The translations under genes and the position numbers were made by a program. The notes beneath the pieces are model-generated. The model ran no database searches, was not told the origin of the DNA, and worked only from the letters and a program-made list of their open reading frames with translations. A stretch of 64,000 nt of DNA. Origin: Phorcus lineatus. Taxonomy: Eukaryota > Mollusca > Gastropoda > Trochida > Trochidae. The stretch lies in assembly GCA_921293015.1 (NCBI GenBank), contig OV121090.1, positions 14,539,304 through 14,603,303 on the forward strand, given 5' to 3'. Shown here piece by piece: positions 1 to 64,000 of the stretch (position 1 is its first letter; the number at the start of each line of letters is the position of its first letter).

Positions 1-972
1 CCATTTTTTTGTCTCTTTAAAAGGCGAAATGATTCATTATTCTATATTGTTTAAAAACATTCTATTATAAAGTTCTTCGTGGTTTTCTGCAGTATTAGAA
101 GCAAAATACCAGTATCTTAAAAAGTTGAAAGAAGAAACAGCGGGACCTTTTCAAGAAGAAATAACGATATTTTTTTTCCGTTTCTTTTCGCAAACTGACA
201 CCTGTATTCATTGTTGGATGCAGTAACACCTGTGTGACTATAATTGATTTTGAATATTGCTTTTGCAGGTAAAGCACAATAATTTCAATATGATAGTCCA
301 TTTTTTTGTCTCTTTAAAAGGCGAAATGATTCATTATTCTATATTGTTTAAAAACATTCTATTATAAAGTTCTTCGTGGTTTTCTGCAGTATTAGAAGCA
401 AAATACCAGTATCTTAAAAAGTTGAAAGAAGAAACAGCGGGACCTTTTCAAGAAGAAATAACCCTTTTGACAGTGTTTACGCAGATACTGCCTGTGATTT
501 TCAATTCGTAAGAAAACCTCTGGAAGTAGGAAAATCACGATATTTTTTTTTCTGTGTCCTTTTCGCAAACTGACACCTGTATTCATTGTTGGATGCAGTA
601 ACACCTGTGTAAACTATAATTTGATTTTGAATATTGCTTTTGCAGGTAAAGCACAATAATTTCAATATGATAGTCCATTTTTTTGTCTCTTTAAAAGGCG
701 AAATGATTCATTATTCTATATTGTTTAAAAACATTCTATTATAAAGTTCTTCGTGGTTTTCTGCAGTATTAGAAGCAAAATACCAGTATCTTAAAAAGTT
801 GAAAGAAGAAACAGCGGGACCTTTTCAAGAAGAAATAACGATATTTTTTTTCCGTTTCTTTTCGCAAACTGACACCTGTATTCATTGTTGGATGCAGTAA
901 CACCTGTGTGACTATAATTTGATTTTGAATATTGCTTTTGCAGGTAAAGCACAATAATTTCAATATGATAGT

Positions 973-1270
973 CCATTTTTTTGTCTCTTTAAAAGGCGAA
1001 ATGATTCATTATTCTATATTGTTTAAAAACATTCTATTATAAAGTTCTTCGTGGTTTTCTGCAGTATTAGAAGCAAAATACCAGTATCTTAAAAAGTTGA
1101 AAGAAGAAACAGCGGGACCTTTTCAAGAAGAAATAACGATATTTTTTTTCCGTTTCTTTTCGCAAACTGACACCTGTATTCATTGTTGGATGCAGTAACA
1201 CCTGTGTGACTATAATTTGATTTTGAATATTGCTTTTGCAGGTAAAGCACAATAATTTCAATATGATAGT
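973..1270 (+). repeat. Representative short satellite unit (298 bp)
   Basis: Typical short unit, taken from the CC before the T7 tract to the base before the next one. Landmarks in order: a T7 tract; a TTTAAAA box; the pyrimidine-rich GGTTTTCTGCAG; a purine-rich stretch with AAAGAAGAAACAGCGGGACC; the short-class junction AATAACGATA followed by T8; GTGTGACTATAA; and TTGCTTTTGCAGGTAAAGC near the end. Compared with the long unit it lacks 76 bp at the AATAAC/GATA junction and has GTGTGACT rather than GTGTAAACT. It is the most abundant form in the array. Confidence 0.97.
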
Positions 1271-3135
1271 CCATTTTTTTGTCTCTTTAAAAGGCGAAAT
1301 GATTCATTATTCTATATTGTTTAAAAACATTCCTATTATAAAGTTCTTCGTGGTTTTCTGCAGTATTAGAAGCAAAATACCAGTATCTTAAAAAGTTGAA
1401 AGAAGAAACAGCGGGACCTTTTCAAGAAGAAATAACGATATTTTTTTTCCGTTTCTTTTCGCAAACTGACACCTGTATTCATTGTTGGATGCAGTAACAC
1501 CTGTGTGACTATAATTTGATTTTGAATATTGCTTTTGCAGGTAAAGCACAATAATTTCAATATGATAGTCCATTTTTTTGTCTCTTTAAAAGGCGAAATG
1601 ATTCATTATTCTATATTGTTTAAAAACATTCTATTATAAAGTTCTTCGTGGTTTTCTGCAGTATTAGAAGCAAAATACCAGTATCTTAAAAAGTTGAAAG
1701 AAGAAACAGCGGGACCTTTTCAAGAAGAAATAACCCTTTTGACAGTGTTTACGCAGATACTGCCTGTGATTTTCAATTCGTAAGAAAACCTCTGGAAGTA
1801 GGAAAATCACGATATTTTTTTTTCTGTCTCTTTTCGCAAACTGACACCTGTATTCATTGTTGGATGCAGTAACACCTGTGTAACTATAATTTGATTTTGA
1901 ATATTGCTTTTGCAGGTAAAGCACAATAATTTCAATATGATAGTCCATTTTTTTGTCTCTTTAAAAGGCGAAATGATTCATTATTCTATATTGTTTAAAA
2001 ACATTCTATTATAAAGTTCTTCGTGGTTTTCTGCAGTATTAGAAGCAAAATACCAGTATCTTAAAAAGTTGAAGAAGAAACAGCGGGACCTTTTCAAGAA
2101 GAAATAACGATATTTTTTTTCCGTTTCTTTTCGCAAACTGACACCTGTATTCATTGTTGGATGCAGTAACACCTGTGTGACTATAATTTGATTTTGAATA
2201 TTGCTTTTGCAGGTAAAGCACAATAATTTCAATATGATAGTCCATTTTTTTGTCTCTTTAAAAGGCGAAATGATTCATTATTCTATATTGTTTAAAACAT
2301 TCTATTATAAAGTTCTTCGTGGTTTTCTGCAGTATTAGAAGCAAAATACCAGTATCTTAAAAAGTTGAAAGAAGAAACAGCGGGACCTTTTCAAGAAGAA
2401 ATAACGATATTTTTTTTCCGTTTCTTTTCGCAAACTGACACCTGTATTCATTGTTGGATGCAGTAACACCTGTGTGACTATAATTTGATTTTGAATATTG
2501 CTTTTTGCAGGTAAAGCACAATAATTTCAATATGATAGTCCATTTTTTTGTCTCTTTAAAAGGCGAAATGATTCATTATTCTATATTGTTTAAAAACATT
2601 CTATTATAAAGTTCTTCGTGGTTTTCTGCAGTATTAGAAGCAAAATACCAGTATCTTAAAAAGTTGAAAGAAGAAACAGCGGGACCTTTTCAAGAAGAAA
2701 TAACGATATTTTTTTTCCGTTTCTTTTCGCAAACTGACACCTGTATTCATTGTTGGATGCAGTAACACCTGTGTGACTATAATTTGATTTTGAATATTGC
2801 TTTTGCAGGTAAAGCACAATAATTTCAATATGATAGTCCATTTTTTTGTCTCTTTAAAAGGCGAAATGATTCATTATTCTATATTGTTTAAAAACATTCT
2901 ATTATAAAGTTCTTCGTGGTTTTCTGCAGTATTAGAAGCAAAATACCAGTATCTTAAAAAGTTGAAAGAAGAAACAGCGGGACCTTTTCAAGAAGAAATA
3001 ACGATATTTTTTTTCCGTTTCTTTTCGCAAACTGACACCTGTATTCATTGTTGGATGCAGTAACACCTGTGTGACTATAATTTGATTTTGAATATTGCTT
3101 TTGCAGGTAAAGCACAATAATTTCAATATGATAGT

Positions 3136-3511
3136 CCATTTTTTTGTCTCTTTAAAAGGCGAAATGATTCATTATTCTATATTGTTTAAAAACATTCTAT
3201 TATAAAGTTCTTCGTGGTTTTCTGCAGTATTAGAAGCAAAATACCAGTATCTTAAAAAGTTGAAAGAAGAAACAGCGGGACCTTTTCAAGAAGAAATAAC
3301 CCTTTTGACAGTGTTTACGCAGATACTGCCTGTGATTTTCAATTCGTAAGAAAACCTCTGGAAGTAGGAAAATCACGATATTTTTTTTTCTGTGTCTTTT
3401 CGCAAACTGACACCTGTATTCATTGTTGGATGCAGTAACACCTGTGTAAACTATAATTTGATTTTGAATATTGCTTTTGCAGGTAAAGCACAATAATTTC
3501 AATATGATAGT
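3136..3511 (+). repeat. Representative long satellite unit (376 bp)
   Basis: Typical long unit. It matches the short unit except for 76 extra bp after AGAAATAAC (beginning CCTTTTGACAG and ending GGAAAATCAC), a slightly different T-tract region (CTGTGTC against CCGTTTC) and GTGTAAACT instead of GTGTGACT. Long units come in subtypes defined by the bases after the T-tract and by GTAAAC/GTGACT: CTGTGTC with GTAAAC (as here), CTGTCTC with GTAAAC, TCTCTGTCTC with GTGACT, and CTGTGTC or CTGTCTC with GTGACT. The diverged edge unit at 57,172 is also of the long class, so the long form is probably the older one. Confidence 0.97.
3228..3345 (+). other. Exon-like open segment inside the long satellite unit
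   Basis: On the plus strand every long unit contains a 118-nt segment (this copy is representative) preceded by a pyrimidine-rich acceptor, GGTTTTCTGCAG, and followed by a strong donor, GTAAGA. Read from its third base it is open for 38 codons, beginning LEAKYQYLKKLKEET, with a hydrophobic second half ending near TQILPVIFN. The composition (K/E-rich amphipathic part, then a hydrophobic helix) looks like real protein, unlike the F/K/C-rich minus-strand frames. A GAAGAA-rich stretch in the middle resembles an exonic splicing enhancer. The exon would enter in phase 1 and leave in phase 2, so neighbouring copies cannot be spliced to each other in frame. I do not recognise the protein. It is most simply a captured exon of a cellular gene, no longer functional; chance remains possible in a 118-nt segment. 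Confidence 0.5.
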
Positions 3512-6500
3512 CCATTTTTTTGTCTCTTTAAAAGGCGAAATGATTCATTATTCTATATTGTTTAAAAACATTCTATTATAAAGTTCTTCGTGGTTTTCTG
3601 CAGTATTAGAAGCAAAATACCAGTATCTTAAAAAGTTGAAAGAAGAAACAGCGGGACCTTTTCAAGAAGAAATAACGATATTTTTTTTCCGTTTCTTTTC
3701 GCAAACTGACACCTGTATTCATTGTTGGATGCAGTAACACCTGTGTGACTATAATTTGATTTTGAATATTGCTTTTGCAGGTAAAGCACAATAATTTCAA
3801 TATGATAGTCCATTTTTTTGTCTCTTTAAAAGGCGAAATGATTCATTATTCTATATTGTTTAAAAACATTCTATTATAAAGTTCTTCGTGGTTTTCTGCA
3901 GTATTAGAAGCAAAATACCAGTATCTTAAAAAGTTGAAAGAAGAAACAGCGGGACCTTTTCAAGAAGAAATAACGATATTTTTTTTCCGTTTCTTTTCGC
4001 AAACTGACACCTGTATTCATTGTTGGATGCAGTAACACCTGTGTGACTATAATTTGATTTTGAATATTGCTTTTGCAGGTAAAGCACAATAATTTCAATA
4101 TGATAGTCCATTTTTTTGTCTCTTTAAAAGGCGAAATGATTCATTATTCTATATTGTTTAAAAACATTCTATTATAAAGTTCTTCGTGGTTTTCTGCAGT
4201 ATTAGAAGCAAAATACCAGTATCTTAAAAAGTTGAAAGAAGAAACAGCGGGACCTTTTCAAGAAGAAATAACGATATTTTTTTTCCGTTTCTTTTCGCAA
4301 ACTGACACCTGTATTCATTGTTGGATGCAGTAACACCTGTGTGACTATAATTTGATTTTGAATATTGCTTTTGCAGGTAAAGCACAATAATTTCAATATG
4401 ATAGTCCATTTTTTTGTCTCTTTAAAAGGCGAAATGATTCATTATTCTATATTGTTTAAAAACATTCTATTATAAAGTTCTTCGTGGTTTTCTGCAGTAT
4501 TAGAAGCAAAATACCAGTATCTTAAAAAGTTGAAAGAAGAAACAGCGGGACCTTTTCAAGAAGAAATAACGATATTTTTTTTCCGTTTCTTTTCGCAAAC
4601 TGACACCTGTATTCATTGTTGGATGCAGTAACACCTGTGTGACTATAATTTGATTTTGAATATTGCTTTTGCAGGTAAAGCACAATAATTTCAATATGAT
4701 AGTCCATTTTTTTGTCTCTTTAAAAGGCGAAATGATTCATTATTCTATATTGTTTAAAAACATTCTATTATAAAGTTCTTCGTGGTTTTCTGCAGTATTA
4801 GAAGCAAAATACCAGTATCTTAAAAAGTTGAAAGAAGAAACAGCGGGACCTTTTCAAGAAGAAATAACGATATTTTTTTTCCGTTTCTTTTCGCAAACTG
4901 ACACCTGTATTCATTGTTGGATGCAGTAACACCTGTGTGACTATAATTTGATTTTGAATATTGCTTTTGCAGGTAAAGCACAATAATTTCAATATGATAG
5001 TCCATTTTTTTGTCTCTTTAAAAGGCGAAATGATTCATTATTCTATATTGTTTAAAAACATTCTATTATAAAGTTCTTCGTGGTTTTCTGCAGTATTAGA
5101 AGCAAAATACCAGTATCTTAAAAAGTTGAAAGAAGAAACAGCGGGACCTTTTCAAGAAGAAATAACCCTTTTGACAGTGTTTACGCAGATACTGCCTGTG
5201 ATTTTCAATTCGTAAGAAAACCTCTGGAAGTAGGAAAATCACGATATTTTTTTTTCTGTGTCTTTTCGCAAACTGACACCTGTATTCATTGTTGGATGCA
5301 GTAACACCTGTGTAAACTATAATTTGATTTTGAATATTGCTTTTGCAGGTAAAGCACAATAATTTCAATATGATAGTCCATTTTTTTGTCTCTTTAAAAG
5401 GCGAAATGATTCATTATTCTATATTGTTTAAAAACATTCTATTATAAAGTTCTTCGTGGTTTTCTGCAGTATTAGAAGCAAAATACCAGTATCTTAAAAA
5501 GTTGAAAGAAGAAACAGCGGGACCTTTTCAAGAAGAAATAACGATATTTTTTTTCCGTTTCTTTTCGCAAACTGACACCTGTATTCATTGTTGGATGCAG
5601 TAACACCTGTGTGACTATAATTTGATTTTGAATATTGCTTTTGCAGGTAAAGCACAATAATTTCAATATGATAGTCCATTTTTTTGTCTCTTTAAAAGGC
5701 GAAATGATTCATTATTCTATATTGTTTAAAAACATTCTATTATAAAGTTCTTCGTGGTTTTCTGCAGTATTAGAAGCAAAATACCAGTATCTTAAAAAGT
5801 TGAAAGAAGAAACAGCGGGACCTTTTCAAGAAGAAATAACGATATTTTTTTTCCGTTTCTTTTCGCAAACTGACACCTGTATTCATTGTTGGATGCAGTA
5901 ACACCTGTGTGACTATAATTTGATTTTGAATATTGCTTTTGCAGGTAAAGCACAATAATTTCAATATGATAGTCCATTTTTTTGTCTCTTTAAAAGGCGA
6001 AATGATTCATTATTCTATATTGTTTAAAAACATTCTATTATAAAGTTCTTCGTGGTTTTCTGCAGTATTAGAAGCAAAATACCAGTATCTTAAAAAGTTA
6101 AAAGAAGAAACAGCGGGACCTTTTCAAGAAGAAATAACGATATTTTTTTTCCGTTTCTTTTCGCAAACTGACACCTGTATTCATTGTTGGATGCAGTAAC
6201 ACCTGTGTGACTATAATTTGATTTTGAATATTGCTTTTGCAGGTAAAGCACAATAATTTCAATATGATAGTCAATTTTTTTGTCTCTTTAAAAGGCGAAA
6301 TGATTCATTATTCTATATTGTTTAAAAACATTCTATTATAAAGTTCTTCGTGGTTTTCTGCAGTATTAGAAGCAAAATACCAGTATCTTAAAAAGTTGAA
6401 AGAAGAAACAGCGGGACCTTTTCAAGAAGAAATAACCCTTTTGACAGTGTTTACGCAGATACTGCCTGTGATTTTCAATTCGTAAGAAAACCTCTGGAAG

Positions 6501-9500
6501 TAGGAAAATCACGATATTTTTTTTTCTGTCTCTTTTCGCAAACTGACACCTGTATTCATTGTTGGATGCAGTAACACCTGTGTAAACTATAATTTGATTT
6601 TGAATATTGCTTTTGCAGGTAAAGCACAATAATTTCAATATGATAGTCCATTTTTTTGTCTCTTTAAAAGGCGAAATGATTCATTATTCTATATTGTTTA
6701 AAAACATTCTATTATAAAGTTCTTCGTGGTTTTCTGCAGTATTAGAAGCAAAATACCAGTATCTTAAAAAGTTGAAAGAAGAAACAGCGGGACCTTTTCA
6801 AGAAGAAATAACGATATTTTTTTTCCGTTTCTTTTCGCAAACTGACACCTGTATTCATTGTTGGATGCAGTAACACCTGTGTGACTATAATTTGATTTTG
6901 AATATTGCTTTTGCAGGTAAAGCACAATAATTTCAATATGATAGTCCATTTTTTTGTCTCTTTAAAAGGCGAAATGATTCATTATTCTATATTGTTTAAA
7001 AACATTCTATTATAAAGTTCTTCGTGGTTTTCTGCAGTATTAGAAGCAAAATACCAGTATCTTAAAAAGTTGAAAGAAGAAACAGCGGGACCTTTTCAAG
7101 AAGAAATAACCCTTTTGACAGTGTTTACGCAGATACTGCCTGTGATTTTCAATTCGTAAGAAAACCTCTGGAAGTAGGAAAATCACGATATTTTTTTTTC
7201 TGTGTCTTTTCGCAAACTGACACCTGTATTCATTGTTGGATGCAGTAACACCTGTGTAAACTATAATTTGATTTTGAATATTGCTTTTGCAGGTAAAGCA
7301 CAATAATTTCAATATGATAGTCCATTTTTTTGTCTCTTTAAAAGGCGAAATGATTCATTATTCTATATTGTTTAAAAACATTCTATTATAAAGTTCTTCG
7401 TGGTTTTCTGCAGTATTAGAAGCAAAATACCAGTATCTTAAAAAGTTGAAAGAAGAAACAGCGGGACCTTTTCAAGAAGAAATAACGATATTTTTTTTCC
7501 GTTTCTTTTCGCAAACTGACACCTGTATTCATTGTTGGATGCAGTAACACCTGTGTGACTATAATTTGATTTTGAATATTGCTTTTGCAGGTAAAGCACA
7601 ATAATTTCAATATGATAGTCCATTTTTTTGTCTCTTTAAAAGGCGAAATGATTCATTATTCTATATTGTTTAAAAACATTCTATTATAAAGTTCTTCGTG
7701 GTTTTCTGCAGTATTAGAAGCAAAATACCAGTATCTTAAAAAGTTGAAAGAAGAAACAGCGGGACCTTTTCAAGAAGAAATAACGATATTTTTTTTCCGT
7801 TTCTTTTCGCAAACTGACACCTGTATTCATTGTTGGATGCAGTAACACCTGTGTGACTATAATTTGATTTTGAATATTGCTTTTGCAGGTAAAGCACAAT
7901 AATTTCAATATGATAGTCCATTTTTTTGTCTCTTTAAAAGGCGAAATGATTCATTATTCTATATTGTTTAAAAACATTCTATTATAAAGTTCTTCGTGGT
8001 TTTCTGCAGTATTAGAAGCAAAATACCAGTATCTTAAAAAGTTGAAAGAAGAAACAGCGGGACCTTTTCAAGAAGAAATAACGATATTTTTTTTCCGTTT
8101 CTTTTCGCAAACTGACACCTGTATTCATTGTTGGATGCAGTAACACCTGTGTGACTATAATTTGATTTTGAATATTGCTTTTGCAGGTAAAGCACAATAA
8201 TTTCAATATGATAGTCAATTTTTTTGTCTCTTTAAAAGGCGAAATGATTCATTATTCTATATTGTTTAAAAACATTCTATTATAAAGTTCTTCGTGGTTT
8301 TCTGCAGTATTAGAAGCAAAATACCAGTATCTTAAAAAGTTGAAAGAAGAAACAGCGGGACCTTTTCAAGAAGAAATAACCCTTTTGACAGTGTTTACGC
8401 AGATACTGCCTGTGATTTTCAATTCGTAAGAAAACCTCTGGAAGTAGGAAAATCACGATATTTTTTTTTCTGTCTCTTTTCGCAAACTGACACCTGTATT
8501 CATTGTTGGATGCAGTAACACCTGTGTAAACTATAATTTGATTTTGAATATTGCTTTTGCAGGTAAAGCACAATAATTTCAATATGATAGTCCATTTTTT
8601 TGTCTCTTTAAAAGGCGAAATGATTCATTATTCTATATTGTTTAAAAACATTCTATTATAAAGTTCTTCGTGGTTTTCTGCAGTATTAGAAGCAAAATAC
8701 CAGTATCTTAAAAAGTTGAAAGAAGAAACAGCGGGACCTTTTCAAGAAGAAATAACGATATTTTTTTTCCGTTTCTTTTCGCAAACTGACACCTGTATTC
8801 ATTGTTGGATGCAGTAACACCTGTGTGACTATAATTTGATTTTGAATATTGCTTTTGCAGGTAAAGCACAATAATTTCAATATGATAGTCCATTTTTTTT
8901 GTCTCTTTAAAAGGCGAAATGATTCATTATTCTATATTGTTTAAAAACATTCTATTATAAAGTTCTTCGTGGTTTTCTGCAGTATTAGAAGCAAAATACC
9001 AGTATCTTAAAAAGTTGAAAGAAGAAACAGCGGGACCTTTTCAAGAAGAAATAACGATATTTTTTTTCCGTTTCTTTTCGCAAACTGACACCTGTATTCA
9101 TTGTTGGATGCAGTAACACCTGTGTGACTATAATTTGATTTTGAATATTGCTTTTGCAGGTAAAGCACAATAATTTCAATATGATAGTCCATTTTTTTGT
9201 CTCTTTAAAAGGCGAAATGATTCATTATTCTATATTGTTTAAAAACATTCTATTATAAAGTTCTTCGTGGTTTTCTGCAGTATTAGAAGCAAAATACCAG
9301 TATCTTAAAAAGTTGAAAGAAGAAACAGCGGGACCTTTTCAAGAAGAAATAACGATATTTTTTTTCCGTTTCTTTTCGCAAACTGACACCTGTATTCATT
9401 GTTGGATGCAGTAACACCTGTGTGACTATAATTTGATTTTGAATATTGCTTTTGCAGGTAAAGCACAATAATTTCAATATGATAGTCCATTTTTTTGTCT

Positions 9501-12500
9501 CTTTAAAAGGCGAAATGATTCATTATTCTATATTGTTTAAAAACATTCTATTATAAAGTTCTTCGTGGTTTTCTGCAGTATTAGAAGCAAAATACCAGTA
9601 TCTTAAAAAGTTGAAAGAAGAAACAGCGGGACCTTTTCAAGAAGAAATAACCCTTTTGACAGTGTTTACGCAGATACTGCCTGTGATTTTCAATTCGTAA
9701 GAAAACCTCTGGAAGTAGGAAAATCACGATATTTTTTTTTTCTGTGTCTTTTCGCAAACTGACACCTGTATTCATTGTTGGATGCAGTAACACCTGTGTA
9801 AACTATAATTTGATTTTGAATATTGCTTTTGCAGGTAAAGCACAATAATTTCAATATGATAGTCCATTTTTTTGTCTCTTTAAAAGGCGAAATGATTCAT
9901 TATTCTATATTGTTTAAAAACATTCTATTATAAAGTTCTTCGTGGTTTTCTGCAGTATTAGAAGCAAAATACCAGTATCTTAAAAAGTTGAAAGAAGAAA
10001 CAGCGGGACCTTTTCAAGAAGAAATAACCCTTTTGACAGTGTTTACGCAGATACTGCCTGTGATTTTCAATTCGTAAGAAAACCTCTGGAAGTAGGAAAA
10101 TCACGATATTATTTTCTCTGTCTCTTTTCGCAAACTGACACCTGTATTCATTGTTGGATGCAGTAACACCTGTGTGACTATAATTTGATTTTGAATATTG
10201 CTTTTGCGGGTAAAGCACAATAATTTCAATATGATAGTCCATTTTTTTGTCTCTTTAAAAGGCGAAATGATTCATTATTCTATATTGTTTAAAAACATTC
10301 TATTATAAAGTTCTTCGTGGTTTTCTGCAGTATTAGAAGCAAAATACCAGTATCTTAAAAAGTTGAAAGAAGAAACAGCGGGACCTTTTCAAGAAGAAAT
10401 AACGATATTTTTTTTCCGTTTCTTTTCGCAAACTGACACCTGTATTCATTGTTGGATGCAGTAACACCTGTGTGACTATAATTTGATTTTGAATATTGCT
10501 TTTGCAGGTAAAGCACAATAATTTCAATATGATAGTCCATTTTTTTGTCTCTTTAAAAGGCGAAATGATTCATTATTCTATATTGTTTAAAAACATTCTA
10601 TTATAAAGTTCTTCGTGGTTTTCTGCAGTATTAGAAGCAAAATACCAGTATCTTAAAAAGTTGAAAGAAGAAACAGCGGGACCTTTTCAAGAAGAAATAA
10701 CGATATTTTTTTTCCGTTTCTTTTCGCAAACTGACACCTGTATTCATTGTTGGATGCAGTAACACCTGTGTGACTATAATTTGATTTTGAATATTGCTTT
10801 TGCAGGTAAAGCACAATAATTTCAATATGATAGTCCATTTTTTTGTCTCTTTAAAAGGCGAAATGATTCATTATTCTATATTGTTTAAAAACATTCTATT
10901 ATAAAGTTCTTCGTGGTTTTCTGCAGTATTAGAAGCAAAATACCAGTATCTTAAAAAGTTGAAAGAAGAAACAGCGGGACCTTTTCAAGAAGAAATAACC
11001 CTTTTGACAGTGTTTACGCAGATACTGCCTGTGATTTTCAATTCGTAAGAAAACCTCTGGAAGTAGGAAAATCACGATATTTTTTTTTCTGTGTCTTTTC
11101 GCAAACTGACACCTGTATTCATTGTTGGATGCAGTAACACCTGTGTAAACTATAATTTGATTTTGAATATTGCTTTTGCAGGTAAAGCACAATAATTTCA
11201 ATATGATAGTCCATTTTTTTGTCTCTTTAAAAGGCGAAATGATTCATTATTCTATATTGTTTAAAAACATTCTATTATAAAGTTCTTCGTGGTTTTCTGC
11301 AGTATTAGAAGCAAAATACCAGTATCTTAAAAAGTTGAAAGAAGAAACAGCGGGACCTTTTCAAGAAGAAATAACCCTTTTGACAGTGTTTACGCAGATA
11401 CTGCCTGTGATTTTCAATTCGTAAGAAAACCTCTGGAAGTAGGAAAATCACGATATTTTTTTTTCTGTCTCTTTTCGCAAACTGACACCTGTATTCATTG
11501 TTGGATGCAGTAACACCTGTGTAAACTATAATTTGATTTTGAATATTGCTTTTGCAGGTAAAGCACAATAATTTCAATATGATAGTCCATTTTTTTGTCT
11601 CTTTAAAAGGCGAAATGATTCATTATTCTATATTGTTTAAAAACATTCTATTATAAAGTTCTTCGTGGTTTTCTGCAGTATTAGAAGCAAAATACCAGTA
11701 TCTTAAAAAGTTGAAAGAAGAAACAGCGGGACCTTTTCAAGAAGAAATAACGATATTTTTTTTCCGTTTCTTTTCGCAAACTGACACCTGTATTCATTGT
11801 TGGATGCAGTAACACCTGTGTGACTATAATTTGATTTTGAATATTGCTTTTGCAGGTAAAGCACAATAATTTCAATATGATAGTCCATTTTTTTGTCTCT
11901 TTAAAAGGCGAAATGATTCATTATTCTATATTGTTTAAAAACATTCTATTATAAAGTTCTTCGTGGTTTTCTGCAGTATTAGAAGCAAAATACCAGTATC
12001 TTAAAAAGTTGAAAGAAGAAACAGCGGGACCTTTTCAAGAAGAAATAACGATATTTTTTTTCCGTTTCTTTTCGCAAACTGACACCTGTATTCATTGTTG
12101 GATGCAGTAACACCTGTGTGACTATAATTTGATTTTGAATATTGCTTTTGCAGGTAAAGCACAATAATTTCAATATGATAGTCCATTTTTTTGTCTCTTT
12201 AAAAGGCGAAATGATTCATTATTCTATATTGTTTAAAAACATTCTATTATAAAGTTCTTCGTGGTTTTCTGCAGTATTAGAAGCAAAATACCAGTATCTT
12301 AAAAAGTTGAAAGAAGAAACAGCGGGACCTTTTCAAGAAGAAATAACGATATTTTTTTTCCGTTTCTTTTCGCAAACTGACACCTGTATTCATTGTTGGA
12401 TGCAGTAACACCTGTGTGACTATAATTTGATTTTGAATATTGCTTTTGCAGGTAAAGCACAATAATTTCAATATGATAGTCCATTTTTTTGTCTCTTTAA

Positions 12501-15500
12501 AAGGCGAAATGATTCATTATTCTATATTGTTTAAAAACATTCTATTATAAAGTTCTTCGTGGTTTTCTGCAGTATTAGAAGCAAAATACCAGTATCTTAA
12601 AAAGTTGAAAGAAGAAACAGCGGGACCTTTTCAAGAAGAAATAACCCTTTTGACAGTGTTTACGCAGATACTGCCTGTGATTTTCAATTCGTAAGAAAAC
12701 CTCTGGAAGTAGGAAAATCACGATATTTTTTTTTCTGTCTCTTTTCGCAAACTGACACCTGTATTCATTGTTGGATGCAGTAACACCTGTGTAAACTATA
12801 ATTTGATTTTGAATATTGCTTTTGCAGGTAAAGCACAATAATTTCAATATGATAGTCCATTTTTTTGTCTCTTTAAAAGGCGAAATGATTCATTATTCTA
12901 TATTGTTTAAAAACATTCTATTATAAAGTTCTTCGTGGTTTTCTGCAGTATTAGAAGCAAAATACCAGTATCTTAAAAAGTTGAAAGAAGAAACAGCGGG
13001 ACCTTTTCAAGAAGAAATAACCCTTTTGACAGTGTTTACGCAGATACTGCCTGTGATTTTCAATTCGTAAGAAAACCTCTGGAAGTAGGAAAATCACGAT
13101 ATTTTTTTCTCTGTCTCTTTTCGCAAACTGACACCTGTATTCATTGTTGGATGCAGTAACACCTGTGTGACTATAATTTGATTTTGAATATTGCTTTTGC
13201 AGGTAAAGCACAATAATTTCAATATGATAGTCCATTTTTTTGTCTCTTTAAAAGGCGAAATGATTCATTATTCTATATTGTTTAAAAACATTCTATTATA
13301 AAGTTCTTCGTGGTTTTCTGCAGTATTAGAAGCAAAATACCAGTATCTTAAAAAGTTGAAAGAAGAAACAGCGGGACCTTTTCAAGAAGAAATAACGATA
13401 TTTTTTTTCCGTTTCTTTTCGCAAACTGACACCTGTATTCATTGTTGGATGCAGTAACACCTGTGTGACTATAATTTGATTTTGAATATTGCTTTTGCAG
13501 GTAAAGCACAATAATTTCAATATGATAGTCCATTTTTTTGTCTCTTTAAAAGGCGAAATGATTCATTATTCTATATTGTTTAAAAACATTCTATTATAAA
13601 GTTCTTCGTGGTTTTCTGCAGTATTAGAAGCAAAATACCAGTATCTTAAAAAGTTGAAAGAAGAAACAGCGGGACCTTTTCAAGAAGAAATAACGATATT
13701 TTTTTTCCGTTTCTTTTCGCAAACTGACACCTGTATTCATTGTTGGATGCAGTAACACCTGTGTGACTATAATTTGATTTTGAATATTGCTTTTGCAGGT
13801 AAAGCACAATAATTTCAATATGATAGTCCATTTTTTTGTCTCTTTAAAAGGCGAAATGATTCATTATTCTATATTGTTTAAAAACATTCTATTATAAAGT
13901 TCTTCGTGGTTTTCTGCAGTATTAGAAGCAAAATACCAGTATCTTAAAAAGTTGAAAGAAGAAACAGCGGGACCTTTTCAAGAAGAAATAACGATATTTT
14001 TTTTCCGTTTCTTTTCGCAAACTGACACCTGTATTCATTGTTGGATGCAGTAACACCTGTGTGACTATAATTTGATTTTGAATATTGCTTTTGCAGGTAA
14101 AGCACAATAATTTCAATATGATAGTCCATTTTTTTGTCTCTTTAAAAGGCGAAATGATTCATTATTCTATATTGTTTAAAAACATTCTATTATAAAGTTC
14201 TTCGTGGTTTTCTGCAGTATTAGAAGCAAAATACCAGTATCTTAAAAAGTTGAAAGAAGAAACAGCGGGACCTTTTCAAGAAGAAATAACCCTTTTGACA
14301 GTGTTTACGCAGATACTGCCTGTGATTTTCAATTCGTAAGAAAACCTCTGGAAGTAGGAAAATCACGATATTTTTTTTTCTGTCTCTTTTCGCAAACTGA
14401 CACCTGTATTCATTGTTGGATGCAGTAACACCTGTGTAAACTATAATTTGATTTTGAATATTGCTTTTGCAGGTAAAGCACAATAATTTCAATATGATAG
14501 TCCATTTTTTTGTCTCTTTAAAAGGCGAAATGATTCATTATTCTATATTGTTTAAAAACATTCTATTATAAAGTTCTTCGTGGTTTTCTGCAGTATTAGA
14601 AGCAAAATACCAGTATCTTAAAAAGTTGAAAGAAGAAACAGCGGGACCTTTTCAAGAAGAAATAACCCTTTTGACAGTGTTTACGCAGATACTGCCTGTG
14701 ATTTTCAATTCGTAAGAAAACCTCTGGAAGTAGGAAAATCACGATATTTTTTTTTCTGTGTCTTTTCGCAAACTGACACCTGTATTCATTGTTGGATGCA
14801 GTAACACCTGTGTGACTATAATTTGATTTTGAATATTGCTTTTGCAGGTAAAGCACAATAATTTCAATATGATAGTCCATTTTTTTGTCTCTTTAAAAGG
14901 CGAAATGATTCATTATTCTATATTGTTTAAAAACATGCTATTATAAAGTTCTTCGTGGTTTTCTGCAGTATTAGAAGCAAAATACCAGTATCTTAAAAAG
15001 TTGAAAGAAGAAACAGCGGGACCTTTTCAAGAAGAAATAACGATATTTTTTTTCCGTTTCTTTTCGCAAACTGACACCTGTATTCATTGTTGGATGCAGT
15101 AACACCTGTGTGACTATAATTTGATTTTGAATATTGCTTTTGCAGGTAAAGCACAATAATTTCAATATGATAGTCCATTTTTTTGTCTCTTTAAAAGGCG
15201 AAATGATTCATTATTCTATATTGTTTAAAAACATTCTATTATAAAGTTCTTCGTGGTTTTCTGCAGTATTAGAAGCAAAATACCAGTATCTTAAAAAGTT
15301 GAAAGAAGAAACAGCGGGACCTTTTCAAGAAGAAATAACGATATTTTTTTTCCGTCTCTTTTCGCAAACTGACACCTGTATTCATTGTTGGATGCAGTAA
15401 CACCTGTGTGACTATAATTTGATTTTGAATATTGCTTTTGCAGGTAAAGCACAATAATTTCAATATGATAGTCCATTTTTTTGTCTCTTTAAAAGGCGAA

Positions 15501-18500
15501 ATGATTCATTATTCTATATTGTTTAAAAACATTCTATTATAAAGTTCTTCGTGGTTTTCTGCAGTATTAGAAGCAAAATACCAGTATCTTAAAAAGTTGA
15601 AAGAAGAAACAGCGGGACCTTTTCAAGAAGAAATAACCCTTTTGACAGTGTTTACGCAGATACTGCCTGTGATTTTCAATTCGTAAGAAAACCTCTGGAA
15701 GTAGGAAAATCACGATATTTTTTTTTCTGTGTCTTTTCGCAAACTGACACCTGTATTCATTGTTGGATGCAGTAACACCTGTGTAAACTATAATTTGATT
15801 TTGAATATTGCTTTTGCAGGTAAAGCACAATAATTTCAATATGATAGTCCATTTTTTTGTCTCTTTAAAAGGCGAAATGATTCATTATTCTATATTGTTT
15901 AAAAACATTCTATTATAAAGTTCTTCGTGGTTTTCTGCAGTATTAGAAGCAAAATACCAGTATCTTAAAAAGTTGAAAGAAGAAACAGCGGGACCTTTTC
16001 AAGAAGAAATAACGATATTTTTTTTCCGTTTCTTTTCGCAAACTGACACCTGTATTCATTGTTGGATGCAGTAACACCTGTGTGACTATAATTTGATTTT
16101 GAATATTGCTTTTGCAGGTAAAGCACAATAATTTCAATATGATAGTCCATTTTTTTGTCTCTTTAAAAGGCGAAATGATTCATTATTCTATATTGTTTAA
16201 AAACATTCTATTATAAAGTTCTTCGTGGTTTTCTGCAGTATTAGAAGCAAAATACCAGTATCTTAAAAAGTTGAAAGAAGAAACAGCGGGACCTTTTCAA
16301 GAAGAAATAACGATATTTTTTTTCCGTTTCTTTTCGCAAACTGACACCTGTATTCATTGTTGGATGCAGTAACACCTGTGTGACTATAATTTGATTTTGA
16401 ATATTGCTTTTGCAGGTAAAGCACAATAATTTCAATATGATAGTCCATTTTTTTGTCTCTTTAAAAGGCGAAATGATTCATTATTCTATATTGTTTAAAA
16501 ACATTCTATTATAAAGTTCTTCGTGGTTTTCTGCAGTATTAGAAGCAAAATACCAGTATCTTAAAAAGTTGAAAGAAGAAACAGCGGGACCTTTTCAAGA
16601 AGGAATAACGATATTTTTTTTCCGTTTCTTTTCGCAAACTGACACCTGTATTCATTGTTGGATGCAGTAACACCTGTGTGACTATAATTTGATTTTGAAT
16701 ATTGCTTTTGCAGGTAAAGCACAATAATTTCAATATGATAGTCCATTTTTTTGTCTCTTTAAAAGGCGAAATGATTCATTATTCTATATTGTTTAAAAAC
16801 ATTCTATTATAAAGTTCTTCGTGGTTTTCTGCAGTATTAGAAGCAAAATACCAGTATCTTAAAAAGTTGAAAGAAGAAACAGCGGGACCTTTTCAAGAAG
16901 AAATAACCCTTTTGACAGTGTTTACGCAGATACTGCCTGTGATTTTCAATTCGTAAGAAAACCTCTGGAAGTAGGAAAATCACGATATTTTTTTTTCTGT
17001 GTCTTTTCGCAAACTGACACCTGTATTCATTGTTGGATGCAGTAACACCTGTGTAAACTATAATTTGATTTTGAATATTGCTTTTGCAGGTAAAGCACAA
17101 TAATTTCAATATGATAGTCCATTTTTTTGTCTCTTTAAAAGGCGAAATGATTCATTATTCTATATTGTTTAAAAACATTCTATTATAAAGTTCTTCGTGG
17201 TTTTCTGCAGTATTAGAAGCAAAATACCAGTATCTTAAAAAGTTGAAAGAAGAAACAGCGGGACCTTTTCAAGAAGAAATAACCCTTTTGACAGTGTTTA
17301 CGCAGATACTGCCTGTGATTTTCAATTCGTAAGAAAACCTCTGGAAGTAGGAAAATCACGATATTTTTTTTTCTGTCTCTTTTCGCAAACTGACACCTGT
17401 ATTCATTGTTGGATGCAGTAACACCTGTGTAAACTATAATTTGATTTTGAATATTGCTTTTGCAGGTAAAGCACAATAATTTCAATATGATAGTCCATTT
17501 TTTTGTCTCTTTAAAAGGCGAAATGATTCATTATTCTATATTGTTTAAAAACATTCTATTATAAAGTTCTTCGTGGTTTTCTGCAGTATTAGAAGCAAAA
17601 TACCAGTATCTTAAAAAGTTGAAAGAAGAAACAGCGGGACCTTTTCAAGAAGAAATAACGATATTTTTTTTCCGTTTCTTTTCGCAAACTGACACCTGTA
17701 TTCATTGTTGGATGCAGTAACACCTGTGTGACTATAATTTGATTTTGAATATTGCTTTTGCAGGTAAAGCACAATAATTTCAATATGATAGTCCATTTTT
17801 TTGTCTCTTTAAAAGGCGAAATGATTCATTATTCTATATTGTTTAAAAACATTCTATTATAAAGTTCTTCGTGGTTTTCTGCAGTATTAGAAGCAAAATA
17901 CCAGTATCTTAAAAAGTTGAAAGAAGAAACAGCGGGACCTTTTCAAGAAGAAATAACGATATTTTTTTTCCGTTTCTTTTCGCAAACTGACACCTGTATT
18001 CATTGTTGGATGCAGTAACACCTGTGTGACTATAATTTGATTTTGAATATTGCTTTTGCAGGTAAAGCACAATAATTTCAATATGATAGTCCATTTTTTT
18101 GTCTCTTTAAAAGGCGAAATGATTCATTATTCTATATTGTTTAAAAACATTCTATTATAAAGTTCTTCGTGGTTTTCTGCAGTATTAGAAGCAAAATACC
18201 AGTATCTTAAAAAGTTGAAAGAAGAAACAGCGGGACCTTTTCAAGAAGAAATAACGATATTTTTTTTCCGTTTCTTTTCGCAAACTGACACCTGTATTCA
18301 TTGTTGGATGCAGTAACACCTGTGTGACTATAATTTGATTTTGAATATTGCTTTTGCAGGTAAAGCACAATAATTTCAATATGATAGTCCATTTTTTTGT
18401 CTCTTTAAAAGGCGAAATGATTCATTATTCTATATTGTTTAAAAACATTCTATTATAAAGTTCTTCGTGGTTTTCTGCAGTATTAGAAGCAAAATACCAG

Positions 18501-18984
18501 TATCTTAAAAAGTTGAAAGAAGAAACAGCGGGACCTTTTCAAGAAGAAATAACGATATTTTTTTTCCGTTTCTTTTCGCAAACTGACACCTGTATTCATT
18601 GTTGGATGCAGTAACACCTGTGTGACTATAATTTGATTTTGAATATTGCTTTTGCAGGTAAAGCACAATAATTTCAATATGATAGTCCATTTTTTTGTCT
18701 CTTTAAAAGGCGAAATGATTCATTATTCTATATTGTTTAAAAACATTCTATTATAAAGTTCTTCGTGGTTTTCTGCAGTATTAGAAGCAAAATACCAGTA
18801 TCTTAAAAAGTTGAAAGAAGAAACAGCGGGACCTTTTCAAGAAGAAATAACGATATTTTTTTTCCGTTTCTTTTCGCAAACTGACACCTGTATTCATTGT
18901 TGGATGCAGTAACACCTGTGTGACTATAATTTGATTTTGAATATTGCTTTTGCAGGTAAAGCACAATAATTTCAATATGATAGT

Positions 18985-20332
18985 CCATTTTTTTGTCTCT
19001 TTAAAAGGCGAAATGATTCATTATTCTATATTGTTTAAAAACATTCTATTATAAAGTTCTTCGTGGTTTTCTGCAGTATTAGAAGCAAAATACCAGTATC
19101 TTAAAAAGTTGAAAGAAGAAACAGCGGGACCTTTTCAAGAAGAAATAACGATATTTTTTTTCCGTCTCTTTTCGCAAACTGACACCTGTATTCATTGTTG
19201 GATGCAGTAACACCTGTGTGACTATAATTTGATTTTGAATATTGCTTTTGCAGGTAAAGCACAATAATTTCAATATGATAGTCCATTTTTTTGTCTCTTT
19301 AAAAGGCGAAATGATTCATTATTCTATATTGTTTAAAAACATTCTATTATAAAGTTCTTCGTGGTTTTCTGCAGTATTAGAAGCAAAATACCAGTATCTT
19401 AAAAAGTTGAAAGAAGAAACAGCGGGACCTTTTCAAGAAGAAATAACCCTTTTGACAGTGTTTACGCAGATACTGCCTGTGATTTTCAATTCGTAAGAAA
19501 ACCTCTGGAAGTAGGAAAATCACGATATTTTTTTTTCTGTGTCTTTTCGCAAACTGACACCTGTATTCATTGTTGGATGCAGTAACACCTGTGTAAACTA
19601 TAATTTGATTTTGAATATTGCTTTTGCAGGTAAAGCACAATAATTTCAATATGATAGTCCATTTTTTTGTCTCTTTAAAAGGCGAAATGATTCATTATTC
19701 TATATTGTTTAAAAACATTCTATTATAAAGTTCTTCGTGGTTTTCTGCAGTATTAGAAGCAAAATACCAGTATCTTAAAAAGTTGAAAGAAGAAACAGCG
19801 GGACCTTTTCAAGAAGAAATAACGATATTTTTTTTCCGTTTCTTTTCGCAAACTGACACCTGTATTCATTGTTGGATGCAGTAACACCTGTGTGACTATA
19901 ATTTGATTTTGAATATTGCTTTTGCAGGTAAAGCACAATAATTTCAATATGATAGTCCATTTTTTTGTCTCTTTAAAAGGCGAAATGATTCATTATTCTA
20001 TATTGTTTAAAAACATTCTATTATAAAGTTCTTCGTGGTTTTCTGCAGTATTAGAAGCAAAATACCAGTATCTTAAAAAGTTGAAAGAAGAAACAGCGGG
20101 ACCTTTTCAAGAAGAAATAACCCTTTTGACAGTGTTTACGCAGATACTGCCTGTGATTTTCAATTCGTAAGAAAACCTCTGGAAGTAGGAAAATCACGAT
20201 ATTTTTTTTTCTGTGTCTTTTCGCAAACTGACACCTGTATTCATTGTTGGATGCAGTAACACCTGTGTAAACTATAATTTGATTTTGAATATTGCTTTTG
20301 CAGGTAAAGCACAATAATTTCAATATGATAGT
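18985..20332 (+). repeat. Four-unit higher-order block, copy 1 (1348 bp)
   Basis: Order of units: a short unit carrying the marker CCGTCTC (instead of CCGTTTC), a CTGTGTC-type long unit, an ordinary short unit, and another CTGTGTC-type long unit. The same order with the same marker recurs at 26,083 and 29,374, so the four units seem to have been copied as a block. Confidence 0.8.
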
Positions 20333-22198
20333 CCATTTTTTTGTCTCTTTAAAAGGCGAAATGATTCATTATTCTATATTGTTTAAAAACATTCTATTAT
20401 AAAGTTCTTCGTGGTTTTCTGCAGTATTAGAAGCAAAATACCAGTATCTTAAAAAGTTGAAAGAAGAAACAGCGGGACCTTTTCAAGAAGAAATAACGAT
20501 ATTTTTTTTCCGTTTCTTTTCGCAAACTGACACCTGTATTCATTGTTGGATGCAGTAACACCTGTGTGACTATAATTTGATTTTGAATATTGCTTTTGCA
20601 GGTAAAGCACAATAATTTCAATATGATAGTCCATTTTTTTGTCTCTTTAAAAGGCGAAATGATTCATTATTCTATATTGTTTAAAAACATTCTATTATAA
20701 AGTTCTTCGTGGTTTTCTGCAGTATTAGAAGCAAAATACCAGTATCTTAAAAAGTTGAAAGAAGAAACAGCGGGACCTTTTCAAGAAGAAATAACGATAT
20801 TTTTTTTCCGTTTCTTTTCGCAAACTGACACCTGTATTCATTGTTGGATGCAGTAACACCTGTGTGACTATAATTTGATTTTGAATATTGCTTTTGCAGG
20901 TAAAGCACAATAATTTCAATATGATAGTCCATTTTTTTGTCTCTTTAAAAGGCGAAATGATTCATTATTCTATATTGTTTAAAAACATTCTATTATAAAG
21001 TTCTTCATGGTTTTCTGCAGTATTAGAAGCAAAATACCAGTATCTTAAAAAGTTGAAAGAAGAAACAGCGGGACCTTTTCAAGAAGAAATAACGATATTT
21101 TTTTTCCGTTTCTTTTCGCAAACTGACACCTGTATTCATTGTTGGATGCAGTAACACCTGTGTGACTATAATTTGATTTTGAATATTGCTTTTGCAGGTA
21201 AAGCACAATAATTTCAATATGATAGTCCATTTTTTTGTCTCTTTAAAAGGCGAAATGATTCATTATTCTATATTGTTTAAAAACATTCTATTATAAAGTT
21301 CTTCGTGGTTTTCTGCAGTATTAGAAGCAAAATACCAGTATCTTAAAAAGTTGAAAGAAGAAACAGCGGGACCTTTTCAAGAAGAAATAACCCTTTTGAC
21401 AGTGTTTACGCAGATACTGCCTGTGATTTTCAATTCGTAAGAAAACCTCTGGAAGTAGGAAAATCACGATATTTTTTTTTCTGTGTCTTTTCGCAAACTG
21501 ACACCTGTATTCATTGTTGGATGCAGTAACACCTGTGTAAACTATAATTTGATTTTGAATATTGCTTTTGCAGGTAAAGCACAATAATTTCAATATGATA
21601 GTCCATTTTTTTGTCTCTTTAAAAGGCGAAATGATTCATTATTCTATATTGTTTAAAAACATTCTATTATAAAGTTCTTCGTGGTTTTCTGCAGTATTAG
21701 AAGCAAAATACCAGTATCTTAAAAAGTTGAAAGAAGAAACAGCGGGACCTTTTCAAGAAGAAATAACGATATTTTTTTTCCGTTTCTTTTCGCAAACTGA
21801 CACCTGTATTCATTGTTGGATGCAGTAACACCTGTGTGACTATAATTTGATTTTGAATATTGCTTTTGCAGGTAAAGCACAATAATTTCAATATGATAGT
21901 CCATTTTTTTGTCTCTTTAAAAGGCGAAATGATTCATTATTCTATATTGTTTAAAAACATTCTATTATAAAGTTCTTCGTGGTTTTCTGCAGTATTAGAA
22001 GCAAAATACCAGTATCTTAAAAAGTTGAAAGAAGAAACAGCGGGACCTTTTCAAGAAGAAATAACGATATTTTTTTTCCGTTTCTTTTCGCAAACTGACA
22101 CCTGTATTCATTGTTGGATGCAGTAACACCTGTGTGACTATAATTTGATTTTGAATATTGCTTTTGCAGGTAAAGCACAATAATTTCAATATGATAGT

Positions 22199-23765
22199 CC
22201 ATTTTTTTGTCTCTTTAAAAGGCGAAATGATTCATTATTCTATATTGTTTAAAAACATTCTATTATAAAGTTCTTCGTGGTTTTCTGCAGTATTAGAAGC
22301 AAAATACCAGTATCTTAAAAAGTTGAAAGAAGAAACAGCGGGACCTTTTCAAGAAGAAATAACCCTTTTGACAGTGTTTACGCAGATACTGCCTGTGATT
22401 TTCAATTCGTAAGAAAACCTCTGGAAGTAGGAAAATCACGATATTTTTTTTTCTGTGTCTTTTCGCAAACTGACACCTGTATTCATTGTTGGATGCAGTA
22501 ACACCTGTGTGACTATAATTTGATTTTGAATATTGCTTTTGCAGGTAAAGCACAATAATTTCAATATGATAGTCCATTTTTTTGTCTCTTTAAAAGGCGA
22601 AATGATTCATTATTCTATATTGTTTAAAAACATTCTATTATAAAGTTCTTCGTGGTTTTCTGCAGTATTAGAAGCAAAATACCAGTATCTTAAAAAGTTG
22701 AAAGAAGAAACAGCGGGACCTTTTCAAGAAGAAATAACGATATTTTTTTTCCGTTTCTTTTCGCAAACTGAGACCTGTATTCATTGTTGGATGCAGTAAC
22801 ACCTGTGTGACTATAATTTGATTTTGAATATTGCTTTTGCAGGTAAAGCACAATAATTTCAATATGATAGTCCATTTTTTTGTCTCTTTAAAAGGCGAAA
22901 TGATTCATTATTCTATATTGTTTAAAAACATTCTATTATAAAGTTCTTCGTGGTTTTCTGCAGTATTAGAAGCAAAATACCAGTATCTTAAAAAGTTGAA
23001 AGAAGAAACAGCGGGACCTTTTCAAGAAGAAATAACGATATTTTTTTTCCGTTTCTTTTCGCAAACTGACACCTGTATTCATTGTTGGATGCAGTAACAC
23101 CTGTGTGACTATAATTTGATTTTGAATATTGCTTTTGCAGGTAAAGCACAATAATTTCAATATGATAGTCCATTTTTTTGTCTCTTTAAAAGGCGAAATG
23201 ATTCATTATTCTATATTGTTTAAAAACATTCTATTATAAAGTTCTTCGTGGTTTTCTGCAGTATTAGAAGCAAAATACCAGTATCTTAAAAAGTTGAAAG
23301 AAGAAACAGCGGGACCTTTTCAAGAAGAAATAACGATATTTTTTTTCCGTTTCTTTTCGCAAACTGACACCTGTATTCATTGTTGGATGCAGTAACACCT
23401 GTGTGACTATAATTTGATTTTGAATATTGCTTTTGCAGGTAAAGCACAATAATTTCAATATGATAGTCCATTTTTTTGTCTCTTTAAAAGGCGAAATGAT
23501 TCATTATTCTATATTGTTTAAAAACATTCTATTATAAAGTTCTTCGTGGTTTTCTGCAGTATTAGAAGCAAAATACCAGTATCTTAAAAAGTTGAAAGAA
23601 GAAACAGCGGGACCTTTTCAAGAAGAAATAACGATATTTTTTTTCCGTCTCTTTTCGCAAACTGACACCTGTATTCATTGTTGGATGCAGTAACACCTGT
23701 GTGACTATAATTTGATTTTGAATATTGCTTTTGCAGGTAAAGCACAATAATTTCAATATGATAGT
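22199..23765 (+). repeat. Five-unit duplicated block, copy 1
   Basis: Long unit (CTGTGTC with GTGACT), then a short unit with the rare GAGACCTG in place of GACACCTG, two ordinary short units, and a short unit with CCGTCTC. The identical order and both markers occur 5906 bp downstream at 28,105. The rare GAGACC change occurs only in these two places as far as I can see. Confidence 0.85.
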
Positions 23766-26082
23766 CCATTTTTTTGTCTCTTTAAAAGGCGAAATGATTC
23801 ATTATTCTATATTGTTTAAAAACATTCTATTATAAAGTTCTTCGTGGTTTTCTGCAGTATTAGAAGCAAAATACCAGTATCTTAAAAAGTTGAAAGAAGA
23901 AACAGCGGGACCTTTTCAAGAAGAAATAACCCTTTTGACAGTGTTTACGCAGATACTGCCTGTGATTTTCAATTCGTAAGAAAACCTCTGGAAGTAGGAA
24001 AATCACGATATTTTTTTTTCTGTCTCTTTTCGCAAACTGACACCTGTATTCATTGTTGGATGCAGTAACACCTGTGTAAACTATAATTTGATTTTGAATA
24101 TTGCTTTTGCAGGTAAAGCACAATAATTTCAATATGATAGTCCATTTTTTTGTCTCTTTAAAAGGCGAAATGATTCATTATTCTATATTGTTTAAAAACA
24201 TTCTATTATAAAGTTCTTCGTGGTTTTCTGCAGTATTAGAAGCAAAATACCAGTATCTTAAAAAGTTGAAAGAAGAAACAGCGGGACCTTTTCAAGAAGA
24301 AATAACGATATTTTTTTTCCGTTTCTTTTCGCAAACTGACACCTGTATTCATTGTTGGATGCAGTAACACCTGTGTGACTATAATTTGATTTTGAATATT
24401 GCTTTTGCAGGTAAAGCACAATAATTTCAATATGATAGTCCATTTTTTTGTCTCTTTAAAAGGCGAAATGATTCATTATTCTATATTGTTTAAAAACATT
24501 CTATTATAAAGTTCTTCGTGGTTTTCTGCAGTATTAGAAGCAAAATACCAGTATCTTAAAAAGTTGAAAGAAGAAACAGCGGGACCTTTTCAAGAAGAAA
24601 TAACCCTTTTGACAGTGTTTACGCAGATACTGCCTGTGATTTTCAATTCGTAAGAAACCTCTGGAAGTAGGAAAATCACGATATTTTTTTTTCTGTGTCT
24701 TTTCGCAAACTGACACCTGTATTCATTGTTGGATGCAGTAACACCTGTGTAAACTATAATTTGATTTTGAATATTGCTTTTGCAGGTAAAGCACAATAAT
24801 TTCAATATGATAGTCCATTTTTTTGTCTCTTTAAAAGGCGAAATGATTCATTATTCTATATTGTTTAAAAACATTCTATTATAAAGTTCTTCGTGGTTTT
24901 CTGCAGTATTAGAAGCAAAATACCAGTATCTTAAAAAGTTGAAAGAAGAAACAGCGGGACCTTTTCAAGAAGAAATAACCCTTTTGACAGTGTTTACGCA
25001 GATACTGCCTGTGATTTTCAATTCGTAAGAAAACCTCTGGAAGTAGGAAAATCACGATATTTTTTTTCTGTGTCTTTTCGCAAACTGACACCTGTATTCA
25101 TTGTTGGATGCAGTAACACCTGTGCGACTATAATTTGATTTTGAATATTGCTTTTGCAGGTAAAGCACAATAATTTCAATATGATAGTCCATTTTTTTGT
25201 CTCTTTAAAAGGCGAAATGATTCATTATTCTATATTGTTTAAAAACATTCTATTATAAAGTTCTTCGTGGTTTTCTGCAGTATTAGAAGCAAAATACCAG
25301 TATCTTAAAAAGTTGAAAGAAGAAACAGCGGGACCTTTTCAAGAAGAAATAACGATATTTTTTTTCCGTTTCTTTTCGCAAACTGACACCTGTATTCATT
25401 GTTGGATGCAGTAACACCTGTGTGACTATAATTTGATTTTGAATATTGCTTTTGCAGGTAAAGCACAATAATTTCAATATGATAGTCCATTTTTTTGTCT
25501 CTTTAAAAGGCGAAATGATTCATTATTCTATATTGTTTAAAAACATTCTATTATAAAGTTCTTCGTGGTTTTCTGCAGTATTAGAAGCAAAATACCAGTA
25601 TCTTAAAAAGTTGAAAGAAGAAACAGCGGGACCTTTTCAAGAAGAAATAACGATATTTTTTTTCCGTTTCTTTTCGCAAACTGACACCTGTATTCATTGT
25701 TGGATGCAGTAACACCTGTGTGACTATAATTTGATTTTGAATATTGCTTTTGCAGGTAAAGCACAATAATTTCAATATGATAGTCCATTTTTTTGTCTCT
25801 TTAAAAGGCGAAATGATTCATTATTCTATATTGTTTAAAAACATTCTATTATAAAGTTCTTCGTGGTTTTCTGCAGTATTAGAAGCAAAATACCAGTATC
25901 TTAAAAAGTTGAAAGAAGAAACAGCGGGACCTTTTCAAGAAGAAATAACGATATTTTTTTTCCGTTTCTTTTCGCAAACTGACACCTGTATTCATTGTTG
26001 GATGCAGTAACACCTGTGTGACTATAATTTGATTTTGAATATTGCTTTTGCAGGTAAAGCACAATAATTTCAATATGATAGT

Positions 26083-27430
26083 CCATTTTTTTGTCTCTTT
26101 AAAAGGCGAAATGATTCATTATTCTATATTGTTTAAAAACATTCTATTATAAAGTTCTTCGTGGTTTTCTGCCGTATTAGAAGCAAAATACCAGTATCTT
26201 AAAAAGTTGAAAGAAGAAACAGCGGGACCTTTTCAAGAAGAAATAACGATATTTTTTTTCCGTCTCTTTTCGCAAACTGACACCTGTATTCATTGTTGGA
26301 TGCAGTAACACCTGTGTGACTATAATTTGATTTTGAATATTGCTTTTGCAGGTAAAGCACAATAATTTCAATATGATAGTCCATTTTTTTGTCTCTTTAA
26401 AAGGCGAAATGATTCATTATTCTATATTGTTTAAAAACATTCTATTATAAAGTTCTTCGTGGTTTTCTGCAGTATTAGAAGCAAAATACCAGTATCTTAA
26501 AAAGTTGAAAGAAGAAACAGCGGGACCTTTTCAAGAAGAAATAACCCTTTTGACAGTGTTTACGCAGATACTGCCTGTGATTTTCAATTCGTAAGAAAAC
26601 CTCTGGAAGTAGGAAAATCACGATATTTTTTTTTCTGTGTCTTTTCGCAAACTGACACCTGTATTCATTGTTGGATGCAGTAACACCTGTGTAAACTATA
26701 ATTTGATTTTGAATATTGCTTTTGCAGGTAAAGCACAATAATTTCAATATGATAGTCCATTTTTTTGTCTCTTTAAAAGGCGAAATGATTCATTATTCTA
26801 TATTGTTTAAAAACATTCTATTATAAAGTTCTTCGTGGTTTTCTGCAGTATTAGAAGCAAAATACCAGTATCTTAAAAAGTTGAAAGAAGAAACAGCGGG
26901 ACCTTTTCAAGAAGAAATAACGATATTTTTTTTCCGTTTCTTTTCGCAAACTGACACCTGTATTCATTGTTGGATGCAGTAACACCTGTGTGACTATAAT
27001 TTTATTTTGAATATTGCTTTTGCAGGTAAAGCACAATAATTTCAATATGATAGTCCATTTTTTTGTCTCTTTAAAAGGCGAAATGATTCATTATTCTATA
27101 TTGTTTAAAAACATTCTATTATAAAGTTCTTCGTGGTTTTCTGCAGTATTAGAAGCAAAATACCAGTATCTTAAAAAGTTGAAAGAAGAAACAGCGGGAC
27201 CTTTTCAAGAAGAAATAACCCTTTTGACAGTGTTTACGCAGATACTGCCTGTGATTTTCAATTCGTAAGAAAACCTCTGGAAGTAGGAAAATCACGATAT
27301 TTTTTTTTCTGTGTCTTTTCGCAAACTGACACCTGTATTCATTGTTGGATGCAGTAACACCTGTGTAAACTATAATTTGATTTTGAATATTGCTTTTGCA
27401 GGTAAAGCACAATAATTTCAATATGATAGT
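26083..27430 (+). repeat. Four-unit higher-order block, copy 2 (1348 bp)
   Basis: Same unit order and CCGTCTC marker as the block at 18,985. This copy has private changes: loss of the PstI site (CTGCCG instead of CTGCAG, near 26,172) and TTTTATTTTG instead of TTTGATTTTG near 27,001. These changes came after the block was copied. Confidence 0.8.
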
Positions 27431-28104
27431 CCATTTTTTTGTCTCTTTAAAAGGCGAAATGATTCATTATTCTATATTGTTTAAAAACATTCTATTATAA
27501 AGTTCTTCGTGGTTTTCTGCAGTATTAGAAGCAAAATACCAGTATCTTAAAAAGTTGAAAGAAGAAACAGCGGGACCTTTTCAAGAAGAAATAACGATAT
27601 TTTTTTTCCGTTTCTTTTCGCAAACTGACACCTGTATTCATTGTTGGATGCAGTAACACCTGTGTGACTATAATTTGATTTTGAATATTGCTTTTGCAGG
27701 TAAAGCACAATAATTTCAATATGATAGTCCATTTTTTTGTCTCTTTAAAAGGCGAAATGATTCATTATTCTATATTGTTTAAAAACATTCTATTATAAAG
27801 TTCTTCGTGGTTTTCTGCAGTATTAGAAGCAAAATACCAGTATCTTAAAAAGTTGAAAGAAGAAACAGCGGGACCTTTTCAAGAAGAAATAACCCTTTTG
27901 ACAGTGTTTACGCAGATACTGCCTGTGATTTTCAATTCGTAAGAAAACCTCTGGAAGTAGGAAAATCACGATATTTTTTTTTCTGTGTCTTTTCGCAAAC
28001 TGACACCTGTATTCATTGTTGGATGCAGTAACACCTGTGTAAACTATAATTTGATTTTGAATATTGCTTTTGCAGGTAAAGCACAATAATTTCAATATGA
28101 TAGT

Positions 28105-29671
28105 CCATTTTTTTGTCTCTTTAAAAGGCGAAATGATTCATTATTCTATATTGTTTAAAAACATTCTATTATAAAGTTCTTCGTGGTTTTCTGCAGTATT
28201 AGAAGCAAAATACCAGTATCTTAAAAAGTTGAAAGAAGAAACAGCGGGACCTTTTCAAGAAGAAATAACCCTTTTGACAGTGTTTACGCAGATACTGCCT
28301 GTGATTTTCAATTCGTAAGAAAACCTCTGGAAGTAGGAAAATCACGATATTTTTTTTTCTGTGTCTTTTCGCAAACTGACACCTGTATTCATTGTTGGAT
28401 GCAGTAACACCTGTGTGACTATAATTTGATTTTGAATATTGCTTTTGCAGGTAAAGCACAATAATTTCAATATGATAGTCCATTTTTTTGTCTCTTTAAA
28501 AGGCGAAATGATTCATTATTCTATATTGTTTAAAAACATTCTATTATAAAGTTCTTCGTGGTTTTCTGCAGTATTAGAAGCAAAATACCAGTATCTTAAA
28601 AAGTTGAAAGAAGAAACAGCGGGACCTTTTCAAGAAGAAATAACGATATTTTTTTTCCGTTTCTTTTCGCAAACTGAGACCTGTATTCATTGTTGGATGC
28701 AGTAACACCTGTGTGACTATAATTTGATTTTGAATATTGCTTTTGCAGGTAAAGCACAATAATTTCAATATGATAGTCCATTTTTTTGTCTCTTTAAAAG
28801 GCGAAATGATTCATTATTCTATATTGTTTAAAAACATTCTATTATAAAGTTCTTCGTGGTTTTCTGCAGTATTAGAAGCAAAATACCAGTATCTTAAAAA
28901 GTTGAAAGAAGAAACAGCGGGACCTTTTCAAGAAGAAATAACGATATTTTTTTTCCGTTTCTTTTCGCAAACTGACACCTGTATTCATTGTTGGATGCAG
29001 TAACACCTGTGTGACTATAATTTGATTTTGAATATTGCTTTTGCAGGTAAAGCACAATAATTTCAATATGATAGTCCATTTTTTTGTCTCTTTAAAAGGC
29101 GAAATGATTCATTATTCTATATTGTTTAAAAACATTCTATTATAAAGTTCTTCGTGGTTTTCTGCAGTATTAGAAGCAAAATACCAGTATCTTAAAAAGT
29201 TGAAAGAAGAAACAGCGGGACCTTTTCAAGAAGAAATAACGATATTTTTTTTCCGTTTCTTTTCGCAAACTGACACCTGTATTCATTGTTGGATGCAGTA
29301 ACACCTGTGTGACTATAATTTGATTTTGAATATTGCTTTTGCAGGTAAAGCACAATAATTTCAATATGATAGTCCATTTTTTTGTCTCTTTAAAAGGCGA
29401 AATGATTCATTATTCTATATTGTTTAAAAACATTCTATTATAAAGTTCTTCGTGGTTTTCTGCAGTATTAGAAGCAAAATACCAGTATCTTAAAAAGTTG
29501 AAAGAAGAAACAGCGGGACCTTTTCAAGAAGAAATAACGATATTTTTTTTCCGTCTCTTTTCGCAAACTGACACCTGTATTCATTGTTGGATGCAGTAAC
29601 ACCTGTGTGACTATAATTTGATTTTGAATATTGCTTTTGCAGGTAAAGCACAATAATTTCAATATGATAGT
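28105..29671 (+). repeat. Five-unit duplicated block, copy 2
   Basis: Second copy of the block at 22,199, with the same long-unit subtype, the GAGACCTG marker near 28,676 and the CCGTCTC short unit at its end. The units on either side of the two copies differ, so the shared block is about 1.57 kb long. Confidence 0.85.
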
Positions 29672-30721
29672 CCATTTTTTTGTCTCTTTAAAAGGCGAAA
29701 TGATTCATTATTCTATATTGTTTAAAAACATTCTATTATAAAGTTCTTCGTGGTTTTCTGCAGTATTAGAAGCAAAATACCAGTATCTTAAAAAGTTGAA
29801 AGAAGAAACAGCGGGACCTTTTCAAGAAGAAATAACCCTTTTGACAGTGTTTACGCAGATACTGCCTGTGATTTTCAATTCGTAAGAAAACCTCTGGAAG
29901 TAGGAAAATCACGATATTTTTTTTTCTGTGTCTTTTCGCAAACTGACACCTGTATTCATTGTTGGATGCAGTAACACCTGTGTAAACTATAATTTGATTT
30001 TGAATATTGCTTTTGCAGGTAAAGCACAATAATTTCAATATGATAGTCCATTTTTTTGTCTCTTTAAAAGGCGAAATGATTCATTATTCTATATTGTTTA
30101 AAAACATTCTATTATAAAGTTCTTCGTGGTTTTCTGCAGTATTAGAAGCAAAATACCAGTATCTTAAAAAGTTGAAAGAAGAAACAGCGGGACCTTTTCA
30201 AGAAGAAATAACGATATTTTTTTTCCGTTTCTTTTCGCAAACTGACACCTGTATTCATTGTTGGATGCAGTAACACCTGTGTGACTATAATTTGATTTTG
30301 AATATTGCTTTTGCAGGTAAAGCACAATAATTTCAATATGATAGTCCATTTTTTTGTCTCTTTAAAAGGCGAAATGATTCATTATTCTATATTGTTTAAA
30401 AACATTCTATTATAAAGTTCTTCGTGGTTTTCTGCAGTATTAGAAGCAAAATACCAGTATCTTAAAAAGTTGAAAGAAGAAACAGCGGGACCTTTTCAAG
30501 AAGAAATAACCCTTTTGACAGTGTTTACGCAGATACTGCCTGTGATTTTCAATTCGTAAGAAAACCTCTGGAAGTAGGAAAATCACGATATTTTTTTTTC
30601 TGTGTCTTTTCGCAAACTGACACCTGTATTCATTGTTGGATGCAGTAACACCTGTGTAAACTATAATTTGATTTTGAATATTGCTTTTGCAGGTAAAGCA
30701 CAATAATTTCAATATGATAGT
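29374..30721 (+). repeat. Four-unit higher-order block, copy 3 (1348 bp)
   Basis: Same unit order and CCGTCTC marker as the blocks at 18,985 and 26,083. Its first unit is also the last unit of the five-unit duplicate at 28,105, so the two higher-order patterns overlap. Confidence 0.8.
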
Positions 30722-33700
30722 CCATTTTTTTGTCTCTTTAAAAGGCGAAATGATTCATTATTCTATATTGTTTAAAAACATTCTATTATAAAGTTCTTCG
30801 TGGTTTTCTGCAGTATTAGAAGCAAAATACCAGTATCTTAAAAAGTTGAAAGAAGAAACAGCGGGACCTTTTCAAGAAGAAATAACGATATTTTTTTTCC
30901 GTTTCTTTTCGCAAACTGACACCTGTATTCATTGTTGGATGCAGTAACACCTGTGTGACTATAATTTGATTTTGAATATTGCTTTTGCAGGTAAAGCACA
31001 ATAATTTCAATATGATAGTCCATTTTTTTGTCTCTTTAAAAGGCGAAATGATTCATTATTCTATATTGTTTAAAAACATTCTATTATAAAGTTCTTCGTG
31101 GTTTTCTGCAGTATTAGAAGCAAAATACCAGTATCTTAAAAAGTTGAAAGAAGAAACAGCGGGACCTTTTCAAGAAGAAATAACGATATTTTTTTTCCGT
31201 TTCTTTTCGCAAACTGACACCTGTATTCATTGTTGGATGCAGTAACACCTGTGTGACTATAATTTGATTTTGAATATTGCTTTTGCAGGTAAAGCACAAT
31301 AATTTCAATATGATAGTCCATTTTTTTGTCTCTTTAAAAGGCGAAATGATTCATTATTCTATATTGTTTAAAAACATTCTATTATAAAGTTCTTCGTGGT
31401 TTTCTGCAGTATTAGAAGCAAAATACCAGTATCTTAAAAAGTTGAAAGAAGAAACAGCGGGACCTTTTCAAGAAGAAATAACCCTTTTGACAGTGTTTAC
31501 GCAGATACTGCCTGTGATTTTCAATTCGTAAGAAAACCTCTGGAAGTAGGAAAATCACGATATTTTTTTTTCTGTGTCTTTTCGCAAACTGACACCTGTA
31601 TTCATTGTTGGATGCAGTAACACCTGTGTAAACTATAATTTGATTTTGAATATTGCTTTTGCAGGTAAAGCACAATAATTTCAATATGATAGTCCATTTT
31701 TTTGTCTCTTTAAAAGGCGAAATGATTCATTATTCTATATTGTTTAAAAACATTCTATTATAAAGTTCTTCGTGGTTTTCTGCAGTATTAGAAGCAAAAT
31801 ACCAGTATCTTAAAAAGTTGAAAGAAGAAACAGCGGGACCTTTTCAAGAAGAAATAACGATATTTTTTTTCCGTTTCTTTTCGCAAACTGACACCTGTAT
31901 TCATTGTTGGATGCAGTAACACCTGTGTGACTATAATTTGATTTTGAATATTGCTTTTGCAGGTAAAGCACAATAATTTCAATATGATAGTCCATTTTTT
32001 TGTCTCTTTAAAAGGCGAAATGATTCATTATTCTATATTGTTTAAAAACATTCTATTATAAAGTTCTTCGTGGTTTTCTGCAGTATTAGAAGCAAAATAC
32101 CAGTATCTTAAAAAGTTGAAAGAAGAAACAGCGGGACCTTTTCAAGAAGAAATAACGATATTTTTTTTCCGTTTCTTTTCGCAAACTGACACCTGTATTC
32201 ATTGTTGGATGCAGTAACACCTGTGTGACTATAATTTGATTTTGAATATTGCTTTTGCAGGTAAAGCACAATAATTTCAATATGATAGTCCATTTTTTTG
32301 TCTCTTTAAAAGGCGAAATGATTCATTATTCTATATTGTTTAAAAACATTCTATTATAAAGTTCTTCGTGGTTTTCTGCAGTATTAGAAGCAAAATACCA
32401 GTATCTTAAAAAGTTGAAAGAAGAAACAGCGGGACCTTTTCAAGAAGAAATAACCCTTTTGACAGTGTTTACGCAGATACTGCCTGTGATTTTCAATTCG
32501 TAAGAAAACCTCTGGAAGTAGGAAAATCACGATATTTTTTTCTCTGTCTCTTTTCGCAAACTGACACCTGTATTCATTGTTGGATGCAGTAACACCTGTG
32601 TGACTATAATTTGATTTTGAATATTGCTTTTGCAGGTAAAGCACAATAATTTCAATATGATAGTCCATTTTTTTGTCTCTTTAAAAGGCGAAATGATTCA
32701 TTATTCTATATTGTTTAAAAACATTCTATTATAAAGTTCTTCGTGGTTTTCTGCAGTATTAGAAGCAAAATACCAGTATCTTAAAAAGTTGAAAGAAGAA
32801 ACAGCGGGACCTTTTCAAGAAGAAATAACGATATTTTTTTTCCGTTTCTTTTCGCAAACTGACACCTGTATTCATTGTTGGATGCAGTAACACCTGTGTG
32901 ACTATAATTTGATTTTGAATATTGCTTTTGCAGGTAAAGCACAATAATTTCAATATGATAGTCCATTTTTTTGTCTCTTTAAAAGGCGAAATGATTCATT
33001 ATTCTATATTGTTTAAAAACATTCTATTATAAAGTTCTTCGTGGTTTTCTGCAGTATTAGAAGCAAAATACCAGTATCTTAAAAAGTTGAAAGAAGAAAC
33101 AGCGGGACCTTTTCAAGAAGAAATAACGATATTTTTTTTCCGTTTCTTTTCGCAAACTGACACCTGTATTCATTGTTGGATGCAGTAACACCTGTGTGAC
33201 TATAATTTGATTTTGAATATTGCTTTTGCAGGTAAAGCACAATAATTTCAATATGATAGTCCATTTTTTTGTCTCTTTAAAAGGCGAAATGATTCATTAT
33301 TCTATATTGTTTAAAAACATTCTATTATAAAGTTCTTCGTGGTTTTCTGCAGTATTAGAAGCAAAATACCAGTATCTTAAAAAGTTGAAAGAAGAAACAG
33401 CGGGACCTTTTCAAGAAGAAAAAACCCTTTTGACAGTGTTTACGCAGATACTGCCTGTGATTTTCAATTCGTAAGAAAACCTCTGGAAGTAGGAAAATCA
33501 CGATATTTTTTTTTCTGTCTCTTTTCGCAAACTGACACCTGTATTCATTGTTGGATGCAGTAACACCTGTGTAAACTATAATTTGATTTTGAATATTGCT
33601 TTTGCAGGTAAAGCACAATAATTTCAATATGATAGTCCATTTTTTTGTCTCTTTAAAAGGCGAAATGATTCATTATTCTATATTGTTTAAAAACATTCTA

Positions 33701-36330
33701 TTATAAAGTTCTTCGTGGTTTTCTGCAGTATTAGAAGCAAAATACCAGTATCTTAAAAAGTTGAAAGAAGAAACAGCGGGACCTTTTCAAGAAGAAATAA
33801 CCCTTTTGACAGTGTTTACGCAGATACTGCCTGTGATTTTCAATTCGTAAGAAAACCTCTGGAAGTAGGAAAATCACGATATTTTTTTCTCTGTCTCTTT
33901 TCGCAAACTGACACCTGTATTCATTGTTGGATGCAGTAACACCTGTGTGACTATAATTTGATTTTGAATATTGCTTTTGCAGGTAAAGCACAATAATTTC
34001 AATATGATAGTCCATTTTTTTGTCTCTTTAAAAGGCGAAATGATTCATTATTCTATATTGTTTAAAAACATTCTATTATAAAGTTCTTCGTGGTTTTCTG
34101 CAGTATTAGAAGCAAAATACCAGTATCTTAAAAAGTTGAAAGAAGAAACAGCGGGACCTTTTCAAGAAGAAATAACGATATTTTTTTTCCGTTTCTTTTC
34201 GCAAACTGACACCTGTATTCATTGTTGGATGCAGTAACACCTGTGTGACTATAATTTGATTTTGAATATTGCTTTTGCAGGTAAATCACAATAATTTCAA
34301 TATGATAGTCCATTTTTTTGTCTCTTTAAAAGGCGAAATGATTCATTATTCTATATTGTTTAAAAACATTTTATTATAAAGTTCTTCGTGGTTTTCTGCA
34401 GTATTAGAAGCAAAATACCAGTATCTTAAAAAGTTGAAAGAAGAAACAGCGGGACCTTTTCAAGAAGAAATAACGATATTTTTTTTCCGTTTCTTTTCGC
34501 AAACTGACACCTGTATTCATTGTTGGATGCAGTAACACCTGTGTGACTATAATTTGATTTTGAATATTGCTTTTGCAGGTAAAGCACAATAATTTCAATA
34601 TGATAGTCCATTTTTTTGTCTCTTTAAAAGGCGAAATGATTCATTATTCTATATTGTTTAAAAACATTCTATTATAAAGTTCTTCGTGGTTTTCTGCAGT
34701 ATTAGAAGCAAAATACCAGTATCTTAAAAAGTTGAAAGAAGAAACAGCGGGACCTTTTCAAGAAGAAATAACGATATTTTTTTTCCGTTTCTTTTCGCAA
34801 ACTGACACCTGTATTCATTGTTGGATGCAGTAACACCTGTGTGACTATAATTTGATTTTGAATATTGCTTTTGCAGGTAAAGCACAATAATTTCAATATG
34901 ATAGTCCATTTTTTTGTCTCTTTAAAAGGCGAAATGATTCATTATTCTATATTGTTTAAAAACATTCTATTATAAAGTTCTTCGTGGTTTTCTGCAGTAT
35001 TAGAAGCAAAATACCAGTATCTTAAAAAGTTGAAAGAAGAAACAGCGGGACCTTTTCAAGAAGAAATAACCCTTTTGACAGTGTTTACGCAGATACTGCC
35101 TGTGATTTTCAATTCGTAAGAAAACCTCTGGAAGTAGGAAAATCACGATATTTTTTTTTCTGTGTCTTTTCGCAAACTGACACCTGTATTCATTGTTGGA
35201 TGCAGTAACACCTGTGTAAACTATAATTTGATTTTGAATATTGCTTTTGCAGGTAAAGCACAATAATTTCAATATGATAGTCCATTTTTTTGTCTCTTTA
35301 AAAGGCGAAATGATTCATTATTCTATATTGTTTAAAAACATTCTATTATAAAGTTCTTCGTGGTTTTCTGCAGTATTAGAAGCAAAATACCAGTATCTTA
35401 AAAAGTTGAAAGAAGAAACAGCGGGACCTTTTCAAGAAGAAATAACCCTTTTGACAGTGTTTACGCAGATACTGCCTGTGATTTTCAATTCGTAAGAAAA
35501 CCTCTGGAAGTAGGAAAATCACGATATTTTTTTTTCTGTGTCTTTTCGCAAACTGACACCTGTATTCATTGTTGGATGCAGTAACACCTGTGTGACTATA
35601 ATTTGATTTTGAATATTGCTTTTGCAGGTAAAGCACAATAATTTCAATATGATAGTCCATTTTTTTGTCTCTTTAAAAGGCGAAATGATTCATTATTCTA
35701 TATTGTTTAAAAACATTCTATTATAAAGTTCTTCGTGGTTTTCTGCAGTATTAGAAGCAAAATACCAGTATCTTAAAAAGTTGAAAGAAGAAACAGCGGG
35801 ACCTTTTCAAGAAGAAATAACGATATTTTTTTTCCGTTTCTTTTCGCAAACTGACACCTGTATTCATTGTTGGATGCAGTAACACCTGTGTGACTATAAT
35901 TTGATTTTGAATATTGCTTTTGCAGGTAAAGCACAATAATTTCAATATGATAGTCCATTTTTTTGTCTCTTTAAAAGGCGAAATGATTCATTATTCTATA
36001 TTGTTTAAAAACATTCTATTATAAAGTTCTTCGTGGTTTTCTGCAGTATTAGAAGCAAAATACCAGTATCTTAAAAAGTTGAAAGAAGAAACAGCGGGAC
36101 CTTTTCAAGAAGAAAAAACCCTTTTGACAGTGTTTACGCAGATACTGCCTGTGATTTTCAATTCGTAAGAAAACCTCTGGAAGTAGGAAAATCACGATAT
36201 TTTTTTTTCTGTCTCTTTTCGCAAACTGACACCTGTATTCATTGTTGGATGCAGTAACACCTGTGTAAACTATAATTTGATTTTGAATATTGCTTTTGCA
36301 GGTAAAGCACAATAATTTCAATATGATAGT

Positions 36331-39300
36331 CCATTTTTTTGTCTCTTTAAAAGGCGAAATGATTCATTATTCTATATTGTTTAAAAACATTCTATTATAA
36401 AGTTCTTCGTGGTTTTCTGCAGTATTAGAAGCAAAATACCAGTATCTTAAAAAGTTGAAAGAAGAAACAGCGGGACCTTTTCAAGAAGAAATAACCCTTT
36501 TGACAGTGTTTACGCAGATACTGCCTGTGATTTTCAATTCGTAAGAAAACCTCTGGAAGTAGGAAAATCACGATATTTTTTTTTCTGTCTCTTTTCGCAA
36601 ACTGACACCTGTATTCATTGTTGGATGCAGTAACACCTGTGTGACTATAATTTGATTTTGAATATTGCTTTTGCAGGTAAAGCACAATAATTTCAATATG
36701 ATAGTCCATTTTTTTGTCTCTTTAAAAGGCGAAATGATTCATTATTCTATATTGTTTAAAAACATTCTATTATAAAGTTCTTCGTGGTTTTCTGCAGTAT
36801 TAGAAGCAAAATACCAGTATCTTAAAAAGTTGAAAGAAGAAACAGCGGGACCTTTTCAAGAAGAAATAACGATATTTTTTTTCCGTTTCTTTTCGCAAAC
36901 TGACACCTGTATTCATTGTTGGATGCAGTAACACCTGTGTGACTATAATTTGATTTTGAATATTGCTTTTGCAGGTAAAGCACAATAATTTCAATATGAT
37001 AGTCCATTTTTTTGTCTCTTTAAAAGGCGAAATGATTCATTATTCTATATTGTTTAAAAACATTTTATTATAAAGTTCTTCGTGGTTTTCTGCAGTATTA
37101 GAAGCAAAATACCAGTATCTTAAAAAGTTGAAAGAAGAAACAGCGGGACCTTTTCAAGAAGAAATAACGATATTTTTTTTCCGTTTCTTTTCGCAAACTG
37201 ACACCTGTATTCATTGTTGGATGCAGTAACACCTGTGTGACTATAATTTGATTTTGAATATTGCTTTTGCAGGTAAAGCACAATAATTTCAATATGATAG
37301 TCCATTTTTTTGTCTCTTTAAAAGGCGAAATGATTCATTATTCTATATTGTTTAAAAACATTCTATTATAAAGTTCTTCGTGGTTTTCTGCAGTATTAGA
37401 AGCAAAATACCAGTATCTTAAAAAGTTGAAAGAAGAAACAGCGGGACCTTTTCAAGAAGAAATAACCCTTTTGACAGTGTTTACGCAGATACTGCCTGTG
37501 ATTTTCAATTCGTAAGAAAACCTCTGGAAGTAGGAAAATCACGATATTTTTTTTTCTGTGTCTTTTCGCAAACTGACACCTGTATTCATTGTTGGATGCA
37601 GTAACACCTGTGTAAACTATAATTTGATTTTGAATATTGCTTTTGCAGGTAAAGCACAATAATTTCAATATGATAGTCCATTTTTTTGTCTCTTTAAAAG
37701 GCGAAATGATTCATTATTCTATATTGTTTAAAAACATTCTATTATAAAGTTCTTCGTGGTTTTCTGCAGTATTAGAAGCAAAATACCAGTATCTTAAAAA
37801 GTTGAAAGAAGAAACAGCGGGACCTTTTCAAGAAGAAATAACCCTTTTGACAGTGTTTACGCAGATACTGCCTGTGATTTTCAATTCGTAAGAAAACCTC
37901 TGGAAGTAGGAAAATCACGATATTTTTTTTTCTGTGTCTTTTCGCAAACTGACACCTGTATTCATTGTTGGATGCAGTAACACCTGTGTGACTATAATTT
38001 GATTTTGAATATTGCTTTTGCAGGTAAAGCACAATAATTTCAATATGATAGTCCATTTTTTTGTCTCTTTAAAAGGCGAAATGATTCATTATTCTATATT
38101 GTTTAAAAACATTCTATTATAAAGTTCTTCGTGGTTTTCTGCAGTATTAGAAGCAAAATACCAGTATCTTAAAAAGTTGAAAGAAGAAACAGCGGGACCT
38201 TTTCAAGAAGAAATAACGATATTTTTTTTCCGTTTCTTTTCGCAAACTGACACCTGTATTCATTGTTGGATGCAGTAACACCTGTGTGACTATAATTTGA
38301 TTTTGAATATTGCTTTTGCAGGTAAAGCACAATAATTTCAATATGATAGTCCATTTTTTTGTCTCTTTAAAAGGCGAAATGATTCATTATTCTATATTGT
38401 TTAAAAACATTCTATTATAAAGTTCTTCGTGGTTTTCTGCAGTATTAGAAGCAAAATACCAGTATCTTAAAAAGTTGAAAGAAGAAACAGCGGGACCTTT
38501 TCAAGAAGAAATAACGATATTTTTTTTCCGTTTCTTTTCGCAAACTGACACCTGTATTCATTGTTGGATGCAGTAACACCTGTGTGACTATAATTTGATT
38601 TTGAATATTGCTTTTGCAGGTAAAGCACAATAATTTCAATATGATAGTCCATTTTTTTGTCTCTTTAAAAGGCGAAATGATTCATTATTCTATATTGTTT
38701 AAAAACATTCTATTATAAAGTTCTTCGTGGTTTTCTGCAGTATTAGAAGCAAAATACCAGTATCTTAAAAAGTTGAAAGAAGAAACAGCGGGACCTTTTC
38801 AAGAAGAAATAACGATATTTTTTTTCCGTTTCTTTTCGCAAACTGACACCTGTATTCATTGTTGGATGCAGTAACACCTGTGTGACTATAATTTGATTTT
38901 GAATATTGCTTTTGCAGGTAAAGCACAATAATTTCAATATGATAGTCCATTTTTTTGTCTCTTTAAAAGGCGAAATGATTCATTATTCTATATTGTTTAA
39001 AAACATTCTATTATAAAGTTCTTCGTGGTTTTCTGCAGTATTAGAAGCAAAATACCAGTATCTTAAAAAGTTGAAAGAAGAAACAGCGGGACCTTTTCAA
39101 GAAGAAATAACGATATTTTTTTTCCGTTTCTTTTCGCAAACTGACACCTGTATTCATTGTTGGATGCAGTAACACCTGTGTGACTATAATTTGATTTTGA
39201 ATATTGCTTTTGCAGGTAAAGCACAATAATTTCAATATGATAGTCCATTTTTTTGTCTCTTTAAAAGGCGAAATGATTCATTATTCTATATTGTTTAAAA

Positions 39301-42300
39301 ACATTCTATTATAAAGTTCTTCGTGGTTTTCTGCAGTATTAGAAGCAAAATACCAGTATCTTAAAAAGTTGAAAGAAGAAACAGCGGGACCTTTTCAAGA
39401 AGAAATAACGATATTTTTTTTCCGTTTCTTTTCGCAAACTGACACCTGTATTCATTGTTGGATGCAGTAACACCTGTGTGACTATAATTTGATTTTGAAT
39501 ATTGCTTTTGCAGGTAAAGCACAATAATTTCAATATGATAGTCCATTTTTTTGTCTCTTTAAAAGGCGAAATGATTCATTATTCTATATTGTTTAAAAAC
39601 ATTCTATTATAAAGTTCTTCGTGGTTTTCTGCAGTATTAGAAGCAAAATACCAGTATCTTAAAAAGTTGAAAGAAGAAACAGCGGGACCTTTTCAAGAAG
39701 AAATAACCCTTTTGACAGTGTTTACGCAGATACTGCCTGTGATTTTCAATTCGTAAGAAAACCTCTGGAAGTAGGAAAATCACGATATTTTTTTTTCTGT
39801 CTCTTTTCGCAAACTGACACCTGTATTCATTGTTGGATGCAGTAACACCTGTGTGACTATAATTTGATTTTGAATATTGCTTTTGCAGGTAAAGCACAAT
39901 AATTTCAATATGATAGTCCATTTTTTTGTCTCTTTAAAAGGCGAAATGATTCATTATTCTATATTGTTTAAAAACATTCTATTATAAAGTTCTTCGTGGT
40001 TTTCTGCAGTATTAGAAGCAAAATACCAGTATCTTAAAAAGTTGAAAGAAGAAACAGCGGGACCTTTTCAAGAAGAAATAACGATATTTTTTTTCCGTTT
40101 CTTTTCGCAAACTGACACCTGTATTCATTGTTGGATGCAGTAACACCTGTGTGACTATAATTTGATTTTGAATATTGCTTTTGCAGGTAAAGCACAATAA
40201 TTTCAATATGATAGTCCATTTTTTTGTCTCTTTAAAAGGCGAAATGATTCATTATTCTATATTGTTTAAAAACATTTTATTATAAAGTTCTTCGTGGTTT
40301 TCTGCAGTATTAGAAGCAAAATACCAGTATCTTAAAAAGTTGAAAGAAGAAACAGCGGGACCTTTTCAAGAAGAAATAACGATATTTTTTTTCCGTTTCT
40401 TTTCGCAAACTGACACCTGTATTCATTGTTGGATGCAGTAACACCTGTGTGACTATAATTTGATTTTGAATATTGCTTTTGCAGGTAAAGCACAATAATT
40501 TCAATATGATAGTCCATTTTTTTGTCTCTTTAAAAGGCGAAATGATTCATTATTCTATATTGTTTAAAAACATTCTATTATAAAGTTCTTCGTGGTTTTC
40601 TGCAGTATTAGAAGCAAAATACCAGTATCTTAAAAAGTTGAAAGAAGAAACAGCGGGACCTTTTCAAGAAGAAATAACCCTTTTGACAGTGTTTACGCAG
40701 ATACTGCCTGTGATTTTCAATTCGTAAGAAAACCTCTGGAAGTAGGAAAATCACGATATTTTTTTTTCTGTGTCTTTTCGCAAACTGACACCTGTATTCA
40801 TTGTTGGATGCAGTAACACCTGTGTAAACTATAATTTGATTTTGAATATTGCTTTTGCAGGTAAAGCACAATAATTTCAATATGATAGTCCATTTTTTTG
40901 TCTCTTTAAAAGGCGAAATGATTCATTATTCTATATTGTTTAAAAACATTCTATTATAAAGTTCTTCGTGGTTTTCTGCAGTATTAGAAGCAAAATACCA
41001 GTATCTTAAAAAGTTGAAAGAAGAAACAGCGGGACCTTTTCAAGAAGAAATAACCCTTTTGACAGTGTTTACGCAGATACTGCCTGTGATTTTCAATTCG
41101 TAAGAAAACCTCTGGAAGTAGGAAAATCACGATATTTTTTTTTCTGTGTCTTTTCGCAAACTGACACCTGTATTCATTGTTGGATGCAGTAACACCTGTG
41201 TGACTATAATTTGATTTTGAATATTGCTTTTGCAGGTAAAGCACAATAATTTCAATATGATAGTCCATTTTTTTGTCTCTTTAAAAGGCGAAATGATTCA
41301 TTATTCTATATTGTTTAAAAACATTCTATTATAAAGTTCTTCGTGGTTTTCTGCAGTATTAGAAGCAAAATACCAGTATCTTAAAAAGTTGAAAGAAGAA
41401 ACAGCGGGACCTTTTCAAGAAGAAATAACGATATTTTTTTTCCGTTTCTTTTCGCAAACTGACACCTGTATTCATTGTTGGATGCAGTAACACCTGTGTG
41501 ACTATAATTTGATTTTGAATATTGCTTTTGCAGGTAAAGCACAATAATTTCAATATGATAGTCCATTTTTTTGTCTCTTTAAAAGGCGAAATGATTCATT
41601 ATTCTATATTGTTTAAAAACATTCTATTATAAAGTTCTTCGTGGTTTTCTGCAGTATTAGAAGCAAAATACCAGTATCTTAAAAAGTTGAAAGAAGAAAC
41701 AGCGGGACCTTTTCAAGAAGAAATAACGATATTTTTTTTCCGTTTCTTTTCGCAAACTGACACCTGTATTCATTGTTGGATGCAGTAACACCTGTGTGAC
41801 TATAATTTGATTTTGAATATTGCTTTTGCAGGTAAAGCACAATAATTTCAATATGATAGTCCATTTTTTTGTCTCTTTAAAAGGCGAAATGATTCATTAT
41901 TCTATATAGTTTAAAAACATTCTATTATAAAGTTCTTCGTGGTTTTCTGCAGTATTAGAAGCAAAATACCAGTATCTTAAAAAGTTGAAAGAAGAAACAG
42001 CGGGACCTTTTCAAGAAGAAATAACGATATTTTTTTTCCGTTTCTTTTCGCAAACTGACACCTGTATTCATTGTTGGATGCAGTAACACCTGTGTGACTA
42101 TAATTTGATTTTGAATATTGCTTTTGCAGGTAAAGCACAATAATTTCAATATGATAGTCCATTTTTTTGTCTCTTTAAAAGGCGAAATGATTCATTATTC
42201 TATATTGTTTAAAAACATTCTATTATAAAGTTCTTCGTGGTTTTCTGCAGTATTAGAAGCAAAATACCAGTATCTTAAAAAGTTGAAAGAAGAAACAGCG

Positions 42301-42456
42301 GGACCTTTTCAAGAAGAAATAACGATATTTTTTTTCCGTTTCTTTTCGCAAACTGACACCTGTATTCATTGTTGGATGCAGTAACACCTGTGTGACTATA
42401 ATTTGATTTTGAATATTGCTTTTGCAGGTAAAGCACAATAATTTCAATATGATAGT
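36331..42456 (+). repeat. Duplicated ten-unit block, 3212-bp offset
   Basis: Units from 36,331 to 39,542 (ten units, 3212 bp) are followed by the same order again from 39,543 for nine units. Order: long unit (CTGTCTC, GTGACT); a short unit; a short unit with ACATTTTATT instead of ACATTCTATT; two long CTGTGTC units, the first with GTAAAC and the second with GTGACT; then short units. The ACATTTTATT marker sits at the same place in both copies (near 37,062 and 40,274). The second copy has a private change, TATATAGTTT, near 41,908. Confidence 0.85.
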
Positions 42457-44399
42457 CCATTTTTTTGTCTCTTTAAAAGGCGAAATGATTCATTATTCTA
42501 TATTGTTTAAAAACATTCTATTATAAAGTTCTTCGTGGTTTTCTGCAGTATTAGAAGCAAAATACCAGTATCTTAAAAAGTTGAAAGAAGAAACAGCGGG
42601 ACCTTTTCAAGAAGAAATAACCCTTTTGACAGTGTTTACGCAGATACTGCCTGTGATTTTCAATTCGTAAGAAAACCTCTGGAAGTAGGAAAATCACGAT
42701 ATTTTTTTTTCTGTGTCTTTTCGCAAACTGACACCTGTATTCATTGTTGGATGCAGTAACACCTGTGTAAACTATAATTTGATTTTGAATATTGCTTTTG
42801 CAGGTAAAGCACAATAATTTCAATATGATAGTCCATTTTTTTGTCTCTTTAAAAGGCGAAATGATTCATTATTCTATATTGTTTAAAAACATTCTATTAT
42901 AAAGTTCTTCGTGGTTTTCTGCAGTATTAGAAGCAAAATACCAGTATCTTAAAAAGTTGAAAGAAGAAACAGCGGGACCTTTTCAAGAAGAAATAACCCT
43001 TTTGACAGTGTTTACGCAGATACTGCCTGTGATTTTCAATTCGTAAGAAAACCTCTGGAAGTAGGAAAATCACGATATTTTTTTTTCTGTGTCTTTTCGC
43101 AAACTGACACCTGTATTCATTGTTGGATGCAGTAACACCTGTGTGACTATAATTTGATTTTGAATATTGCTTTTGCAGGTAAAGCACAATAATTTCAATA
43201 TGATAGTCCATTTTTTTGTCTCTTTAAAAGGCGAAATGATTCATTATTCTATATTGTTTAAAAACATTCTATTATAAAGTTCTTCGTGGTTTTCTGCAGT
43301 ATTAGAAGCAAAATACCAGTATCTTAAAAAGTTGAAAGAAGAAACAGCGGGACCTTTTCAAGAAGAAATAACGATATTTTTTTTCCGTTTCTTTTCGCAA
43401 ACTGACACCTGTATTCATTGTTGGATGCAGTAACACCTGTGTGACTATAATTTGATTTTGAATATTGCTTTTGCAGGTAAAGCACAATAATTTCAATATG
43501 ATAGTCCATTTTTTTGTCTCTTTAAAAGGCGAAATGATTCATTATTCTATATTGTTTAAAAACATTCTATTATAAAGTTCTTCGTGGTTTTCTGCAGTAT
43601 TAGAAGCAAAATACCAGTATCTTAAAAAGTTGAAAGAAGAAACAGCGGGACCTTTTCAAGAAGAAATAACGATATTTTTTTTCCGTTTCTTTTCGCAAAC
43701 TGACACCTGTATTCATTGTTGGATGCAGTAACACCTGTGTGACTATAATTTGATTTTGAATATTGCTTTTGCAGGTAAAGCACAATAATTTCAATATGAT
43801 AGTCCATTTTTTTGTCTCTTTAAAAGGCGAAATGATTCATTATTCTATATTGTTTAAAAACATTCTATTATAAAGTTCTTCGTGGTTTTCTGCAGTATTA
43901 GAAGCAAAATACCAGTATCTTAAAAAGTTGAAAGAAGAAACAGCGGGACCTTTTCAAGAAGAAATAACGATATTTTTTTTCCGTTTCTTTTCGCAAACTG
44001 ACACCTGTATTCATTGTTGGATGCAGTAACACCTGTGTGACTATAATTTGATTTTGAATATTGCTTTTGCAGGTAAAGCACAATAATTTCAATATGATAG
44101 TCCATTTTTTTGTCTCTTTAAAAGGCGAAATGATTCATTATTCTATATTGTTTAAAAACATTCTATTATAAAGTTCTTCGTGGTTTTCTGCAGTATTAGA
44201 AGCAAAATACCAGTATCTTAAAAAGTTGAAAGAAGAAACAGCGGGACCTTTTCAAGAAGAAATAACGATATTTTTTTTCCGTTTCTTTTCGCAAACTGAC
44301 ACCTGTATTCATTGTTGGATGCAGTAACACCTGTGTGACTATAATTTGATTTTGAATATTGCTTTTGCAGGTAAAGCACAATAATTTCAATATGATAGT
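40514..44399 (+). repeat. Two tandem copies of a six-unit higher-order repeat (1943 bp)
   Basis: Two adjacent blocks, 40,514-42,456 and 42,457-44,399, each hold two long CTGTGTC units (first with GTAAAC, second with GTGACT) followed by four short units. The length 376+375+4x298 equals 1943 exactly. This is the clearest directly tandem higher-order repeat in the window. The same pair of long units also occurs at about 27,729, 34,906 and 37,302. Confidence 0.85.
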
Positions 44400-47300
44400 C
44401 CATTTTTTTGTCTCTTTAAAAGGCGAAATGATTCATTATTCTATATTGTTTAAAAACATTCTATTATAAAGTTCTTCGTGGTTTTCTGCAGTATTAGAAG
44501 CAAAATACCAGTATCTTAAAAAGTTGAAAGAAGAAACAGCGGGACCTTTTCAAGAAGAAATAACCCTTTTGACAGTGTTTACGCAGATACTGCCTGTGAT
44601 TTTCAATTCGTAAGAAAACCTCTGGAAGTAGGAAAATCACGATATTTTTTTTTCTGTCTCTTTTCGCAAACTGACACCTGTATTCATTGTTGGATGCAGT
44701 AACACCTGTGTAAACTATAATTTGATTTTGAATATTGCTTTTGCAGGTAAAGCACAATAATTTCAATATGATAGTCCATTTTTTTGTCTCTTTAAAAGGC
44801 GAAATGATTCATTATTCTATATTGTTTAAAAACATTCTATTATAAAGTTCTTCGTGGTTTTCTGCAGTATTAGAAGCAAAATACCAGTATCTTAAAAAGT
44901 TGAAAGAAGAAACAGCGGGACCTTTTCAAGAAGAAATAACGATATTTTTTTTCCGTTTCTTTTCGCAAACTGACACCTGTATTCATTGTTGGATGCAGTA
45001 ACACCTGTGTGACTATAATTTGATTTTGAATATTGCTTTTGCAGGTAAAGCACAATAATTTCAATATGATAGTCCATTTTTTTGTCTCTTTAAAAGGCGA
45101 AATGATTCATTATTCTATATTGTTTAAAAACATTCTATTATAAAGTTCTTCGTGGTTTTCTGCAGTATTAGAAGCAAAATACCAGTATCTTAAAAAGTTG
45201 AAAGAAGAAACAGCGGGACCTTTTCAAGAAGAAATAACGATATTTTTTTTCCGTTTCTTTTCGCAAACTGACACCTGTATTCATTGTTGGATGCAGTAAC
45301 ACCTGTGTGACTATAATTTGATTTTGAATATTGCTTTTGCAGGTAAAGCACAATAATTTCAATATGATAGTCCATTTTTTTGTCTCTTTAAAAGGCGAAA
45401 TGATTCATTATTCTATATTGTTTAAAAACATTCTATTATAAAGTTCTTCGTGGTTTTCTGCAGTATTAGAAGCAAAATACCAGTATCTTAAAAAGTTGAA
45501 AGAAGAAACAGCGGGACCTTTTCAAGAAGAAATAACCCTTTTGACAGTGTTTACGCAGATACTGCCTGTGATTTTCAATTCGTAAGAAAACCTCTGGAAG
45601 TAGGAAAATCACGATATTTTTTTCTCTGTCTCTTTTCGCAAACTGACACCTGTATTCATTGTTGGATGCAGTAACACCTGTGTGACTATAATTTGATTTT
45701 GAATATTGCTTTTGCAGGTAAAGCACAATAATTTCAATATGATAGTCCATTTTTTTGTCTCTTTAAAAGGCGAAATGATTCATTATTCTATATTGTTTAA
45801 AAACATTCTATTATAAAGTTCTTCGTGGTTTTCTGCAGTATTAGAAGCAAAATACCAGTATCTTAAAAAGTTGAAAGAAGAAACAGCGGGACCTTTTCAA
45901 GAAGAAATAACGATATTTTTTTTCCGTTTCTTTTCGCAAACTGACACCTGTATTCATTGTTGGATGCAGTAACACCTGTGTGACTATAATTTGATTTTGA
46001 ATATTGCTTTTGCAGGTAAAGCACAATAATTTCAATATGATAGTCCATTTTTTTGTCTCTTTAAAAGGCGAAATGATTCATTATTCTATATTGTTTAAAA
46101 ACATTCTATTATAAAGTTCTTCGTGGTTTTCTGCAGTATTAGAAGCAAAATACCAGTATCTTAAAAAGTTGAAAGAAGAAACAGCGGGACCTTTTCAAGA
46201 AGAAATAACGATATTTTTTTTCCGTTTCTTTTCGCAAACTGACACCTGTATTCATTGTTGGATGCAGTAACACCTGTGTGACTATAATTTGATTTTGAAT
46301 ATTGCTTTTGCAGGTAAAGCACAATAATTTCAATATGATAGTCCATTTTTTTGTCTCTTTAAAAGGCGAAATGATTCATTATTCTATATTGTTTAAAAAC
46401 ATTCTATTATAAAGTTCTTCGTGGTTTTCTGCAGTATTAGAAGCAAAATACCAGTATCTTAAAAAGTTGAAAGAAGAAACAGCGGGACCTTTTCAAGAAG
46501 AAATAACGATATTTTTTTTCCGTTTCTTTTCGCAAACTGACACCTGTATTCATTGTTGGATGCAGTAACACCTGTGTGACTATAATTTGATTTTGAATAT
46601 TGCTTTTGCAGGTAAAGCACAATAATTTCAATATGATAGTCCATTTTTTTGTCTCTTTAAAAGGCGAAATGATTCATTATTCTATATTGTTTAAAAACAT
46701 TCTATTATAAAGTTCTTCGTGGTTTTCTGCAGTATTAGAAGCAAAATACCAGTATCTTAAAAAGTTGAAAGAAGAAACAGCGGGACCTTTTCAAGAAGAA
46801 ATAACGATATTTTTTTTCCGTTTCTTTTCGCAAACTGACACCTGTATTCATTGTTGGATGCAGTAACACCTGTGTGACTATAATTTGATTTTGAATATTG
46901 CTTTTGCAGGTAAAGCACAATAATTTCAATATGATAGTCCATTTTTTTGTCTCTTTAAAAGGCGAAATGATTCATTATTCTATATTGTTTAAAAACATTC
47001 TATTATAAAGTTCTTCGTGGTTTTCTGCAGTATTAGAAGCAAAATACCAGTATCTTAAAAAGTTGAAAGAAGAAACAGCGGGACCTTTTCAAGAAGAAAT
47101 AACGATATTTTTTTTCCGTTTCTTTTCGCAAACTGACACCTGTATTCATTGTTGGATGCAGTAACACCTGTGTGACTATAATTTGATTTTGAATATTGCT
47201 TTTGCAGGTAAAGCACAATAATTTCAATATGATAGTCCATTTTTTTGTCTCTTTAAAAGGCGAAATGATTCATTATTCTATATTGTTTAAAAACATTCTA

Positions 47301-48506
47301 TTATAAAGTTCTTCGTGGTTTTCTGCAGTATTAGAAGCAAAATACCAGTATCTTAAAAAGTTGAAAGAAGAAACAGCGGGACCTTTTCAAGAAGAAATAA
47401 CCCTTTTGACAGTGTTTACGCAGATACTGCCTGTGATTTTCAATTCGTAAGAAAACCTCTGGAAGTAGGAAAATCACGATATTTTTTTTTCTGTCTCTTT
47501 TCGCAAACTGACACCTGTATTCATTGTTGGATGCAGTAACACCTGTGTAAACTATAATTTGATTTTGAATATTGCTTTTGCAGGTAAAGCACAATAATTT
47601 CAATATGATAGTCCATTTTTTTGTCTCTTTAAAAGGCGAAATGATTCATTATTCTATATTGTTTAAAAACATTCTATTATAAAGTTCTTCGTGGTTTTCT
47701 GCAGTATTAGAAGCAAAATACCAGTATCTTAAAAAGTTGAAAGAAGAAACAGCGGGACCTTTTCAAGAAGAAATAACGATATTTTTTTTCCGTTTCTTTT
47801 CGCAAACTGACACCTGTATTCATTGTTGGATGCAGTAACACCTGTGTGACTATAATTTGATTTTGAATATTGCTTTTGCAGGTAAAGCACAATAATTTCA
47901 ATATGATAGTCCATTTTTTTGTCTCTTTAAAAGGCGAAATGATTCATTATTCTATATTGTTTAAAAACATTCTATTATAAAGTTCTTCGTGGTTTTCTGC
48001 AGTATTAGAAGCAAAATACCAGTATCTTGAAAAGTTGAAAGAAGAAACAGCGGGACCTTTTCAAGAAGAAATAACGATATTTTTTTTCCGTTTCTTTTCG
48101 CAAACTGACACCTGTATTCATTGTTGGATGCAGTAACACCTGTGTGACTATAATTTGATTTTGAATATTGCTTTTGCAGGTAAAGCACAATAATTTCAAT
48201 ATGATAGTCCATTTTTTTGTCTCTTTAAAAGGCGAAATGATTCATTATTCTATATTGTTTAAAAACATTCTATTATAAAGTTCTTCGTGGTTTTCTGCAG
48301 TATTAGAAGCAAAATACCAGTATCTTAAAAAGTTGAAAGAAGAAACAGCGGGACCTTTTCAAGAAGAAATAACGATATTTTTTTTCCGTTTCTTTTCGCA
48401 AACTGACACCTGTATTCATTGTTGGATGCAGTAACACCTGTGTGACTATAATTTGATTTTGAATATTGCTTTTGCAGGTAAAGCACAATAATTTCAATAT
48501 GATAGT

Positions 48507-48805
48507 CCATTTTTTTGTCTCTTTAAAAGGCGAAATGATTCATTATTCTATATTGTTTAAAAACATTCTATTATAAAGTTCTTCGTGGTTTTCTGCAGTA
48601 TTAGAAGCAAAATACCAGTATCTTAAAAAGTTGAAAGAAGAAACAGCGGGACCTTTTCAAGAAGAAATAACGATATTTTTTTTCCGTTTCTTTTCGCAAA
48701 CTGACACCTGTATTCATTGTTGGATGCAGTAACACCTGTGTAAACTATAATTTGATTTTGAATATTGCTTTTGCAGGTAAAGCACAATAATTTCAATATG
48801 ATAGT
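48507..48805 (+). repeat. Hybrid satellite unit: short-class deletion with long-class GTGTAAACT
   Basis: This 299-bp unit has the short-class junction (AATAACGATA and CCGTTTC) but the long-class GTGTAAACT near 48,738. The two diagnostic sites lie less than 100 bp apart, so the unit records a recombination or conversion event between the classes. It is the only short unit with this combination that I found. Confidence 0.85.
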
Positions 48806-49401
48806 CCATTTTTTTGTCTCTTTAAAAGGCGAAATGATTCATTATTCTATATTGTTTAAAAACATTCTATTATAAAGTTCTTCGTGGTTTTCTGCAGTAT
48901 TAGAAGCAAAATACCAGTATCTTAAAAAGTTGAAAGAAGAAACAGCGGGACCTTTTCAAGAAGAAATAACGATATTTTTTTTCCGTTTCTTTTCGCAAAC
49001 TGACACCTGTATTCATTGTTGGATGCAGTAACACCTGTGTGACTATAATTTGATTTTGAATATTGCTTTTGCAGGTAAAGCACAATAATTTCAATATGAT
49101 AGTCCATTTTTTTGTCTCTTTAAAAGGCGAAATGATTCATTATTCTATATTGTTTAAAAACATTCTATTATAAAGTTCTTCGTGGTTTTCTGCAGTATTA
49201 GAAGCAAAATACCAGTATCTTAAAAAGTTGAAAGAAGAAACAGCGGGACCTTTTCAAGAAGAAATAACGATATTTTTTTTCCGTTTCTTTTCGCAAACTG
49301 ACACCTGTATTCATTGTTGGATGCAGTAACACCTGTGTGACTATAATTTGATTTTGAATATTGCTTTTGCAGGTAAAGCACAATAATTTCAATATGATAG
49401 T

Positions 49402-50747
49402 CCATTTTTTTGTCTCTTTAAAAGGCGAAATGATTCATTATTCTATATTGTTTAAAAACATTCTATTATAAAGTTCTTCGTGGTTTTCTGCAGTATTAGA
49501 AGCAAAATACCAGTATCTTAAAAAGTTGAAAGAAGAAACAGCGGGACCTTTTCAAGAAGAAATAACCCTTTTGACAGTGTTTACGCAGATACTGCCTGTG
49601 ATTTTCAATTCGTAAGAAAACCTCTGGAAGTAGGAAAATCACGATATTTTTTTCTCTGTCTCTTTTCGCAAACTGACACCTGTATTCATTGTTGGATGCA
49701 GTAACACCTGTGTGACTATAATTTGATTTTGAATATTGCTTTTGCAGGCAAAGCACAATAATTTCAATATGATAGTCCATTTTTTTGTCTCTTTAAAAGG
49801 CGAAATGATTCATTATTCTATATTGTTTAAAAACATTCTATTATAAAGTTCTTCGTGGTTTTCTGCAGTATTAGAAGCAAAATACCAGTATCTTAAAAAG
49901 TTGAAAGAAGAAACAGCGGGACCTTTTCAAGAAGAAATAACGATATTTTTTTTCCGTTTCTTTTCGCAAACTGACACCTGTATTCATTGTTGGATGCAGT
50001 AACACCTGTGTGACTATAATTTGATTTTGAATATTGCTTTTGCAGGTAAAGCACAATAATTTCAATATGATAGTCCATTTTTTTGTCTCTTTAAAAGGCG
50101 AAATGATTCATTATTCTATATTGTTTAAAAACATTCTATTATAAAGTTCTTCGTGGTTTTCTGCAGTATTAGAAGCAAAATACCAGTATCTTAAAAAGTT
50201 GAAAGAAGAAACAGCGGGACCTTTTCAAGAAGAAATAACCCTTTTGACAGTGTTTACGCAGATACTGCCTGTGATTTTCAATTCGTAAGAAAACCTCTGG
50301 AAGTAGGAAAATCACGATATTTTTTTCTCTGTCTCTTTTCGCAAACTGACACCTGTATTCATTGTTGGATGCAGTAACACCTGTGTGACTATAATTTGAT
50401 TTTGAATATTGCTTTTGCAGGCAAAGCACAATAATTTCAATATGATAGTCCATTTTTTTGTCTCTTTAAAAGGCGAAATGATTCATTATTCTATATTGTT
50501 TAAAAACATTCTATTATAAAGTTCTTCGTGGTTTTCTGCAGTATTAGAAGCAAAATACCAGTATCTTAAAAAGTTGAAAGAAGAAACAGCGGGACCTTTT
50601 CAAGAAGAAATAACGATATTTTTTTTCCGTTTCTTTTCGCAAACTGACACCTGTATTCATTGTTGGATGCAGTAACACCTGTGTGACTATAATTTGATTT
50701 TGAATATTGCTTTTGCAGGTAAAGCACAATAATTTCAATATGATAGT
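49402..50747 (+). repeat. Tandem long-short dimer, 673 bp, GGCAAAGC marker
   Basis: Two adjacent long-plus-short pairs (49,402-50,074 and 50,075-50,747). Both long units have TCTCTGTCTC and the rare change GCAGGCAAAGC instead of GCAGGTAAAGC, near 49,747 and 50,420. A third unit with this marker lies at about 53,883. The change turns GT into GC at the donor-like site of the unit. Confidence 0.8.
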
Positions 50748-53700
50748 CCATTTTTTTGTCTCTTTAAAAGGCGAAATGATTCATTATTCTATATTGTTTA
50801 AAAACATTCTATTATAAAGTTCTTCGTGGTTTTCTGCAGTATTAGAAGCAAAATACCAGTATCTTAAAAAGTTGAAAGAAGAAACAGCGGGACCTTTTCA
50901 AGAAGAAATAACGATATTTTTTTTCCGTTTCTTTTCGCAAACTGACACCTGTATTCATTGTTGGATGCAGTAACACCTGTGTGACTATAATTTGATTTTG
51001 AATATTGCTTTTGCAGGTAAAGCACAATAATTTCAATATGATAGTCCATTTTTTTGTCTCTTTAAAAGGCGAAATGATTCATTATTCTATATTGTTTAAA
51101 AACATTCTATTATAAAGTTCTTCGTGGTTTTCTGCAGTATTAGAAGCAAAATACCAGTATCTTAAAAAGTTGAAAGAAGAAACAGCGGGACCTTTTCAAG
51201 AAGAAATAACGATATTTTTTTTCCGTTTCTTTTCGCAAACTGACACCTGTATTCATTGTTGGATGCAGTAACACCTGTGTGACTATAATTTGATTTTGAA
51301 TATTGCTTTTGCAGGTAAAGCACAATAATTTCAATATGATAGTCCATTTTTTTGTCTCTTTAAAAGGCGAAATGATTCATTATTCTATATTGTTTAAAAA
51401 CATTCTATTATAAAGTTCTTCGTGGTTTTCTGCAGTATTAGAAGCAAAATACCAGTATCTTAAAAAGTTGAAAGAAGAAACAGCGGGACCTTTTCAAGAA
51501 GAAATAACGATATTTTTTTTCCGTTTCTTTTCGCAAACTGACACCTGTATTCATTGTTGGATGCAGTAACACCTGTGTGACTATAATTTGATTTTGAATA
51601 TTGCTTTTGCAGGTAAAGCACAATAATTTCAATATGATAGTCCATTTTTTTGTCTCTTTAAAAGGCGAAATGATTCATTATTCTATATTGTTTAAAAACA
51701 TTCTATTATAAAGTTCTTCGTGGTTTTCTGCAGTATTAGAAGCAAAATACCAGTATCTTAAAAAGTTGAAAGAAGAAACAGCGGGACCTTTTCAAGAAGA
51801 AATAACGATATTTTTTTTCCGTTTCTTTTCGCAAACTGACACCTGTATTCATTGTTGGATGCAGTAACACCTGTGTGACTATAATTTGATTTTGAATATT
51901 GCTTTTGCAGGTAAAGCACAATAATTTCAATATGATAGTCCATTTTTTTGTCTCTTTAAAAGGCGAAATGATTCATTATTCTATATTGTTTAAAAACATT
52001 CTATTATAAAGTTCTTCGTGGTTTTCTGCAGTATTAGAAGCAAAATACCAGTATCTTAAAAAGTTGAAAGAAGAAACAGCGGGACCTTTTCAAGAAGAAA
52101 TAACGATATTTTTTTTCCGTTTCTTTTCGCAAACTGACACCTGTATTCATTGTTGGATGCAGTAACACCTGTGTGACTATAATTTGATTTTGAATATTGC
52201 TTTTGCAGGTAAAGCACAATAATTTCAATATGATAGTCCATTTTTTTGTCTCTTTAAAAGGCGAAATGATTCATTATTCTATATTGTTTAAAAACATTCT
52301 ATTATAAAGTTCTTCGTGGTTTTCTGCAGTATTAGAAGCAAAATACCAGTATCTTAAAAAGTTGAAAGAAGAAACAGCGGGACCTTTTCAAGAAGAAATA
52401 ACCCTTTTGACAGTGTTTACGCAGATACTGCCTGTGATTTTCAATTCGTAAGAAAACCTCTGGAAGTAGGAAAATCACGATATTTTTTTTTCTGTCTCTT
52501 TTCGCAAACTGACACCTGTATTCATTGTTGGATGCAGTAACACCTGTGTAAACTATAATTTGATTTTGAATATTGCTTTTGCAGGTAAAGCACAATAATT
52601 TCAATATGATAGTCCATTTTTTTGTCTCTTTAAAAGGCGAAATGATTCATTATTCTATATTGTTTAAAAACATTCTATTATAAAGTTCTTCGTGGTTTTC
52701 TGCAGTATTAGAAGCAAAATACCAGTATCTTAAAAAGTTGAAAGAAGAAACAGCGGGACCTTTTCAAGAAGAAATAACGATATTTTTTTTCCGTTTCTTT
52801 TCGCAAACTGACACCTGTATTCATTGTTGGATGCAGTAACACCTGTGTGACTATAATTTGATTTTGAATATTGCTTTTGCAGGTAAAGCACAATAATTTC
52901 AATATGATAGTCCATTTTTTTGTCTCTTTAAAAGGCGAAATGATTCATTATTCTATATTGTTTAAAAACATTCTATTATAAAGTGCTTCGTGGTTTTCTG
53001 CAGTATTAGAAGCAAAATACCAGTATCTTAAAAAGTTGAAAGAAGAAACAGCGGGACCTTTTCAAGAAGAAATAACGATATTTTTTTTCCGTTTCTTTTC
53101 GCAAACTGACACCTGTATTCATTGTTGGATGCAGTAACACCTGTGTGACTATAATTTGATTTTGAATATTGCTTTTGCAGGTAAAGCACAATAATTTCAA
53201 TATGATAGTCCATTTTTTTGTCTCTTTAAAAGGCGAAATGATTCATTATTCTATATTGTTTAAAAACATTCTATTATAAAGTTCTTCGTGGTTTTCTGCA
53301 GTATTAGAAGCAAAATACCAGTATCTTAAAAAGTTGAAAGAAGAAACAGCGGGACCTTTTCAAGAAGAAATAACCCTTTTGACAGTGTTTACGCAGATAC
53401 TGCCTGTGATTTTCAATTCGTAAGAAAACCTCTGGAAGTAGGAAAATCACGATATTTTTTTCTCTGTCTCTTTTCGCAAACTGACACCTGTATTCATTGT
53501 TGGATGCAGTAACACCTGTGTGACTATAATTTGATTTTGAATATTGCTTTTGCAGGTAAAGCACAATAATTTCAATATGATAGTCCATTTTTTTGTCTCT
53601 TTAAAAGGCGAAATGATTCATTATTCTATATTGTTTAAAAACATTCTATTATAAAGTTCTTCGTGGTTTTCTGCAGTATTAGAAGCAAAATACCAGTATC

Positions 53701-56700
53701 TTAAAAAGTTGAAAGAAGAAACAGCGGGACCTTTTCAAGAAGAAATAACGATATTTTTTTTCCGTTTCTTTTCGCAAACTGACACCTGTATTCATTGTTG
53801 GATGCAGTAACACCTGTGTGACTATAATTTGATTTTGAATATTGCTTTTGCAGGTAAAGCACAATAATTTCAATATGATAGTCCATTTTTTTGTCTCTTT
53901 AAAAGGCGAAATGATTCATTATTCTATATTGTTTAAAAACATTCTATTATAAAGTTCTTCGTGGTTTTCTGCAGTATTAGAAGCAAAATACCAGTATCTT
54001 AAAAAGTTGAAAGAAGAAACAGCGGGACCTTTTCAAGAAGAAATAACCCTTTTGACAGTGTTTACGCAGATACTGCCTGTGATTTTCAATTCGTAAGAAA
54101 ACCTCTGGAAGTAGGAAAATCACGATATTTTTTTCTCTGTCTCTTTTCGCAAACTGACACCTGTATTCATTGTTGGATGCAGTAACACCTGTGTGACTAT
54201 AATTTGATTTTGAATATTGCTTTTGCAGGCAAAGCACAATAATTTCAATATGATAGTCCATTTTTTTGTCTCTTTAAAAGGCGAAATGATTCATTATTCT
54301 ATATTGTTTAAAAACATTCTATTATAAAGTTCTTCGTGGTTTTCTGCAGTATTAGAAGCAAAATACCAGTATCTTAAAAAGTTGAAAGAAGAAACAGCGG
54401 GACCTTTTCAAGAAGAAATAACGATATTTTTTTTCCGTTTCTTTTCGCAAACTGACACCTGTATTCATTGTTGGATGCAGTAACACCTGTGTGACTATAA
54501 TTTGATTTTGAATATTGCTTTTGCAGGTAAAGCACAATAATTTCAATATGATAGTCCATTTTTTTGTCTCTTTAAAAGGCGAAATGATTCATTATTCTAT
54601 ATTGTTTAAAAACATTCTATTATAAAGTTCTTCGTGGTTTTCTGCAGTATTAGAAGCAAAATACCAGTATCTTAAAAAGTTGAAAGAAGAAACAGCGGGA
54701 CCTTTTCAAGAAGAAATAACGATATTTTTTTTCCGTTTCTTTTCGCAAACTGACACCTGTATTCATTGTTGGATGCAGTAACACCTGTGTGACTATAATT
54801 TGATTTTGAATATTGCTTTTGCAGGTAAAGCACAATAATTTCAATATGATAGTCCATTTTTTTGTCTCTTTAAAAGGCGAAATGATTCATTATTCTATAT
54901 TGTTTAAAAACATTCTATTATAAAGTTCTTCGTGGTTTTCTGCAGTATTAGAAGCAAAATACCAGTATCTTAAAAAGTTGAAAGAAGAAACAGCGGGACC
55001 TTTTCAAGAAGAAATAACGATATTTTTTTTCCGTTTCTTTTCGCAAACTGACACCTGTATTCATTGTTGGATGCAGTAACACCTGTGTGACTATAATTTG
55101 ATTTTGAATATTGCTTTTGCAGGTAAAGCACAATAATTTCAATATGATAGTCCATTTTTTTGTCTCTTTAAAAGGCGAAATGATTCATTATTCTATATTG
55201 TTTAAAAACATTCTATTATAAAGTTCTTCGTGGTTTTCTGCAGTATTAGAAGCAAAATACCAGTATCTTAAAAAGTTGAAAGAAGAAACAGCGGGACCTT
55301 TTCAAGAAGAAATAACGATATTTTTTTTCCGTTTCTTTTCGCAAACTGACACCTGTATTCATTGTTGGATGCAGTAACACCTGTGTGACTATAATTTGAT
55401 TTTGAATATTGCTTTTGCAGGTAAAGCACAATAATTTCAATATGATAGTCCATTTTTTTGTCTCTTTAAAAGGCGAAATGATTCATTATTCTATATTGTT
55501 TAAAAACATTCTATTATAAAGTTCTTCGTGGTTTTCTGCAGTATTAGAAGCAAAATACCAGTATCTTAAAAAGTTGAAAGAAGAAACAGCGGGACCTTTT
55601 CAAGAAGAAATAACCCTTTTGACAGTGTTTACGCAGATACTGCCTGTGATTTTCAATTCGTAAGAAAACCTCTGGAAGTAGGAAAATCACGATATTTTTT
55701 TCTCTGTCTCTTTTCGCAAACTGACACCTGTATTCATTGTTGGATGCAGTAACACCTGTGTGACTATAATTTGATTTTGAATATTGCTTTTGCAGGTAAA
55801 GCACAATAATTTCAATATGATAGTCCATTTTTTTGTCTCTTTAAAAGGCGAAATGATTCATTATTCTATATTGTTTAAAAACATTCTATTATAAAGTTCT
55901 TCGTGGTTTTCTGCAGTATTAGAAGCAAAATACCAGTATCTTAAAAAGTTGAAAGAAGAAACAGCGGGACCTTTTCAAGAAGAAATAACGATATTTTTTT
56001 TCCGTTTCTTTTCGCAAACTGACACCTGTATTCATTGTTGGATGCAGTAACACCTGTGTGACTATAATTTGATTTTGAATATTGCTTTTGCAGGTAAAGC
56101 ACAATAATTTCAATATGATAGTCCATTTTTTTGTCTCTTTAAAAGGCGAAATGATTCATTATTCTATATTGTTTAAAAACATTCTATTATAAAGTTCTTC
56201 GTGGTTTTCTGCAGTATTAGAAGCAAAATACCAGTATCTTAAAAAGTTGAAAGAAGAAACAGCGGGACCTTTTCAAGAAGAAATAACCCTTTTGACAGTG
56301 TTTACGCAGATACTGCCTGTGATTTTCAATTCGTAAGAAAACCTCTGGAAGTAGGAAAATCACGATATTTTTTTTTCTGTCTCTTTTCGCAAACTGACAC
56401 CTGTATTCATTGTTGGATGCAGTAACACCTGTGTAAACTATAATTTGATTTTGAATATTGCTTTTGCAGGTAAAGCACAATAATTTCAATATGATAGTCC
56501 ATTTTTTTGTCTCTTTAAAAGGCGAAATGATTCATTATTCTATATTGTTTAAAAACATTCTATTATAAAGTTCTTCGTGGTTTTCTGCAGTATTAGAAGC
56601 AAAATACCAGTATCTTAAAAAGTTGAAAGAAGAAACAGCGGGACCTTTTCAAGAAGAAATAACCCTTTTGACAGTGTTTACGCAGATACTGCCTGTGATT

Positions 56701-57171
56701 TTCAATTCGTAAGAAAACCTCTGGAAGTAGGAAAATCACGATATTTTTTTTTCTGTCTCTTTTCGCAAACTGACACCTGTATTCATTGTTGGATGCAGTA
56801 ACACCTGTGTGACTATAATTTGATTTTGAATATTGCTTTTGCAGGTAAAGCACAATAATTTCAATATGATAGTCCATTTTTTTGTCTCTTTAAAAGGCGA
56901 AATGATTCATTATTCTATATTGTTTAAAAACATTCTATTATAAAGTTCTTCGTGGTTTTCTGCAGTATTAGAAGCAAAATACCAGTATCTTAAAAAGTTG
57001 AAAGAAGAAACAGCGGGACCTTTTCAAGAAGAAATAACGATATTTTTTTTCCGTTTCTTTTCGCAAACTGACACCTGTATTCATTGTTGGATGCAGTAAC
57101 ACCTGTGTGACTATAATTTGATTTTGAATATTGCTTTTGCAGGTAAAGCACAATAATTTCAATATGATAGT

Positions 57172-57548
57172 CCATTTTTTTGTCTCTTTAAAAGGCGAAA
57201 TGATTCATTATTCTATATTGTTTAACAACATTTTATTATAAAGTTCTTCGTGGTTTTCTGCAGTATTAGAAGCAAAATACCAGTATCTTAAAAAGTTGAA
57301 AGAAGAAACAGCGGGACCTTTTCAAGAAGAAATAACCCTTTTGACAGTGTTTACGCAGATACTGCCTGTGATTTTTACTTTGTAAGAAAACCTCTGGAAG
57401 TAGGAAAATCACGATATTTTTTTTTTCTGTGTCTTTTCGCAAACTGACACCTGTATTCATTGTTGGATGCAGTAACACCTGTGTAAACTATAAGTTGATT
57501 TTGAATATTGCTTTAGCAGGAAAAGCACAATAATTTCAATATGATAGT
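57172..57548 (+). repeat. Diverged terminal long unit of the array
   Basis: The last full unit differs from the consensus at many more places than interior units: TTTAACAACATTTTATT, GATTTTTACTTTGTAAG in place of GATTTTCAATTCGTAAG, ATAAGTTGATT, and TTTAGCAGGAAAAGC in place of TTTTGCAGGTAAAGC. Edge units escape homogenisation by unequal exchange, so they keep older differences. The exon-like segment is still open here and still ends at GTAAGA although the bases before the donor differ. It belongs to the long class. Confidence 0.93.
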
Positions 57549-57591
57549 CCATTTTTTTGTCTTTTTAAAAGGCGAAATGATTCAATATTCT
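57549..57591 (+). repeat. Truncated satellite stub at the array edge
   Basis: About 43 bp of a further unit, from the CC before the T7 tract through AAGGCGAAATGATTCA, then AATATTCT; after this similarity to the satellite stops. It has one difference from the consensus in the GTCTTTTTAAAAGG part. The exact border is uncertain by a few bases because the following LINE sequence is also AT-rich. Confidence 0.85.
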
Positions 57592-57716
57592 CAGAATGTT
57601 TCTTATGCTCATGTTATATATGTATTTCTTTGCCAGTAGGCTAATATGGTTAAAAAGGTATTTGAAGTCTTAAGAGCCAAAAAAGATTATAAACTTAGAT
57701 AAGACAAAATTGGGTA
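57592..57716 (-). pseudogene. LINE ORF2 C-terminal fragment ending at the satellite border
   Basis: One minus-strand frame reads KIPNFVLSKFIIFFGS, a stop, then DFKYLFNHISLLAKKYIYN and continues to RNILRI at the border with the satellite. The pattern of an isoleucine/leucine-rich helix followed by KKYIY is typical of the region near the end of L1/Tx1-like ORF2 proteins. The part between the thumb-like motif (about 57,795) and this block is shorter than in intact elements, so another internal deletion is likely. No 3' UTR or poly-A tail is seen: the element stops where the satellite begins. Confidence 0.75.
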
Positions 57717-57997
57717 TTTTTTTCTATTAAGAACATTTCTTATTTATAGTTATTCTTCTGATGAATGAATCTGTATTGGAAATCAATCAGTTCAACATCT
57801 TTTGTACATTTTCTAAATCTACTATTTTGCCAATTAACGTTAAATTGCGTTTTCGCCAATTCCCTAATATTTTTTTAATATTGTCTAGGATTTTGCGCGT
57901 TTATCACCCATAAGTCTTCTATAGCATTGCATTAAGTGTGACTCCCAAAACTTCAAAGTTCCCCTCTTCCCAGTCCAATTGAAGATTGTTACATAGT

Positions 57998-58255
57998 TTA
58001 AGGCCTCTTTCTGCCATAGAGCCTAGCCATACAACCTTTGTTTTTTTGCTTGTTCATTTTCAGTCCAAACATGTTATAAAAAGTTTCTAGAGTATTCATT
58101 GCTGCCCGTAAACTATTTTCAGATCCATCTAAAAACAATTTGATAGGATCGTGCTGTCTACCACCCCTTTCATTATCAAAAAATGTGGAAAGATGACCAT
58201 TTTGTGAAATGCAAGATTGATTGTTGTTTATCAATATTTGAATCCATTTTATCAT
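57998..58255 (-). pseudogene. LINE reverse transcriptase, later part with the YADD region deleted
   Basis: The frame reads MIKWIQILI, then a stretch ending ERGGRQHDP and, with nothing between, IKLFLDGSENSL and GLKMN. In intact elements the ERGVRQG-like motif is followed by a long stretch (PLSPYLF and so on) and the catalytic YADD box before the xLFLDGSE segment. Here that stretch is missing, with the join near 58,140-58,160 on the plus strand. The second and third catalytic acids are therefore gone. After about 57,998 similarity resumes in another frame (LDWEEGNFEVLGVTLNAM, about 57,985-57,925). Confidence 0.88.
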
Positions 58256-58694
58256 ATTTGTGCAAATTGAAATTTTTTAACACATCTATTATAAAACCTT
58301 TAGAAACAGTGTCAAATGCTTTTTCAACATCAAATAATACAAGAAGACCACGCTGTTTCCTTAACTTAGTTTCAAATATAATATCGTATAATAAGCGAAT
58401 ATTATCACTTATACATCAGCCCGATATAAATCCTGTTTGGTTACTGTGTATTAGAGTTGGTAAAACTAATTTTAGCCTATTTGCAATACATGAGCTTAAT
58501 ATCTTATAAAGTATATTTAAGAGTGTTATTGGTCTCCAGTTCTTTAACAAAGTCCTATCTTTACGTGGCTTAGGTTTGCACGTTATTATTCCCTGGTTAA
58601 TTGTAAGACTTAATTTGTCATTATTTAATACTTCTAGAATATACCTGTATACCCACGTTCCTAATTCTTTCCAGAAAAACTTAAAAAATTCTAC
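58256..58694 (-). pseudogene. LINE reverse transcriptase, fingers and motif A part
   Basis: Open minus-strand frame except for one stop. It starts with an EFFKFFWKELG-like helix, then the highly conserved NWRPITLLN, the ANRLK helix, the HSNQTGFISG motif and the motif A region LFDVEKAFDTV near 58,311-58,335, which holds the first catalytic aspartate. The codon after FISG is TGA (58,416-58,418); family members usually have arginine there, so this is probably a CGA to TGA transition. The usual residues just after KNNKSPG are missing, showing a small deletion near 58,695. The frame ends in a one-base deletion next to position 58,256, where the protein resumes in another frame at IKWIQ. Confidence 0.93.
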
Positions 58695-59180
58695 ATTTTA
58701 CCTGGGCTTTTATTATTCTTCATTGCCTTTATTGTTGCAGCAACTTCCTGTTTTTCCATAGGTCTGTCTATTGATTTTTGCAAAGCATCCTCTAGTATAC
58801 GGGTTTCTATATCATTGAGAGTGTTTGTATCACGTGTTTCACTTTCGGGCATAGCATATAATTTTTGATAAAATTTCATTTGTTCTTGCAATATCTCTGC
58901 TCCTTCTGTAATGATATCCCCCATTATCTTTCAGTATTTTAGTTATAAGTTTACTTATATAGTTTCGATTTTCCAAATGACAAATAAAACTTGTTGGTTT
59001 TTCACCTTCCTCATACCATTGGATTCTGCTTCTTATTTCTTGTCCTTTACGTTCTTCCTCTTTAATATTTTCTAATTCTTTTGGTAATTGTGGTAAAGTA
59101 TTTTTATCTACATTTTGAAAGTCCTCACTAATCTTGTCTTCCAAAATTAAGATGTTTTCTTCTAATTCTAATGTTTTCTA

Positions 59181-59530
59181 CCTGAAGAAACAATTCTGTA
59201 TATGCAGCTAGAAGCAATGTTATTTGATAATGGAAAGAGGTATAACATTGTGATATACCATTTGAAAGCTGATGTGTGCAACAGAAATAAAATTGTTGTG
59301 GTGATTTATTTGTGGTTAATTTTTTTTTAAAGTGCGGCTCCCGGGTAAAATCACCTTATTTAACCAAGCCAAATTGTACACTTATGTGCATATTTTCATA
59401 ATATATCCTTCTTGAATTGATTTTACGTCAGGTTTTAACAAGTTTAGATAATTTGATTATGTAAATAATTTCGATTGAAAAAAGGATAGTAAATTGCCTT
59501 CCCGATCATGTTGTTCCGTGAAATCAACTG
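59181..59530. other. Non-coding AT-rich spacer upstream of the LINE fragment
   Basis: No coding similarity on either strand. It contains an A/T-rich stretch with T9 near 59,320 and the GC-rich island GTGCGGCTCCCGGG near 59,331-59,344. It may hold the genomic flank of the 5'-truncated LINE; I could not identify a target-site duplication, which is expected since the 3' end of the element is lost. Confidence 0.6.
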
Positions 59531-59534
59531 GATG

Positions 59535-59574
59535 TGACGTCAACTGTGGAAAACACACGTGACGTAGCCGCCAT
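59535..59574. promoter_or_regulatory. Promoter-like cluster: CRE, E-box, YY1-like site
   Basis: Within 40 bp are a full palindromic CRE (TGACGTCA, 59,535-59,542), an E-box CACGTG (59,556-59,561) overlapping a second ACGT core, and GCCGCCAT (59,567-59,574), the reverse complement of the YY1 core ATGGCGGC. CpG-containing motifs of this kind are typical of TATA-less animal promoters. On the minus strand the YY1 site includes an ATG, but the frame from it closes after about 16 codons. No transcript is shown by the sequence; a mobile element carrying these motifs is an alternative. Confidence 0.35.
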
Positions 59575-61540
59575 AACAAATGTAAATTAGGTGATCATGT
59601 TCTCGTAGCTATTGAAAACCCAGAACGTTTTAGGGTGATGTTTATTAAATTCAAGTGCTGTACGAAAATTAAGAAAAAAGGAAAAAGCCATTTGATGATT
59701 TGTATACGTTATTATGGAAACAATTCGTATGGTAAATTCGCAGTCTCAAACCACTGCTTAAAATTGTGTCTACACGGGTAATGCACCCAATCAAAAACAC
59801 CGGTGAGTGACTCCTTGTTATAATTTTCCTTAAAAAAAATTCTTCGTCAGTTTACTGTCGAATGTATCAATATCACTTCGTTTTTTAGCCTCAATGAAAC
59901 AGCTGATTTGTCATCGTAAGTCTCTCGAACGCAGCTCTTGTCATTCGCCATATATTTCGCTGCCGTGACTTTCGAAGGGCGGCCTCAATCTACATCAGTA
60001 CAACTGTAGTGTATGAAAAAAACTTTGAACAATCGGTGAAGTTTAATTTGTCGACTGGGGATTTTGAGTAAATTACAAAATCATATCTATGATATGAACA
60101 AAGATAATTTGTTGTTGATATTAAAATTTTCCAAAGGGTGAAAAATTACCAGATGACACCATTTACATTTTAGTCTTTCAACTCTAAATTTCAAAATGAT
60201 ATATACTTTAATTATTTCAACATTTTTTGTAAATAAACTAAAAACAAAGCAAAATAAAGTGAATCAAATAAATTTTATTATTATTTAAACAGAAGGGATT
60301 TATAAAATTTAATTTATTCAATCAGATTCATCATCAAATATTGCTTAAATTATTCTCCCTAATCAGGAAATTAAATATAATTTTTTGCAAAGCTTGGAAA
60401 TTATGTAAAGCCCAATTATTCTGTGTGCCAAACTTGACTTTCAAAATTAAGTCAATCATCTCAATGCATTTTTTTGTACACAGAAGATGTCTTTAGATGA
60501 CTGAACAAAATTTTTATTTTTTTTATTGAATATGCAATTGAATATGCAATGTTAAATATCTTGTTTATAGACATCAATGCATGAATTTATTCAGCATTCA
60601 TAGCAGTTTATTTTATTGTATAAGTCAATGCTTTGTTAAAGTTCATATTTAGAAGAAAAATAGCAATTAAAGCAAACGAGGGAATTTTGTGTGCTGTTAA
60701 TATGCAAGTAAATAACATCACAAACAAAACACTGTGCTTGAGCATTCTTATTTATTATTTGTAAACTTTATATAATAATTTATCTATTTTTGTTGCAACA
60801 CCAAAAAAGAAAGAAAATTTAATTGCACTAATTTTTGGAACATTATTTCACTTTAGTTCTGTTGTCAATACATTGTTTGTAATATCATATATTTTGATAG
60901 ACTTATTTTAATCTTTTTTTATCCTAATTCCTAAGTGAATAGGTGAAGGGCGATTGATCAGCTTATTTCCAATTCCAAAAAAGGTAATATGAAAAATGGA
61001 CGAAAGAATGAATGAAGGTTCAGAATATTTGATAATTTTTGTGTTTTGTCAGAAAAAAATAAAGCCTGGTCATGGATTTTAAAACATGGAAAGCTTACAA
61101 TAAAAATTCCATATCGAACATCGGCCATGCACAAATAAATCATTTAGTGTAATCAGCAAATAATTGAAAAAATTTGCCAGATTCAACCACCACAAGTTAT
61201 TATGATTTTACTATACATTCGTAAAATGTTATCGTAATTTTCAATTTTATGATAAATAAAAAGTATGCAGCTGATAATTTCATTTTGAATCTGTCCACGA
61301 TACATTGAATTATTTCACACTTGTGTATTTTGCTGCGTTGTACGTACGTGCAAGTTGACTTACGTAACGAGCGGCATTTCGCTAAATCAAACGACAAAAA
61401 TACAGTTACACAAAATATGTTTGTTTAAATCATCATTTTCCTTACATTGGCAAAGGCATTTGTAAAAACACGTACGTTACCCGATGTCTTTTCGACCGAA
61501 ATTAGTACTGTTTTGACGTTTGAGTTCAACATATGAAGAG
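59575..61540. other. AT-rich intergenic region without a supported gene
   Basis: I see no coding region here. Short open frames on the minus strand at 60,958-61,143 and 61,200-61,397 have no recognisable motif and look like chance frames in AT-rich DNA. A somewhat CpG-richer part lies at 59,880-60,010; long A/T-only stretches dominate 60,060-60,950. Near 61,335-61,370 there are ACGT-rich motifs including the palindrome TTACGTAA (61,360-61,367). Confidence 0.6.
60525..60548 (+). repeat. 12-bp tandem duplication
   Basis: The 12-mer ATTGAATATGCA occurs twice in direct succession. It is a minor local slippage duplication in AT-rich DNA next to a T-rich run. Confidence 0.85.
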
Positions 61541-61544
61541 ACTC

Positions 61545-61552
61545 ACTTCCGG
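61545..61552 (+). promoter_or_regulatory. ETS-type site ACTTCCGG
   Basis: ACTTCCGG, the reverse complement of the ETS core CCGGAAGT, lies about 200 bp before the CRE at 61,749 and 650 bp before the candidate start codon at 62,202. A single short motif is weak evidence on its own; I list it because it belongs to a CpG-containing stretch with other promoter-type motifs. Confidence 0.25.
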
Positions 61553-61650
61553 GTTATGTAATGGACATTTATTCAACTTTATCGTCATTTCTATTTTATT
61601 TCCTTTTTACTATTGCGTCAGAAGATCATAAGGAGATATCTTGCCAATTT

Positions 61651-61929
61651 TCATATAAATTGGTCGACTGGTATGGCTGCTACAATCCGCGCTATTTCAT
61701 TGTCTGACAAGTGAAAAGATACGACAGAGGCCATTTTTTTTCCACAGGTGACGTCACACATTCCATAGGACGAAATCGAGGTTTTCCCGGTGTTAATCGT
61801 ATAGTAAGATGGCCGACACGTCAAAATAGCGACGTAAACGGTGGAGTTTTCAACTTCTTTACGATTTCTAAAAACATCCTTCATCCGAATAGCTAAGGTA
61901 TTTGTGATATCGATGACTTTTAAAACCAT
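61651..61929 (-). CDS. 92-codon ORF of unknown status
   Basis: Real ATG start (61,929-61,927) and TGA stop, 92 residues. The composition is balanced (not low-complexity), with segments such as RMKDVFRNRKEV, VAILTCRP and SDNEIARIVAAIPVDQF. I recognise no domain, signal peptide or membrane segment. On the plus strand the same DNA holds a palindromic GTGACGTCAC and AAGATGGCC, so it may be a promoter region read the wrong way, or part of a dispersed element. The upstream side (RC of 61,930-61,945) reads AAAGGGGACATT before the ATG. There are no evident splice sites tying it to other exons. A search against a mollusc repeat library and proteins would decide. Confidence 0.3.
   Translation of the reverse strand: MVLKVIDITNTLAIRMKDVFRNRKEVENSTVYVAILTCRPSYYTINTGKTSISSYGMCDVTCGKKMASVVSFHLSDNEIARIVAAIPVDQFI
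61748..61814. promoter_or_regulatory. Promoter-like cluster: palindromic CRE and YY1-like site
   Basis: A 10-bp perfect palindrome GTGACGTCAC (61,748-61,757) containing the CRE core TGACGTCA is followed about 50 bp later by AAGATGGCC (61,806-61,814), close to the YY1/initiator-type motif AAGATGGCG. The combination mirrors the cluster at 59,535-59,574. It overlaps the minus-strand 92-codon ORF. It lies about 400 bp before the candidate first exon at 62,202 and might serve it, but it could also belong to an upstream or antisense transcript. Confidence 0.3.
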
Positions 61930-62119
61930 AATGTCCCCTTTAACATTACGCCTATGGTAAAAAAATTATATGTCTTCAAATGAAAAAGCGGACTTCGTAC
62001 GATATATTTAGCGCGATTTTACGGACAGATTGTATACAGAAAGAGCGATTTCAACGGATTTAAAAATCCCGCTGGTGGCCAGCGGAAATTCGCTGTTGAC
62101 ATAATCTAGGTCAAAGCTC

Positions 62120-62201
62120 AGTGCGGCATGTCCGGACATAAGGGAATGACCAACGTAACTGGTTCGCGCGTTTGTATGCGCACAGTGACGGCAAAAACAA
62201 C
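62120..62201 (+). promoter_or_regulatory. CpG-containing presumptive 5' UTR/core promoter of the gene at 62,202
   Basis: The stretch has several CpG dinucleotides (GGTTCGCGCG, TATGCGCACAGTGACGG) in an otherwise AT-rich neighbourhood and no TATA box at a suitable distance. TGCGCA resembles half of an NRF1 site. It runs directly into ACAACATGGCTGC, a good start-codon context. The evidence is positional and compositional only. Confidence 0.3.
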
Positions 62202-62314
62202 ATGGCTGCACTTGCTGAGTTTGTCTGCGGGCGAATTTTGAGCGATGTAATTTCCCGAGGAGGACGGCTGGGCTTTAGTCACGAGATGCCGAGGAAACAA
62301 CTGCTAAATGCCTG
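62202..62314 (+). CDS. Candidate first coding exon, protein unknown
   Basis: ATG in a good context (ACAACATGG) opens a frame of 37 codons plus two bases, starting MAALAEFVCGRILSDV and continuing to RKQLLNA, then a strong donor: CCTG|GTAAGA (62,315). Read without splicing the frame stops at TAA two bases into the donor, as expected for an exon/intron border. CpG content and codon quality fit a 5' coding exon, and the upstream DNA looks promoter-like. The exon ends in phase 2 (TG). Direct splicing to 63,020 or to the good acceptor at 62,936 would give TGA, so at least one exon is missing from my model, or the frame has a base error. I do not recognise the protein. Confidence 0.5.
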
Positions 62315-63019
62315 GTAAGAATTGGTAAATTCCAAAGATAATCTTTGCTGTGAACGTCGCAAAATTGAGATTTTCATCATTGACACTAGAATATGACCTG
62401 TCATGTCTATTTCACTCTTAATTGTTAAAAAAGGTCCACTTCAATTCAGTTATTAATCATAACTTACATAACAAAATCATTATTTAATCATTGATTTTTA
62501 CAAGTCTAAATCCTTTCACGTGGACAGATGGGCTACTTGCTTCAGGGATGAGAACACACCGGATGAATGATTATTTTTATCTGCTTCAGATGTGTGTGTA
62601 CACATTACATAATGAGGTCCGAATATTAACATTGGTTTTCTCAATTAAAACTAATAAAATTATTAATCTAGCATTCATTAAATTTGTATCAAATTAGTAG
62701 AAAAGTAAAAAAAAATTTATGCAACATATTTTTCAAGAGAAATCTGTTTAGTAAATAAGTATAAATTACTATTTGATGTAATTATTCATCGAAATGTATG
62801 ACACTTTTGTGTATATAACTCTCAGTGATATGTGTTGATTTTACTTTATCTCGATTATATAAAAATTAATGAAGTGAGCCTTTATAAAAATGATGAATAA
62901 CCATAAATGTAAAACATTCTTGTCTTTATCTTGTAGATTTATTTATTGTGATTTGATTTTGTATGCTCTTGAGTCAGCAGAATTTCAAATTAATAATATT
63001 ATTAAATCTCTGCAAATAG
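62315..63019 (+). other. Presumptive intron
   Basis: AT-rich DNA between the donor at 62,315 and the exon candidate at 63,020. It contains a very good acceptor (TTCTTGTCTTTATCTTGTAG, ending 62,936) followed by an open stretch of about 28 codons (62,937-63,023, containing YALESAEFQ) that ends at a GTGAGG donor; this may be an alternative exon. A plus-strand frame at 62,491-62,697 looks like chance in AT-rich DNA. I see no other feature. Confidence 0.4.
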
Positions 63020-63119
63020 ATGTGTGAGGGAATTAGAGGAAGTGCCACAGATGTCCATATACACTACCAGGATTCAGAGTCTGTGACCTTCTTTTTGGAT
63101 GGCCTGAAGCAAAGCTTGG
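63020..63119 (+). CDS. Candidate internal coding exon
   Basis: Starts after AAATAG and ends at TTGG|GTGAGT, a near-consensus donor. One frame is fully open and protein-like: CEGIRGSATDVHIHYQD, then a hydrophobic helix FFLDGLKQSL; 33 codons plus one base. An in-frame TAG lies just before 63,020, so the exon cannot extend further left in this frame. The acceptor is weak (few pyrimidines), so the true left border may be inside, for example after GTGTGAG. The leftover G joins in phase with the GC that opens the next candidate exon (63,772), giving glycine. The pattern of short helices suggests an ARM/HEAT-type protein; this is inference. Confidence 0.45.
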
Positions 63120-63771
63120 GTGAGTTTTGCAATTGGCAAGTACAAATGTGTAGTAAATTATTGGACTGTGCAATAAATATTGCAAGAATTTTTTTTTTAT
63201 TGCAATACATCACAGTAAATAGTCATATTTATTCAGAAAGCTTGTTCTGATTTGCTTAATGTGTAAGAAAAGCTCTTTTGCAGTGCAAAAAAAAGTGATT
63301 GTTAACAATTGTTAAATGTATATGCCATCAAAATGTACTTGCCTATGCCTTATCATTTTAGTAATGGTCTTTATTTTGAAAGATCTCAAGGCATTTTATC
63401 AAATGTATAATGTTTTTAACTGAAGAAAGAAGTATAAAAAGTTAGATATAGAGTTCTTTCAATATATTGCAATTTATTGCATTGAAAAAACTTGTTCAAT
63501 ACTCAGTCCTAGTTATTTAATTCAAATTTATCATTAAAGGCATTTTATCAATTATTTAAATAATTATTTGAATAAACATATTGTTTTTATTCATAGGCAA
63601 GAAACATATTGATTTTAAGTGCAAATAAAGACTGAAATTGAAATAATCACAAATAGCCTTTGTAAACTATTGAATTTAAAGGCTTATTATGTTTATGAAC
63701 ATTGAGTATGCTCAAATGTTTTGACTGTATTGGCAATTAATGAAATTGCAAAACAATTACTGTACTTTCAG
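63120..63771 (+). other. Presumptive intron
   Basis: Very AT-rich DNA between the GTGAGT donor (63,120) and the CTGTACTTTCAG acceptor (63,760-63,771). No coding or structural feature was found in it. Its boundaries are GT-AG and the flanking candidate exons agree in phase. Confidence 0.4.
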
Positions 63772-63893
63772 GCATAGTTACTTTTGAGATGACATCTCAT
63801 TTATTGACAGTCTTGAGGGAAATTTACCCCCAATTGAAAAGTCCAAAAATAAGTGTTGTAGTGTCTTCTGTCATATTTGTAACTACTTTCTAA
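63772..63893 (+). CDS. Candidate downstream coding exon, possibly terminal
   Basis: Acceptor TGTACTTTCAG, then GC completing a glycine codon, then 39 open codons beginning IVTFEMTSHLLTVLREIYP, continuing with a KSPK segment and a hydrophobic tail, with TAA at 63,891-63,893. The phase fits the exon ending at 63,119, and the sequence reads as two amphipathic helices, in keeping with a helical-repeat protein. It may be the last exon, or it may be spliced before the stop at weak donors (GTAGTG or GTAACT) to the acceptor at 63,955. No polyadenylation signal AATAAA follows the stop before the window ends. Confidence 0.4.
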
Positions 63894-63955
63894 TCATGTG
63901 TCAAGTAAAGTTATTTTGTTTTGATCATTTAAAAATTTTTAAATTTATTTTCCAG

Positions 63956-64000
63956 ATGTTCATCATGTGTAGCAGTTTTAATTTCCATTTATCCCTCCTG
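63956..64000 (+). CDS. Possible start of a further exon, cut by the window edge
   Basis: A good acceptor (TTTATTTTCCAG, ending 63,955) is followed by 45 bases open in two frames; one reads CSSCVAVLISIYPS, a hydrophobic helix similar in style to the preceding exons. None of the donors I can see in the previous exon gives the phase that this frame needs, so the link is unproved. Confidence 0.25.
   Translation, partial: MFIMCSSFNFHLSLL

Follow-up and report, generated by a model that had tools for sequence, protein, structure and literature searches.

In theory any sequence can seed a satellite array, according to an excerpt of the review PMC5615363, which also describes satellites with length variants. 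The array reported here resembles these in being a long head-to-tail array of near-identical monomers through which a deletion variant has spread, and differs from them in that splice-like sites, among them an acceptor and a donor placed back to back (AG/GT), lie on one strand of nearly every monomer. Tandem repeats are also found in the satellite-like repeats carried by Helentrons of the Pacific oyster (excerpt of PMC7492417), which form short dispersed arrays, whereas here a single array exceeds 57 kb and no element ends were identified. Recursive splicing (RP) sites of long invertebrate introns follow the consensus (y)nncag|gtaagt (excerpt of PMC2773006). They have the same layout as the TATTGCTTTTGCAG/GTAAAG of the array, but here the site recurs in nearly every satellite repeat, has A and not G at position +5, and is known from sequence alone. 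Introns can be gained when segments bearing AGGT are duplicated in tandem, GT...AG intron-shaped units being the result (excerpt of PMC4974935). Tandem copies with AG/GT arise there as well; the cases in the excerpt comprise one or a few copies inside genes, in contrast to the 178 copies found here, with no gene shown around them. The excerpt of a paper on Drosophila giant introns with satellites (PMC6508621) does not mention recursive splicing, and the term exon is absent from the excerpt of PMC7642928. Among the best literature matches, all of them open-access and represented by excerpts, no direct precedent was found for satellites with exons, intron gain or recursive splice sites. Here we present the layout of the array, an exon-like segment within its repeat unit, and the back-to-back site. 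At present, the array is most likely an ordinary satellite of young age, notable for a splice-like motif, and the coding claim made for it is unproven.

Layout and uniformity of the array

A tandem repeat array fills the window (the whole stretch of DNA analysed, 64,000 bases with no N) from base 1 to about base 57,600; homology to the repeat unit stops between 57,590 and 57,601, in the final copy. The coordinates of all features are shown in Table 1. Unit starts were located by GTGGTTTTCTGCAG with at most 2 substitutions, so that any unit with a more damaged acceptor would escape the count. Long units measure about 376 bp (n = 58, including the terminal one) and short units about 298 bp (n = 120), and the sequence of long and short units along the array has no obvious order, as read informally from the printout. 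Being a long head-to-tail array of near-identical monomers, the array classifies as satellite DNA. Together with the splice-like sites and a reverse-transcriptase relic in the flank, the satellite suggests that the DNA is probably eukaryotic; a mollusc as host is a guess. Its minus strand holds stop-to-stop frames of 98 or 104 codons, 53 in all; the minus-strand frame of the terminal unit gave no Pfam match. A search of the window with Rfam at gathering scores, together with a tRNA scan, yielded no matches.

Table 1. Position and properties of the features in the window
Feature	Position	Strand	Remarks
Satellite array	1..57601	+	continues left of the window; 178 repeat starts (58 long, 120 short)
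Back-to-back acceptor/donor TATTGCTTTTGCAG/GTAAAG	3093..3112	+	6.6 and 4.5 bits; shape of a recursive splice site
One long unit	3107..3482	+	register GTAAAG...TTTTGCAG: 121 nt intron-like, 118 nt exon-like, 137 nt intron-like
Acceptor-like GTGGTTTTCTGCAG	3214..3227	+	3.5 bits; AG present in 177 of 178 units
Exon-like segment, 118 nt	3228..3345	+	one open plus frame; complete in long units, truncated in short units
Donor-like GTAAGA	3346..3351	+	58 of 58 long units, 0 of 120 short units; -2.2 bits
Terminal long copy	57250..57601	+	most diverged of the array; back-to-back site reads AG|GA
Candidate first exons of a plus-strand gene, by eye	62202-62314	+	MAALAEFVCGRIL...
	63020-63119	+	MCEGIRGSATDVHIHY...
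	63772-63893	+	IVTFEMTSHLLTVLREIYP...

Short units lack a block of 76 nt situated between AAATAAC and AAATCAC (read from the printed sequences). The missing block comprises the 3' part of the exon-like segment and its donor; all 120 short units retain the 5' part of the segment together with the acceptor, whose AG is intact in 177 of the 178 units. Regarding the 57 internal long units, the mean identity to the modal unit was 99.57%; regarding the 120 short units, it was 99.91%. With its far greater uniformity, the short form looks as if it had spread more recently. Complete identity to the modal unit was found in 95 of the 120 short units and in 19 of the 57 internal long units. Local clustering of the long units was considered and rejected: a two-marker haplotype was common to 14 of 56 adjacent pairs, compared with a shuffled mean of 15.5.

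Relative to the modal long unit, the terminal copy shows 8 substitutions and one inserted T, all located between base 126 and unit position 340. Its first 126 bases, a stretch that covers most of the exon-like segment, are those of the modal long unit. A clean start of this length has a chance probability of about 2.5% (8 in 340), with a cut that was chosen post hoc; another computation, for 9 differences and 112 nt, gave 0.027. The unchanged start mildly suggests constraint or a conversion tract. Three of the changes in the terminal copy fall within the last six bases of the exon-like segment.

The array is probably a young, highly homogenised satellite, in which the exon-like segment would be one ancestral sequence copied along with the unit, probably without a coding role now; its ancestor may have been either an exon or a chance sequence. 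The long form would be the ancestral one, since the diverged terminal copy belongs to it. The short form may have arisen by deletion between two imperfect repeats, AAATAAC and AAATCAC, and unequal exchange or a similar copying process could then have spread it to 120 of the 178 units, the exon-like segment presumably travelling as a passenger of repeat copying. This account is the most economical one. Against it stand the amino-acid composition of the open frame (within the top 3.5%, see below) and the unchanged first 126 bases of the terminal copy. Derivation of the unit from an intron-exon-intron piece of a gene or from a mobile element concerns the ancestry of the repeat, and both are compatible with a young satellite.

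The exon-like segment and its possible ancestry in a gene

The sequence-only reading had described, for every long unit, an acceptor, 118 nt open in a plus frame and a GTAAGA donor, and this arrangement was indeed seen in 58 of 58 long units. The stretch 3228-3345 is open only in plus frame 2, reading LEAKYQYLKKLKEETAGPFQEEITLLTVFTQILPVIFN plus two nt. The frame is free of stops in all 57 long units that were extracted; in the 58th (at 24518) the downstream letters mismatch the 10-nt search motif, and the same segment is visible by eye. Among the 57 extracted peptides, 54 are identical, two have I replaced by K, and that of the terminal unit ends in FT|TT versus FN|TC. Because the mean identities to the modal unit are as high as given above, the 58 "exons" are most likely one observation copied and not 58 independent ones. 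The end of the frame right at the donor had been offered as a sign of a real exon, but it is not independent evidence; GTAAGA itself includes TAA and thus automatically ends any frame in that register.

A tentative explanation, which we regard as possible but rather doubtful, derives the unit from a genuine intron-exon-intron stretch of some host gene that was amplified to a satellite, with the exon left as a relic. It is favoured by the occurrence of acceptor, open frame and donor in this order on one strand, by the register of 121 + 118 + 137 nt bounded by GTAAAG and TTTTGCAG, and by the strong AG/GT site present on the same strand in nearly every unit. The donor TTC|GTAAGA speaks against it, being weak on the exon side (TTC) and scoring below background.

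The segment was compared with chance by a search for exon-like segments of 50-300 nt on either strand of dinucleotide shuffles of the long unit, with splice scores taken from manually entered matrices. A segment at least as good occurred in 395 of 2000 shuffles when lengths of 50-300 nt were admitted, which argues against a gene-derived exon, and in 89 of 2000 at lengths of at least 118 nt, which is neutral or slightly in favour of one. The real long unit contains four such exon-like segments, two per strand. Also against a gene origin, the 6.4-kb flank beyond the array contains 11 equally good exon-like rows on 7 acceptors. (Note that this scoring may miss true exons: the candidate exon 63020-63119, recognised by eye, is not among its rows.)

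When the 118 nt were shuffled 5000 times, some plus frame remained open in 655 cases. The composition of the peptide had been called balanced and protein-like; this description held up mildly, with the amino-acid composition score being reached by 3.5% of 661 open shuffled frames (a point in favour of a gene origin). The GC content is 0.35 in the segment versus 0.30 in the rest of the unit, and 1999 of 2000 shuffles contained a 118-nt stretch that matched this value. The segment is thus not distinct in GC-richness, which again counts against a gene origin. In all, the segment does not stand out from chance in these comparisons, and support for reading it as an exon is slight.

Searches for relatives of the segment are neutral or count slightly against a gene origin, all of the collections being poorly suited to an animal gene. 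The peptide had no match in PDB or Pfam at E <= 10. Pattern scans, with all patterns taken from the peptide's first half, hit 45 stretches in prokaryote contigs and at least 600 in viral contigs, none of which was confirmed by tblastn. No exact match was found in viral contigs for two 26-mers of the unit, nor in prokaryote contigs for one.

A second exon following the acceptor of the AG/GT site (EKHNNFNMIVHFF...) was tried and rejected. Frame 0 is open there, but, as judged by eye, it misfits the end phase of the 118-nt exon, which does not supply the phase needed; this is a further point against a gene-derived unit. A 104-nt variant of the exon with the donor GTGATT (-1.0 bits) would fit the phase of the EKHNNFNMIVHFF... 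frame. Peptides of the second-exon model gave no match in PDB (joined form) or in Pfam. Should the unit nevertheless be of gene origin, the satellite would show coding pieces turning into bulk repeats.

The flank beyond the array

A broken reverse-transcriptase relic, LINE-like by reading, is located near the array on the minus strand (57998-59177). Five minus-strand pieces of it were searched in Pfam: 58416-58697 matches RVT_1 (E 2.7e-7), and 58176-58415 also matches RVT_1, below its cut-off (E 0.0036). A mobile-element ancestry of the repeat itself (e.g., from the tandem core of a Helentron or from a MITE), in which case the open frame would be chance or element sequence, seems improbable. 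Origins of this kind are described for bivalve and other satellites (excerpts of PMC9659126 and PMC7492417) and the relic is close to the array, but its matched part begins about 575 bases beyond the array, without a shown link, and the left end of the array is outside the window.

Three candidate first exons of a plus-strand gene were recognised by eye farther downstream (Table 1). None of the three had a Pfam match above its cut-off, and 63020-63119 joined with 63772-63893 had no match in PDB. The phases of 62202-62314 and 63020-63119 clash, with their join giving TGA; the candidate gene model is therefore incomplete. A link of these exons at 62-64 kb with the exon-like segment of the satellite had been suggested and found no backing, as two comparisons by BLASTP produced no alignment with the peptide at E <= 100.

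The back-to-back splice-like site and the unlikelihood of present coding use

The TTTTGCAG/GTAAAG of the unit combines the best acceptor and the best donor of its plus strand; one minus-strand acceptor also scores 6.6 bits. With acceptor and donor back to back after the manner of (y)nncag|gtaagt, its sequence has the layout of a recursive splice site. AG/GT is intact in 173 of the 178 units, and the remainder comprises three units with AG|GC, one in which the acceptor AG is lost, and the terminal unit with AG|GA. Frequencies in shuffled units are post hoc, the site having been spotted before being tested: both scores were reached by 5 of 3000 shuffles of the long unit and by 5 of 3000 of the short unit, and the summed score by 34 of 3000 (long) and 13 of 3000 (short). 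Three plain AG/GT patterns occurred in 6, 25 and 44 of 3000 shuffles of the long unit and in 1, 11 and 23 of 3000 of the short unit; the lowest counts, 6 (long) and 1 (short), are those of the pattern Y5NCAG|GTAA.

The flank holds a back-to-back site of its own at 61747|61748 (TTTTTTTTCCACAG/GTGACG, 61734-61753), with scores of 9.1 and 5.6 bits. It is the only one in the 6.4 kb, both strands considered, that outscores the array site on both sides. Because this site scores higher, such AG/GT sites are not unique to the array.

The AG/GT motif may matter more than the exon-like segment. Each unit could be read as an intron-shaped module, GTAAAG...TTTTGCAG, in which case a transcript crossing the array might be ratcheted out unit by unit, or by any number of units at once; the satellite would then be invisible to splicing and could expand harmlessly in a gene, and the exon-like segment would be a relic or decoy exon of the source intron. 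This reading, derived from the letters of the repeat, appears very unlikely to us. If true, a satellite with intron-like units would bear on the survival of huge repeats inside genes.

For the young satellite favoured here, the segment is probably not protein-coding sequence today, because the donor is missing from 120 short units, the length of 118 nt is not divisible by three, and variants show no significant depletion within the segment. Among the internal long units, 1 of 9 substitution types falls into the exon part (P = 0.17); among the short units, 3 of 15 do (P = 0.48). Both values, from counts that exclude the changes of the terminal unit and all indels, are close to the expectation from length; the heavy homogenisation of the array leaves such selection tests with low power. 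Two 118-nt copies joined to each other run into a stop at codon 47. A real gene with massively duplicated exons, copies of which are spliced in, is scarcely credible: all 58 long units have retained the splice-like donor, but each inclusion of 118 nt shifts the frame, the donor is absent in 120 of 178 units, and with 54 of 57 extracted peptides identical there is no diversity for choice. A coding array of alternative exons was likewise rejected in view of the frame arithmetic, the 120 donorless units and the identical copies. Regarding single units, the acceptor AG is lost in the short unit at 26161, and the exon part of the short unit at 2023 carries a frameshift, with one base gone from a run of A, that may be a sequencing error.
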